DNA of 64,000 nt from Polychytrium aggregatum. Taxonomy: Eukaryota; Chytridiomycota; Chytridiomycetes; Polychytriales. The stretch is from NCBI RefSeq assembly GCF_025602895.1, contig NW_026516233.1, forward strand, positions 1-64,000. The letters are read 5' to 3'. Position numbers and translations under genes: made by a program. Positions 1 to 64,000 of this stretch are shown here, piece after piece. A model generated the notes under the pieces. That model searched no databases, was not told the DNA's origin, and worked only from the letters and a program-made list of their open reading frames with translations. Each line of letters begins with the position of its first letter. Within the stretch, counting starts at the first letter, position 1.

Positions 1-2
1 CC

Positions 3-1910
3 TCGTCCTCCTGTGCCGACCAAGACCACCCTGCCGAGTCCCTGGCTCCCGTGTCCTCCTCCGCCGCTCCCCACCAAGACCACTGTGCCATGGACATTGT
101 TGTCCAGCCCAGTGCCGACGTCGTCTCGGTTCCTTGGCGCGACGAGTTCTGGCGCAAGTGGCACGCCTCGTCCGACGTCGATGATCAGAAGGCTGCAACC
201 CAGATCATCGACGTCACCAAGATGAACAACCAGCTGTGGATGGCCGTGACCGCCAAGCTGCAGTGCACTGTCCTGTGCCGCAAGTGCAAGCTCGCCTCGG
301 CCGATCCCTGGATCGTCGTCAAGCACGGCAAGGACGAGCTCCAGCTCAAGTGTCCCCAGGCCCTCGAGGACGGACCCTGCCCCGGCCAGATGTCGGCCTT
401 CCAGTTCTGGGCCCACATGAGCCGCACCACCAAGGAGTCCCGCAAGCTGTTTGTGGATGCGTTCTCGGACAAGTTCAAGGAGAACTTCCACACCAAGTGC
501 GGCCTCAAGACCATGGACAAGCAGCGCGCCGTCCCCCGTGGTGCCTCTGAAGGCGCCCCTCGAGCAGCCCCTGCTTCCACTGCTGACCCCGTCGATCCAG
601 CTCGTCGAGCTGTTGATGCTGTTGGCACTGCGTCCCCTGTCCCCAAGGCCAGGCCCGTCCTTCCGCCCCGACCCGTCGTCAAGGCCAAGACCCCTCCTCC
701 GTCCCAGGCTCCCGTCCCTGCGATGAAACCCGAGGAGGCCCTCGCTATCCTCAAGCGAGAGGCTGACCGGGTGCAGTCCATCCTGTTCGAGGCACTCGTG
801 GCCGACAACATGGATGCTGCCACCAAGGCCATGGTCCAGAAGATCGCCAAGTCCAATGTGGCAATCAGCCGTGCCACGGAGCAGCTCCGCAAGTCTGTTG
901 CCAACAAGACTGCCACCCCCAAGACCCAGTCCCCCGGTTCCAAGACCCAGTCCTCCGGCTCCCTCCCTGGCTCTGCCCCTGTTTCCGCCCCGTCTCCCTC
1001 GTACAAGGCCGCTCTCTTGAAGAACGTTCGGGAGGCCGAGAGCCGTGTCGGCCGCATGTCCGAGGCCAGCCAGCTCGACGAATGGAAGAGGATGCTGACC
1101 ACCGGCCGAATGCCAGGCTCCTCCAAGCCGATCCAGCCCAACCAGCACCGCCAGCCAGTCCTTGTCCCCGGGACGGTCGCCAACTCTGAGCTCCGGAACG
1201 ACAAGTTCAGGGAGGCCGTCACCAACATGGACTGGCTGTACGTCGAGGGCATCCGCTGTGGCGACCTCGGCAGTGTCCGCCGCAACCTCAAGCGATGCGG
1301 CATCGACACCAGGGAGTTGGCCGAGATCAACTTCCCTGAGGCCACGGTCATGGAGGTCCTTGTCCGCGACAAATCCAACAAGGCCGACCTTGGTGCCCGT
1401 CTGGAGTCGCTGTCGTCCACACATGGCAGGGTCAGGGTCGTACCGGCCTACGACGTCATCCATGGTCTCAAGCACCATGGACTGGCCCTGTCCCGATCCG
1501 ATGCCATCAAGAACTTTATGGCAAAGTCCCTCCGCCAGGCAGCCAAGGCCAAGACCGCCCCTGTCCGCCGCTGCATCCAGATGCGCATCCCCGAGGAGTA
1601 CCGCGACGAGTACGACTCGCTCCTCAAGAAGGCCCTATCCGGCAAGGAGGTCAAGCGGGCGGACATCACCGCCGTCCCCAAGGTCCCTGGTTCTGCCGCT
1701 GCCGCTGCCTCGTCGTCTGCCTCTGCCGCTGCCGCTACCGCTGCCCCTGCCGTTGTCGTTGCTGTCGCTGCTGCTGCTGCCCCCGCCGCTGGTGCCTCGT
1801 CAAAGCCCAGCAAGCCTCACCCCGCCTACAGAGTCCCGCTGTCCGTCATGGACACTGACTCTGAAGGAGAGGGCCCCCGGGCCAGCAGCAGCGCTGCACG
1901 ACTCCAATGA
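3..1910 (+). CDS. LINE-A ORF1 protein (gag-like), 5' partial
   Basis: The frame is open from the window edge; the first Met is at 51, giving 619 residues, but the true start is probably upstream. The protein is expected to bind element RNA and form the retrotransposition particle. An N-terminal cysteine-rich stretch (Cys pairs spaced C-x3-C-x2-C, then C-x9-C, roughly residues 72-112 from Met 51) could bind zinc; no standard CCHC knuckle is seen. The middle is Pro/Ala/Ser-rich and low in complexity, and residues about 380-540 look folded. An Ala-rich tract (about 545-585) precedes an acidic tail. The TGA stop overlaps the ORF2 start in an ATGA arrangement, which suggests coupled translation. 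The large minus-strand frame over 185-1420 is its shadow. Confidence 0.85.
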   Translation, partial: SSSCADQDHPAESLAPVSSSAAPHQDHCAMDIVVQPSADVVSVPWRDEFWRKWHASSDVDDQKAATQIIDVTKMNNQLWMAVTAKLQCTVLCRKCKLASADPWIVVKHGKDELQLKCPQALEDGPCPGQMSAFQFWAHMSRTTKESRKLFVDAFSDKFKENFHTKCGLKTMDKQRAVPRGASEGAPRAAPASTADPVDPARRAVDAVGTASPVPKARPVLPPRPVVKAKTPPPSQAPVPAMKPEEALAILKREADRVQSILFEALVADNMDAATKAMVQKIAKSNVAISRATEQLRKSVANKTATPKTQSPGSKTQSSGSLPGSAPVSAPSPSYKAALLKNVREAESRVGRMSEASQLDEWKRMLTTGRMPGSSKPIQPNQHRQPVLVPGTVANSELRNDKFREAVTNMDWLYVEGIRCGDLGSVRRNLKRCGIDTRELAEINFPEATVMEVLVRDKSNKADLGARLESLSSTHGRVRVVPAYDVIHGLKHHGLALSRSDAIKNFMAKSLRQAAKAKTAPVRRCIQMRIPEEYRDEYDSLLKKALSGKEVKRADITAVPKVPGSAAAAASSSASAAAATAAPAVVVAVAAAAAPAAGASSKPSKPHPAYRVPLSVMDTDSEGEGPRASSSAARLQ

Positions 1911-2007
1911 ATCCACACCCCTCGCAGGGAGGCGGCAGGGCCCAGACATCCCTGACCGTCGCTTCCTTCAATGTCTGTGGCATCAACGTCAACGACGTTG
2001 AACTCAA

Positions 2008-2277
2008 TGTAACGGGGATGGGAACTGGGCTGGGACTGGACCTGGGCTGGGACTGAACTGGGATCGGGCTGGGACTGGTTTTACTGGCGTTGTCTGCCTG
2101 GAGTTTATTTGTTAAGCTCAAGGGCATCCTATTTATCGACCCTCCTCTCGCGGTCCGCAGGCGGTGAGCTGGTGCCTGCGGTCGGCGGGCGTGGCTGCGG
2201 AAGGTGCGGATGCCTGCGGACGAGGCTGCGGAGCGGAGTTGGCAGAGTCATCGGCGGCCTTGCTGCGCTCTGTCACA
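2008..2277 (-). repeat. Gyp-1 3' LTR
   Basis: 270-bp terminal repeat matching 6863-7132. Read on the minus strand it starts TGTGACA and ends GTTACA. It holds a TATA-like GATAAATAGG near 2127-2144 and an AAATAAA-type signal near 2103-2112 on that strand. The left edge is rich in direct CTGGG(A/C)CTGG-type repeats. Confidence 0.95.
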
Positions 2278-2293
2278 TCACCCCTTCTTTAAA
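2278..2293 (-). other. Gyp-1 polypurine tract
   Basis: On the minus strand this reads TTTAAAGAAGGGGTGA directly before the 3' LTR. This is the expected position and composition for the plus-strand DNA primer of an LTR retrotransposon. Confidence 0.7.
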
Positions 2294-2294
2294 G

Positions 2295-5200
2295 TCACCT
2301 CTTAGCGGCCTTGTTGGTTCTCTGGCTCTCGTTGCTGCCTCGGGGTTTGTTCGGGTACTTCTTGTGGAACTGATGTACGATTAGCGGTGCGCTTATGCAG
2401 TTTCGTTCAGGTTCCCATGAATCCTCTTCGTGGCCGTAACCTTTCCAGCGTACCAAGTACTCGATACCTTTGCCTCGCTTGCGTGAATCGAGTATCTCCT
2501 CGACCTCAAATTCCTCATGTCCTTCGACGTTGATTGGCGGAGGAGGTGGTGTATGTCGGCCTGGAATTTCGTTGTCAGTTACGGGTTCCAACAAGGACGT
2601 GTGGAATACTGGATGTATCTTGCTCATGCTCTTGGGGAGCTTAAGCTTGAATGCGACATCGTTGATTTTGGCTTCAATCTCGAAAGGCCCGAGTCGCTTC
2701 CAGTCAAGCTTATCGCATGGTCGTTGGGTCTTGATGTTCTTCCGAGAGAGCCAGACCTTGGAACCGATTGCAATTGTAATGGCCTTGCGATGCTGATCAG
2801 CGTATTCCTTTTGTCGTGCTTGTGCCTTCTTGAGTTCGTGTTTCAATGTATCCAATTGCTGCTTCATGTTCTGAACTCGTTCCTCGGCGGCGGGGACAGT
2901 TGCTTGTGTTGACGTCTTGAAGTCGCAGATGGGGTGGAGCCCGTAATTGGCGTAAAACGGCGTCATCTTCGTGCTAGCATGAATCGAGTTGTTGTATGCA
3001 AATTCGGCTAGTGGCAGGAGTTGCACCCAATCGTCTTGTTGATACCCACAGTAACATCGTAAGAACGTCTCGAGAACTGCGTTGATCCGTTCGGTCTGTC
3101 CATCGGATTCTGGATGATATGCGCTGGACAGGCTGATTGAAGTGTCCAAGAGTTCATGGAATCGCTTCCAGAATGTGGACTTGAATTGTGGACCGCGGTC
3201 CGATATGATCGTCTTTGGAGTTCCGTGGAGCCGGAATATAGTGTCGACAAAGAGCTTTGCTGTTTGTTCTGCCGTTATCGTTGTGTGGCATGGTCGGAAG
3301 TGCGCCATCTTGGTTAGTCTGTCTACAAATACTGCAATGGCGTCAAAGCCTTCTGACTTGGGCAGCTCAACAATAAAGTCCATGGAGACGGACTCCCAGG
3401 GCCTGTCTGGAATGGGCAATGGTCTCAAGGTGCCGTATGGGAGGTGTCGTGTCGGCTTGGCGCGGCAACAGACCTCGCACGACTTTATGTAGTTGCTGGT
3501 GATCTTGAAAAGTTTCGGGAACCAGTAGTTCCTTCCGATGAGCTCAATTGTTTTCTCCCTCCCAAAATGCCCGGCTGTCTTTGAGTCGTGTGCCTCTTTC
3601 AATATCTCGAGCTGGAGCTGCAGCGTGGGGACGTAGAGGAGGCCCTCGCGGTAGAGTAAACCTCTTTCGATATCGTACACCCGGTACTGGGGCTTGTCCA
3701 TCCCCGACATTACTTCCTGGGCATAGGAGTCATCCTTGAGGGCGGACTTAACTCTTTCTTCGAACGGTGTCAATGGAGTGTCTGCAATTGCTGCAATTCG
3801 AAACTGTTCGGGTTGGAGGAGTATTTGCCGCTGTTGGATCGAGGCTGGATCCTCAGGCGTGAGCTCGTGTTGGGGTTTTCTGGAAAGGGCGTCTGGTACG
3901 ACCATATCTCGTCCTGGCTTGTAGACGATCTCAAAGTCAAATTCGGACAAGAACATTGCCCAACGTGCTTGTCTGCGGTTCAGTACACGGCTCGTTGAGA
4001 AGTAGGTTAAGTTCTTGTGATCGCTGTGGATGATGACCTTGTCCTTGGAGCCGGCTAAATACTGGCGCCATTCCTTGAGGGCCGAGACGATAGAAAGCAA
4101 TTCCTTGTCATACACCTCATAGTTGATTTCAGGGGCCGTTAGCTTGCGTGACATGAAACATGTAGGGTGATGAACCCCGTCGGAATCGGTTTGGCAAAGT
4201 ACCGCACCGATTGCGAAGTCACTGGCGTCCGTTTCAACAATGAAGGGTTTTTGCGGATCTGGATGTTGAAGAACCGGAGCGGAGGTGAAGGCCTGCTTGA
4301 GTTTGTCAAAGGCTTGATGGGCCACCTCGGTCCATTGAAACTGCTCCTGCTTGCCGGTCAGGGCATGGAGAGGCACGGTGATCTTACTGAAGTCGGATAT
4401 GAATGTTCTGTAATAGTTGGCCAGGCCAAGGAACATCTGCAACTGTTTGACGGATCGGGGTGGCTCCCAATCGAGGACTGCCTGGACCTTTCGAGGGTCC
4501 ATCTTCACTCCTTGTGTGCCGATTATGTGGCCAAGGAACTCGATCTCTTCGGCGCTGAATTGGCACTTTTCCAATTTACAAAAGAGATTGTGGCTTCTCA
4601 GCTGCTCGAGGACAAGTCGCACATGGTGGTCATGCTCAGCTGGGTCTTCTGAAAAGACGAGGATGTCATCGAGATATACTGCCACGCAGTGATCCAGATC
4701 CCTCATGACATGGTCCATGAACGATTGGAATGTTGCGGGTGCGCCTTGCAACCCGAAGGGCATGACTTTATACTCAAACTGACCCAGAGGGCACGCAAAG
4801 CTTGTGAGCCACTCATGGCCTTCATGGATCCTGATGAGGTTATATGCGCCTCTTAGATCCAACTTGGTGAAGACACGGGCTCGTCGTACTTTGCGGAACA
4901 TTTCCTTGATGTTCGGCAAGGGGTAGTGCTGCTTCTTGCAGAGCTTATTCAGCCGGCGATAATCAACGCACAACCTCAGTTCTCCTGACTTCTTCTTGAC
5001 AAATAGAATCGGGGCCACGACGGGGGAGGTGCTGCGTTGGATGAAACCGCATTCGAGATTTTCCTTGATATAGTTACGTAGTGCGCTCATCTCGGTCTCT
5101 GTCAGTGGGTACGGCGTACCTCGTGCTGGTAACGTGTTTGGGTCAGCGAGCTCCAGTTTGTGATCCCATGACCGATGTGAGGGAAGTATCTTGGCTTGGG

Positions 5201-5948
5201 TTGGGCTGAACACGTCTTGGTACTCGCTGTACTTGTCTGGTAATACAATCGTTTCATGGGGGGTGGTGACATCCAAGGAACTGATGATGTATGTTTCTCC
5301 TTGGGACATATCTCTCTTGAAGGTCCGAGCGCTGACAGCTCTCACCGCTGGTTGGTTATCGGACAGGTGCAGATCAGGTATCGTGCTCCGCTGTCCACCG
5401 CAATGGGATTGGCAGTGAGGGGAGTCAAAGCGTATATCCCGCGTAGCCCAGCTGATATTAGGCTCGTGGGTTTTCAGCCAGGGGTATCCCAGGATGAGTT
5501 CGTGATACGGGGATTGAATCAACTTGAAGCTGATCACCTCACGGTGACCATTGATGGTCATTGCGAGCGGCTCGGTCTCATCTGTGATGTGGCCTGAAGC
5601 GAGGAGCTTCCCATCCACGGCGTAACCTTGGATTGGATGCTCGAGGCGACGAAGGGGAAGTCGGTGTTTGGCAGCTACGTCAATGTCTATACAATTCAAT
5701 TGTGACCCGGAGTCGATGAAAGCAACCATTTGGAAGCTAGTGCTCCCATAGCAACACAAGGCTTGGGTTTCGAGGCTGAGTGGTGCCCCGTTATTGGTAA
5801 GACTACTAATGTGTCCGCTTGAGAGACACGGAGGGTCAGGAGGTTCTAGGTGAGGTGGGTCCGACGGTACTCCTGTAGCAACCGTCGGACTCAGCGAAAA
5901 CCCTGCTTCTCGGGGCAGTTCTTGGCATAGTGCCCCTTTGCAGAGCAA
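2295..5948 (-). CDS. Gyp-1 Pol: protease-RT-RNase H-integrase-chromodomain
   Basis: The frame of 1,217 codons is expressed by -1 frameshift from gag. In order it shows an aspartic protease (FIDSGSQL, about residue 78), a reverse transcriptase with catalytic YLDDIL (about 405) and an RNase H with ETDASDFAIGAVL (about 545). The integrase has an HHCC zinc finger (HFGREKT ... CEVCCRA) and the DDE residues in MDFIVELP, SDRGPQF and the following ESDGQTE. A C-terminal chromodomain carries LVRWKGYGHEEDSWEP. A chromodomain on integrase marks the chromovirus branch and is known to steer integration to chromatin. No internal stop is seen, and the length is normal for a full Ty3/gypsy Pol. Confidence 0.95.
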   Translation of the reverse strand: MLCKGALCQELPREAGFSLSPTVATGVPSDPPHLEPPDPPCLSSGHISSLTNNGAPLSLETQALCCYGSTSFQMVAFIDSGSQLNCIDIDVAAKHRLPLRRLEHPIQGYAVDGKLLASGHITDETEPLAMTINGHREVISFKLIQSPYHELILGYPWLKTHEPNISWATRDIRFDSPHCQSHCGGQRSTIPDLHLSDNQPAVRAVSARTFKRDMSQGETYIISSLDVTTPHETIVLPDKYSEYQDVFSPTQAKILPSHRSWDHKLELADPNTLPARGTPYPLTETEMSALRNYIKENLECGFIQRSTSPVVAPILFVKKKSGELRLCVDYRRLNKLCKKQHYPLPNIKEMFRKVRRARVFTKLDLRGAYNLIRIHEGHEWLTSFACPLGQFEYKVMPFGLQGAPATFQSFMDHVMRDLDHCVAVYLDDILVFSEDPAEHDHHVRLVLEQLRSHNLFCKLEKCQFSAEEIEFLGHIIGTQGVKMDPRKVQAVLDWEPPRSVKQLQMFLGLANYYRTFISDFSKITVPLHALTGKQEQFQWTEVAHQAFDKLKQAFTSAPVLQHPDPQKPFIVETDASDFAIGAVLCQTDSDGVHHPTCFMSRKLTAPEINYEVYDKELLSIVSALKEWRQYLAGSKDKVIIHSDHKNLTYFSTSRVLNRRQARWAMFLSEFDFEIVYKPGRDMVVPDALSRKPQHELTPEDPASIQQRQILLQPEQFRIAAIADTPLTPFEERVKSALKDDSYAQEVMSGMDKPQYRVYDIERGLLYREGLLYVPTLQLQLEILKEAHDSKTAGHFGREKTIELIGRNYWFPKLFKITSNYIKSCEVCCRAKPTRHLPYGTLRPLPIPDRPWESVSMDFIVELPKSEGFDAIAVFVDRLTKMAHFRPCHTTITAEQTAKLFVDTIFRLHGTPKTIISDRGPQFKSTFWKRFHELLDTSISLSSAYHPESDGQTERINAVLETFLRCYCGYQQDDWVQLLPLAEFAYNNSIHASTKMTPFYANYGLHPICDFKTSTQATVPAAEERVQNMKQQLDTLKHELKKAQARQKEYADQHRKAITIAIGSKVWLSRKNIKTQRPCDKLDWKRLGPFEIEAKINDVAFKLKLPKSMSKIHPVFHTSLLEPVTDNEIPGRHTPPPPPINVEGHEEFEVEEILDSRKRGKGIEYLVRWKGYGHEEDSWEPERNCISAPLIVHQFHKKYPNKPRGSNESQRTNKAAKR

Positions 5949-6841
5949 TACATACAGAGGCCAAGCTTACGGCGCCTGTCGCGCTCTTCTTGCGTAAGCT
6001 TAACTTGGCTGGCATGACCCGATGGTTCTTGTCCTCGGAGGGCATCCACCTCCATCGGTGTTATCTGAGACGCATGGTGTGAGGTGGGGGCGGCCCTGTG
6101 AAGCTGTCTGGGTTCGGGGTGCGAGGGGCGACGTTCGGTGCGTTGCTCCCTTCGGCGTTCAAAGAGTCGGGCATCAATGCTGATAATATGGTTTACCCAT
6201 TCCTCGAACTCGTCGGGCTCCCTGGACTTGGCCAACTCGTCCTTAACTTCTGAGTTGAGTCCACGACGGAGGGCGTGACGCAGGGCGGCCTCGTTCCAGT
6301 TGGTGTCTACGGCGAGGCGGCGAAACTCCGCAATATATGCTGCAGCGGAGCGTCCCCTTTGGACGAGGGCATCGATCGCCCTCTCCGCGGATTTGGTACG
6401 GTCCGGGTCTCCGAAGGAGGCGTTGAATCTCCTAATGAACTCTTCAAAGTTCTCGAGGACAGTTGGGTCGTTTCTCTCCAGGATCGGAGCAAACCATGCG
6501 GCGGCAGTCTCCCTAAGGAAGCTGGCGGCATACATGACCTGAATTCGGTCGGTATTGTATCGTTGGGCTTGCATGGAAAACACAAGTCGGAGTTGATTGA
6601 CGAAGCTTCTAGATTCCGAACGGCGGCCCGAAAAGAAGGCGGGGTCAGCGACTCTAGGTTCTCGGTCGTTGTGGACGGCATGCGCCTGGAACTGGGCAAG
6701 GTTATTGGCTGCAGCTTGGGCCTGTTGCAGAGCGGCCATGTGGGCCTGCAGCTGGGTGAATTGATCGCGAAGGTGGTTGTATGCCGCGAGGACTTGATTC
6801 ATGTTGTCGGCGTTTCCATCGGGGTGGCCTTCGGGGTTCAT
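5891..6841 (-). CDS. Gyp-1 Gag with CCHC zinc knuckle
   Basis: The structural protein of the virus-like particle, about 316 residues from the preferred Met at 6841. The frame stays open further upstream to a Met at 6982, but that lies inside the LTR. A Gln-rich N-terminal helix precedes the retrotransposon gag fold (FFSGRRSESRSFVNQLRLVF onwards). A single CCHC knuckle (CMYCSAKGHYAKNCP) sits at the C-terminus. The stop TGA (5891-5893) follows at once on the slippery heptamer, and the pol frame overlaps the last 58 bases. Confidence 0.93.
   Translation of the reverse strand: MNPEGHPDGNADNMNQVLAAYNHLRDQFTQLQAHMAALQQAQAAANNLAQFQAHAVHNDREPRVADPAFFSGRRSESRSFVNQLRLVFSMQAQRYNTDRIQVMYAASFLRETAAAWFAPILERNDPTVLENFEEFIRRFNASFGDPDRTKSAERAIDALVQRGRSAAAYIAEFRRLAVDTNWNEAALRHALRRGLNSEVKDELAKSREPDEFEEWVNHIISIDARLFERRREQRTERRPSHPEPRQLHRAAPTSHHASQITPMEVDALRGQEPSGHASQVKLTQEERDRRRKLGLCMYCSAKGHYAKNCPEKQGFR
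5897..5903 (-). promoter_or_regulatory. Gyp-1 gag-pol -1 frameshift site GGGTTTT
   Basis: On the minus strand the bases G GGT TTT are read in the gag frame just before the gag stop. They fit the X XXY YYZ slippery heptamer exactly. A one-base slip re-pairs both tRNAs perfectly (GGG TTT) and enters the pol frame. The frame offset of the two ORFs independently requires a -1 shift in this overlap. Confidence 0.85.
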
Positions 6842-6862
6842 GATGAGAGGAGGCAGACAAAC

Positions 6863-7132
6863 TGTAACGGGGATGGGAACTGGGCTGGGACTGGACCTGG
6901 GCTGGGACTGAACTGGGATCGGGCTGGGACTGGTTTTACTGGCGTTGTCTGCCTGGAGTTTATTTGTTAAGCTCAAGGGCATCCTATTTATCGACCCTCC
7001 TCTCGCGGTCCGCAGGCGGTGAGCTGGTGCCTGCGGTCGGCGGGCGTGGCTGCGGAAGGTGCGGATGCCTGCGGACGAGGCTGCGGAGCGGAGTTGGCAG
7101 AGTCATCGGCGGCCTTGCTGCGCTCTGTCACA
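6863..7132 (-). repeat. Gyp-1 5' LTR
   Basis: 270-bp terminal repeat, by eye the same sequence as 2008-2277. It is the promoter-bearing LTR for the minus-strand genes, with a TATA-like box at about 6983-6998. The following CTCAA at 7133-7137 is the target-site duplication. Confidence 0.95.
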
Positions 7133-10100
7133 CTCAAGAACCTCATCGACACCAACGACATCGACTTTGTCGGTGTCCAAGAAACCCTCGCCGACCTCGA
7201 ACCCCGCAGCCCTCTCTGTGGCTATGCCGTCAAGGTCCCTGGTCCCCGTTGCCGCGCCGGTAGAGGCATCGCCATCCTCTACAACCCGGCCAGGATCGAC
7301 CCGCACGACTTCACCAACATTGAAGTCAGCGACAAGGGCGACGCCATGTGGGTGACATACAAACACGTCATCCACATCGGCAACTTCTACCTGTCCCCGA
7401 GCCTCAAGCTGGACGACTACCGCGAGGCCCTCCAGTCGATCCACACCAAGGCCGCCCTCCCCGACGCCCAGGTCATTGTGGTGGGTGACTTCAATGCCCA
7501 CCTCAGTGCCCTGAGCGGACTGCCCACGCCGCTCCGTGGCAGGGAGAAGATCCTCGAGGACACTGTCTCCCGCGCCGGTCTCCGCGTTGTGCCTCCAGCT
7601 GTGATCCCGACCCACACCCGGCAGCGGGGTCCCAGCTGGACAACGATCGACTACATCTTTGTGTCGCATCGCCAGGCCAACAACGACCCGCTGCTGCAGG
7701 TCGACACTGCCGGTGCCTTCCGTGGCCAGTCCGACCACTTCCCCATCTGGGCGACTCTGCGGGTACAGCCAAAGTACTACCCAAAGGTCGACCAATGGCA
7801 GTGGAAGATCGCCCAGCTCGAGGATCCCGCCGTCCGCGCCCAGTACCTCTTGGCGCTGCTGGACGAGCGCGAACGCGGTCTGCAGCGCATACAGGCTGCA
7901 CTCCGGCCAATCTCAAGGGGATCGGTCATTCCGATCTCGGAGAGTGCGGCCCAGGACTGCATCGACCGCGCCTGGTCCATCATGATCGCCCTGATCACCA
8001 CCGCTGCCGACTCCACCATCGGCAAGGCTTCCATCAAGACCGTCTGGAAGGACCCGGCCCTGATCCCCGAGATGCGGCAGCTTCGCGAGAGGCGCCGCGA
8101 TCTCATCTACCAGCTCAAGTTGCCCGGGCTCTCCCTCCGCGTCGCCGAGGACAAGCGCGCCGAACTCCGCGCTGTCCGCAAACAAGAAAAGAACCTCATC
8201 GTCCAGTCCCGCCGAGCAGCCGAGACCCTGGCCATGAACAAGCTGCACTCACTCAACGCTTCCGAGGTCGCCAAGTCCCTGGCCGCCATGAAGAAGCGCA
8301 AGGAGCTCGACGACGCCTTCCACTTTGACAACTCGGACGAGGCCCTCGAGCGACTTGTGGTCCACTACGGCAAGGTCTCCTCGCACTCCCAGGACACCCC
8401 CGGTGCCGCCTTTGACCGGACCGTCGGCCCAAGACCCCTGGACACTGTTCCGCGCCTGCTCCCCGAGGATCGATCCATTCCCCGCTTGTCGTCGGACGAG
8501 GTGGCCGATGCCATCGTCAAGTCCCCCAAGCGCAAGTCCTCCGGCCCGGACAAGATCAAGGCCGAGATGCTGCACCCTGTCGCTCCCGTGGTCGCTCCCT
8601 GGCTCCGGGCCATCCTGCTGGCCGCCCTCAAGGCCTCCGTCGTCCCGACCGAGTGGAACACTGTCCTGATCCACCCGGTCTACAAGAACAAGGGTTCGAT
8701 CCTCGATCCGGCCATGTACCGGCCCATCGGGTTGACCCAGGTCCTCCGCAAGATCGCCGAGCGAGTCCTGCTGCCGTTCCTCACCCGCGAGATCGGCATC
8801 ATGGACATTGCCCAGGGAGGCTTCCGCCCGGACCGAGGCACCCTCGACCAGGTGTACTCGCTCGACGCTCTTGTCCGCATGAACAAGATCTGCGACGACG
8901 AGTACAGCCTGGTCTTCCTCGACATCAAGGCCGCCTACGACACTGTCTGGCGGGAGCGCCTCTGGGACAAGATCGCCGCCCGAGGTGCTGGTCCGGTCGC
9001 CGTCGGGGTCCTCAGGGCCATGTTCGACCGCACTCTTGTCCGCGTCGCCAGCAAGGGCCGCACGTCACAGCCTGTGTGGCTGCAGAAGGGTCTCATCCAA
9101 GGCTCGGTCCTGAGTCCCCTTCTGTTCAGTGCCCACATTGACGACCTGCCTGGACTGCTCCGAGCCGAGGACGGACTTGTGCTTGCCTCCAGTCGCCACC
9201 ACCGTCTCCGGGTCAACTCGCTCTGGTTTGCCGACGATGGTGTCCTCATCTGTCCGGCTGGCCGCACCCAGGCCATGCTGGACATCTGTGAGCGTCACAG
9301 TGTCGACAATCGCTACCGCTTCTCGCCTCCCAAGTGCGAGGTGCTGTACTCGGCCTGCAACGTCGACCAGCTCCATCCCGCCAAGCTGTACGGCACCGAG
9401 CTGCCCAAGGTCCTCCAGTTCCGCTACCTCGGTGTCATGGTCGACATTGACGGATTCCGCCCGGACCTCCAGTTCGACAAGCTCCTCCGCAAGGTCCACA
9501 TGGTCACCGACACCGTGGTTGGACTTGGCATCACCCTCGGCAAGGTCTCGGCCAAGACCATCACCCAGGTCTACAAGACCTTTGTGCGGCCGACCCTCGA
9601 ATACGGGATGGCCATGGACATCCCGGACCCGGCTCTGCGCGACCGCCTCGACGACGCCCAGATGACGGCCCTCCGCACCATGTTCCGCGTCGGCCCCGGC
9701 ACTCCCGTCGGTGCCATGCACCTCAACTGCGGCCTCCCCAAGATGTCCGTCCGTGTCAAGATGCTGGCCCTGCAGAACTGGGCCCGCTGGGACGACCAAG
9801 TCTCTGACGGCGACAAGATGCTGTCGATGATCCTGCGCAACAAGATCATTGCGCCCTACCACCCCGACCAGTTCCTCGGCCAAGGAGTCCGAGCCGATCC
9901 GCACTGGGCCATGGTGGTCCGCCGACAAGAGGCCGACCACTCCCTCACGGCCACGGAGATCTACCGAGGCAAGACCCGACACCAGCCGCCGCCGCCCGGA
10001 CCGCCCCGACCCCAGCCCGTCCCGATCAAGACCCTCATCTTCGAGGACCACATGAAGAACGGCTTCGACCGCTCCAAGCAGCTCACCGCCGCCTGCACCC

Positions 10101-10837
10101 CGTCGACCAAGATGTCGGGACTCTGGGAGGCTCGCGGGTACCAAGGATCCATGGTCATGCTCATGTTCATGGTCCGATGGCGACTCGGTGCTCTCCCAGG
10201 CCACTTCAGGTTCGGATACCGCAAGTGCAAGAACCTGGCTCGACACGGATCCGGGATCGACTTGACCAGGACCCACGCACAGCAATGTGTGGATCCGCAT
10301 CAAGTCCTGGTCCGCAAGGTCGCAGCCCTCAAGACGGCCCACCCGACTTGGGTGGAAAGTGGTATAGCCGGAGTGGGACCAGTGGACAAGCTGCTGGACC
10401 TGCTCTCTTTCGATCGCACTCCCCCTCGCACTCGCACCCCTCCCGCACTTGGATCGCTTGCTGCTCATGTACCCGCTCCCCGCACTGCCTTCCGAGCATT
10501 CGCACTTGGTGCACACCCAGTACCAGCACCCACTCCCACAACCAGTGTAGTCCCACCCTTGCAGTCTCTCCCTGCACCCTCATCACAGCGTAGTATAGTG
10601 CCAGCACTTGTCACTCCACCACCCCGACCTCCCGTCGATCCTGCTATTCCCTTGTGGGAACTGCTTGAAAATGTGTTCACCCGCTTGGTCTCAGACCTTG
10701 TGGGCAGCTGAGGCAGCACTAGGCTGCAACAGGAGTAAATAGGCTTGCCTGTGTACTCAACGTGCCGGGGTACCAACCTGTTGGACCTGATGGCTTGTCT
10801 TCTTAAATAAAGTTGACTATAGTAACAAAAAAAAAAA

Positions 10838-13350
10838 TCGTCCAGTCCCGCCGAGCAGCCGAGACCCTGGCCATGAACAAGCTGCACTCCCTCAACGCTT
10901 CCGAGGTCGCCAAGTCCCTGGCCGCCATGAAGAAGCGCAAGGAGCTCGACGACGCCTTCCACTTCGACAACTCGGACGAGGCCCTCGAGCGACTTGTGGT
11001 CCACTACGGCAAGGTCTCGTCGCACTCCCAGGACACCCCCGGTGCCGCCTTTGACCGGACCGTCGGCCCAAGACCCCTGGACACTGTTCCGCGCCTGCTC
11101 CCCGAGGATCGATCCATTCCCCGCTTGTCGTCAGACGAGGTGGCCGATGCCATCGTCAAGTCCCCCAAGCGCAAGTCTTCCGGCCCGGACAAGATCAAGG
11201 CCGAGATGCTGCACCCTGTCGCTCCCGTGGTCGCTCCCTGGCTCCGGGCCATCCTGCTGGCCGCCCTCAAGGCCTCCGTCGTCCCGACCGAGTGGAACAC
11301 TGTCCTGATCCACCCGGTCTACAAGAACAAGGGTTCGATCCTCGATCCGGCCATGTACCGGCCCATCGGGTTGACCCAGGTCCTCCGCAAGATCGCCGAG
11401 CGAGTCCTGCTGCCGTTCCTCACCCGCGAGATCGGCATCATGGACATTGCCCAGGGAGGCTTCCGCCCGGACCGAGGCACCCTCGACCAGGTGTACTCGC
11501 TCGACGCTCTTGTCCGCATGAACAAGATCCGCGACGACGAGTACAGCCTGGTCTTCCTCGACATCAAGGCCGCCTACGACACTGTCTGGCGGGAGCGCCT
11601 CTGGGACAAGATCGCCGCCCGAGGTGCTGGTCCGGTCGCCGTCGGGGTCCTCAGGGCCATGTTCGACCGCACTCTTGTCCGCGTCGCCAGCAAGGGCCGC
11701 ACGTCGCAGCCTGTGTGGCTGCAGAAGGGTCTCATCCAAGGCTCGGTCCTGAGTCCCCTTCTGTTCAGTGCCCACATTGACGACCTGCCTGGACTGCTCC
11801 GAGCCGAGGACGGACTTGTGCTTGCCTCGAGTCGCCACCACCGTCTCCGGGTCAACTCGCTCTGGTTTGCCGACGACGGTGTCCTCATCTGTCCGGCTGG
11901 CCGCACCCAGGCCATGCTGGACATCTGTGAGCGTCACAGTGTCGACAATCGCTACCGCTTCTCGCCACCCAAGTGCGAGGTGCTGTACTCGGCCTGCAAC
12001 GTCGACCAGCTCCATCCCGCCAAGCTGTACGGCACCGAGCTGCCCAAGGTCCTCCAGTTCCGCTACCTCGGTGTCATGGTCGACATTGACGGATTCCGCC
12101 CGGACCTCCAGTTCGACAAGCTCCTCCGCAAGGTCCACATGGTCACCGACACCGTGGTTGGACTTGGCATCACCCTCGGCAAGGTCTCGGCCAAGACCAT
12201 CACCCAGGTCTACAAGACCTTTGTGCGGCCGACCCTCGAATACGGGATGGCCATGGACATCCCGGACCCGGCTCTGCGCGACCGCCTCGACGACGCCCAG
12301 ATGACGGCCCTCCGCACCATGTTCCGCGTCGGCCCCGGCACTCCCGTCGGTGCCATGCACCTCAACTGCGGCCTTCCCAAGATGTCCGTCCGTGTCAAGA
12401 TGCTGGCCCTGCAGAACTGGGCCCGCTGGGACGATCAAGTCCTTGACGGCGACAAGATGCTGTCGATGATCCTGCGCAACAAGATCATTGCGCCGTACCA
12501 CCCCGACCAGTTTCTCGGCCAAGGAGTCCGAGCCGATCCGCACTGGGCCATGGTGGTCCGCCGACAAGAGGCCGACCACTCCCTCACGGCCACGGAGATC
12601 TACCGAGGCAAGACCCGACACCAGCCGCCGCCGCCCGGACCGCCCCGACCCCAGCCCGTCCCGATCAAGACCCTCATCTTCGAGGACCACATGAAGAACG
12701 GCTTCGACCGCTCCAAGCAGCTCACCGCCGCCTGCACCCCGTCGACCAAGATGTCGGGACTCTGGGAGGCTCGCGGGTACCAAGGATCCATGGTCATGCT
12801 CATGTTCATGGTCCGATGGCGACTCGGTGCTCTCCCAGGCCACTTCAGATTTGGCTACCGCAAGTGCAAGAACCTGGCTCGACACGGATCCGGGATCGAC
12901 TTGACCAGGACCCACGCACAGCAGTGTGTGGATCCGCATCAAGTCCTGGTCCGCAAGGTCGCAGCCCTCAAGACGGCCCACCCGACTTGGGTGGAAAGTG
13001 GTATAGCCGGAGTGGGACCAGTGGACAAGCTGCTGGACCTGCTCTCTTTCGATCGCACTCCCCCTCGCACTCGCACCCCTCCCGCACTTGGATCACTTGC
13101 TGCTCATGTACCCGCTCCCCGCACTGCCTTCCGAGCATTCGCACTTGGTGCACACCCAGCACCACCACCCACTCCCACACCCAGTGTAGTCCCGCCCTTG
13201 CAGTCTCTCCCTGCACCCTCATCACAGCGTAGTATAGTGTCAGCACTTGTCATTCCACCACCCCGACCTCCCCTCGATCCTGCTGTTCCCTTGTGGGAAC
13301 TGCTTGAAAATGTGTTCACCCGCTTGGTCTCAGACCTTGTGGGCAACTGA
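10838..13350 (+). pseudogene. LINE-A copy 2 ORF2, 5'-truncated (RT and C-terminus)
   Basis: The remaining frame encodes about 837 residues: the end of the linker, the whole reverse-transcriptase domain (GGFRPDRG, FLDIKAAYDTVW, FADD) and the Pro-rich C-terminus ending in the WELLENVFTRL block. The endonuclease and ORF1 are missing. It has no start of its own and is a typical dead-on-arrival LINE copy. The long minus-strand frame at 11,131-12,981 is a shadow. Confidence 0.92.
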
Positions 13351-13478
13351 GGCAGCACTAGGCTGCAACAGGAGTAAATAGGCTTGCCTGTGTACTCAAC
13401 GTGCCGGGGTACCAACCTGTTGGACCTGATGGCTTGTCTTCTTGAATAAAGTTGACTATAGTAACAAAAAAAAAAAAA
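10838..13478 (+). mobile_element. LINE-A copy 2, 5'-truncated, head-to-tail with copy 1
   Basis: This second LINE-A copy begins at once after the A-tail of copy 1. Its first base corresponds to about 8199 of copy 1, deep inside ORF2. It runs through the same 3' UTR to a 13-A tail (13,466-13,478). The two copies differ by scattered substitutions, such as a Cys/Arg change after MNKI in the RT domain. Copy 2 is therefore not a simple duplication of copy 1 made very recently. It is followed directly by the host Gyp-2 sequence. Confidence 0.94.
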
Positions 13479-15953
13479 CCTTCCTGATGCTTACCACTTG
13501 GTTCGTGTCAAGAAGGGCGATGAGTGGAAGACTGCTTTTGTTTGCAAATCTGGCTCATTTGAGTACAACGTTATCCCCTTTGGTCTTTCGAATGCCCCCG
13601 CTGCTTTTCAATTCTTTATGAACGACATCTTCTCGGACCTCCTTGGTGTCTGTGTTGTCATTTATCTTGACGACATCCTGATCTTCTCAAAAGATCCCCA
13701 GGAGCATGAGGAGCATGTTAAGCTTGTTCTTTCTCGCCTTCGTGAACACTCCCTTAAGGTCAATCCGGCCAAGTGTTCTTTTGACCTCTCTGAAGTTGAT
13801 TTTCTCGGCATGATCATTTCTGCCGATGGCATCAAAATGGACCCTGCCAAGGTCGAGGCCGTTTCTCTTTGGCCTGTTCCCTCTTCTGCTCGCGACATCC
13901 AAGTCTTTATTGGTTTCGCAAACTTTTATCGCCGCTTCGTCAAGGACTTTTCTGCACTTGCTCGTCCTTTGACTTCCCTCACCACCAAATCCTCCACCTT
14001 CTCTTGGTCTCCCGAGGCCCAAGCGGCTTTTGATTCTCTTAAACGTTCTTTCACTTCCGCACCTATTCTTCGTTACTTTGATTTCTCCAAACCCGCTGTC
14101 ATCGAGCCCGATGCTTCTGACTTTGCTTTGGGTGCCGTCCTTTCCCAGTTTGACCCTGACGGCGCTCTTCACCCCGTTGCATTTCACTCTCGGCAATTCC
14201 GTCCCGCCGAGGTGAATTATGACACTCACGACAAAGAGCTCCTTGCCATTGTCGATTCCTTTACTGCCTGGCGTCATTACTTGATGGCTGCCGACCCCGA
14301 TCATCCCACTCTTGTATTCTCTGATCACCAGAACCTCACCCGGTTCACTTCCGCTTCCCAACTTTCTCGCCGCCAGTTCCGGTGGGCCCAATTCCTTTCT
14401 GACTTTGCTTTTCGCATTTACCACCGCCCTGGTCGCCTCAACACCAAAGCCGATGCTCTCAGTCGCCGTTCTGACTTTGAGATAAAGCCTGGTGACTCCC
14501 TCCACTCCACCAACTTCCTTCAGCTGTTCGAGTCTATTTCTCTCGACAGCATCACTGTTATCGGCTCGAATCCCGACTTTCTTTCCGAGATTCGAGCTGC
14601 CACCCTTTCTTGTTCCCTTCTTTCTGATTTTAACGCCAAACGTCTTGATGGCGATTACTCCTTCCGTGACGGTCTCCTTTACTTTAAAGACCTGATCGTT
14701 GTCCCTTCCCCCGAGCTCCAGCTCAAAGTGTTTGAGCAACGTCACTGCTCCGCTGCCGCTGGTCACTTTGGTCTTGCCAAGACCGTTGAGCTCATCTCCC
14801 GGGACTTTCACTGGCCCCGGCTTCGTAAGTCTGTGCGTCGCTTCATTGCTAATTGTGAAGCGTGCCAGCGAGCCAAGCCGTCCCGTCACTCCCCTTATGG
14901 TTTACTTCACCCTCTCCCCGTTCCTTCCGAACGTTGGTGGGACCTGTCGATGGACTTCATCACGGATCTCCCACCTTCGAACGGCTTTGACTCCATCTTC
15001 GTGGTTAAGGACCGCCTGTCCAAACAAGCACACTTTGTGCCCACCACGAAGACGGTTACAGGCGAGCAAACCGCCGAACTCTTCCTCTCCCACATCTTCC
15101 GCTTGCATGGTTGTCCCCGGTCTATTGTTTCGGACCGAGGAACTCAGTTTACTTCGGCCTTCTGGAGGCGCTTCAATGAGCTTCTGAAGACGAAGATTTC
15201 CCTTTCTTCTGCCTTCCACCCCGAGACCGACGGTTCGACCGAGGTTCTCAACCAGGTCATCGAGCAGTATTTGCGTATCCATTGCAATTACCTGCAAGAC
15301 GACTGGACCCTTCACCTTCCCCTTGCCGAGTTCACTTACAACAACTCGGAAAACACCTCCACTGGCATGACTCCCTTCTTTGCAGTCCATGGCCACCATC
15401 CAATTTTTGATCCCTCCATCATCCGTGATCCCTCTGTTGTGCCCTCTGCCGAAGAACGTGTCGACCGACTTCAGACCGTTCTCGAGGATCTCAAGGCCAA
15501 CCTCCGGGTTGCCCAAGAGTCCTACACTGTGCAGGCCAACAAATCCCGTCTCCCCACTCCCGACATCTCCGTTGGCGACCTCGTTTTTCTTGATCGTCGC
15601 CACATCCGCACCCTTCGTCCCTCCAACAAGCTTGACCAGAAAAAGCTTGGCCCCTTTAAAGTTCTTCGCCGCATCAACCCCGTTGCCTTTGAACTTAAAC
15701 TCCCTTCCACACTCAAAGTCCACCCCGTCTTTCATGTATCCCTCCTTGAACCCCGAACGAAGGACATTGTTCCCGAGTTCACCCAACCCGAACCACCTCC
15801 CATTCTTGTTGACTCCCAGGAAGAGTTTGAGGTCGAGATTGTTCTCGATTCTCGGCTCTTCCGTGGTCGCTTACAGTACTTGGTTCAGTGGAAGGGCTAT
15901 TCCGAGACTGACCGGTCTTGGGAGCCCGCTGCCAATGTTTCCCACGCCACTGA

Positions 15954-15958
15954 TCTTG
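15954..15958. repeat. Gyp-3 target-site duplication TCTTG (left; right copy 22301-22305)
   Basis: TCTTG directly precedes the left LTR and directly follows the right LTR. Deleting Gyp-3 and one copy rejoins the Gyp-2 pol frame. Confidence 0.95.
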
Positions 15959-16539
15959 TGTCAAGACTGGACAACGGGGCAAGCAGGGAAGCGCGCAAGA
16001 GTCCTAATGCAAGACTCGAACGTAGGGAGAGGAGCGGGGACTGGACTGGGACACAGAGTGTCAAGTGTGAAGCCAAAGTTTTATTCTAGATCCAAGGCTT
16101 AGGATACTAAAAATACAAAGTGGCAAGACGAAGGCAAAAGACAGAGGCTGGTCGGAGGGCTATTTATGCGAGCGCCAAGGATCGACGTTGCAGAGCGAGG
16201 GGGCAGGAGCGAAGCAGCGGCGGGGAGGGCGAAGCAGCGAGCGAAGCAGGTGGCGGCCGTGACTCGGGATCCGTGAGTCAGCGGGCGTCAGTGGCGGCGG
16301 CATGGCGGCGCCAAGGCGTCAGGCGGCGTCGAGGCGGCGTCGTGGGCGTAACCCACGACCAACAGCAAGGAAGCGGGAACGGAACACAGACAGCGCGCGT
16401 GCTGGCGGGAAGACAACAAGGCAGCACAGCGCGGGAAACAAACAAACAGAAGGAAGGGAAAGCGCTAAGGCAGGCAAACAGAAAGGAAAGGGCAAAGGCA
16501 AAGGAAGGAAGAGGGCAAAGGCAGAGGGTGTTCATGACA
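15959..16539 (-). repeat. Gyp-3 3' LTR
   Basis: 581-bp repeat matching 21,720-22,300. On the minus strand it holds an AATAAA signal near 16,077-16,088 and an ATAAATA box near 16,160-16,170. It is G/A-rich (plus strand) toward its right end. Plus-strand frames through it are not genes. Confidence 0.95.
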
Positions 16540-19500
16540 CTACCCCCCTCTCAAGGCCCGAGCTCCGAGAGGGCCAGGCTTCGAGGGATGAGAGGAGTGG
16601 TAGGCTGCGACAGGCTCCGGACAATGTGCAAGATTGCTGGCGGGCTCCCAGGTGCAATCCATCACCGTGTAGCCACGCCAGTGCACAAGATACTGGAGCT
16701 TACCTCGGAACAGCCTGGAGTCCAGGATCTGTTCGACTTCCCATTCGTCGTGGCCGTCGACTTGGATGGGTGGAGGGGGCGGGATGATTCGACCTGGGAT
16801 CTTGTCATCGGCGGCAGGCTCGAGGAGGGAGACGTGGAACACCGGATGGATGCGCATGGACGAGGGCAAGTCCAACTTGAAAGCGCGGGAACCGACTTGA
16901 GCGACGATCTTGAACGGCCCAAGCTTGGTGTGGTCGAGCTTGGCCGTGGGTCGCTGGGTCTTGATGTTCTTGGCGGAGAGCCAAACTCGGTCTCCAATCT
17001 TGAACGGAGGGGAAGGGGAGTGGCCGGGGTCGTAGAACTTGGCTTGGGAGTCCTGGGCAAGGGCGATGTTGAACTTGAGTTCATCGTGGAGGGAGTAAAT
17101 GGCTCGGGCTTGATCGTCGGCGACGGAGGCATTCTTGGTGGTGCGGGGAAGGGCGACGGAAAAACGAGGGTGGTAGCCGGTGTAGGCAAAGAAGGGGGAG
17201 CAGCCGAGGGTTGCTTGAGAGGTGTTGTTGTAGGTGAACTCGGCGTGAGGGAGAAGCTGGGCCCAGTCGTCTTGCTGGAAGTTGATGAAGCAGCGGAGGT
17301 ACTGCTCGAGGATGGCGTTGACCCGCTCGGTCTGGCCGTCGGTCTGCGGATGGAACGCAGTCGACATCTTGTGCTTGATCTTGAGGCGGGTCAGGACGGC
17401 TTGGAAGAACTTGGAGGCAAAGGTAGATCCTCGGTCTGAGACGATATCGTCTGGAAGACCGTGCTTGGTGAAGACGTGCTCGACAAACATCCGAGCAGTG
17501 TCCTCGGCGTTGGCCTCGTTGCTTGACGGGACGAAGTGGGCCATCTTGGTGAAGCGGTCGACAAACACACAGATGGCTGTGTGTCCAGAGGACTCGGGAA
17601 GCTGGGTGATGAAGTCGACGGAGACAGAAGACCAAGGGCGATCGGGAACAGGGAGCGAGGCAAGGAGTCCGTAGGGCTTGTGACGGGAGTGCTTGTTCCG
17701 CTGGCAGGTGTCGCATCCGGAGACATACTCCTTGATGTAGCGACGCATGGTCGGCCAGTGGAAGGTCCGGGAGACGAGCTCGAAGGTCTTGGCGACGCCG
17801 AAGTGGCCGGCGGTCGGCGAGTCGTGGCACTCGACGAGAATCTTGCGCTTGAGCTCGGGAACATCGGGGACGCAGACGAGACCTTCAAAGAGCAGAAGGT
17901 CGTTGTCGACGGAGTAGCCGGGACAGGAGGCAGGGTTCTTGAGGACTTGGGACAGGATCGGACCAAAGGTAGAGTCCTTCTTGAGGTTTGACTTGATGAG
18001 GGCGGCGATATCCTCGGACTCGGGGGCAACGGGAACAGCTCGGAGGGCGGAAACGAAGAGTTTTGGTGGCAGCAGGGTCTGGGTGTTCGGGGAGCTACGA
18101 GAGTCACCCCCCTCCTTAGGGAACTTGTCCTTGCGGGAGAGGGCGTCGGCGGCATTGTTGAGGGTTCCGGGTCGATACCTGATGACGAAGTTGTAATCGC
18201 CAAGGATCTCGGACCAACGGACTTGGCGACGGCTGAGGTTGCGGGAGGTCTGGAAGTATTCGAGGTTCTTGTGGTCGGTGACGACCTCGGTGGCTTGGGA
18301 GGAGAACTCGAGGTAGTGTCTCCATTGCTTGAAGGCTGCGACGATGGCGAGAAGTTCCTTATCATAGATTTGATAATTCATTTCCGCATCGAGCAGCTTC
18401 CGGGAGTAGAAAGCCACGGGGTGCAGGAGGCCTTCGTCGTCGCGCTGACTGAGAACAGCGCCAAGAGCATAGTCAGATGCGTCGGCTTCGATGACGCACT
18501 GACGCTCGGGGTCGAAGTGGCGGAGGACAGGACCGGTGCTCAGGCATTCCTTAAGCTTCAGGAATGACGTTTGAGCCGAGGGAGACCAGGAGAACTTGAT
18601 GTCCTTCTTCAGGAGGTCCGTCAGCGGGGTGGCGATCTTGGAGTAGTCCTTGACGAACCGACGGTAGAAGTTCGCCAGGCCGAGGAAGACTTGGATGTCG
18701 TGGGCAGATCGGGGGATCTCCCACTCCTGGATGGCCTTGACCTTGTCGGGATCCATGGAGATTCCATCGGGCGAGATGATGAACCCGAGGAAGGCGACGG
18801 AGGACTGGTCGAACTCACACTTTTCAAGCTTGAGTGAGAGTCCGGCGTCTTGGAGCTTGGTCAGGACTTTCTTGACATGAGCCTCGTGCTCGGCAGGATC
18901 GGAGGAGTAGATGAGGATGTCGTCCAGGTAGACGACCACGAACTGGTCAAGGTATTCTCGGAGGACATCGTTGACGAAGGCTTGGAACGAGGCAGGAGCG
19001 TTGGTCAAGCCGAACGGCATGACGTTGTACTCGAAATGGCCGTAGCGGCAGCGGAAGGCCGTCTTCCACTCTTCACCTTCAGCGATGCGCAAAAGGTTGT
19101 ATGCGCCTCGCATGTCGAGCTTGGTGAAGATCTTGGCCTTGCCGAGGTTGTCGAACGTCTCGGCAATCAGAGGAAGGGGACAGCGGTTCGGCACGGTGAT
19201 CTTGTTCAGGGCCCGGTAGTCGACGCAGAGACGGAGGGAGCCATCCTTCTTCTTGACGAACAGGACTGGGGCACCGGCAGGGGACTCGGAACGGCGGATG
19301 AAACCCTTGGAGAGGTTCTCTTGGATGTAGGTGTGGAGGGCGTCCATCTCCGGCTTGGAGAGGTTGTAGACGGGCCCAAACGACGGAGACGCACCTTCGA
19401 CCAACGGGATCGTGTGGTCGTAAGGGCGGTGCTGGGGGAGCTTGTCGGCCTCGGACTTGGAAAACACCTTGGCAAAGGACGAGTACTTGGAGGGGACAGA

Positions 19501-20433
19501 GGGCTCGGCCTTGGGCTTGGCTCCAGCGTCGACGGAGCAGAGGGACAGGACTCGGGCAGCATCCAAGAGGAACACTTCCAGGCCTTCCTTCTGGACGGCG
19601 TGCTGGAAGGGGATGCTGCCGATCAGGCTGACGCTGGGCAGGGACTGGGTCTTGGTCTTGGTCTTTGGGACGGCAGGAGGCAAGGCAGGACTGGGCTTGG
19701 GCACGGCAGGAGGCAAGGCAGGGAGGATCTCGGGCTCGGCTGGGGACTCGGCTGGGGACTTGGCAGGAACAATCTTGGACTCGGGCAGGGACACGGCAGG
19801 CTCGGCGGGGACCTCAGCAGGGGACTCGGCAGGGCTGGACCTAGAGGACTGTGGCTCGGGAGAGAACGGGGAGGCCAAACTGTGGATAGAGGTGCAAGGC
19901 AAGAAAATAGAGTCATGGTGCCAGTCAAAGTAGGGTTTGTGTTTCTTGATCCAATCCATACCCAAGATGATCGGGTATGAAGCCAAGGGAATCAGCGCGA
20001 ACGAGATTTGTTCATAGTGGCTGATGCCTGTGATCATAGAAACACAAACTCCAAGACTAGACTCCATCGAAGAACCATCGGCAAGAGTGATGACGAAAGA
20101 AGTTTCAAAGGTGGGGAGAGCGTGGGTTGCGGCGAATCCAGTGTCCATAAACGAAGTAACCGCGCCGGTATCGATCATGGCGGTTGCCCGTATGGACTCT
20201 GGACCGCACAGCAGAGTCACAGCGAGGGAGGGCTGACGTTGGATGTCAGGCTCGGGAGGCGAAGACGAAGAAGCAAGAGCGGTGGAAACGGTGGCAATGG
20301 TGACGGGGGCAAGATGGCAAAAGGCAGAAGAGTGATTTACCGTGGAGACATTTACAGGAGGAAGATTTATGACATGATTGACGCCTAGGAAAGCTCCTCC
20401 GACCTTTTCTAGGCAGAGAAGTTTTCCTGGTCG
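16540..20433 (-). CDS. Gyp-3 Pol: protease-RT-RNase H-integrase-chromodomain
   Basis: The frame is open from 20,433, inside the gag end, and is entered by -1 frameshift; it has no proper Met start. The protease is at MIDTGAVTSFMD. A long Pro/Ala/Glu/Ser spacer of repeated (A)ESPAE(P/V) type follows. The RT has catalytic YLDDIL, then comes an RNase H (ADASDYALGAVLSQRD). The integrase has its HHCC finger (HFGVAKT ... CDTCQRNK) and DDE core (VDFITQLPESS, SDRGSTF, QTDGQTE). The chromodomain carries LVHWRGYTVMDCTWEP. No internal stop is seen. The plus-strand frames overlapping it are shadows. Confidence 0.94.
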   Translation of the reverse strand, partial: RPGKLLCLEKVGGAFLGVNHVINLPPVNVSTVNHSSAFCHLAPVTIATVSTALASSSSPPEPDIQRQPSLAVTLLCGPESIRATAMIDTGAVTSFMDTGFAATHALPTFETSFVITLADGSSMESSLGVCVSMITGISHYEQISFALIPLASYPIILGMDWIKKHKPYFDWHHDSIFLPCTSIHSLASPFSPEPQSSRSSPAESPAEVPAEPAVSLPESKIVPAKSPAESPAEPEILPALPPAVPKPSPALPPAVPKTKTKTQSLPSVSLIGSIPFQHAVQKEGLEVFLLDAARVLSLCSVDAGAKPKAEPSVPSKYSSFAKVFSKSEADKLPQHRPYDHTIPLVEGASPSFGPVYNLSKPEMDALHTYIQENLSKGFIRRSESPAGAPVLFVKKKDGSLRLCVDYRALNKITVPNRCPLPLIAETFDNLGKAKIFTKLDMRGAYNLLRIAEGEEWKTAFRCRYGHFEYNVMPFGLTNAPASFQAFVNDVLREYLDQFVVVYLDDILIYSSDPAEHEAHVKKVLTKLQDAGLSLKLEKCEFDQSSVAFLGFIISPDGISMDPDKVKAIQEWEIPRSAHDIQVFLGLANFYRRFVKDYSKIATPLTDLLKKDIKFSWSPSAQTSFLKLKECLSTGPVLRHFDPERQCVIEADASDYALGAVLSQRDDEGLLHPVAFYSRKLLDAEMNYQIYDKELLAIVAAFKQWRHYLEFSSQATEVVTDHKNLEYFQTSRNLSRRQVRWSEILGDYNFVIRYRPGTLNNAADALSRKDKFPKEGGDSRSSPNTQTLLPPKLFVSALRAVPVAPESEDIAALIKSNLKKDSTFGPILSQVLKNPASCPGYSVDNDLLLFEGLVCVPDVPELKRKILVECHDSPTAGHFGVAKTFELVSRTFHWPTMRRYIKEYVSGCDTCQRNKHSRHKPYGLLASLPVPDRPWSSVSVDFITQLPESSGHTAICVFVDRFTKMAHFVPSSNEANAEDTARMFVEHVFTKHGLPDDIVSDRGSTFASKFFQAVLTRLKIKHKMSTAFHPQTDGQTERVNAILEQYLRCFINFQQDDWAQLLPHAEFTYNNTSQATLGCSPFFAYTGYHPRFSVALPRTTKNASVADDQARAIYSLHDELKFNIALAQDSQAKFYDPGHSPSPPFKIGDRVWLSAKNIKTQRPTAKLDHTKLGPFKIVAQVGSRAFKLDLPSSMRIHPVFHVSLLEPAADDKIPGRIIPPPPPIQVDGHDEWEVEQILDSRLFRGKLQYLVHWRGYTVMDCTWEPASNLAHCPEPVAAYHSSHPSKPGPLGARALRGG

Positions 20434-21647
20434 TCAAGTTTATTCACATCAACGACAGCCAAAGAAGCATCGATGGCAGCCAAGCGGGAGGATGCCTTAT
20501 TGGGGCAGCGAGGGGCAATGTGCCCTTCCTGCTTGCAATAAAAGCAACGATTAGCAGCACGGAGGGCGGCCTTGTCCTCGGCGGTCAGCCTGCGAGCGGA
20601 AGCCTGGCTGAGGTCCATGGGCTGGGGAACGTTGAAGGCTTGAGCGGGGCGAGGAGGAGGAGCAGGAGCGAAGGGACGAGGAGCCGGACGGAAAGGGAGA
20701 GGAGCCGGACGAGCAGGAGCAGGAGCAGGAGCGGAGCGGTGGTTGGGACGGCGGGAGCGTTGGTCCTCCTGGCGGTTGTCGATGGCGATCGCCGCTTGCA
20801 TGAGATCTTCGAGGTTGTCGAAGGAGCGGCGGGAGAGTTCATCTTGAACCGAGGGCTTGAGTCCACTCTCGAAGTGGAACATGAGAGGGTCTTGGGACCA
20901 AGTGACGAGGTGGACGGCTTGGCGGCGGTACTCGGCGGCATAGGCGGCGGCGGAGGTGACTTGGTAAAGCCTGACCATCTCGCGAGCAGCGGCGATGGTG
21001 GGCTGGACCTGGCCAAAGGCAGCACGGAGCCACTCGGAGAAACCGGCAAAGTCACGGATGGCAGGGGGAGAGCACTCGGGGTCTCTCTCCAACTGATCGA
21101 TGTACGGCTGCATGTAGTCTGCAGCAGTACCATCGAGATAGGATAAGGCGTAAAACACCTTATCCCTTTCAGTCTGGAAGAGGGGAGGGTTGGACACGAA
21201 GGCCAGTCTGCAATGCGAGAGGAAGGCATTGCAGCGGCTCGGGTCCTTACCAGAGAAGCGGTCGGGAGGACCTATCTGCCTGGTGGCAGAGTTGCGACCA
21301 GCAGAGTGATCCTCGGGGTCTTGGGCAGGATCATCGACGTCGTCAGGTACGCCGAAGTAGGGGCGACCTGCGCGACGGATCGGAGCGGGAGCAGGAACTG
21401 GAGGAGGTAGCTGGGCCTGGTAGCTGCGGAGGGCCTCCTGGACACTGGCGGCGACAACTTGGCGGACATCCTCTTCACGGCGAGCCAGGACCTGGTCCAT
21501 ACGATCGGTGATGCGGTTGAGCGCATCATCCTGATCGTGGAGGAACTTGGAAAAGTCCTGGAGAGAACGGGCGTTCTCGGCGGACTGGATAATGACCGCA
21601 CGGATGGCCTGGAGCTCGGGCTCGGAAAGGCCAGAAGGGGAAGCCAT
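20409..21647 (-). CDS. Gyp-3 Gag with CCHC zinc knuckle
   Basis: About 412 residues from the preferred Met at 21,647 (MASPSGLSEPEL); an upstream in-frame Met at 21,743 lies in the LTR. Residues 1-85 are helical. The capsid-like gag domain (PPDRFSGKDPSRCNAFLSHC onwards, about 125-290) follows. A Pro/Ala/Arg-rich linker leads to one CCHC knuckle (CFYCKQEGHIAPRCP). The stop TAG is at 20,409-20,411. Gag of Gyp-4 is clearly related (PPERFTGKDPSRCNSFLSHC). Confidence 0.93.
   Translation of the reverse strand: MASPSGLSEPELQAIRAVIIQSAENARSLQDFSKFLHDQDDALNRITDRMDQVLARREEDVRQVVAASVQEALRSYQAQLPPPVPAPAPIRRAGRPYFGVPDDVDDPAQDPEDHSAGRNSATRQIGPPDRFSGKDPSRCNAFLSHCRLAFVSNPPLFQTERDKVFYALSYLDGTAADYMQPYIDQLERDPECSPPAIRDFAGFSEWLRAAFGQVQPTIAAAREMVRLYQVTSAAAYAAEYRRQAVHLVTWSQDPLMFHFESGLKPSVQDELSRRSFDNLEDLMQAAIAIDNRQEDQRSRRPNHRSAPAPAPARPAPLPFRPAPRPFAPAPPPRPAQAFNVPQPMDLSQASARRLTAEDKAALRAANRCFYCKQEGHIAPRCPNKASSRLAAIDASLAVVDVNKLDDQENFSA
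20421..20427 (-). promoter_or_regulatory. Gyp-3 candidate gag-pol -1 frameshift site GGAAAAC
   Basis: Gag and pol frames overlap only between 20,433 and 20,409, so a -1 slip must occur there. On the minus strand G GAA AAC re-pairs perfectly in the A site (AAC to AAA) and imperfectly in the P site (GAA to GGA). It is a weaker match to the slippery rule than the Gyp-1 site. Confidence 0.6.
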
Positions 21648-21719
21648 TGGTAAAAGAGATAGCGAAGGGAACGGGGACAAAAGCTGGGCAAGTGGGGGGT
21701 TGTTGAAGGTCTTGCCAAG

Positions 21720-22300
21720 TGTCAAGACTGGACAACGGGGCAAGCAGGGAAGCGCGCAAGAGTCCTAATGCAAGACTCGAACGTAGGGAGAGGAGCGGGG
21801 ACTGGACTGGGACACAGAGTGTCAAGTGTGAAGCCAAAGTTTTATTCTAGATCCAAGGCTTAGGATACTAAAAATACAAAGTGGCAAGACGAAGGCAAAA
21901 GACAGAGGCTGGTCGGAGGGCTATTTATGCGAGCGCCAAGGATCGACGTTGCAGAGCGAGGGGGCAGGAGCGAAGCAGCGGCGGGGAGGGCGAAGCAGCG
22001 AGCGAAGCAGGTGGCGGCCGTGACTCGGGATCCGTGAGTCAGCGGGCGTCAGTGGCGGCGGCATGGCGGCGCCAAGGCGTCAGGCGGCGTCGAGGCGGCG
22101 TCGTGGGCGTAACCCACGACCAACAGCAAGGAAGCGGGAACGGAACACAGACAGCGCGCGTGCTGGCGGGAAGACAACAAGGCAGCACAGCGCGGGAAAC
22201 AAACAAACAGAAGGAAGGGAAAGCGCTAAGGCAGGCAAACAGAAAGGAAAGGGCAAAGGCAAAGGAAGGAAGAGGGCAAAGGCAGAGGGTGTTCATGACA
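21720..22300 (-). repeat. Gyp-3 5' LTR
   Basis: 581-bp repeat, by eye the same as 15,959-16,539. It is the promoter LTR for Gyp-3, with a TATA-like ATAAATA near 21,920-21,932 on the minus strand. It is followed by the TCTTG target duplicate and then the end of Gyp-2 pol. Confidence 0.95.
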
Positions 22301-22379
22301 TCTTGTTGCTGACTTCCACCTTCGCTATCCCTCAAAGCCGAAGGCGACGCCCGGAGTTCGTCGCTAAGGAAGGGGATGA

Positions 22380-23175
22380 TGTTAGGGATAGCTCCTGCTT
22401 GTTCTCCACTTTGACTGCCCACTTGGCTGTTCTTTTGCCCTTCTGTTTGTTTGTGTGTAGCCTTGCAGTTCCCCTCCGATTTTCCGCCTTTTGCCTGTCA
22501 TTTTCCGCCCATTCCGCACTTCCGTTTTCCCGCGCTGCTTCCGCTTCCTTTGTCTTCTTCGCACGCGCCGGTTTGTTTGTGCACAGCGCCTTGCTGCGAT
22601 TGGTTGCAATTCGGCTGCCGGTCATGTGTCCCCCCACCGGTGACTCATGACCTGCCTGACCGCCCCGATCTCTTGTTCATCTCGCATGCATTGGCCCCAA
22701 CCTTATACTTGACCAATCCGCTTCTTGGACGTTGAGTCACATTGCTTCGCCTTTGCACGTTTCTCCTGCCATGGTGCTTCGCTTTTGCTTGCGCCTCTCT
22801 CGCTTTGGTTCTCTGCCTGTCTCGGTGGTCCTTCCTCGGCCCTCGTTCGTGCATCGCCCCCTTCGCCCTGCTCGATCGCCCACTTTTCCCTCCCTTGGCC
22901 GCCCTTCGCTGCCAAGTCCGGACTTGTCTATAAATAGCCTGACCCCCGCGATGTGTAGTCGAACCTCAGCGTTCAAAATAGGACTAAATAAAGTGCCTTC
23001 TACTTTATTCTCTGAGTGTTCCTCACGTCTCATTTCGAGACAAGTCTTATCTTGAACGGATCTTTGCTTCCCTCGCTCCCTCTCCGAGTCCACTTCGGAC
23101 TTTACCCTTGCCTTCCCTGAGCTCACTTCGAGTTCACTTCTTCTTTTGCCGTTGAGTCCCCTTCGGACTCTAACA
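22380..23175 (+). repeat. Gyp-2 3' LTR
   Basis: A 796-bp LTR bounded by the inverted ends TGTTAG and CTAACA. It directly follows the pol stop and a GGAAGGGG purine tract. It contains CTATAAATAG near 22,929 and AATAAA near 22,986, the promoter and poly(A) signals in the plus orientation. The partner 5' LTR is outside the window. Confidence 0.88.
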
Positions 23176-24101
23176 GGCACCGTGGCCACGGGACGTTGGG
23201 CCGACAGGTCTGGACGGCTTGATCGGTGGCGGTCGCGTTGAGACTGTTGGCGACTGTCGATAGAGACGGCCAGGCGCATCATCTCTTCGAGGGAGGCGGG
23301 GTCTTCACGGGAGAGTTCTTCTTGAACGGATGCCTTGAGGCCGTTCTCATAGTGGAACATGAGCGAAGCTTGACCCCAAGCGGTGAGGTGGACGGCCAGC
23401 CGACGGAACTCGGCGGAGTAGGCGGCGGCTGACCCCGTCTGGGTGAGCTTGACGATGTCCCGGGCGGAGGCGGAGGTGGGTTGAAGTTGGCCGAAGACGG
23501 AGCGGAGGGTTTCGGCAAAGACATCGAAATCCGTAAGGATGTCGGGACGAGTGCCCCAAGGCTCTTCCAGCTGGCACATGTACGGCTCCATGTAGTCGGC
23601 CGCCGTGCCGTCGAGGTACGAGAGGGCGTAAAGCACCCTGTCGGTCCCAGTCGGAAAGAGTGGAGGGTTGGAGGCAAACGCCAGTCGGCAGTGGGAGAGG
23701 AAGGAGTTGCAGCGACTGGGGTCCTTCCCGGTGAAGCGTTCGGGAGGTCCCATCTTGTCGGCCACCGGGCGGGCAGGGCGGCGTCTCCAGGGCTGGTCGT
23801 CTTGGGGGAGAGCCGGGTCGACAGGCACCTCAATCGGCCTTTGATCGGCAGGTGGGGCCGGCCTTGGGGGCGGAGCGGCACGGAGATCCTGGAGAGCAGC
23901 CTGGATCCCGAGGGCGACAGTGCGTTGAAGCATTTCGTTTTGTGCCGCACGGTCCTGGGCGGCCTGGTCTTGGATTCGGTTGAGAGCTTCCTCTTGGCGA
24001 GCGACGAATCCGGTAAGATCGGTCAGGCGGTTGGCTTGATCTCGGACGGTGTCGAGGAGGCGACGCAGCGCCTCGACATCAACCTCGGAGAGGGTGGACA
24101 T
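23176..24101 (-). pseudogene. Gyp-4 Gag, C-terminally truncated by Gyp-2
   Basis: About 308 residues from Met 24,101 (MSTLSEVDVEAL). An N-terminal helical region precedes the capsid-like domain (GPPERFTGKDPSRCNSFLSH, YALSYLDGTAADYMEPY). The frame is broken by Gyp-2 just after RPVATVP. The zinc knuckle and all of pol are missing from the window. The apparent continuation of the frame to 22,737 is translation of the Gyp-2 LTR and is not real. Confidence 0.88.
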
Positions 24102-24159
24102 TGAAGAGAAAGAATAGATAGTAACGAAAGGGCAGGGGGTAGTTGAAGGTCTCACCTAA

Positions 24160-24512
24160 TGTAAGGACCTCAACTGGTAAACGGCTAACAACAGGAAATA
24201 AAGCGAACCCCAAGCCAGACTTGAGATCCACACGCAAGTCCTCACGGCACACAGCAAGAGGCACAAGCGTAATGACTAACCAATGTATTAGAGTGCCAAG
24301 TGCACTCCTAACTACAATACAGGAGGTGAGACGAAGATCTAAACCTGTAGGCCGAAGGCGGGTTTATATCTTCGTCCGTGGGGTGGATGAACGAAGGAAG
24401 AGAAGAAAAGCGTAGTCGCTGCGGCACGGCGCAGTGATCGTGGCGCAGTGATCGTGGCGCAGTGAGGGACCTGTATGAACCAGGAGGGCTAGGGCCCGGC
24501 CGGTTCATGACA
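24160..24512 (-). repeat. Gyp-4 5' LTR
   Basis: A 353-bp LTR, TGTAAGG...TTCATGACA on the plus strand. The last bases resemble the Gyp-3 LTR end (GTTCATGACA). A TATA-like GATATAAACC lies near 24,361-24,372 on the minus strand. Just inside the LTR the minus strand reads TTAGGTGAGACCTTCAAC, sharing AGACCTTCAAC with Gyp-3. Confidence 0.82.
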
Positions 24513-24827
24513 CAACCCCACATCAAGACGTCCAGCTGAGAATCAACGGCCGGTCGTCGATCAGAGTCAATTCGCTCTGGTTCGCAGACGACCGAGTGCT
24601 GATCGGGTCCCCGGGATCGACCCAAAGACTCCTGGCACTCTGCGAACAACACAGCATTGACAATCGGTATAGGTTCGCACCCAAGAAGTGTGAAGCCATC
24701 TTCTCGGCCGCAAACCCCGATCGGTCTGATGGCATCTATCTCTACGGAGAGAAGCTGCCAGAGGTCCAAGAATACAAGTACCTCGGTGCGATCATCGATG
24801 TGGATGGTTTCAAAGTTAGTCGCCAGA
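24513..24827 (+). pseudogene. LINE-B ORF2 fragment, reverse-transcriptase catalytic region
   Basis: The plus-strand frame encodes a piece of reverse transcriptase around RVNSLWFADDRVL. It then has NRYRFAPKKCEAIF and YKYLGAIIDVDGF. It aligns with LINE-A ORF2 (SLWFADDGVLI, NRYRFSPPKCEVLY, FRYLGVMVDIDGF) but is clearly divergent, so it is a second LINE family. Both ends are cut, by the Gyp-4 LTR on the left and a solo-like LTR on the right. Confidence 0.85.
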
Positions 24828-25255
24828 TGTGATGACCAGCATCACAACGGACCAATGAGATTGTCCCGCATGCTCTCGCCCTCCGCACCAATTATGAGTC
24901 CCCACGTGTTTGTTTGCCCCCATGCATGAGCACGCGCCGTTGCCACCCGCGTCTACTGGTTTCCTGCCTCCCCCACCGCTCGGCACATGTCCCCGGGCTG
25001 TGCCAAGCCTCTCTCGCTTGCACACCAGCCACTCTCGCACCCCCTTCTCGCTTCTCTGTGATGCTCCACCCTTCTCGCCCACTTTTGCCCCTCGACCTTC
25101 TCCCGGTCTATAAATAGCCCTGCATGTCTGAGCCTATGTTGAACACCAGTTCGAACAAAACTTGTTCTTTGGTGTTCGGGGCTAAAAGCTAATAAAGCTC
25201 ATACCAAGCACTTGGTCTTCGTCCTTGCGCTTGTTCACTCCTTACAAGGGTCACA
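24828..25255 (+). repeat. LTR-X, 428-bp LTR of an unplaced gypsy-type element
   Basis: Bounded by TGTGA and TCACA, with a CTATAAATAG box near 25,107 and an AATAAA signal near 25,190 in the plus orientation. Its layout is similar to the Gyp-2 LTR. No target duplication is seen: CCAGA lies on the left and GGAGG on the right. It is therefore probably the edge of a deleted element rather than a clean solo LTR. Confidence 0.7.
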
Positions 25256-25641
25256 GGAGGTTCGGGAAGCGTGCGAAACCACGCGAGAGCCTGGCCTGTG
25301 AGCAACGTGCTCACGTAGAGGACCTTGACAACTTCCTCCTGGAAACGCGACGGTTGTAGAGCGATGACGTTCTTCACGCCGGCAATGAAGTTCTCCAGGT
25401 CGCGAGCGACACCGGAGAATTTCTCAGGGCAAGGCACTTTGGGTTCCTTGGGCTGGGGTAGGACGGCCTGCGCGGCGGGAATTTGGTACTGAAGGTTTTG
25501 CTGCTGCAAGTGAAGTTGCTCTTGCTGCTGAAGCTGTTGCTGGAGTTGCTGCTGAAGCAAGGTGATTGCTTCCTGCTGTTGCTGGCACTGAGCGGTAAGC
25601 AAGGCAAGGTGATCAAGGAGGGCCTGGTTTGGGTCAGCCAT
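25256..25641 (-). pseudogene. Gyp-5 Gag fragment, truncated
   Basis: The minus-strand frame starts at Met 25,641 (MADPNQALLDHLALLTAQ). A long Gln-rich coiled coil is followed by the start of a retrotransposon gag domain (PEKFSGVARDLENFIAGV, ALAWFRTLPEPP). The frame runs into LTR-X at 25,255 and is lost. It belongs with the LTR at 25,666-25,973. Confidence 0.8.
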
Positions 25642-25665
25642 GGCAAGTTGGGGAGTGAATTATTA

Positions 25666-25973
25666 TGTCAGGAATTGGCGAGGGCAGGGCAGGGGAATCA
25701 AGGGCAGGGACAGGGGAGCTAGGACGGGACGGGAACAGGGACAGAGAAGGAGAGTGATAATCGTTTATTAGAAGTGATAATTCACTAGCGTTCATCAGGA
25801 GGGGAGCGGGGTGGTCTATTTAAGTCTATGCCTACTCCCCCCCCCGCTCGCCCTTCGGAGAATATATTTAGTCTCCGATCCTATGTTTCCCACGGTCATG
25901 AATCATGACCATGTGGCCATGCAGGGTGGATCATGAGTGACGTGTCGCGCGACTGTCAGTCACGTTCATAACA
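25666..25973 (-). repeat. Gyp-5 5' LTR
   Basis: A 308-bp LTR, TGTCAGG...CATAACA on the plus strand, 24 bp upstream of the gag start. On the minus strand it carries a TTAAATAG-like box near 25,818-25,826. Its right neighbour is LINE-B sequence. Confidence 0.75.
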
Positions 25974-26928
25974 TTGATGATCGAGATCGGCTCTGGAGCT
26001 CCCTACCGGGAGTGATTGCTCGGATGGGGAGGCTCCGACTGACTGGTCCTGAAGTGGACTCGGACCTTGGCTCTGAAGTCAGCTCAGTGTCAGACTACGA
26101 CATTGACTTTGACTTCTTGGTAAGAACCGACCCAACGCCGAGACCAATCTGGGACGAGCTTGACGAACTGTCTCTCGATAGTGGAGGACACTACTGCTGG
26201 GACACTGACCAGAGTTTGGACTTAGTATCCCACTCCGATCATAGTGGGGACCTAGTGCCTCACTCTGACCTTGGTGGGGACTTAGTACCTCACTCCGACC
26301 AGAGTGTGGACTTAGTGCCCCACCACCCCGAACCGAGCTCAGACCTTGCCTCGGGGTCGAACTGGGGAGGAACCTCAGAGTCAGTCTCAGAGTCTGGCTC
26401 AGAGTACTCCCCTGATGGCAACCAAGACTCCCTCCCGAACCGAGACCGAAACCGGGCCAGGGAGACGAATAGAAACATAGTCTCTGGCCTCGAAACCATA
26501 GAGGTTCCCACGCCCTCCCAAGGACGAAGTACTGACCCGATCCCAGAGTCCGACGATGACTTGGGTCTGGGTCAGACCCCAGGATACGAGATAAATCCCG
26601 AGTACCCCTCCCACAGACAAATTCACACTCCTTTGAGGGCAAGTCAAGACCCAACACCGCACAGCAAACCCTGGAGTGGGTTCGAGATGATACTAGAGAG
26701 GGACTTGGAGAAACCAGCCCCCGACATCCCTGAGCGGGACTTGGAGACATGCGACTCCCTCTGGGAGTTATTAGAAGAAGTGTTCACCCGCATGGCTCGC
26801 CGTGTGGGCTGGAGAGTCGGCGAAGGCCGCAACAGGGGTGTATGAGCGAGCTTGGCCACCCACTGCCGGGTATCCTGCGATGCTGATGGCCTATTGAATA
26901 TTCTTGAATATACAACTACCAAAAAAAA
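25974..26928 (+). mobile_element. LINE-B 3' end with ORF2 C-terminus and A-tail
   Basis: The frame is open from about 25,974 to TGA 26,843-26,845. It encodes an acidic, Asp/Ser/Pro-rich tail ending in SLWELLEEVFTRMARR. This matches the LINE-A ORF2 C-terminal block (PLWELLENVFTRL). A 3' UTR of about 75 bp and an 8-A tail (26,921-26,928) follow. About 400 codons between this piece and the fragment at 24,513-24,827 are missing. Direct repeats encode DLVPHSD units near 26,240-26,320. Confidence 0.8.
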
Positions 26929-27479
26929 GCGGGGTATCGCTTCTGGTTCGAGAACCAGTTCTTGACAAAGTCTCGGACTGCTTCGTTGATGAAATCGGCA
27001 GCGACACCTGTCTGGCAGATCCAGTGGTCCTTGTCGTAGCAAGAAAGGACACCGACGCGCTGTCTCAGGTGCTCCAGGAGGACTGTCTTCTTCTTCTTGG
27101 GTGGATGAGGTTTCGGTGGCTCTGGAATCAGGATCTCGCCAAGGCGATTCTTCCACTTATTGTTGGGGTACTGCTTCTGGAGAGCATTGCTGGCAGCCAT
27201 GTATGGCTCTCGCTCTCGTTTCCAGACTTGGAGTCGCTCGAGGTCTGCTTGCTGGTGGGATGAACTGACTCTGGCGTAACAAACTATGGACCTGGTTGTG
27301 ATGGGCTGGGTGAGGCAGAAGACTCGCTCAATGTCCCGCACATTGGAGAGTCTGTGTCCGTTCTCGTTGGGGCGGATGTATCGCACTTTCCCAGCATCGG
27401 CCCACTTGGACAGGGTGGATGGGACGAGGCCGAACTGCTTGGTGAGTTTGTGGATGGATATGTATTTTTCATCGCTCAT
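26929..27479 (-). pseudogene. IS607-type serine recombinase remnant (MerR-HTH plus N-terminal resolvase motif)
   Basis: From Met 27,479 the frame begins with a MerR-like winged helix (YISIHKLTKQFGLVPSTLSK, KVRYIRPNENGHR). Next comes the catalytic entry motif of IS607-family serine recombinases, CYARVSSSHQQADLER, with the nucleophile Ser after RV. After DLER the usual recombinase core (GSGLNFKR-type helix and the DRL.RFG motif) is absent. A Lys/Pro-rich stretch and an unrecognised domain (SCYDKDHWICQ, NEAVRDFVKNWFSNQK) follow. The last three apparent residues are read from the A-tail of LINE-B, so that insertion cut the 3' end. In eukaryotes IS607 TnpA is known to travel with Fanzor2 nuclease genes; none is seen here. 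Confidence 0.6.
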
Positions 27480-27765
27480 GGAAGGCAGGGTTGTTGTCGA
27501 TGCTGGCCCGTTCTTACCCTTGCCCAAGAAAAAAAATCAGGCAGATTCGACACACTGATTGAACGGACGCCGGCCCGGACGACGAGGATACTATGTCGCA
27601 ATTCAGGGTGGGCTCGTCCTCTTCCTATCACTGAGAGGGGCTTCATCGGACCTCCTTATTGATTCTTCAGGAGTCACAGTGATTGCATATCTGGCTTTGC
27701 GATTGCAGCTGGGATCAGCCGGATCGCTGGAGCGTTGAGGTAGATCAGTCGTTGAGGAAGAAGTG

Positions 27766-30700
27766 TTAGATGAGTGGAGGAACGAGGGCGAGGAGTGGTG
27801 GGCTTACCAGGATGATGACGGGACGGACAGGATTTATCTTGCTCATCACGAAAAATACACCGGATGGGGGAGTAAAGCAATGAGCCGAGCTGAAGAGGAG
27901 GAGTGGAATCTTGATGCGATGGCTGCCGTGGCGGATCCATTGGGGAGCGTTATCGATTCCGATCCACTGGGATGAAGAATTTGAGTCGGATGCGGCGATG
28001 AAGTTGGTGGGATTATAGTTGGAAGAAATCCACTGGTCACCACGGCGGACGAAACAAGTTCGACTATTATCCCAGGCCCAAATCTTGATCGGGTTGCCTT
28101 CGAATGAGATTGCCATGGAGTTCATGTAGTTCGGGTGCCCCTCGAGGGTGTGCTTCACCTGGCCAGTGGTGGCATCCCACACCTTGATGGTCTTGTCACG
28201 AGAGCCAGAGACTACCCACTTGCCATCAGGTGAGAATGCCACGGATGTCACAATATCTGTATGTTCCTCGAGAGTGTGCTTCAGTTGGCCCGCAGAAGCA
28301 TCCCACACCTTGATGGTCTTGTCTGTCGAGCCAGAGGCTATCCACTCGCCATTGGGTGAGATCGCCACGGAGTTCACATTGTTTGTGTGTCCCTCGATGA
28401 TGCGCTTCACCCGACCCGTGGCGGTATCCCATATTTTGATGGTCTTGTCACGGGAACCGGAGGCAATCCACTTGCCATCAGGTGAGAATGTCAGGGAGTA
28501 CACCCAGTATGTGTGTCCCTCAAGAGTGTGCTTCACCTGGCCAGTCGAAATATCCCACACTTTGATGGTCTTGTCACCGGAGCCGGAGGCAATCCACCTG
28601 TCATCAGGTGAGAATGCCACGGATGTCACAATATTGGTGTGTTCCTCGAGAGTGTGCTTCACCTGGCCCGTCGAAATATCCCACACCTTGATGGTCTTGT
28701 CAGTCGAGCCAGAGGCTATCCACTCGCCATTGGGTGAGATCGCCACGGAGTTCACATTGTTTGTGTGTCCCTCGATGATGCGCTTCACCCGACCCGTGGC
28801 GGTATCCCATATTTTGATGGTCTTGTCACGGGAACCGGAGGCAATCCACTTGCCATCAGGTGAGAATGTCAGGGAGTACACCCAGTATGTGTGTCCCTCA
28901 AGAGTGTGCTTCAACTGGCCAGTCACGGCATCCCATACTTTGATCGTCTTGTCACGAGAGCCAGAGACTACCCACTTGCCATCAGGTGAGAATGCTGTAG
29001 ATGTAGCGGTATCTGTGTGTCCCTCGAGGGTGTGCTTCAGCTGGCCAGTGGTGGCATCCCACACCTTGATCGTCTTGTCGTCGGAACCAGAGGCGATCCA
29101 CTTGCCATCAGGTGAGATCGCCACGGAGTTCACACTTTTCTCGTGTCCCTCGAGAGTGTGCTTCACCTGGCCAGTCGAAATATCCCACACCTTGATGGTG
29201 TTGTCACTAGAGCCAGAGGCAATCCACTCGCCATCTGATGAGATCGCCACAGAGTTCACATATCCTGTGTGTCCCTTGAGGTTGTACTTCCACTGGCCAG
29301 TAGCGGCACTCCACACTTTGATGGTCTTGTCGGAGGAGCCAGAGACAATCCACCTACCATCTGGCGAGATTGCCACAGAGTTCACTTCTTTTGTGTGTCT
29401 CTTGAGGGTGTGTTTCAACTGGCCAGTGATGATATCCCACACCTTGATCGTCCTGTCCTCGGAACCAGAGACAATCCACCTGCCATCGGGTGAGATCACT
29501 ACGGAGTTCACACTATTTTCATGTCCATCGAGAGTATGCTTCAACTGGCCAGTGGCAGCATGCCACATTTTGATTGTCTTGTCACCGGAGCCGGAGACAA
29601 TCCACTTGGCATCAAGTGAGATCGCCATCGAGTTCACTCCACCATCATGTCCGCTCATTGTCATCTCACACGGATCCCAGGTGGGTGCTGGACCGGCCGT
29701 GACCAGGAACGGGATCTTGTCCTCGAGTCGGTCGGCATATGTCTTGTAGATCGCCGTCTCCTTCGGTGTGAATGCAAACCCCGAGTTGTACACCTGTGGT
29801 GCACTCTTGATGATCGGATCGGCAAACTCGCGGATGAATCGATACGTGTCCTTGACCAGTTCCTTCGTGGTATCGTCGACGATGGTGCTGGGTGCCTTGT
29901 CAATCACTCCTCGCAGCACAGCCAGTTGCTCGGCAATCTCCTGAATACGGTGTGTGAGCGACCCACACTCGAGCCAGAAGAACACATGCGTCTTGACGAA
30001 CCGAGTGAGCACCGCTGCAGCATCGACAGTCTCGGCCGACTGCCACACCGAACTCGACTCGGCCACTCCTTCCACACACCACACAAAGTGTGTGATCCAG
30101 TGGGCGACGCTGTATCGCAGCGACGGTGTGATCTTGTCTGCGACCCTGTCCTCGAGGTCTGGGGTGTTGTCGTGAAAGTCGTAGATCTCGCAGATGTTGA
30201 CCACTGGCTCGTGCGAGAGGATCACTCCGAGACATCCCTGGGCAAACACCGTGTGGAACGAGCCCGACACATGCCATGGATGGCCAGCCGATGCGTCGCC
30301 GAGGAGATAGTCCGCCACCGACTTGTGGTTGAACTTGACTTCGGTGTTGGTGGACGGGCTGCCTCGGGGACCCAGTCCATTGGCGCCAGGATCGAGGACC
30401 AGACTGAGGCTCTTGAGACACTCGCAAACGACGCCGATCTCGAGTCCAAACACATCGGCGATGATCTGCGGGGTCAGGATCGACTGGGCCGTGGCGATGG
30501 CCGACACCACCGTGACCAACTCGGCCGGGTGGCTCGACTGCGAGTGGATCTTGGCGAATGTCTTGTGGTACAGCTGCCCGACATCGGCAGCGCTGTCGTT
30601 GATGTCCTTGATGGTGGTGAGTGTCACTGGGCCGTCCGTGGATGCTGCGTCGACGGTGTTGAGGATCAGGTTGATCCACACGAATGTCTTGGACTGGTCC

Positions 30701-32806
30701 AGCAGGATGGCGACTGCCTCGGTGCGGTCCAAGTCACTGAGAGTGTCATACACTCGCAGTCGGTGGCGGATGAACACCTCGAGGTCACGGATGTTCTCCT
30801 CGCTCGAGGGTTCGATTGTCTTGGTCGGGACTCCATCGAATGCTGCCTTGATGTCCTCCTCGGGTCGGGATGTCAGCAGCAGCTTGAACCACGGACGGGT
30901 CCTGCTCAGCTCGACAAAGCGCCAGGCAAGCAGACTGAGCAGCTGGTCGCGCGGAGAACACTCGTCCAGTCCATCCACCAGGATCATCACCGATCCCTTG
31001 GGTCTGTATTCGCCAATGGCTTCGAGTGGATCAGCAATCACGGCCTTGAACAGATCGTTGATGCTCATCTTGTCGAGATCGTCTTTCTTGTGGCCAGCCT
31101 CGAGCAGCTTGCGGCCGATCGGCGAGTACCACTTGCACAGACCGTATGCGATGGTGTTCAACACAACTCGTGGATCGCTCTTGCGAGTGTCGTTGTACTT
31201 GAGGAACAGCGCCGACACCAACTGTGCGTTTGCCTGGAGGATGTTGGCGATCTGGGCGGCGGCGACAGACTTGCCCACACCAGCAACGGCATTGACCCAC
31301 AGGACAGTGTCGGTGGTGTCCTGGTTGACCCACTCGGTAGTCTGGTCGAACAGCCACTGGCGAGTGCCTTCGACAAACAGATGCTCAAGTGCTTGTCTGT
31401 CCAGGGTTGAGTCGATGGGACTGAGGAGGAGTCGCAGGGCGTGGTTCTCGTTGGCAGTGAGGACAGTCGATCCACTCGGCAGATAGGCTGGTACGGTGGC
31501 AACGAGGCTGGTTTTCTTCCAAGTCTCGCGGATCTCGGGGACGAGTCTGTGGATGTGTGAGTCAGCATCTAGATGGTCTGCATCAATGAACTGATGGATG
31601 AGACGGATGCCATCAGCAAGTCTTACAGACACACTCACTTGGTGACGGCATAGTCGTCGGCGGCAATCAGCGCCTGCAGCTTGAGCAACTCCTCGAGAGT
31701 CTGGCGCACGGTGAGGGGAGGGCTGATCTGGTGCAGGTTGGAGGGACTTGCTCTGTGGCAGTGGATGGCATTGGGAAAGTCGTTTGTGTTGGGGAACCAG
31801 TCCCTGGTGTACTTGGTGCCGTCAATCATCACACTTGACTTGATGAGGATCGGCAGGATCTGGACGGGCGAGCGGGTGTTCTGGGTCTCCTTCATCTGCT
31901 TCAGAGCCAGCTCAATCTGGGACAGGATCGTCGGTGAGTAGATGGCGAGTGGATGGTGCTGGACTGGATCGACGACTCTCACCTCGAGGAACTGGTTGTC
32001 GGGACGGGTGTTGGCATTCTTGGTTCTCTTGAGTCCAGCCTCGGAGAGGAGGAGCACAATGACCTTGGAGTTGGCCAGGCCGTTCATAAAGCCATCCTCC
32101 CAGTCCAGTCCGTTCTCGAGGCATCGGGCGTCCAGGTAGACATGGGAGGGATGCTGCTCGCCGACACGACCAGCACTGAGGGCCGAGTGGAGTTTGACAG
32201 CAGTCACCTCCTCACTGGCCACACGATAGCTGGATGGATGCAATATCGATGAGATGGATGCGAGATGGATGCGAGATGGATGCGAGATGGATGTGAATGG
32301 ATCGTGGGCAACAACAATCGCCACCAACAAACCTGATGAAGATGTCGTGGATATGGAAGCCGTTGGTGCAAGTCCACTCGGGATTGAGGACAGGCGGGTT
32401 GTATTCTCGCTCGTTGGCAGCAGGAGTGAGGGTCGAGGTAGAAATGGCAACGACTGGAGGGGCAGTGGGAGTTGTGATGGCTTGTTGGTTGTGGTCTCGC
32501 TGAGCTCGTTTGATCTTGGTGATTGCTCCAGACTTGAGACCGATTGCACTCATTTCCTCGCCCGGCATATCCAGGATCTGGATGGGGATTGGTATCAGCC
32601 ACCGGGCAGCGGCCACACTCTACCACCTCATCAGCACATACCGAGTCGATGGTGTCGTATTCGTTGTCCAGCAGACATTGCCTGTTTCTCTCCAGTCCAT
32701 ATCGTTTGAGGAAAGCGTCAAAGTCGTCTGTTCAGGGCAAGCCACCAGTCAGCTGCTGTGCAAGTGTCCACCATCCTGCCACGATGCGGCACTCACCTCC
32801 CGACAT
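27766..32806 (-). CDS. SAM-TIR-NACHT-WD40 receptor-like protein (STAND/NLR class)
   Basis: My model has five exons: 32806-32797, 32727-32642, 32577-32333, 32229-31639 and 31546-27766. All splice sites are GT-AG, and phases fit through to the stop (about 1,570 residues). Residues 1-62 form a SAM domain (FDAFLKRYGLERN ... IGLKSGAITKIKRA). A TIR domain (about 108-260) begins DIFISYRVASEE and has CLENGLDWEDGF and VIVLLLSEAG; Glu in ILSQIELAL could be the catalytic NADase residue. The NACHT ATPase has Walker A AGVGKS (about 400) and Walker B ILVDGLDEC (about 500). A helical post-NACHT module precedes 12 canonical plus one degenerate WD40 repeats (about 945-1465). STAND proteins of this layout are intracellular sensors; the ligand is unknown. 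It is transcribed divergently from the kinase gene at 33,484. Confidence 0.88.
28120..29660 (-). repeat. Coding array of 126-bp WD40 units with a 378-bp internal duplication
   Basis: Each unit is 42 codons with the signature [12 protein letters not shown]. A three-unit block is nearly identical at an offset of 378 bp; for example GTCGAG at 28,325 recurs at 28,703 with matching flanks for about 200 bp. Confidence 0.9.
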
Positions 32807-33483
32807 TGCAGAGTCCCAGGACAGGCGATGTCAATGGAAGGCAGATTGACAGAAGGCGAGGGGGAATGAGAAGGCAGGGAGACGCCACCAGTTTTGGGGA
32901 ATCAACTTGCCAGCGAAGCCAAATGGAGCCAGGGTGGATCCAGGTTGGAGCCGGGTGGCGATGCAATCAACTCTGGTCAATCCAGCACACAATCTCGCCT
33001 TTGACACTTCATCATCTTTCATGGGCCATCATGGCAGGGCACTGTGGTGTGGAAGCAAGGTGATGGTCTTGGAGTTCGGGGAGTCGGTAGGCTGTTCGGT
33101 GTCCTTGTGACGACATTGATCTCGGATTTGACCTTGACATCCTTCCGAGTGTGGGCAATGAGGACTGGCTGTTCGAAGCAGAGGTGGTTGCCAAGATAGA
33201 TCCGGCAGGTCTGATATGGAATATATGAGCCACATACTTGGATGACAGGATGCGGCTTCGATTCCACATTCGATTTCATGATCGATTCATGTTCAATGAC
33301 TGTGGCAGTGCAAGAGGAACAACGACTCCAGCCATCAAACAAACGAATCGAGCCAGATTTGTGTGTGTGATCTCGATAGCCAGTGTTTGGCTGGCCAGGG
33401 TTTAGTTCCCTCACCAAATCCTGCCCATCTCCATTTCCTGCTTGCCTCCCTGTCATCCTATCCAATTGTCTCCCATATTCACC
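32807..33483. other. Divergent intergenic region between the TIR and kinase-Sel1 genes
   Basis: 677 bp with no supported gene. It must hold both promoters. A GTTTGGCTGGCCA box at 33,385-33,397 lies 99 bp before the kinase start. A long minus-strand frame across it is a shadow that continues antisense into the kinase gene. Confidence 0.6.
33385..33397 (+). promoter_or_regulatory. Candidate shared promoter box GTTTGGCTGGCCA
   Basis: The same 13-mer occurs at 40,359-40,371, 120 bp before the Sel1-only gene. Both copies follow a TGTGTGTG run. It is either a retained duplicate of the promoter or a common regulatory site. Confidence 0.4.
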
Positions 33484-35502
33484 ATGGCCAGCAGAGCCAT
33501 CATCAGCCCCGCTCCCGAGCGTCCGTCCTGGTACATCTCGCCCAGGGACATCACCGACCGCTCGGCCAACCCCATCGGCCGCGGTGGCTTTGGCGAGGTC
33601 TTCACTGGCACATACTTTGGCTCCAAGGTCGCCATCAAGCAGCTCCTCGGAAACTACAACAACCGGGAGCTCGCTGACTACAACCATGAGATCGATATCT
33701 GGCAGAAACTCAGCCACCCCAACATCCTCCCTCTGCTCGGTGCCTGCGACAAAGACGACGACGGCAATCCGATTCCTCCCTTCATGGTCTCGCCCTTCAT
33801 GCCCAACGGCACCCTTCGCAACCATGTTGCCAACAACAATGTCCCACTTGAGGAGAAGCTCCGTCTCCTCTTCCAAGCTGCATCGGCTCTGGCATACCTC
33901 CATTCCCGCCGCATCATCCACGGCGATCTCAAGGCCCTGAACATTCTCCTGGACGGCTTGAACAACGCCGTCGTCACCGACTTTGGCATGTCCCGCACCA
34001 AGCACACCTCTGCCTCGCTGGACCGCAACCGATCCATGGGCCCCACCGGCGGTACCGACGGTTACATTGCACCCGAGATGCTGGACGATGATGATCCCAG
34101 TGGCACGACCATGAAGACCGACGTCTACGCCTTCGCCATCACCATGTATGAAGTCCTCAACGATGCCAAACCCGTCTGGGTCACCAGCAACGGACAAGCA
34201 ATGCTCAGCCGCGCTATCGAACGCATTTCATGCAACGGCAAGCGCCCCAAGCGTCTCGATGGCATCCCCGACGATATCTGGGCCCTCATCGAGCTCTGCT
34301 GGCAACAAGATCCCGCCGCCCGCCCTGCCTTCACCGAGATCCTTGCCGTCCTCCAGCCATACAACCGAGCTGTTATCCCTGCAAGCGCTGCTCTCGCTGC
34401 TCCAGCCGCCGCCAAGTTCCCTTCCGTCAACCGGGTTGCCAGCCATTTCACCACTCTCAGCGTGAACAACCAGCCCCCATCCCAGTCCAGTCGTCCTGCC
34501 GAGCTCAAGTTTGACGGTATCGAATCGGCCACTCGTCTCCCTGCCTCCATTATCTCCCGCGCCAAGCAAGGTGATCCCGATGCCTGTCTCGATGCTGCCA
34601 AGATGGTCTCGGAGGGTCTCCCTGCACGCCACCAAGATTGGAAGCTCGCCGCCCAGCTGTTCAAGGCCGCTGCCGACCGCGGCAGCCTCGAAGCATCTTT
34701 CCAGCTGGCCTGGCTCGCGTTCCTGGGCGAGGGAATGGCCAAGAACGACCGCAGCGCCTTCGACCACTGGCAAGAAGTCAGCACCAAGTCGGATGACAAG
34801 GTCCTCAAGCCCATCGCCACTCACATGGTCGGTTGGATGCATTATCTTGGCCGGGGCACTCAGCAGGACATACAGAAGGGCACCAAGATCATCCGCGACA
34901 ACAAATCGGATGAGTTCAAGCTGGGGGAAGACGAGTGTCTGGCAGCGCGATGGAACGCCATCAAGTCTGATTCACCCGCATCCTGCAAGTTCTTCGAGCT
35001 GTGCCAGTTGGGATCGGAGCAAGAATGGCTGTGCAGACACTTGATGGCTGTGTGTGTGTTCCATGGATTCGGAACCATAGAGGACGAGAAGCAGGCAGCA
35101 GGCACCTTTGAGCAGCTCGCCAACGAAGGCCACAGCGACAGCCAATTGTGGATTGGAGAGTGCTACTACGATGACTGGGGAGTATCTAGGGACTGGAGGA
35201 AGGCATTCGGGTGGTTCAGCAAGTCTGCTGGCAAAGGCAATTCGTATGGGCAGTGGAGGGTTGGCCGCGGCTACCACCGTGGATACGGAGTCACCAAGGA
35301 CCACACCAAGGCAGTCGAGTGGCTCCGCAAGTCGGCCGGGCAAGGAAATCGGTATGGACAAGATATTCTCGGCTTCTGCTACCATGATGGGTATGGTGTC
35401 CCCAAGAACATCGACACCGCCATCTTCTGGTACCGCAAGTCCGCCGACCAGGGATGCGATTGGGCCATCGACAGTCTCAAGAAACTCGACCAGTGGCCCT
35501 GA
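33484..35502 (+). CDS. TKL-like protein kinase with C-terminal Sel1 repeats
   Basis: A single-exon gene of 672 residues from Met 33,484; an in-frame Met at 33,442 is less likely. The kinase domain spans about residues 15-290. It has the glycine loop GRGGFGEV, the ATP lysine in KVAIKQL, the catalytic loop HGDLKALNILL (HGD where HRD is usual), DFGMSRT and IAPEML. A linker leads to Sel1-like repeats (about 370-672). These include a block with HWQEVSTKSDDKV and HMVGWMHYLGRGTQQD and four typical repeats near the end (FGWFSKSAGKGN, VEWLRKSAGQGN, IFWYRKSADQGC). Sel1 repeats form a solenoid for protein contacts. The C-terminal part is closely shared with the gene at 40,479 and the kinase part with 42,416-46,423. 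It lacks a signal peptide and is probably cytosolic. Confidence 0.9.
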   Translation: MASRAIISPAPERPSWYISPRDITDRSANPIGRGGFGEVFTGTYFGSKVAIKQLLGNYNNRELADYNHEIDIWQKLSHPNILPLLGACDKDDDGNPIPPFMVSPFMPNGTLRNHVANNNVPLEEKLRLLFQAASALAYLHSRRIIHGDLKALNILLDGLNNAVVTDFGMSRTKHTSASLDRNRSMGPTGGTDGYIAPEMLDDDDPSGTTMKTDVYAFAITMYEVLNDAKPVWVTSNGQAMLSRAIERISCNGKRPKRLDGIPDDIWALIELCWQQDPAARPAFTEILAVLQPYNRAVIPASAALAAPAAAKFPSVNRVASHFTTLSVNNQPPSQSSRPAELKFDGIESATRLPASIISRAKQGDPDACLDAAKMVSEGLPARHQDWKLAAQLFKAAADRGSLEASFQLAWLAFLGEGMAKNDRSAFDHWQEVSTKSDDKVLKPIATHMVGWMHYLGRGTQQDIQKGTKIIRDNKSDEFKLGEDECLAARWNAIKSDSPASCKFFELCQLGSEQEWLCRHLMAVCVFHGFGTIEDEKQAAGTFEQLANEGHSDSQLWIGECYYDDWGVSRDWRKAFGWFSKSAGKGNSYGQWRVGRGYHRGYGVTKDHTKAVEWLRKSAGQGNRYGQDILGFCYHDGYGVPKNIDTAIFWYRKSADQGCDWAIDSLKKLDQWP

Positions 35503-35977
35503 TGTCCGTCTCGAATACCAACTCGCTAGCAGCCATGGTCCTCCAGCCCCATTTGCAACCAGAGCTACAAAGCAAGCCATATCAGCATACCCATCATATC
35601 GCCATGATTCCAGTAGTGGACTAGCAAGGAGATTCCTACGAAACGGAAATGGCCAGGTCATCTTCTGTCTGACCTTCAATTCCCCACCAAATGCTGACCC
35701 GAAAATGAGTTAGTTGACCATCCGATCAATTTGATTTGATTCAGCCGTTTGCCACCCGTCCCCAACTCGCTCCATCCCATGTTCCAGATGCCGGAATGGT
35801 TCATCGGCTTTGTTGAAACGGCATCTGCGGTCGGGTTTGGAGTTTGAACACAAATGGCGACGACAGAGACTGATCCATGCGCATAATAGCATGGCACAGT
35901 TGCACTTTATTCATGACGTCCGTTCACCGGTTGCGATCGATGTTCTTGTGCTGGTCATGAACATATTCATACCGGCT
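35503..35977. other. Convergent intergenic spacer
   Basis: 475 bp between the 3' ends of the kinase-Sel1 and kinase-WD40 genes. Only shadow frames are present; I see nothing else in it. Confidence 0.6.
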
Positions 35978-38900
35978 TCAACGGAAGAACTTTGCCAGTC
36001 CCTTTGGTTTGGCGGCTTCGATTCTTCTCGCCTCCTCAACCTTTCTTGCCTGCTCTTGCGCAACTCTTGCTTCCTCGACCTTTCTCTCTTCTTCGTACTT
36101 TCTAGCTTCGGCATATATCGTTTGTTCTTGAGCGATTCGCGCCTGTTCTTCGCAGTATGCTGCCACGAGCCGACTTGCAAGGATCGCTGCTGCACGAGCT
36201 AGGTTGTGGGGATTATTCGAGTTGCTGATGTACTTGGCAAACACAACTTGGATTTCAGGGATGCCCAGGTACACAGGCTGATGTTTATTAATGGTTAGTC
36301 GGGGGATGTGGGCACTGAAATGGTGGTCCGACAGACTTACCAAAATATGGCTGACGATCTTCTTGCTGGGGCGGCCAAGATTCAATGGTATCTTGATGGC
36401 ATGAACTCCGTGGCGGATCCACTGTGGCTGATTGTCGATTTCAACCCACTCAGCGAATAACAGTGAGCTGGAAGCCGCGACAAAGGACGCCGGACTATCC
36501 CAGCTACGGACAAAGCCGTTGCCACGACGAACCCAGATGATATCGTTGCCATCGTTTTGACGGGAGAGGATTGAGTTGCCATCGGATGAGATCGCCACGC
36601 TGTTGACAGCGCCTGTGTGTCCTTCGAGGGTGTACTTCAACTGGCCCACGGTAGCATCCCACACCTTGACAGTCTTGTCACTTGATCCAGAGACGAACCA
36701 TTTGCCGTCGGATGAGATGGCTATTGAGCTAACAGCGCCTGAATGACCCTCGAGGCTGCGTTTCAGCTGACCCGTGGTGGCATCCCACACCTTGATAGTC
36801 TTGTCGTATGAGCCGGAGGCCAGCCACTTGCCGTCGGCTGAGATGGCTACGGAGTACACATAATTGATGTGTCCCTCGAGAGTGTGCTTCAGCCGGCCCG
36901 TAGTAGCATCCCACACCTTGATAGTCTTGTCGTATGAGCCGGAGGCCAGCCACTTGCCGTCGGCTGAGATGGCTACGGAGTACACATAATTGATGTGTCC
37001 CTCGAGAGTGTGCTTCAGCCGGCCCGTAGTAGCATCCCACACCTTGATAGTCTTGTCGTATGAGCCAGAGGCCAGCCACTTGCCGTCGGGTGAAAAAGCC
37101 ACAGAGTTCACCTGACTGGTATGTCCCACTAGAGTGTACTTCAAACTGCATGAAATAGTATCCCAAAGCTTGATTCTGCTGTTGTTTCCCCTTTCGACCA
37201 CCGCCACAAGCGTGCCATCAGGTGAGATTGCCGATTGGAATTTCATCTCCAAATGACTGGTGAAGGCTCTCTCGATTTGCCCGGTGCTTGCGTTCAGATG
37301 CTTGATTGTGCAGTCTGACTGGACAAGCACAAGCGTCGTGGCATCGGGTGCGGCTATCATGGCTGCAACACCCATTGATATCGATCTCAACTCGCAAGTC
37401 GCAGCATTCCACAGCTTAATAGTTCCATCGCTTGACCAAGATGCAATCCAGGTCCTACCTGGTGAAATCACATATGACCCCACCTCCAATTGTCCCTCCG
37501 TCGATTGCACTGGGCTGTCCCAGTGGCTCTTAAGACCCAGAATAGCCAAGAATGGAATCTTGTCCTCGAGCCGAGAAGCATATGTCTGGTATATCGCCGT
37601 CTCCTTTGGAGTGAAGGCATACCCCGAGTTGTACACCTGAGGTGCACTCTTGCTGATCGGGTCGGCAAATTCGCGGATGAATCGGTGAGTGTCCTTGACC
37701 AGTTCCTTCGTGGTATCATCAAAGGCGGTGCTCGATGCCATTGCGAGTGCTTCCTCCAGCGAGCGAAGCTGTGTGGTAAGCTCTGATATCACATGAGTCA
37801 GCGAACCAGCTTCCAGCCAAAATAGCACATGGCTGGTGAGGAACTGGCTGAGCAAGTCGCCCAAGCCAGACGCACGGTACTGCTTCCAGATCTGCCGGTC
37901 AAACGATTCTTCGTTGATGCACCACACAAAGTGTGTGATCCAGTGGGCGACGCTATATCGGAGCGATGGTGTAATCTTGGCTCTGACTCGGCCCTCGAGG
38001 TCAGGGATTTTGTCGTGAAAGTCGTAAATGTCACAGATATTGATCACTGGCTCGTGCGAGAGGATCGACAGCAGACACTGGGAGGCGAACGCCATGTGAA
38101 ACTTGGGGGAGACATGGAACGGTTCGCTGGCAGACTCGTCTCCGAGCAGATATGCGACGATGGACTTGTGCTTCTGGGCCTTGGCCATTGAGCTGCCTTG
38201 CTTGTCGCGGTTCAGTTTGCCGGGATCGAGAACGGGTTCGAGCTCCTTGATGCACCGACGGACGATTCGGATGTCAACCCCAAAGAGATCGGTAATCATT
38301 CGGATAGTCAGGGGAGACTGTGACGTCGCGATGGCCGAGATGAACAGCGGGAGCTGCTGCTGATTGCGGGACTGGGCATAGATATTGGCAAAGGCCCGCT
38401 GGTAGCTGGTACTGTCGTTTCCATCGGAGACCGCAAACCACAGATCAAACTCATCGTCATCGTCTTCGTCTGAATCAAACTCAGCATCGACATGGAGCAG
38501 CTGCAGTGCGTCTGCCAGGCTCTTGACAGGAATTGGCTTGGACGTGAGCACTGCAGCAGCAAGAGGGGTTTGGGGAGTCAATGGTTCGGGGAAGGACATC
38601 CTGGGAGCGGATACTTCTTGTATTGGCTGGAACGACTCCAAGCGACGAGGGGCGATGATAGTGGGTCTTTGCACCACGTCTTGAATGGGAGAGATCTCAA
38701 TGGACTGACGGAGGATAGCAAGGATTTCGGGGAACTTGGGTCGCTGGGAGGGGTCTTGGTGCCAGCAGCGCTCGATGAGGGCACGGATGTCGTCGGGGAT
38801 GCCGTCGAACTGCTTGGGACGGTTGCCTCGGAGGACTTGGCGCTCGATGGCTGTGGGTCTCATTGGCTGGCCATCGTTGGTGACCCAGATGGGCTTGCAG

Positions 38901-39541
38901 TCATTGAGGATCTCATACATGGTGATGCCGAATGCATAAATGTCTGTGGTTATTGAAGATCCCATGGGGTCGTCATCATCAAGCATCTCGGGTGCCATAT
39001 AGTCAAGGGTGCCACCAGTTGGCTGGTCGCGGCGGGTTCGGTTGGCCGTGGCCGAAGTGTGCTTGGTTCTGGCCATGCCAAAGTCAGTCACAACGGCATT
39101 GGATGAGCCATCCAGCAGCACATTGAGGGACTTGAGGTCGCCGTGGACAATGTTGTTGCCGTGGAGATAGGCCATGCCAGAGGCGACTTGATACAGGAGA
39201 CGGACCTTCTCGCCAAGGGGTCGAGGGGTATCCGCTGCAGAAATGTGGCTGTGGAGGGTGCCATTGGGCATGAACGGCGAGACCATGAAGGGCTTGGTCG
39301 TGGTATCGCAGGCACCGAGGAGTGGAAGGACATGAGGATGAGTGAGTCTGTGCCAGATGCCGATCTCCCGTCCAAAGTCGGCGAGCTCGTTCTGGTTGTA
39401 GCCTCGATAGAGCTGCTTGACGGCGACAGGGGCGCCGTAGTATGAGGCAGTGAAAACCTCGCCAAAGCCGCCGGCTGCGAGTGGGGTGGCAGACCAGTTG
39501 GTGATGGCATCCTCGGGGATGTACCAGGATTTCTCAGCCAT
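35978..39541 (-). CDS. Protein kinase fused to post-NACHT module and WD40 repeats
   Basis: Met 39,541; one likely 63-bp intron (36,341-36,279, GTAAGT...CAG) whose removal keeps the frame, giving about 1,166 residues. The kinase domain (about 10-285) has AGGFGEV, the lysine of [25 protein letters not shown] and MAPEML. After an acidic linker, residues about 385-725 match the segment that follows NACHT in the TIR gene, including [32 protein letters not shown] and [14 protein letters not shown]. No NACHT ATPase lies between. About five clear WD40 repeats follow, with more degenerate ones upstream. A Glu/Arg/Ala-rich coiled coil closes the protein. A kinase thus replaces SAM-TIR-NACHT on the same sensor scaffold. 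Confidence 0.88.
36781..37032 (-). repeat. Two nearly identical adjacent 126-bp WD40 units
   Basis: The units 36,781-36,906 and 36,907-37,032 match over almost their full length. A third, slightly diverged unit starts at 37,033. They encode [19 protein letters not shown] repeats of the kinase-WD40 gene. Confidence 0.9.
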
Positions 39542-40478
39542 AGTCGAAAAGGGAGAGAACAGGATGAGGAAAGCTGCTGGTGCAAACGGACGAGACCGAG
39601 TTGGAGAGGGATGGGGGCAATCCTCGGGTTTATCGCCCGGAACCGCTTCAGCAGATTGCAGAAGTGGCGCAATATCACTCGACTCAGAGAAGAATCAGCT
39701 GAGAACACAGGCGCGACTATCTCATGTTGTCGACGCGATTCTGAAACACCCAGTGATACGAGATGATTCGAATTTGGACAGATCCCGCCTCATCTGGGAG
39801 ATTTGACGAATGGCATTGGCCACTCCAGCCTGTCGCTGTGTGCTTTGCTATTTTTCTTCTCTCGCCCATTGTTTGTGTGCAGCCGCCAGGTCCTTTCGCC
39901 CGCATGTCGGCTCTGTGCGATCCGCTCGGTCCTTCTGGGATACTCTGCATCGAACCTTGCGTTGTTGTCGGCTTTTGGCGAGGCGCTGTCGTTCGTTACT
40001 CCAAATCCATCGCCCGGTCTCGATTCTGCGGGAGTTACAGAGGTATCAATCATCTGCCATGACAACCAAGTCTAACATGTCGGCCGCCTCGGCGTCTGGA
40101 TCCACAGCAACAACACCGAAAGCGACCGGCACAAATCATGGTCACGATACGAGAAGCCAACATTCGAATCTCCACCTCCATAGCCCCCCCCCATGAGCCG
40201 GTGAGAAACGGGATTCATCGTCCAAGTTCAGTCCATCATCAGTCACCAGACAAGATTGGGTGACTGATTCCATTCAACTTTGATTCGATTCTGATGGATT
40301 GGGCACTGGCTGCGCATGTGTGTGTGTGTCGTCAGTGGCCAGCCTTTGGCTTGCCAGCGTTTGGCTGGCCATGATTTGGCTGGCCGGGGTCCGGCTTGCT
40401 TCGCCACAACCTGCCTCTCTCTCCTGTCCATCGCCATCATCCACCTGCCTCCACCCTGTCTCCGTCAACTTGGTCAGT
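39542..40478. other. Divergent intergenic region between kinase-WD40 and Sel1 genes
   Basis: 937 bp without a supported gene. The right end has a TG run and three copies of a TTTGGCTGGCC-like word (about 40,340-40,390), including the 13-mer box at 40,359-40,371. The sequence from 39,780 to 40,200 gives only short shadow frames. Confidence 0.55.
40359..40371 (+). promoter_or_regulatory. Candidate shared promoter box GTTTGGCTGGCCA (second copy)
   Basis: Lies 120 bp before the Sel1 gene start and is identical to the box at 33,385. It is flanked by imperfect copies (CTTTGGCTTGCCA, ATTTGGCTGGCCG). Confidence 0.4.
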
Positions 40479-42059
40479 ATGAACGAGCCTGCTTCGAACA
40501 CAGCGCCATCTCACACTCAGCAAGCCCAAGATGAATCCAGGCCAACCTCGTCGATGCCCGATATCACCCAGCTCTCACTCGCGCACAACCCAGACATTTT
40601 CACCATCATCTGCTTCAATGACGGTTTCCAACACGCACTCGATTTGAACGCCATCAAGACCCTCCTTCGAGTGTGCAAACGAGCCCAGTCTCTCCTGAGC
40701 TCCAAGGTGCCTCGCCTCCACTCCTGGTGTCAGAGTGCAGAACTGTGCCATCCAGACCGACGGTTGCGGATCGGCCTCACACCGAGCGACAAGATTGCCA
40801 TCTCGCTTCATTGCAAGGATCAAGGCACAACCGATAGATCTTGGATCGTTGCCTTGGCCAGCCGGAGCAATACTGCTGCATGGTTCTTTATGGCAAGGAT
40901 CCTCCAACTCGATCTTATCGGTCCGTTGTCGGCGAACATGCCCAAAAAGGGAAGGATCAACCAGCGAATCCTGCGCCATCTGAAGAAGGCTGCTGATGCC
41001 GGCCATCTCATGGCACAGCTCCACCTGGCCGGGTGCTATAACGATGGCATCGTAACCAAGAAAGACTACGCCAAGGCCTTCGAGCTGTATCAAGGGCTTG
41101 CAGAACGTGGAATGGCGCAGGCCCAAGTTGCCCTCGGTCGATGCTATGAGAATGGCGAAGGAGTTGATCAAGACTTTGATACAGCCATCGATTGGTATTC
41201 CAAGGCCGCAGATCAGGCCAGCGAAGACGGTCGTCTCCACATTGCATTCTTCCGTGGATGGTTCTCGTTCATCGGCCGCGATGTCGACCAGAGTGACGCC
41301 GACGCCTTCAGCCACTGGCAGGAAGTCAGCACCCAGTCCATCAACCCGGTCCACAAGTCCATCTCCACCCATATGGTCGGCTGGATGCACTACCTTGGCC
41401 GTGGTACCCAGCAAGATAAGCAGAAGGGCGTCAAAATTATCCGAGATAACGAATCGGATGAGTTCAAGCTCGGCGAAACCAATTGCTTATCCGTCATTTG
41501 GAGCTCGACTACCTCGTCCGATTCACTTGCAGCCCGCGAGTTCTTCGAGCTATGTCGGATTGGATCAGACCGAGACTGGCTCAGTAATCATCTCATGGCT
41601 GTGTGTCTGGTCCGAGGATTCGGAACCATGCAAGACCGAATGAGGGCAGCGGGCATCTTTGAGCAACTTGCCAACGAGGGCTACAGCGACAGCCAGTTTT
41701 GGATCGGAGAGTGCTTCTACCAAGGTTGGGGTGGACCGACGGACCGCAAGAAGGCATTCGAGTGGTTCAGCAAGTCGGCCGACCAAGGCAACTGGTTCGG
41801 GGAGTGGATGGTTGGTTTGTGCTACTTGCTTGGCACAGGAGTCACCCGGGATCGCTCTAAAGCAATCGAGTGGTATCGCAAGTCGGCCGAGCAAGGTTAC
41901 CGGTACCCACAAGCTTCTCTCGGCGACTGCTATAAGGATGGATGGGGTGTTGACGCAGACATCGACACCGCCGTCTTCTGGTACCGCAAGTCCGCCGACC
42001 AGGGATATCAAATGGCCATCAACAGCCTTATAAAACTCGGCCAGTGGCCCTCACCTTGA
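40479..42059 (+). CDS. Sel1-repeat protein without kinase domain
   Basis: A single exon of 526 residues from Met 40,479 (MNEPASNTAPS). The frame is open upstream to 40,299, but that part is low-complexity promoter sequence. The N-terminal 150 residues are unrecognised (FTIICFNDGFQHALDL, LLRVCKRAQSLL) and may replace the kinase of its paralogue. Sel1 repeats start near residue 180 (HLMAQLHLAGCYNDG). The middle block with HWQEVSTQSINPVHK and HMVGWMHYLGRGTQQD and the last four repeats match the kinase-Sel1 protein at 33,484-35,502 closely. It probably arose by duplication with exchange of the N-terminus and could act as a partner or competitor scaffold; that is an inference. Confidence 0.85.
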   Translation: MNEPASNTAPSHTQQAQDESRPTSSMPDITQLSLAHNPDIFTIICFNDGFQHALDLNAIKTLLRVCKRAQSLLSSKVPRLHSWCQSAELCHPDRRLRIGLTPSDKIAISLHCKDQGTTDRSWIVALASRSNTAAWFFMARILQLDLIGPLSANMPKKGRINQRILRHLKKAADAGHLMAQLHLAGCYNDGIVTKKDYAKAFELYQGLAERGMAQAQVALGRCYENGEGVDQDFDTAIDWYSKAADQASEDGRLHIAFFRGWFSFIGRDVDQSDADAFSHWQEVSTQSINPVHKSISTHMVGWMHYLGRGTQQDKQKGVKIIRDNESDEFKLGETNCLSVIWSSTTSSDSLAAREFFELCRIGSDRDWLSNHLMAVCLVRGFGTMQDRMRAAGIFEQLANEGYSDSQFWIGECFYQGWGGPTDRKKAFEWFSKSADQGNWFGEWMVGLCYLLGTGVTRDRSKAIEWYRKSAEQGYRYPQASLGDCYKDGWGVDADIDTAVFWYRKSADQGYQMAINSLIKLGQWPSP

Positions 42060-42415
42060 CGGCGCTCGCGGATGCCATACCACACGACCGAACATGCAAG
42101 CAGAGCCGCCAAGCAAACTACTCGCCACCAACGCCATCCCAGGCACCAAGATACCAAACAGTGGGCTTGCAGGGTGGCTGACATGTAGTACCAATTGCCG
42201 AATGATGCCGTACTGGACAGCCAATGAACCAATATACAAAACAATTCTACACCATAACAATCGCATATCTTGATCCACGGACTCGACATTACATCCTCGG
42301 GGCAGCCAAGGACGAGATTGTCGAGCGGTGTAATCCAATTGTGTAGCCCGAAACAACTATACTGCCCGCACGGCCCCCCGGTGATTGTTACCGGTTGCAC
42401 GTTGTGTAAAGGCCA
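42060..42415. other. Convergent intergenic spacer
   Basis: 356 bp between two convergent genes. I see no gene or structured element in it. Confidence 0.6.
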
Positions 42416-45400
42416 TCAGAACTCGTCCAGTTTGTCTTGGGCCTGGGTGTGGCCCTGATCTGCGGCCAGTTGGAGCCAGTATCGAGCCGTCTCCCCATTC
42501 TTGGCCGCTCCTTGGCCCAACTGGTAGCACAGCCCAAGGTTGAATTGAGCGTTTGCATTTCCTTGATGGGCAGCCTTAATGTACCACTCGACAGCTTTTA
42601 CGGGGTCCCGACTGACGCCACTGCCATTGTAGTAGCAAGTACCCAGGTTGTTCTGAGCGTCCGGACTTCCCTGGTTGGCCGACCTGCTGTACCACTCAAC
42701 AGCCCTGGCATAGTCTTGGTCGACACCGTTCCCCGTGTAATAGCACTCTGCGAGATTATCCTGACCATAGGAGTTTCCCTGATTAGCGGCCTTGGTGAAC
42801 CATTCCACAGCCTTGGAGTATTCCCGGTCGATTCCGGTGCCGTTGTAGTAACAAAGACCAAGATTTACTTGGGCAACTGCATTTCCCTGTTGGGCCGCCT
42901 TTGTATACCACTCGAATGCTTGGGTCCAGCTTTGGGCGACGCCATAACCGTACTCGTAGCAGAGACCGAGACCGTTCTGGCCGGAAGCATTGCCCTGTTT
43001 GGCCGATTTAGAGTACCACTCGAATGCCTCGGAATAGTCTTGGTCGACACCATTGCCGTGATAGCAACAGTCACCGAGATCATCTTGACTGGAAGCATGG
43101 CCTTGATTGGCGGCCTTGGTGAACCACTCCACAGCTTTGGAATAGTTCCTGTCGACACCGTTGCCGCTGTAATAGCAACGGCCAAGGGCATGCTGGCCAA
43201 ACACATTGCCCTTGTTGGCCGACTTTGTGAACAGCCTGAAAGCCTGGACGTAATCCTGGCTAACGCCGCTACCACTGTAGTAGCAAAGACCGAGGCCGCT
43301 CTGGCCATTGGGGTTTCCTTGGCTGGCCGATCTGGTATACCACTCGAACGCCTTGGTATAGTCTTGTACTGCCCCATTCCCGAAATAGTAGCAGTCACCG
43401 AGATAGCCCTGTCCGGATGCATTACCTTGATTGGCGGCCATAATATACCACTCGATAGCCTTGGAGTAGTCCCGGTCGACCCCGCCGCCGTTGTAATAGC
43501 AGTTGCCGAGATTGGATTGGGCAGCTGCATTTCCCTGTTGGGCCGCCTTTGTATACCACTCGAATGCTTGGGTCCAGCTTTGGGCGACGCCATAACCGTA
43601 CTCGTAGCAGAGACCGAGACCGTTCTGGCCGGAAGCATTGCCCTGTTTGGCCGATTTAGAGTACCACTCGAATGCCTCGGAATAGTCTTGGTCGACAACA
43701 TCGCCATTGTAATAGCAATGGCCGAGCGCACTCTGGGAATCTGCGTTTCCTTGCTCGGCGGCTTTAAAATACCACTCGACAGCCTTGGCATAATCTCGGC
43801 GGACACCACTGCCGTACTCATAGCATAAGCCGAGGCTGTGCTGACCATACGGGTTACCTTGACTGGCAGCTTTGGCATACCACTCAAACGCTATGGCATA
43901 ATCTCGGTCGATACCATTACCGCTATAATAGCAGCGACCGACGCAGCATTGGGCATTGGAGTTTCCCTGGTTGGCCGATCTCGTGTACCACTCGAAAGCC
44001 ATGGCGTGGTCTTGGGCAACGCCGTTGCCGTACTCATAGCATAGGCCGAGACTGTGCTGGCTATGCGAGTTACCTTGATGGGCAGCCTTGGTATACCATT
44101 CAACAGCTTTGATGTAATCCCGATCGACACCATGACCATTGTAATAGCAAAGACCGAGGCCGTTCTGACCGTTGGGGTTTCCTTGGTTGGCCGATCTAGT
44201 GTACCATTCGAAAGCCACGGTATGGTCTTGCATAGTGCCATAGCCGTTGTAGTAACAGACGGCGATGTTACATTGTGCGTTGGAATTGCCCTGTTTGGAC
44301 GATCTGGTGTACCACTCGAAAGCCTTGGAGTAGTCCTGGTCGACTCCGTTGCCGTTGTGATAGCAGACCCCAAGGGCGTTTTGGCCTTGCGAATCGCCCT
44401 GGCTGGCCGATTTGGTGAACCACTCATAGGATTTGGCATAGTCCTTGGAGACACCATATCCCAGATCAAAGCATTTGCCGAGTAGAAACTGACTGATTGC
44501 GTGTCCCTGGTCAGCCAATTTTTGGAGCATTGTAGCGGCCCGCAGCGGGTCGTCCTTGGTACCGAACCCGCCGATGTAGCATCTCGCGGCCAGATGTTTG
44601 CAGAGCCAATCGCCCTCCGATCCAGACTCGCAAAGCTTGAAGAATTTGGTGGCGACATCCGAAGACGATCGGACAGATTTGTTGAGATTCAGAGAGTCCT
44701 GGCTCAGCCCAAAATCATCCGTCTTCGACTCGGCCAAGAGCCGGTATCCCCTTCCCACATCCAGTTGTGTCGCGCGACCTAGGTAGCAGTACCATCCCAT
44801 CATGAATGTGGCGATAGGCTTCATGGCGGCGTCGTAAGCTTGCTGATAAACCGCTTGCCAGTAGGCGAATGCCTCAGTGTCACTCTTGGCCACGCCGATA
44901 CCGGTGAAATGCAGCCAGGCTAGCTCGAACGCTGCTTCGACACTCCCTTTGTCGGCGGACGTATGATAGAGCTTGGACGCGAGTGTCCAGGCGGGGTCGT
45001 TGGTCGACTTGCCGTCCGTGATTTGACGAGCGGCAGTGAGATGGGCCCCAATTTCGCCACGCTGGATATCGATAACCGTTGCCCGAGAGAGGCCATAGAC
45101 GACGCTCAGACTCTCAAGAAGTTCTGGATCGAGAAAGGACTGTGAGGCAAGGGATGTCGGAGGTCGAAGCGGCGTGTTGTCTGTCTCGGCGCCGCCGCGC
45201 TCTTCGGATATGTCGCTTGTGATGGATAGATTTTGTGGAAGAACAGCAGTGATCTTGGTCGCAGAAGGTGCGATGGCGTTGTATCCAGCCAGAGAGTGGA
45301 CGACATCAGCAAATCTCGGACGCTTGGCAGGATTCTGATGCCAGCACGACTCGATGATTGACCAGATTTCGTTGGGGATACCATCCAATCGGTAGGGCCT

Positions 45401-46423
45401 TTGGGCGTTGCAAACCGTGCTCTTGGTCGTTTGAGCTTGCACCGCCAGGTTTTGATCAGACACCCAAACTGGCACGCCGTTGTTCAGGACTTCGTACATA
45501 GTGACGGCGAATGCGTAGACATCGGCCTTGGTGGTGAGGGATGTTGTGGTGTCCAGCATCTCGGGAGCTTTGTATCTATCGGTGGCTCCGATGGCACTGT
45601 TGGACCGGCTGGGGTCCATCAGTGATGAAGCAAGCCTGGTTCTGGACAGACCAAAGTCGGTGACGACGGCCTGGAAGGAGCCATCCAGAAGGATGTTTGT
45701 CGCCCTAAGGTCGCCATGGATGATTTCTTTGGTGTGCAGATAATCCAGCGCAGATGCAACTTGGTATAGAAGCCGGAGCTTCTCCTCGAGAGCGACAGTG
45801 TTCTTCGCAACATAGTCACAAAGTGTGCCATTTGGCATGAAGGGGGAAACTATGAGCGGAGCGACCTCCTCGCCTGCATCGTCCGGAACACAGACTCCAA
45901 GCAGGGGGAGGATATGGGGATGACTGAGACTCTGCCAAACCCCAATTTCGCTGTGGAAGCTGGTAAGCTCATGGTCTTTTGGAGTTGCGAAGAGCTGCTT
46001 GATGGCGACCTTGGAGCCAAAGTATGTGCCAGTGAAGACTTGACCAAACCCGCCATGGCCGATGGGGCTGGTGGAACGGTCGGTGATATCTCTCGGGGAG
46101 ATCCACCAGGAAGGGCGGTCATCGGGTCGGCGGACAGTCGGTTGGTCGGTCGCCTCGGGCATCTCAGGCATCTCAGGCATCTCAGGCATCTCAGGCATCT
46201 CAGGCATCTCAGGCATCTTGGGCATCTCGGGCATCTTGGGGCGGATGGGAGGAAAGGGCGGGAGCGGCTCGCCGTCTGGCTCGTGCTTGGCTTGGGGGCG
46301 GTGCCACACAACAATGCGCCACATGATGTCATTGGTGTGTCCGGCTGAACCACGCGTTGTTGGCGAAGAGGCCACGAGGAACCCAAGATTTGTGAATGGT
46401 GATCGGCGTATGTCTGTACTCAT
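42416..46423 (-). CDS. Protein kinase with 19 tandem Sel1 repeats
   Basis: A single exon of 1,335 residues from Met 46,423. The N-terminus has a tandem MPE tract (about residues 64-91). The kinase domain (about 105-380) has HGGFGQV, the lysine of KVAIKQL, HGDLRATNILL, DFGLSRT and KAPEML; the catalytic-loop Lys of DLK is Arg here, so activity may be reduced. The block equivalent to the HWQEV/GWMHYLGRG segment of the paralogues follows (YWQAVYQQAYDAAMK, GWYCYLGRATQLD). Then 19 consecutive 36-residue Sel1 repeats of the form GLCYYNGxGVDQDYxKAFEWYTKAANQGN run almost to the end. Neighbouring paralogues share the same layout with fewer repeats. Probably a cytosolic scaffold kinase. Confidence 0.9.
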   Translation of the reverse strand: MSTDIRRSPFTNLGFLVASSPTTRGSAGHTNDIMWRIVVWHRPQAKHEPDGEPLPPFPPIRPKMPEMPKMPEMPEMPEMPEMPEMPEMPEATDQPTVRRPDDRPSWWISPRDITDRSTSPIGHGGFGQVFTGTYFGSKVAIKQLFATPKDHELTSFHSEIGVWQSLSHPHILPLLGVCVPDDAGEEVAPLIVSPFMPNGTLCDYVAKNTVALEEKLRLLYQVASALDYLHTKEIIHGDLRATNILLDGSFQAVVTDFGLSRTRLASSLMDPSRSNSAIGATDRYKAPEMLDTTTSLTTKADVYAFAVTMYEVLNNGVPVWVSDQNLAVQAQTTKSTVCNAQRPYRLDGIPNEIWSIIESCWHQNPAKRPRFADVVHSLAGYNAIAPSATKITAVLPQNLSITSDISEERGGAETDNTPLRPPTSLASQSFLDPELLESLSVVYGLSRATVIDIQRGEIGAHLTAARQITDGKSTNDPAWTLASKLYHTSADKGSVEAAFELAWLHFTGIGVAKSDTEAFAYWQAVYQQAYDAAMKPIATFMMGWYCYLGRATQLDVGRGYRLLAESKTDDFGLSQDSLNLNKSVRSSSDVATKFFKLCESGSEGDWLCKHLAARCYIGGFGTKDDPLRAATMLQKLADQGHAISQFLLGKCFDLGYGVSKDYAKSYEWFTKSASQGDSQGQNALGVCYHNGNGVDQDYSKAFEWYTRSSKQGNSNAQCNIAVCYYNGYGTMQDHTVAFEWYTRSANQGNPNGQNGLGLCYYNGHGVDRDYIKAVEWYTKAAHQGNSHSQHSLGLCYEYGNGVAQDHAMAFEWYTRSANQGNSNAQCCVGRCYYSGNGIDRDYAIAFEWYAKAASQGNPYGQHSLGLCYEYGSGVRRDYAKAVEWYFKAAEQGNADSQSALGHCYYNGDVVDQDYSEAFEWYSKSAKQGNASGQNGLGLCYEYGYGVAQSWTQAFEWYTKAAQQGNAAAQSNLGNCYYNGGGVDRDYSKAIEWYIMAANQGNASGQGYLGDCYYFGNGAVQDYTKAFEWYTRSASQGNPNGQSGLGLCYYSGSGVSQDYVQAFRLFTKSANKGNVFGQHALGRCYYSGNGVDRNYSKAVEWFTKAANQGHASSQDDLGDCCYHGNGVDQDYSEAFEWYSKSAKQGNASGQNGLGLCYEYGYGVAQSWTQAFEWYTKAAQQGNAVAQVNLGLCYYNGTGIDREYSKAVEWFTKAANQGNSYGQDNLAECYYTGNGVDQDYARAVEWYSRSANQGSPDAQNNLGTCYYNGSGVSRDPVKAVEWYIKAAHQGNANAQFNLGLCYQLGQGAAKNGETARYWLQLAADQGHTQAQDKLDEF
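42897..43710 (-). repeat. Sel1 array segment with a 648-bp internal duplication
   Basis: Units are 108 bp. A two-unit block (repeats 8-9 and 14-15) is nearly identical at an offset of 648 bp (six units); for example TTGTATACCA at 42,901 recurs at 43,549 with matching flanks. This points to unequal exchange or gene conversion inside the gene. Confidence 0.88.
46158..46238 (-). repeat. Coding 9-bp minisatellite (MPE tract)
   Basis: About nine tandem copies of GGCATCTCA and close variants encode Met-Pro-Glu triplets near the N-terminus of the 19-repeat kinase. Such tracts change length easily. Confidence 0.9.
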
Positions 46424-46801
46424 CGCGATAGAACTGTGGGAGATTCACTCATCAAGCTGGGTTTGGAGAATCCCAACACCAGCAAAACTACACTGTCGTT
46501 ACTGTGATTTCCGCCTCGCGCATCAGAAATCCTGTGTCGCTGGCTAATCGCGATATCTCCTGCTCACGGCGATACTGTTGGCCCCACTCCCGAGATCCAA
46601 GCGAAGCAGATCTAGTGTATTGCAAATAGAGCCAAGAGTTTATCGACCAAAAGCCGAGCCAGTCAGGCATCGGCACCGGATGTCAGTCGTTTTCAAGCTA
46701 TGGAAGAGAAGCCCCAAGTAGGGACGCCCAAAGTTGGGAGACCTGTGCAATATCTTGTACTGGACACGGCGGCGCAGTCTGTGCGGAAGGCGCATGTCAC
46801 T
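46424..46801. other. Intergenic spacer
   Basis: 378 bp holding the promoter of the 19-Sel1 kinase and the 3' flank of the sulfatase. No gene is supported; the plus-strand frame through 46,700-47,485 is antisense to the sulfatase. Confidence 0.55.
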
Positions 46802-48699
46802 CTAAGAAAGGATGGCGTACTCGTTGGGTGCGAGGTAGTAGTTGAGGCAGGTGCCAAAGGTGAACTTGGGCAGGCTGGCGTAGAACTGGTCATAAGTGGC
46901 ATTGAGGGCGTCAGTCAAGCTGCGAACAGGAGGATCGGCGCTGGGCTGGATAGTCGACCAGGGCTGCCGGCAAGTCTTTCCCTTGCAGGTTCGGAGGACG
47001 TTCAAAAGAGCATCAAGGCGATTCAGGAGCTGAGGGCTGGTCTGGTTGAAGGCGTTGGTGAGCTGGTACGGGTCCTTTCTCATATCGTAGAACTCGTGCT
47101 CGCCAGTGCACCAGGTGGAGTAAAGCAGATCGTAATCCTTGCCGTGCAGGCGAACAGACTTGTAGGCGTTGGTGTGAGGAGGCACGACGTAGGTGGAGTT
47201 CTCGATGAAGGCATCGCTCCAAAACTCGACATCAAACGCCTCGGGCGAATGGAGGTCGGCAAAGGTGGGGCCGCACTTGTCATGGTGGGTGTAGTCACTC
47301 TCGAGAACAGGGATGGACGCGGCGTCCAGATCATCTGGAATGGGGAGACCGGCAAGTCTCAGGACGGTGGCGGCAAAGTGCGTGTGGGTAGAGACAGCAT
47401 CGCGCTGCTGGTTCTTGGCAACTCCGGGGCCACGGATGATGAAGGGGATGTTGATGTCTTCCTCGTAAGGAGTTTGCTTGCCTGAAACGCAAACGGACAT
47501 GTCAGTCACGGCTGTTTGTGTGGTTGATTGCTGGCAAATGAAGATCGCCACAGGAGATACATACCAGCATACAGGCGATGGGCACCCAGATGATAGCCAT
47601 TGTCGGTGGTATAGATCAAGTAAGTGTTGTCGAGCTGGCCGTTGGCTTCGAGACGGTCAATCACACGAGCAACGAGCTCATCGGTGGCCTGGAGAGAACG
47701 GAGACGGTTGCGGTAAAGCTCGTCCAGGTCATCAATCTGCTGGTCGGTGAGAAGAGGGAGATTCTGGACCCAGGAGACCTTGTCCTGGACGGCGGGATTG
47801 AAGTTGGGGCGACGAGGAACCTTGACGTCGTTGAACAGGTTGCGGTGACGCTCGGCGGGGACAGGGGGAGTGAAGATGGTGCCGTTCGGGGTGAAGTAAA
47901 CCTCCTGATGAGGGGCCGTGGGGGAGATGACGAACAGGAAGGGCTGGGTCGAGTTGGCAGCGAGTTGGTCGATCAGGGCAATCGACTTGTTGGAGATGAC
48001 ATCGGTCTGGTACTGACCAGTCAGGCGCTCCAAGGGTCCGTTGTTCAGGGAGAAGATGGGGTCGTTGAACAGGTAGATGTTGGGAGCGACGAGGGGTTCC
48101 CAGTGATCCCATCCCTTGGGGGCTTGGTGGAGAGTGGTGCTGACACCGTTGATGAACTTGCCAATGTAGTGGTTGCGGTAGCCGGCGTTCTGCAGCCAAA
48201 GGGGGAGGTAGCTGTCATCAACCTTTTGGCTAATGAACTTGGTGTACGAGCCTGGCAGATGCGAGAGCAAGATCAGATACCGAGAATGCGATGTTGGAAC
48301 AGCCACTGAGCAAAGGGTAGGCCATAGGACCGCAGCCGCAGGGGCGACTGAAGCAAAAGAGCATGCGAGAGTATGCCATTGCACAAATGCAGAGCAACGA
48401 GGGTGCTTACCGTGCGGAGGGCTCTCATCGGTGACGTTGTGGTTGTGGGCAAACTTGCCGGACCACAGCGAGACGCGCGAAGGACAGCACATAGCAGTGG
48501 TAGTGTAGTAGCGTGTGAACTCGGTGCCCTGCTGCAGAAGCGTCTTCTGGATGTTGGGCAAGTAGTTCAGAGAGTCGTAGTGCAAATCCTGGTCATCCGT
48601 GAGAAAGAGGATAAAGTTGGGTTTCTGCTGCTCGGCCGCGACGAGGGAGGTGGCAGCAGCGAGCAGGGCCGGAAAGGCGAGGAAGATGGTGGACTTCAT
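46802..48699 (-). CDS. Secreted arylsulfatase-type sulfatase
   Basis: Three exons: 48699-48411, 48251-47565 and 47481-46802. Introns of 159 and 83 bp are GT-AG with matching phases, giving 551 residues. A signal peptide (MKSTIFLAFPALLAAATSLVAA) opens the protein. The sulfatase core follows at once: NFILFLTDDQD with the metal-binding Asp pair, and AMCCPSRVSLWSGK with the Cys-x-Pro-Ser-Arg site in which Cys becomes formylglycine. Later come FVISPTAPHQE, YTTDNGYHLGAHRLYAGK and PFIIRGPGV. It hydrolyses sulfate esters outside the cell; the substrate cannot be told from sequence. The C-terminal region has Cys residues that may form disulfides. Several N-x-S/T sites fit secretion. Confidence 0.92.
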
Positions 48700-49700
48700 T
48701 GCGAGTACAGGGCAAGAGCAGGTTGTTGAGGGTCTGCGGGGCGGGTCTCGGCTGATGGATGGCTTCGACGGAGGGGCAAACGAAGAAGTATTTATCCCAC
48801 TCATCGGCTTGCTCGCGTGGGATGGGCTTGTAGTCGCAATCATACAGCCATGGACGATGGTGCGATTGTGGACAAGGCGGATGTCGCCACTGCCCTGGGC
48901 TTGACCTGCCAGAGGAATGGACGTATCGCCACGAGGCTGGTTTCAGGCTCGTGCGGGAGCGGAACCGAAAGGCGGTGCCGGCTGCTCGGCACAGCAAAAT
49001 CAACGCGGCAAGAGGACAAGGCCGAAATGGCGTCAGTCGAACAAGAGGATAGCGCCAGGCGACAGCCATGCGGCCAGGCCCAAGCCCAACCCGGGTGCCT
49101 GCCAAGTTGGACAAACACTCCGATGGCCAAAGGCATGCTTCCCTCTGGGTCGGAAATATACAGGGCGATTTGAAACCACCGGGAGCAATACCATCACCGA
49201 CGACACGTGTGCATTCTCTCGCCATCGCCCTTGTGAGGACAGCCCCGGCTGCGTTGCAATGGGACACCCCTCGAGTCACCCGACTACATCAATATCGAGC
49301 AGCCACAGAAGTGTCCAGATGGTCAAGTACCTGCACCACACTCCCACATCGCGATATCAAGGCTGTCAGGAACATGAACCCATCTGCTTGATCTCCTGCG
49401 GCGATGATTAATGGACATGCCGCGATCAAGACCCTGCCCCCCCAAACTAACCAAGCTACTGAATTGTCAACGAAGAGAAGAGTCCAATTACGTAGCCTAC
49501 ACTCCGAGGTCTACAGATCACTGAGGGACACTCAGGGACACTCAGGGACACCCTGAACCCGTATCGTTCTGAATGTGCTGGAACTGTGCTTGGAACGACC
49601 TTCACCACGCAAAAGCACCTCAACTGTGCTCCCACGGGTGTGGCTGTGAGTGTATTCGGGATCCAGAAAGTTCGTCGTCTCAGAGTCAGGACGCACGGCT
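48700..49700. other. Intergenic region between sulfatase and MFS genes
   Basis: 1,001 bp, containing the sulfatase promoter and the 3' flank of the MFS gene. Only shadow frames are present. A small tandem repeat of the 10-mer ACTCAGGGAC lies at about 49,520-49,551. Confidence 0.55.
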
Positions 49701-51515
49701 TCATTTTGGATACGCTGTAATCTTGGAGTTCTTGCGCATTTCCTGGCCCTTGAACAGCAGATATACGTACGCCAGGGTGCCAAGGATGTTGACGGCAGCA
49801 AAGAGGACGCCGATCCATTGGACGCCGATGCTGTTGTCCCAGGGTGTGGCCATCAGCGACATCAGACTGGCAATCAGCATCTGAAGGGCGGCAGCACTGG
49901 CGATGGCGCTTGCGCCCTTGCCGGGGATGGCGTCGACGAGGTAGGTCGAGGAGGCAATCAGGATCTGCACCATCCCAAAGCAGATCAGGAAGAAGCTGAA
50001 GATCGGGAAGCCGATCGACCAGCGGGCCCAGATCGACCATCCAAACAGCAGGCAGCCCAGCGGGATGATCACAATGCCGCTGAAGAAGGTAAAGGGCGAC
50101 AGACGGTCTTCGGGCAGCGGCTTGGAGTCGGCTCCGCGCTTCCGGATCGCCTCTCGCAGATAGTAGTCCGAGATCTTGCCGCCGATGAGCGAGCCGATGA
50201 TGTTGCCCGTGCCGCCACCGAGGAAGGTCAGGCCGACCAAGTTGGCGGGGGTGCCGTAGACCTCGGTGTAGATGACGGCAATGATGGTCTCGTACGTGAA
50301 CATGGTCGCAAAGCACAGAGCGCCTTGGACACAGATGATCAAGATAAAGCCGTAGCGCAGGTAGATGAGCGACTTGAGCGGGTTGAACGTCTTGGTGCCG
50401 GCACGAACCGCATGGCCTTTGCCTTGGGTCTGGGTCTCGTCCTGGATCTGGGGCAACGATTCGGCTTGATGCTCGCCAAACTTGGCCTCGGAGCGGTATG
50501 TTTCGGGCGAGATGAAAAAGATCATCACGAGCACCAGAAGACCCAGGCCGGTGCCGACCCAAAAGGTCGAGCGCCAGCCAAAGGCTTCGCCGAGAAAGCC
50601 GCCGATGATGGGGCCGATCAGCGGACCAACCGAACCGCCGGCCATATAGATGCCCATACGGCTGCCTCGCTCGGTCGGAGCCCACAAATCGGCAATGGTG
50701 CCGGCGCCGACACTCTCGACGGCGCTGGAGCCAAACGACTGGCAGCAACGCAGGATGATCAGCACGATGACATTGTCGGTGACCGCACAGCCGATCGACG
50801 ACAGACAGAAGATGGTGATCGAGGAGAGGTAGATCCATCGCCGGATTTCGAGGTAGTCCGAGACGGAGGCCCAGATGATGGGGGCAACGCTGCGAGTCGG
50901 TGGATGCGAGCGGGTCAATGCGAGTAAAGAGATACTGGGTGAGATACCAAGCGAGCGAGCCGGAGGAAGAGCATGAACAGGGACCCTCCCCAGCAAGACA
51001 GCACTGCAATCTCCGATTTCCTCTCACCGGGCCGGACATGGCTCTCTCCTGCAATCCATCCCACCGTCCTTCTCCGCCCCGATGCTTGTCCACACATCGC
51101 TGGCCGAGAACACTCACCCCATGAACAGGATAAAGAGCGACAGTGTCAGGTTGATCGACATGGGAGACGCATTCAGGTTCTCGGTGACCTGCGGGACGAC
51201 CGGCAGGTACAGCGTGGACGAGAGGCCCGGCAGACAGGAAGCGCTTGTGATGCAGAGCAGGATCAGCGATTTTTGGAGCGACGGCAGGTTGCGGGGGTCG
51301 GATGTGACGGGCGGACGCAATGCCAGACGGCTGCGGATATAGGCTTTGAGCGAGAATGGCTCCGAATCGATACCGGACAGGGCCTCTGGTGCCGAAGGAG
51401 AGGCCGGGCTTGTGGGCTCGTCCTTGCCGTGGTCGGCGATGGATACGCTGGTGCTGTCAGCGACAGTCTTGGTCAGGTCGACCTCGGAGGCGAGGGTAGC
51501 TTGGGGCTGGGCCAT
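49701..51515 (-). CDS. MFS drug/polyamine-type transporter (DHA1-like)
   Basis: Two exons, 51515-51118 and 50889-49701, separated by a 228-bp GT-AG intron with phase 2; the protein is about 528 residues. The cytosolic N-terminus is Ser/Asp-rich. The first helix is LQKSLILLCITSASCLPGLS, and the intron falls at the end of the second helix. After it comes APIIWASVSDYLEIRRWIYL, the loop 2-3 signature of the family (G/SxxSDxxxRR). Twelve membrane segments can be counted, with a long charged central loop (SPETYRSEAKFG to FNPLKS) as usual in fungal 12-TM multidrug/H+ antiporters. The motif RCCQSFGSSAVESVGAGTI resembles motif B of this group. The substrate is unknown. Likely plasma membrane. Confidence 0.9.
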
Positions 51516-52047
51516 GGTCGGCGAGGGTGCTGCTGATCCTGGAAACGGACGTGCGGTTCGGACCGACAGGGGGAACGGAGCAGGCTGGACGAAGACGGCA
51601 GCCGATGGTGGCTCGACGGGAATGAGGCCGGGGCAACAGGGACAAGTACGAAACTCTAACGACTGTGTTTTGATAGATGAGAGTGATTGGCCTCCCAGTC
51701 TGACGGAGGACCACCTCGGGAACCTCCCCACGGAGAAGCACCGAGCGTGGGGGGGAGCGAACAGTGATCCTTGCTGGTCTGTCGGGCTGAATTCCGGCAA
51801 TATCGCCAGACAAGCGTGCACCCATGGGCTCGGTGTCGAGAGGCGCTGAAACAGGACCGGCCAACTTGGCGAGAAACGAAAGTAGCTCCACGTCTGCATG
51901 CGTGCGGTCAGTCCCGCGACGTGCGTAGGAGCGTGGGATGCATGGAATCCTGGATCACTCTGTGGTCGAGCCCGTTGATGGAACATTCGATGATCGAAAT
52001 GGGGTGCACTGTTTCATAGAGTGAGCCGATGTAATAGGAAGTCACGG
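51516..52047. other. 5' flank of MFS gene
   Basis: 532 bp between the MFS start and the tRNA cluster. No supported gene. Confidence 0.55.
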
Positions 52048-52121
52048 GGTTTCGTGGTGTAGTTGGTTATCACGTGAGTCTAACACACTCAAGGTCTCCG
52101 GTTCGATCCCGGACGAAACCA
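52048..52121 (+). tRNA. tRNA-Val(AAC)
   Basis: A cloverleaf folds with acceptor GGTTTCG/CGAAACC and anticodon stem TGAGT/ACTCA around loop CTAACAC. The T arm has GGTTCGATCCC. The anticodon AAC reads valine. No intron. It is the first of four tRNA genes in 474 bp. Confidence 0.95.
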
Positions 52122-52128
52122 TTCTTTC

Positions 52129-52202
52129 GCTCCGCTAGCTCAGTTGGTTAGAGCGTGGTGCTAATAACGCCAAGGTCACAGGTTCGATCCCTGTGCGGAG
52201 CA
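52129..52202 (+). tRNA. tRNA-Ile(AAT)
   Basis: Acceptor GCTCCGC/GCGGAGC; anticodon stem TGGTG/CGCCA with one G-T pair, around loop CTAATAA. The T arm is CAGGTTCGATCCCTG. The anticodon AAT reads isoleucine. It lies 7 bp after tRNA-Val, and a T6 terminator follows at 52,203. Confidence 0.95.
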
Positions 52203-52373
52203 TTTTTTGCTTCCCGTTCATTCACCCAGCTCCACTCTTGGTTCTCGAACGCCGTTGCAATATCTGGCTGCATACTGATCATGATCACCCCTTGGAGTCA
52301 GATGTTACAGCGGTGTTTGCGAGGCTCGAGAGCGGTATCGGGTCAAGTTTGCACAGTGAGAAAATCTCGTCAA

Positions 52374-52445
52374 TCCGCATTGGTCCAGTGGCTAGGATTT
52401 CTCGCTCTCACCGAGACGGCCGGGGTTCGATTCCCCGATGCGGAA
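52374..52445 (+). tRNA. tRNA-Glu(CTC)
   Basis: Acceptor TCCGCAT/ATGCGGA; anticodon stem TCTCG/CGAGA around loop CTCTCAC gives anticodon CTC. The T arm is GGGGTTCGATTCCCC. Only 4 bp separate it from the next tRNA gene, so the two may share one transcript. Confidence 0.95.
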
Positions 52446-52449
52446 TATC

Positions 52450-52521
52450 GGTTCCATAGTGTAGCGGTTAGCACTCAGGATTCTGACTCCTGCAACCCGA
52501 GTTCAAATCTCGGTGGGACCT
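52450..52521 (+). tRNA. tRNA-Gln(CTG)
   Basis: Acceptor GGTTCCA/TGGGACC with one T-G pair; anticodon stem CAGGA/TCCTG around loop TTCTGAC gives anticodon CTG. A TTTTTGTTTT run right after it is a Pol III terminator. Confidence 0.95.
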
Positions 52522-52750
52522 TTTTGTTTTCTGCGGTCTTGCCTCTGTTGTTGACCGAGCTCTTCCAGTCGCTTTGGTTGCTGGTGCCAACGGATATTTG
52601 AGAGTAAGTCTAAGCCCAGCGCCAGGTGCCACAGCCGCAAATATATTATATTATCCAAGCTCGACTCTTTGGCAACCTCATGGACATGTGGATTCATTGT
52701 GCTGCTGTCGGTATCAAACTTGATTAACACAACATGCCCTATAGCGTGAG

Positions 52751-54806
52751 ATGCTGATCGAAGTAACAAATGCCATCTCAAACGATTCCCTAACGACCCA
52801 AGCTGTTGCAACTTACTTCAAAAATCAAATCGACTTGGGATGTCCGGGATGTGTTTTCGTCAACAATGACGGATCGTCGAAGGTGAGCATCCGCTCCCTT
52901 GGTTGCTTGGGTGCGCCGCACTCCATTCTGTAGTATCGCACGCTTGAGTTTCCGTCGGCCTCCATGATCTACCCTGATCTCTCTGCTCCATCTGGCACCA
53001 CGTGGCTGTGAGCTCCTGAAATCCGCACACTCACGCACAAACTCCACCGCCCGGCGTTTTCTCATCGCCACTCGCATCACTGGTCCAGGTTCCGTCGGAC
53101 TCACTTACCGCTGGTGAGTGACGAGCACTCGCCACTCAATGAAGTCGTTCTCAACTGACCCCACAGTGCATCAATTCCAGCATGCCCGCCAGGCTGGCAG
53201 CCCTATTCAAGCGGAACGGCATCGCAGATATGCTTTCCGTGCCCCGCTGGTAGGTCTGACCGTGTCTCCTATCTCGGGAGACGATCGTCCATGGCATTCA
53301 TGCATGTCCAACGAGTTTGCAGAATGCCATTCTTGACATCTCCCCACTGCTGACCCCCGGGGACAGGAACCTACAACCTCAACTACAACTCGGCATGCAC
53401 ACCATGTCCGGTTGGCGCCACATGCGAGAACGGCAACATATTGGTGTCGCGAAACTACTGGTTCGATGCAAACGCCTCAACTATCGACTCGGCCTTCTAT
53501 CTGTGCGATTCCACAACAGGCTGTATGTAGTCAACAAATCGTACTGCGACCAGGGCCTGCTCTGCTGCCACACCCTCGCCTTGCTTGATGCCGTGTGCCG
53601 TGGACGCTCGCTGACTCCGTTGCTGTGAACAATGACACGAATTCTTCGTGGGCACTTAGGCTGTGCAAGCGCATGTCGCATCGACGACGGCAACCAGTGC
53701 ATCAATGGCCACGTTGGAGTGTAAGTATTGATGGCAGATGTGTGATGGCAGCAGATCTGGAGAGATCATGTCCGTGGCTGTGACGGTTGTGGCTCTGGCT
53801 GACGGTGACCATGCCCGATCAATGTCTCTGCAGGCTCTGCAGACAGTGTCCAGAGGGGCAATACGAATGGGGCCGTCAGTGCGTCCGCTGCGACGACGCT
53901 GCAAGGAACATTGCAGCTGGCATCGCGGCATTCATTGCGTTGTTTCTCGTGGTCTGCATCCTGTGTGTGATTCCTGTGTCAAAGGGGAGCTTTGTGTTTG
54001 ATATGGTATGCAGCGCATCTTTGCCATGCTGACGGATCGGGCACATGCAAGCCTCGCCTGGCTGCATCAGAGATTTGCCCTGGATTGCACGCAGGAGCAT
54101 CACCAGTCTGGACCCAGCCGCAGTTCGCCCCACTGGCTGACCCATCCTTCTGTTGGCAGGTCCTGATATATCAGCTCGCCTACCTGCTGGACTTTGATCA
54201 CACGACTGTTGTTTCGAAGGCACTGTCGTTTCTCAGCCTGAGCCTCAACATAGAGAACAGTCAGGGTGGATGCGTGCTTCCATTGAGCCCGTTCGACAAG
54301 ATGATCGCTCCATATGTGGTTGCTCTTGGCATGATCGTTTGCCAGGGTCTGTGGCACGCGATGATCCAGTTCGTTCGGGGTCCTGATCGAGGCCCGCTGT
54401 TCAAGAAGATCTGGGCAAAGACGATCCATTGGTTTCCGTATCTGGACACAGGCTTGGGACACTCTCTGAAACGGACAAGCATCATCCTGATCTTTTTCTA
54501 CTTCAGCCCGGTCTACAGCACAGGTGAGGCGCATCCTTCGCAAGATGGATTCGTTGTGCACGCTCGAGAGTGTTCACACTGATGCGGACGTGTGCTAACA
54601 TCCCTCGAGCAGCCGTCGGCGTTCTGTCCTGCAGGACCATTGAGGGTCTTCCCTCAGTTGTGTGGGACTATCCGTCGATCCAGTTGAGCTGGATGCGGGA
54701 CGAGCGCACCAGAGCGAGTCAGTACTTTCTCGCAGCAGCCAGGAACTCACTCAGCATCGGCAATAGTGGTGGACGGAGGCGTGTATTTTACAGTCGGGAC
54801 ACCTGA
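52751..54806 (+). CDS. Cysteine-rich multi-exon membrane protein
   Basis: I model eight exons (52751-52882, 53013-53113, 53167-53249, 53367-53522, 53660-53720, 53834-54005, 54160-54523, 54613-54806). All are GT-AG and phase-consistent, giving about 420 residues; the first two exons and the start are the least sure. The middle has Cys-rich units of the TNFR/ephrin-receptor-like type (IPACPPGWQPYSSG ... CFPCPAGTYN, ACTPCPVGATCENG, LCRQCPEGQYEWGRQCVRC). They are followed by membrane segments (AAGIAAFIALFLVVCILCVI, IAPYVVALGMIVCQGLW, IILIFFYFSPVYST) and a conserved-looking tail with SCRTIEGLPSVVWDYPSI. This layout is common in large protist and early-fungal surface proteins. No signal peptide is seen, so the gene may be a 5'-truncated copy. 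Function unknown. Confidence 0.6.
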
Positions 54807-55472
54807 CTCAGAACAGGGTTCCCGTTCGCTTCGGATGCGCTGCAACCTTCGGCCAGAGCCAGTACGACATGGACTTGAGATGGTACAGGTTTTCTGCTGG
54901 CCAAACACCCCCAAGCTTCCAGACAGAGTTACGGTTGCCGAACCACGAAAGCGCTCGGCTCATCGGCACATGCATCCTCATCACCGCGCTGGTGCCCCGT
55001 GCCGCCAGATCCAGACAGAGACCTGCACATGACGGATGGCTCGCGGGCCAAGGTTGGTTCGTTGTGTGCCGCCACCGATAGGGGAGCGGTGTTGGGTGCC
55101 ACCGGTTCCGAGCCGTCGAGGCCAACCTTCGGCCCAGCAAAGCGACCACTTCCCAAGGCGCACCAAACTCTGCTTCCAACTCTGATGACACGCCCGACTG
55201 ACTGTTCGTGCCATGCTACATACTTGCTTGCCAAAGCGGTACCTGTAGCCTCCGGACATGTCTCCTGCGATGTTGTACGCACTCCTGCGTCACCAGCGTG
55301 ATCTATCCTATCTGGTCAGAAGGCTCTCCCGCCAACCTCCTCTCCTTGCGCCCCCTCTTCGCCCCGTCCCCAGAGGGCTCCTCTGGACCCGCGAGGCACA
55401 TAAATATGAAGTGCCGCCCGGTCAGAAACAGACATCACTCGTCATCCAGCCGCCACCATCCCGTCCACAATC
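54807..55472. other. Intergenic region before the OPT gene
   Basis: 666 bp. A plus-strand frame (54,869-55,081 and upstream) could be a further exon but has no recognisable domain. An ATAAATA box at 55,400-55,406 lies 67 bp before the OPT start and is a plausible TATA element. Confidence 0.5.
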
Positions 55473-58017
55473 ATGGCCGAGCCCGCTCACAAAGAGCACC
55501 ACCACACCACCCCCAAGCTCGACACCGAGGAAAAGGAGGTCCTTGGGATCACCACCATCGACTCTGACGATGTCGAGCACCTCGATGCCCACAATGCCTA
55601 CGCCCAGATCAGTGCCGTCGTCTCGACCACGGATGATCCCTCGATTCCTTGTTTCACCGTCCGTGCCATGTTCCTGGCGGTGTTCTTCTGTGTCTTCACC
55701 TCGGCCGTCAACGTCATTCTCTCCTTCCGCACAAATGCTTTCTCCGTCCCCGCCTATGTCGCCGTGGTAAGTGTCGGCTATACTCTGCACCTTTGTGCAT
55801 TCTTTAGAAACGCCTGTCTGGTCGGGCGCTCCATGACTGGGCGCTTGCTCCATGACTGGGCACTCGCTCCACCTGCACTTGACTACCTTCGGCATTGCTC
55901 TTTGTTGTGTGCTGTCGCAGTGTGGGTTTTTGACCCATGCCCCGGTCGTATCTCCTCCCCCCCCCCTACCAAATGTCCAGATCGTTTCGTACCCCATCGG
56001 CATCTTTTTCTCCAAAGTCCTCCCCGATGTCCGCTTCAAGCTCTTTGGCGTCGAGAACTCGCTCAACCCCGGCCCCTTCTCCATCAAGGAGCACGTCCTG
56101 ATTTACATCATGTCCAACACTGGTACCCCCTATGGAATCGACAACGTCATTGGTCAGATCGCCCCCCAGTTTCTGGGCGACACACAAATCCAAGTTTGGC
56201 ACTCGATCCTCTGGATTCTCGCGACCCAGTGTATCGGTCTTGGCCTCGCTGGTATGGCCCGTGAGTTCCTGATCAAGCCCGCTGCCATGTACTGGCCCGG
56301 CAACATGGGTATCCTGGCCATGTTCGCTTCCTTCCACGACGAAACCACCAACGAAAGCGCAGCGCAATCCAAGTACAAGACGTCTCGATTCAAGTTCTTC
56401 TGGATCGCGTTTGTTGGCTCTTTCGTCTGGTACTTTGTTCCAGGCTTCATTGCGCCCGCTCTCCAAGCCATTGCGATTCTCTGTTTCTTTGGCGCCGGCC
56501 CAAACAGCATGGTCAACATCCTCGGCTCAGCTACAAACGGCGTTGGCCTCGGTGCCATCACCCTCGACTGGTCTCAGTTCAACCTATTCGTTCAGCCTCT
56601 GACGGCTCCCTTCTGGGTCAACTGCGTCCTCCTGGCGGGTTACGTGATCTGGTCATGGATTGTTGTCCCCATCGCCTACGTCAGCGACCTCTGGGACAGC
56701 AAGTTTGTCGGCTGTAAGAAGCCTGGCCCCAACGGCTGCGGCTTCCTCAATGGCAACGGCCTCTTCAACGGCTCCAACCTCGGCCAGCGCCTCAGCGGCC
56801 GTATCCTGCTGAACCCCAGCACCTTTGAGCTCGATATTGCTGTCTACAACACAGCTGCACCCATCCACCTCGGCATGTCCTTCATCTTTGTATACGCCAC
56901 GTCCTTCATGGCCATAGCCTCGGCCATCACCCACGTTGCTCTCTGGTACGGCAAGGACATTGTCCAGCAGGCACGCGTTGCCATGAAGCAACTCAAGGAG
57001 GACCCCGAGCACCAAGATATCCACAACAAGCTCATGGCCGTCTACCCCGAAGTCAGCAACTGGATCTACCTCGTCATCTTCACGCTTTCGACCATCCTTA
57101 TGCTCATTGTCGGCTCCTTCACGCCTTACAGACTCCAGTGGTGGGGTGTGCTGTTTGCCGTGGCCATCGGTGTCATCTTTGTGATTCCTCTCACGACAAT
57201 CGTGGCTCTCTCTGGCCAGTACATTGGCCTCAATGTCCTGACCGAGTTCGTCATTGGTCTGATCGTGCCTGGGCAGATGATCCCCGTCATGTCATTCAAG
57301 TCGCTCGGCTACAACACCATGATCCAGGCACAGGTGCTGCTCAACGATCTCAAGATCGGCCACTACATGAAGGTGCCTCCCCGCGCCATGGTTGCTGGCC
57401 AGGTCATCGGTGCCATCCTCTCTGCCTTCGTCTGCGTCCCCGTCGCCACGGCCTTCACGCTCTCGCCCCTCTTTGGCAAGGGCGACTGGCAGGCCACTGG
57501 TCATGGTGTCTTCTACTCTGCCGGCACGATTTGGGGAGCCATCGCCCCGGCCCGCTTCTTCGGTGCCGGTGCTCTTTACCACGACATTCTCTGGGCCTTC
57601 CCCGTGGGCTTCCTCCTTCCCGTCCTCCCTTGGCTCGGAAACAAAATGTACAAGCATCCGTTCTGGCACTTGATCAACGTTCCCATCATGGTCAGTTGGA
57701 TGGGCCCTCAGGTCGGCAACCAGGTCGTCATCATTGTTCCTTTCATCCTGGCCTTTATCTTCCAGCACTATCTCTTCCGCTACAAGAACGAGTGGTGGAA
57801 AAAGTACAACTTTGTTTTGTCGGCCGCCCTCGATTCGGGTGTTGGTATTGGCGCCATCGTCATTGGTATTCTCCAGCTGCTGTTCACAAAAACCGACGAA
57901 GACGGCAATGCTGTAGGCGGCTTCCTGATGCCCAACTGGCTTCTCCGACCTGATCCTTTGGCCACATACACCGATTACTACTGCTTTGGTCAAGACTACC
58001 TTGGCAACCCGATCTAA
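55473..58017 (+). CDS. OPT-family oligopeptide transporter
   Basis: Two exons, 55473-55766 and 55981-58017, joined across a 214-bp GT-AG intron in phase 0; 776 residues, normal for the family. The N-terminus is cytosolic and His/Asp/Glu-rich. The first helix is TVRAMFLAVFFCVFTSAVNV. Both OPT signatures are present: NPGPFSIKEH near residue 130 and KVPPRAMVAGQ near residue 565. About 14-16 hydrophobic segments can be seen. The protein imports small peptides (tetra- to pentapeptides, or glutathione in some members) with protons, at the plasma membrane. The C-terminal DPLATYTDYYCFGQDY block is typical for fungal members. A TATA-like box precedes it. Confidence 0.95.
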
Positions 58018-58564
58018 AAACCAGTGTGGAAAACGAGCTGGGCAGTATCAGCTCTCTGTTTCAATCATGGACCTGAAGTCAGACGATCTGCAGGCCGCGT
58101 GGTCAGCTGGAGCTGCGTCGTTTCTTCTCCTGTGGGCTCAAATCTTCTATGATGTTGTTGCTTCGATTGCATGGTCGCTCGTGCTTCTGAATACAATTCG
58201 CTATGAACAAAGTCTCGAGCCTGGCGCAGGAGCAGGCGGAATCTTGCCGCCGCACGCGACAGCCGCGTGGGGAACACCGTGTCCCCATGTTTGCGCATGC
58301 CCTGTTCTGGTGACACCTCCAATCCACCAACCACGCGTCGGGGGATCTCACCACCCGACGCAGGGGCTGTTGCGCCGGCGCTGATGGGTTGATCTCCTGG
58401 GCCCCGTCGCCCGGTCGGGACCATCTTCCTCTTCGATCCGTCTTCCTCCTGGGATCTGTCACCCCCCCCCGTCGAGCAACATGGTCCTCGGGTGTCTCCC
58501 GTGCTGGCTCTGCCTGCCCTGCGCTGAAAGCGATCGCAGCTGCCCGCCTGTGGGTACTGTGTCG
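58018..58564. other. Intergenic region between OPT and reductase genes
   Basis: 547 bp with no supported gene; minus-strand frames here are short and lack domains. It presumably contains the promoter of the adenylation-reductase gene. Confidence 0.5.
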
Positions 58565-61500
58565 ATGCCAACCGCAGAGGCCACAGCAACCAGAAGCACC
58601 GAGCACAACGAACTCGCCAAAGCCGCCGACCAGCCCCCAGACAACGATGCTGCGAGCGCAAAGCCCAGGGCTCCCCCACACCCACTCAACCATCCGATCC
58701 AAACACCGCCTATGGATCCATTCGGGCCTTGGGTTCATCCGCTTGCAGCCATGATCCAGTTGGCTGCGACCGAGCCAGAGTGCCTGGCCATCTACACCCG
58801 CGAAGCTGGCCCCATCGAAAAATATACCTATCGCCAACTGTGGGACAGAGCCTTCTCCGTTGCGCAGTGCCTGAAGCAGCTCCCCGGCTGGACGGACGAT
58901 ATGGAAACAGTAGCCTTGCATTTTGAGCCCGAGGCGCACTGGGTATTCTCCACATATGCCGCATGGATTCTCGGAAAGTAGGGCCTCGTTTGTTCAAACC
59001 GTTCGCCTGCCGCATCTCATGCATCCGCTCGTCTGGCGCCAGCCTTTCTCGGGCCATCTTGCTGCCTCTGCGTCCTCGTATTGCTTCATCACGACTCATG
59101 ACCTGCCACCCGTTGCACTCGAATTGGCGCCCGGACGTGTCGCCCTTCAACAGAAAGGTCATCAACTTTGCTCTGAATTGGCCTGCCTCCGTGCGCAACG
59201 AAATAGCAAAGCGGTAGGAGCAGCGCATATGAGCTCAACCCGATGCTGCTTTGGACAGCATGCCACCCCAGCACATGGAGGGAGTCAATGGATCCCATGC
59301 ATCGGCCTCGACTGCCAGATTCGCTGACGGCGATGCTATGCAACATCATGGTCTGTCCCAATTCCACTCAAACCAATGCGGTGAACTTTGTGACAAGACT
59401 GAGCATAAAGTTCGTGCTCTACTACTCCGTGGCGCCAGGGCGAATCGAAGGCGTCGAGGCAGTCGACATCGGGTCGTTCTCGCTGGTGAGCAACATCCCC
59501 CGACCCTCGACAGAGCATCACGGGCCTCTCGATGACAGCTTTGCCTATCTCTGCACCTCAGGAACAACAGGTACGATACTAAGCGGTGCGAGGCAGAGCT
59601 CTTGACTTAGTTACAGGACAGAGGCTTTCGCCGCTGGTTACTTTCGCAATCATATACTCCACGGGAGATGTCCATCGACTAACACGATCACGGTCTCACC
59701 CCGATAGGCACCCCGAAGACGTAAGCGTTCCCGCCGCCAGTCCGCGCGTCTGCATCAGCAAAATATGGACCGCTGCTAGGCCTCTCAGGTCGGTTGCAGA
59801 CAAAGAGATGTGATAATTAACAGCGTCGATGTGGCTCCAGCTTCCCGATTTCTCATACGGCTGGTCGGATGACGCGGCCTTCGTATGGTGGGCCCTACCG
59901 CGGAAACTGTATCTTCCAGGTGAGCCCGCAGTTCGAATAAAATGGCACAGGCCTGTGCAACAACAAGATCTCTGAACGATCCGAATTCATTCTAACTTGA
60001 TTGCAGAAACCATCCTTTTCGGCATCGTTTGGATCACTTGCCATGAGTTCAAACATCAAAGGCTCCGTTTGGTTTCCCAAGCTGACGCAGAACTATGCTG
60101 AACAAGCCCGGAGCGTTGTGGACCTGCTTGACGACGGACTGGACATCCTCAAAGGAGTAAGATGCGCTGGTGATTGTGACGATCAAATGTACCTGCGATC
60201 GGCCGAGGCTCGGGCACAGCATCCACAGCATCCACAGCATCCACAGCATCCACAGCATCCACAGCATCCACAGCATCCACAGCATCCACAGCACTCCGCC
60301 CCGCCTCTTGAATGCATCGGCATGGTCGAATTGACTGTTATGTCTTCCACTCAATTTATCCTGAACAGACGCCATCCTTCATCAAAATTGTCTTTCGCGT
60401 CGCAACCAGAGAGCGACCGCACCAGACTTGGCCGCACACTAAGCAGATCAGCATGGGATCGGAGCTGATCCCGATTGCGATGGTTTGGTGGGTTAAGGAG
60501 CTGTGTCCGAATGCTCTGATTCAGTGCGGATATGCTTCCAGCGAGGTGAGTAAGCGATCATGCATAACTCAAGGCGATTACTGTCCGATCAATGTCAACA
60601 CAAAAGATTCAATTGCGGACCAAGATGCAATAGTAACGTACATGATTTATTGGCACCAATGTAGTCATCGGTTATACAGGCCTTTGGATTCTGCGTGATT
60701 CGACCCTCTGATCCTACTCCAGAGCGCCTGGTGTACTCCATCAAGCGACCCAACGTTACTTGTCTTCTCTTTGATGAAGACGGAAATCCAGTGGATCGGA
60801 ATGTGTCCAACAGCGGAATACTCGTCTTTGCCGTTGGCAAAGATGACTCCGTCAGGAACCATCCCAGTTTTGTTCAGTCAAACAGAGAAGACAGGCTCGC
60901 CTCATTCGGTTACCTTGAGGATGGATCTCCTCGCGTTTGCACCATGGATCATGTCGAGCTTGTAGATGACGACAAGTTTGTGGTGTTTGGAAGGTGGGTG
61001 CCTGGTAACGTGAAGTGGATGCATTGAAGACTGTTGCTTGGTACTCCAAACAAAACACAATTAACACGTCGTTCACGCTCCAGGGTCGGCCAGAAAGTCA
61101 AAGTGAATGGTGTTTTTGTAGACCTCAATTCGCTCGAGAACATCGTGACAACCACGCTTTCCCACATGGTGTCCGACTGTATCTTCATTCAGACTTCCGA
61201 GCTTGAGATTATATTGATTTACTCACCAAACAAAGATTCAAACATTGCTACAACTCCCAAGCAAGTTCTCGAGGCTGCAGAGAGTATTCTACTTCTCCAA
61301 AATATCCCAAAGGTCCCGATCCACAACTGCTTGGAGCTCGACGAGTTCCCCTTCAACGACTCGGGCAAGCGCGACCTCAAGAAGCTCAGGCGTTTCGCCG
61401 AGCATGCCAAGTACTTTGGCGAGTCGGTTATCTATCCAACCCTTGACATCGTCAACACTCCCCTGTCCCGCACTGCCGCCAAGATCTCCACACTTGGCAG

Positions 61501-63275
61501 CCAGATCATCGACAACCCCGCCCTCGACGGCCGCAACTACTACATCGGCGGCGTCGGCTTTGACTCGCTGAGTGTCGGCCGTCTGGCCCTCGCCATCAAG
61601 GACGAGTTCAATGTTGAGATCTCGCCACTGATCCTCCTGTCGAACGGAATGACACCGACTGATGTCGCCCAGCTAGTTGTCGACATCCTCGACGACAGAC
61701 CGATGATTCCGCCGACAGTTGATCTGGCTGCCGAGGCCGCCAAGCTCGACGATGCGAGTGTGACGGCCGAGGGTCTCCCTCCGTTTGTCTATCCCAAGGA
61801 CCCTCGCGGCATCGTCCTGACCGGTGCCACTGGCTTCCTCGGTGCCTTCCTGGTCTTTGAGCTGGCCCACAAGTTCCCTCGGGCCAAGATCTACTGCCTG
61901 GTCCGAGCCCCGACCGAGCAGGTGGCTGTCGAGCGCATCATCAGCACGGCTCAGAAGCTGGTCCTCGATCCGAGCCAGAGAGCCTTCCTCGACCACAGCC
62001 TCAAGTCTCGACTCGTTGGACTGTGCGGCAACCTGTCGCAGGACAAGTGGGGACTCTCGGACGAGCGATGGAAGGAGATCAGCGAGGAGACCGACATGAT
62101 TGTTCACAACGGCGCCGAGGTCCACTGGCTGTTTGACTATGACAGACTCAGGGGACCCAACGTCCTCAGTACGGCGACGGCCCTGAGACTGGCCACAACC
62201 CACCACCTGAAGCCGCTGCATTACATCTCGACCATCGGCACGATCCCGATGGCCAAGAAGGCAGACAAGCCGCTCGAGGAGAAGATCTACTCGGCCTGGA
62301 ACATCTCTGGCGGGTATGGCCAGACCAAGTGGGTCTCTGAGCAGCTGGTCAACAAGGCACGATCGAGGGGAGTACCTGCGACGATCATTCGCCCAGCCGT
62401 CATTGCTGGCGACAGCCAGTACGGAGGTGAGTCGAGTGTGGTGTGATGTGGTGTGATGTGATGGAGATGTCTCATTCGCTCATATGAACTGGCCATGAAT
62501 CGATGGTCTCGATTGTCAAGTGCCACTCATCACCAACTAATACCAACTGACACCTTCACACCCACCATCGCTCTAGTGTCCAACTCTGATGACTATATCT
62601 GGCGATATGTCAAGGGATGCATCCAACTCGGTGTTGCTCCCTCGCACGCCACTCTCGTCACGATGACCATGGATCCCGTCGACCACGTCGCCAAGGTGGT
62701 TGCCGAGATTGCCGGCACGGAGGAGTCCCTGTCCAAGTTTGTGTTCCACATCAGCGACTCGGAGCACAGGTGAGGAGTGTGTGATGTGGTGTGAAGTGCG
62801 ATGTGGTGTGCGATATGGTGGATGGTGGATCCTGACTCTGATTACTCACTCACTCACTCACTCACTCACTCACTCACTCACTCACTCACTCACTCACTCA
62901 CTCACTCACTCACTCACTCACCGCAGTGTCCTCTCCGAGACCCGGCTGTTTGAGATTGTCAGGAACCATGGCTGGCCGATCCTGTTCGAGACCCGCGAGC
63001 AGTTCAAAGAGGCATTTCACTCCCACCCCGCCGTCGAGAGCAACGCCCTGTTCCCGCTCATGCACATCATGATGGACATGTCCTTCAAGATCGACAACGC
63101 CAACACCCGCTCGATCTACCCGACTCCCTGTCCCTCGCTGGAGGAGGTTGTCGAGAAGTGTATCAGCTACTTGAACCACGCTCGCTTCCTTCCCAACCCC
63201 ATCAAACCGTCGAGCGAGCTGAAGGACGAGGAGTATCCCGAAGTCAGCATCTTTGGCCGCACCGGACGTAGCTAG
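58565..63275 (+). CDS. Adenylation-carrier-reductase protein (NRPS-like, Lys2/CAR-type)
   Basis: The 3' half is firm: exons 60680-60993, 61084-62426, 62577-62769 and 62927-63275 have GT-AG borders and fitting phases. An exon ends at 60545, and the first exon (Met 58,565 or 58,712 to 58,977) and probably 59,154-59,213 lie upstream. Between 59,214 and 60,500 I could not join the frames, so small exons or damage are possible. Adenylation motifs include the AMP loop CTSGTTG (about 59,565, split by an intron), ISMGSELIPIA, IQCGYASSE, and the A10-like NDSGKRDLKKL. A carrier domain has GGVGFDSLSVGR with the phosphopantetheine Ser. The reductase has GATGFLGAFL (NADPH) and SGGYGQTKW (catalytic Tyr-Lys). 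It activates a carboxylic acid and releases it as aldehyde or alcohol; there is no condensation domain. The substrate is unknown. Confidence 0.82.
60215..60293. repeat. 9-bp minisatellite CATCCACAG
   Basis: About nine perfect tandem copies, within an intron or disrupted exon of the adenylation-reductase gene. Read as protein it gives His-Pro-Gln units, which do not fit an adenylation domain. Confidence 0.92.
62844..62921. repeat. Tetranucleotide microsatellite (ACTC)n
   Basis: About 19 uninterrupted copies inside the last intron (62,770-62,926) of the reductase gene, ending just 5 bp before the acceptor CAG. Confidence 0.95.
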
Positions 63276-63488
63276 ATACCACGGTACCAGATCAATGACA
63301 CACCGCACTCTGATCGCCAGCCTATACTGGTTCGATTTACAGCCAATCCAATAAAAAACGGCACACCCCGGATATTGGTCGTTGAGCGGGTATTTTGTTG
63401 CCTTAGAACATCGCGAGCTGGACAAACAGCTCTCCGAGGATACTTTATGTCTTTTCCTCCAGTCTCAATAACAAAGCATTTATTAAAG

Positions 63489-63544
<56 letters not shown>

Positions 63545-63666
63545 ACGATTCTTATCGCTGCGCTGGTATTCATGCAACCCACAAGCCAAAGCAACGGCGA
63601 CGCAACATTGTCCAGATTTCTCCGCGCATCATAGGTCATATATGGCAAAATTGTTCAAACTCACAA
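63276..63666. other. Intergenic spacer with (CT)n microsatellite
   Basis: 391 bp between the reductase gene and tRNA-Arg. It holds 23 CT units at 63,494-63,539 and an AATAAA at about 63,350 that could end the reductase mRNA. Confidence 0.75.
63494..63539. repeat. Dinucleotide microsatellite (CT)23
   Basis: An uninterrupted CT run, 46 bp long. Confidence 0.97.
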
Positions 63667-63739
63667 GGGCGTGTAGATCAGTGGATAGATCGTCTGACTT
63701 CGGATCAGAAGGTCGCAGGTTCGAACCCTGTCTCGCTCG
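63667..63739 (+). tRNA. tRNA-Arg(TCG)
   Basis: The anticodon stem TCTGA/TCAGA around loop CTTCGGA gives anticodon TCG. The D arm (GATCAGTGGATAGATC) and T arm (GCAGGTTCGAACCCTGT) fold well. The acceptor stem GGGCGTG/CTCGCTC has one T-T mismatch and one G-T pair. A TTTT run follows at 63,744. Confidence 0.88.
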
Positions 63740-64000
63740 CATTGTTTTGCTCCTCTCTCCCTGACGAGTCTCTCCGTGTTCACAATCTGTCTCTCAGCGT
63801 TTCCAAAATGAAATGGGACACCCCGTTTTGAGCCATGCCGGGGCTTTTTTTCTGTGACCTGTATACACCCATCCACTCATTGCGTTCATGGCCAAACACA
63901 GCACCCTCGATTTTCGCATCGCTGCACTCGGAGGCTGCCAAAGTGATCTGTTCTATTTCTTATGGCATAGTTAGACGCATGCCATCGCATACTACGCTGA

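Follow-up and report, generated by a model that had tools for sequence, protein, structure and literature searches.

The five genes between 27766 and 46423 of the window (the whole stretch of 64,000 nucleotides of Polychytrium aggregatum DNA analysed here) raise the question of whether they form one special recognition locus or belong to something larger. Little is known about receptors of immune type in early-diverging fungi, and a 2014 survey gives, in the portion of it consulted here, zero NLR hits in the chytrids that it covered (PMC4986451). A sequence-only reading had proposed a TIR-NACHT-WD40 gene, two kinase-Sel1 genes, a kinase gene with WD40 repeats and a Sel1-only gene, with two divergent neighbour pairs. 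Pfam searches and reading frames recovered all five genes where they had been placed (Table 1). The ATG codons of the smaller kinase-Sel1 and of the Sel1-only gene are exact to the base, kinase and WD40 families are both found in the kinase-WD40 gene, kinase and Sel1 families in both kinase-Sel1 genes, and the divergent pairs have start codons 915 and 937 bp apart. The claim that the post-NACHT block of the TIR gene is reused behind a kinase is borne out as well (37580-37966 against 29737-30123, 63% identity, E 4e-50). A correction concerns the TIR gene, which by its predicted splicing has at least four exons and reaches 32568. An F-box at the N-terminus of the Sel1-only gene, an idea from reading the sequence, was dropped, since no Pfam family was found there.

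Table 1. Genes, domains, intergenic regions and haplotype patches of the locus (window positions).
Feature	Position	Strand	Remarks
TIR-NACHT-WHD-HD2-WD40 gene	27766..32568	-	exons 32568-32333, 32229-31983, 31916-31639, 31546-27766 (predicted)
TIR domain	31836..32343	-	contains two introns; the conserved Glu lies in DNQFLE, end of exon 2
NACHT (NPHP3_N) domain	30865..31368	-	P-loop AVAGVGKS, Walker B VMILVDGLDE
WHD (30124-30597) and HD2 block (29680-30123)	29680..30597	-	by homology to the modelled kinase-gene segment
WD40 repeats of the TIR gene	28189..29574	-	11 full units of 42 aa
Kinase-Sel1 gene	33484..35502	+	PK_Tyr_Ser-Thr 165 bits, Sel1 103 bits
Kinase-WHD-HD2-WD40 gene	35978..39541	-	kinase 38708-39541; WHD-HD2 37523-38419; WD40 36545-37174
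Sel1-only gene	40479..42059	+	Sel1 173 bits
Large kinase-Sel1 gene	42416..46423	-	20 Sel1 stretches; Sel1 656 bits
Divergent intergenic region, TIR-NLR / kinase-Sel1	32569..33483	.	L016 homologue faces a Sel1-only gene
Second divergent intergenic region	39542..40478	.	
Patch in WD40 repeat	28491..28522	.	12 substitutions in 32 bp
Patch in TIR exon	32046..32124	.	5 substitutions; no clear agreement with C9
Patch across exon 1 start	32477..32612	.	26 substitutions; C32 equals paralogue C9 at 25/26 sites
Patch in kinase-Sel1	34572..34698	.	9 substitutions; C32 equals paralogue C9 at 9/9 sites
Patch in Sel1-only gene	41352..41451	.	19 substitutions

Once spliced as predicted, the TIR gene is a fungal NLR with the order TIR-NACHT-stem-WD40. 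At least four exons, separated by three GT-AG introns, yield a single open frame of 1513 amino acids, counted from the first ATG of predicted exon 1; an additional 3' intron is possible. At the second exon junction the Chytriomyces relative P0003 reads through without interruption. The predicted frame carries in one protein the N-terminal effector and the C-terminal superstructure-forming repeats that characterize fungal NLRs. TIR_2 scores 30.5 bits on the spliced protein (Pfam cut-off 28) and 19.6 bits, under the cut-off, on the unspliced frame; at E 0.01 it is found in 4 of 11 unspliced rows. The glutamate of DNQFLE, at the presumed catalytic position of the TIR family, is invariant in all 11 aligned TIR copies. 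For the flavodoxin-like fold expected of a TIR domain, the structure model of the paralogue L046 has a pLDDT of 41.5. NPHP3_N matches the TIR gene with 100.5 bits, over its cut-off, and the Pfam NACHT model with 19.6 bits, under its own; the P-loop and Walker B motifs expected of an NLR NTPase are both present in 16/16 NACHT copies.

The block that follows is probably an Apaf-1-like winged-helix/HD2 stem ahead of the propeller: the modelled stem segment of the kinase gene has Apaf-1 as its best structural match, and WHD and HD2 are names of Apaf-1 domains. This block has 144 matches in the P. aggregatum genome, which merge to 137 places, haplotigs included. By the queries used, 89 of these lie behind a TIR, 30 behind a kinase and 18 behind neither. 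Matches to the TIR (at least 163), the kinase (at least 139) and the Sel1-only gene (at least 116) are lower bounds, as part of the candidates was scored. Because the block has 144 genome matches and TIR, kinase and Sel1-only genes are all multicopy, the five-gene set is not unique; these genes belong to a multigene family spread over the genome and do not make up a single special locus. What stands of the earlier comparison with module-swapping NLR or allorecognition clusters is the likeness and, from sequence and with some tests against it, the exchange; the idea of a single special cluster does not.

A third effector class was sought at the 18 places behind neither effector, and the idea was rejected on those examined. 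Ten were fetched together: L041 is a diverged and L042 a truncated kinase type, and the other eight are NACHT-type stem remnants, have little past the block or have frames that look transposon-like by eye. L018 and L028 are NACHT-type stems with neither a NACHT nor a TIR match. Four of the six unfetched places (C90, C223 and two on C320) can be assigned to the NACHT types, because NPHP3_N has a match in the same orientation some 1.2 kb upstream.

In the second receptor gene of the locus a TKL-type kinase stands in place of both TIR and NACHT. A P-loop motif was sought in this gene and none was found, and NACHT is not among the Pfam families listed for it at E up to 1; it thus lacks the nucleotide-binding domain of a fungal NLR. 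Because NACHT is absent, ATP-driven assembly would be lacking too, as would suit a role as decoy or regulator, in which the protein would sequester ligands or TIR-NLRs and not signal. Integrated kinase decoys have been proposed in Sordariales NLRs, in the excerpted text of that work. However, 14 of the 15 aligned kinase domains keep their active-site residues, and we regard the decoy explanation as rather unlikely.

Sequence comparison suggests that some kinase genes bear TIR-type blocks, the tests not being unanimous. A single kinase clade for the block was rejected only by the AU test on DNA. The rows of that test were 10 core kinases, 14 TIR rows and, depending on the segment, 4 or 5 of the 5 chimeras; L009, L010, L022, L033, L034, L037 and the places behind neither effector were not among them. 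Protein AU tests did not reject it; one of these left out L004, L022, L028, L033, L034, L037, L041, L042, L043 and L046-L050. That receptors with TIR and with kinase have exchanged modules is supported by sequence, with some tests against it.

WD40 repeats within a gene are on average 68% identical (range 55-100%), below the more than 80% found within HNWD-type genes. With the register mapped from a HET-E repeat, the WD40 repeats vary most at the counterparts of the Podospora HET-D/E specificity positions 10, 11, 12, 14, 30, 32 and 39, and hypervariability is seen at all seven. The list of these sites follows the available part of PMC12222747. Two putative haplotypes of the locus, from one genome, differ in short patches (Table 1); in the WD40 patch this haplotype is 98.6% identical to another repeat of the same gene and the other haplotype at most 90%. 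The locus L025 is the other haplotype of the window.

Repeat-rich genes of this kind could also make up a neutral, transposon-associated family that is multiplied and mixed by ectopic recombination with no selection for recognition, many copies being in decay. Retroelement genes fill much of 2295-24155 of the window, the frame upstream of L019 is a retroelement by Pfam and another adjoins L011. Truncated copies occur among the places behind neither effector, and 9 listed TIR matches of at least 44% identity have one or two stops, in six-frame matches that may cross introns. Against this, catalytic motifs are retained in nearly all aligned copies, amino-acid change is focused on propeller sites, and in the one paralogue pair measured the effector modules are 87-94% identical while the repeats go down to 60-70%. 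We give the neutral explanation a low probability.

Upstream of the TIR-NLR, region 32569..33483 has homologues in C9 (95-96% identity over 822 bp) and in C16 (94% over 738 bp). Two loci have a kinase-Sel1 gene opposite one and the same TIR-NLR promoter, a third locus has a Sel1-only gene there, and the homologies meet at one base; the sequences thus document one case of partner exchange behind a TIR-NLR promoter. A universal NLR-Sel1 pair is ruled out by 12 fetched TIR-type loci, 5 of which have a kinase-Sel1 or Sel1-only gene upstream: this gene is divergent at L012, L016 and L025 and on the same strand at L021 and L022. At the other 7 no such gene was seen among the listed upstream frames (Pfam was run on that of L019).

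Architectures, motif conservation, mosaics, clustered haplotype differences and site-specific WD40 variation can be read directly from the sequences; ligand sensing, NADase and kinase activity, cell death and co-expression are what we infer beyond them. It seems fairly probable that the locus is part of a large chytrid NLR-type recognition repertoire that works as follows. The WD40 propeller would sense a ligand, which in the TIR protein would open the WHD/HD2 stem, whereupon the NACHT ATPase would drive oligomerisation. Once clustered, the TIR domains would work as an enzyme in signalling, most likely as an NADase, with cell death or immune signalling as the outcome. The kinase protein has this stem and sensor joined to a predicted non-RD TKL-type kinase; since NACHT is missing, this form would probably be activated when it clusters or is released at the sensor, by itself or via a shared complex, and not by ATP-driven assembly. 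Where Sel1 and kinase-Sel1 proteins are made from divergent promoters, they would likely be helpers or second sensors. The repertoire would diversify as genes are duplicated, undergo gene conversion and swap sensor ends across effector classes.

The family would serve defence or recognition. Alternatively, the recognition might have a non-immune purpose, with STAND receptors and TKL kinases sensing substrate, mating or development. STAND proteins have varied roles. In Rhizophagus, a role in perceiving the environment has been proposed for kinase and Sel1 genes present in high copy number. The TIR effector and the HNWD-like hypervariable sites rather suggest nonself recognition, and a non-immune purpose appears improbable to us. 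Returning to the recognition repertoire, one may tentatively go further and imagine a plug-and-play system, in which WHD-HD2-WD40 cassettes move between TIR-NLR and NACHT-less kinase chassis and are paired via divergent promoters with Sel1 or kinase-Sel1 partners that can be replaced; this is conceivable, though we lean against it. If true, ligand, output and helper would evolve separately. A genome such as this one, in which dozens of places for TIR-NLRs occur beside kinase sister proteins with common stems and sensors, and which bears traces of swapped sensors and partners, would allow a direct test of output change with specificity kept, and of whether the TIR and the kinase output can stand in for each other behind a common sensor.

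Several known systems resemble parts of this family. Apaf-1 has a WHD and HD2 between NOD and WD40, to which the stem here probably corresponds; its N-terminal domain is a CARD, whereas here it is a TIR or a kinase, and the kinase form has no NOD. Plant head-to-head NLR pairs are also divergent genes with a possibly common promoter; here the gene opposite codes for Sel1 repeats, with or without a kinase, and not for an NLR. The Glomeromycotina kinase-Sel1 and MLKL-like families, compared by their partial description, also combine kinases with Sel1 repeats in large expanded families, but here such genes adjoin TIR-NLRs and one partner exchange is seen. PKinase is among the N-terminal domains listed for fungal NLRs in the section available, and in Sordariales kinase NLRs, as far as the extract goes, the kinase is C-terminal in 9/12; here the kinase displaces NACHT too. 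A TIR in chytrid NLRs has been mentioned (PMC9815663), a small group of fungal TIR-NLRs is described (PMC10197012), and P0003 of Chytriomyces sp. MP71 is also TIR-NACHT-WD40, with 44% identity over the TIR region. TIR- and kinase-bearing fungal NLRs are thus already known as kinds, and the earlier suggestion of an undescribed TIR/kinase system does not hold for them; in our literature search neither a NACHT-less kinase form nor an exchange of partners was found described. Compared with the TIR-NLRs of Chytridiomycota and other fungi, there are dozens of places here, with stems and sensors common to kinases. The Podospora NWD/HNWD NLRs HET-D, HET-E and HET-R share with this family NACHT, WD40 repeats and variation at the equivalent seven positions, while here TIR replaces HET, mean repeat identity is 68%, the host is a chytrid and there is a NACHT-less kinase sister form.

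All five genes that the sequence-only reading had described for the cluster are present: a TIR-NACHT-WHD-HD2-WD40 gene (minus strand), a kinase-Sel1 gene (plus), a kinase-WHD-HD2-WD40 gene without NACHT (minus), a Sel1-only gene (plus) and a large kinase-Sel1 gene (minus). The post-NACHT segment, termed block here, is the putative HD2 and would form an Apaf-1-like stem together with the adjacent WHD. Splicing is required for the TIR gene; three predicted GT-AG introns of 103, 66 and 92 bp lead to a frame of 1513 aa, and the spliced TIR reaches the Pfam cut-off that the unspliced TIR misses. The predicted second junction agrees with the uninterrupted DNQFLEIELAL of a relative from Chytriomyces sp. 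MP71 (P0003). The NACHT motifs are retained in 16 of 16 copies, the TIR glutamate in all 11 aligned copies and the kinase lysine in all 15 aligned domains. HGD/DFG is found in 14 of the 15, the exception being the degenerate kinase domain of locus L041. Among the best 60 of 1365 PDB matches, the kinase profile has tyrosine and TKL kinases at the top, including RIPK1/2 and B-Raf. The ORF with the MerR match (see table) presumably resembles the start of an IS607-type serine recombinase and may represent the remains of a Fanzor-type element.

Features within and around the cluster in the window
Feature	Position	Remark
Chromodomain-bearing Ty3-type retroelements; LINE-like reverse transcriptases	2295-24155	fill much of the contig start adjoining the cluster
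ORF	26916-27527	sub-threshold MerR match only (Pfam)
TIR gene, intron 1	32230-32332	short tandem repeat (CATCCATCTCG-like) inside
Sulfatase gene	46802-48843	adjoins the cluster
OPT transporter	55852-58017	
PP-binding/NAD_binding_4 reductase-like gene	61034-62446	

The block belongs to a large family. The genome (64.7 Mb, 418 contigs) contains 144 block matches, which merge into 137 places; the haploid count is lower, because near-duplicate contigs, which we read as haplotigs, were counted too. A TIR match lies upstream of 89 places, its midpoint 1.8-2.6 kb away, a kinase match lies 1.25-1.53 kb upstream of 30, and 18 have neither with the queries used; genome counts of TIR, kinase and Sel1 are those among the matches listed. 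NPHP3_N has 106 matches. Tandem-kinase proteins are encoded on contigs C13, C40, C114 and C123, with two kinase-domain matches per open frame of 1201-1409 aa. At locus L046 (1204-2799), a gene on the opposite strand adjoins a truncated block copy and reads as TIR followed by NB-ARC; the NB-ARC match reaches 33.6 bits, and the TIR is seen only through similarity to that of the window, a Pfam TIR match being absent. This gene reads as a putative second NLR class in the Polychytrium aggregatum genome.

In the WHD tree, 18 kinase rows form a single clade (99/94; 100% of bootstrap trees). The same rows need four changes in the tree of the adjacent block, where they form a single clade in 0% of bootstrap trees; the starred branches alone force just one change. 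Adding outgroups to the WHD tree places the kinase clade inside the NACHT-type rows (99/98 for the clade, 82/67 for the fork), a position which suggests that the kinase form derived from a TIR-NLR. Protein AU tests on the block, including the tree with outgroups, gave p values of 0.19, 0.11 and 0.078, which counts against exchange between the classes. The DNA test with the long rows omitted gave p 0.00027, and p 0.12 without the chimera L032. The plainest sign of TIR/kinase exchange is the identity pattern of five chimeric kinase genes (L017, L029-L032), whose blocks are 77-89% identical to TIR-type blocks versus 55-62% to those of the core kinases. The WHD of the three measurable ones shares 42-48% with TIR-type rows and 37-41% with core kinases; as a baseline, TIR-type rows share 88% (WHD) and 91% (block) with each other, and core kinases share 48% and 58% with the TIR type. 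The DNA analysis without the long rows places the chimeras' WHD between TIR rows and core kinase rows.

Divergent partners vary as well. The intergenic stretch that separates the TIR-NLR from the kinase-Sel1 gene recurs on C9 with the same gene pair (95-96% identity over 822 bp) and on C16 at locus L016 (94% over 738 bp), there with a Sel1-only gene opposite the TIR-NLR. At the L016 junction, homology to window positions 32200-33356 gives way, at one and the same base, to homology with the Sel1-only gene of the window (from 40393). Past it, on the wrong sides, alignment falls near shuffled levels: one side scores 65, equal to the shuffle maximum of 65, and the other 98, slightly above its maximum of 89. 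A divergent kinase or Sel1 neighbour is found, among the matches listed, at 10 of the 89 TIR-type places (0.52 expected under uniform placement), or at 6 after pairing putative haplotigs. On C135 and C373, too, a kinase-WD40 gene has a convergent kinase, spaced as in the window.

Across 17.8 kb, 80 substitutions and 2 gap columns separate the window's contig (C235) from its putative other haplotype (C32). The median spacing is 4 bp, 2000 random placements giving no median below 90, and 71 of the 80 substitutions fall in five patches of three or more. In two patches C32 has the bases of the C9 paralogue, at 25 of 26 sites in one and at 9 of 9 in the other, and therefore C235 is the altered haplotype there; in patch 32046-32124 plus the single site 31199, agreement with C9 is split evenly, 3 and 3. 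In the WD40 patch, C235 is 98.6% identical to another repeat of its own gene, and C32 at most 90%. Such clustering, with a putative donor inside the gene for the WD40 patch only, fits gene conversion; the same picture would arise from consensus errors between paralogous copies.

The 11 full WD40 units of the TIR gene have a mean identity of 68%, with one identical pair. In the comparison with C9, identity is 87-94% for the window's kinase and TIR-NACHT-HD2 modules, 70% for Sel1 and 60% for WD40 (best 162-aa stretch). We set the register of the seven HNWD positions on the chytrid units from a HET-E repeat; in this putative register, the nine most variable positions include five of the seven, in the TIR gene and in the kinase gene alike (p 0.0026 each). 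The excess of nonsynonymous over synonymous differences at these positions, taken over non-independent unit pairs, is larger than that of all but 3 among 20000 randomly drawn position sets for the TIR gene, and of all but 54 for the kinase gene with its mere 4 units. In Podospora, positions 10, 11, 12, 14, 30, 32 and 39 classify the HNWD repeats (PMC12222747).

The kinase-gene stem has at least two relatives in the protein database (among 8000 scored candidates) and the TIR region one (3360 candidates). Of 45 kinase-domain relatives listed among 8000 scored candidates, at least one combines kinase and WD40, one from Rhizophlyctis rosea (P0029) joins kinase and TIR_2 in one protein, and ten are from Polychytrium aggregatum, nine of these with Sel1. 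Our literature search did not find NACHT, Sel1, kinase and chytrid treated together, and the publications it found naming Polychytrium aggregatum concern other subjects, judged by their titles. For the chytrids that a 2014 survey covered, no NLR hits are given (PMC4986451), and PMC9815663 mentions chytrid NLRs with TIR. Kinases are included in published lists of NLR N-terminal domains, and expansions of kinases and Sel1 have been reported from Glomeromycotina. Published accounts of Sordariales NLRs describe clusters, head-to-head pairs, which are rare, and kinases at the C-terminus.
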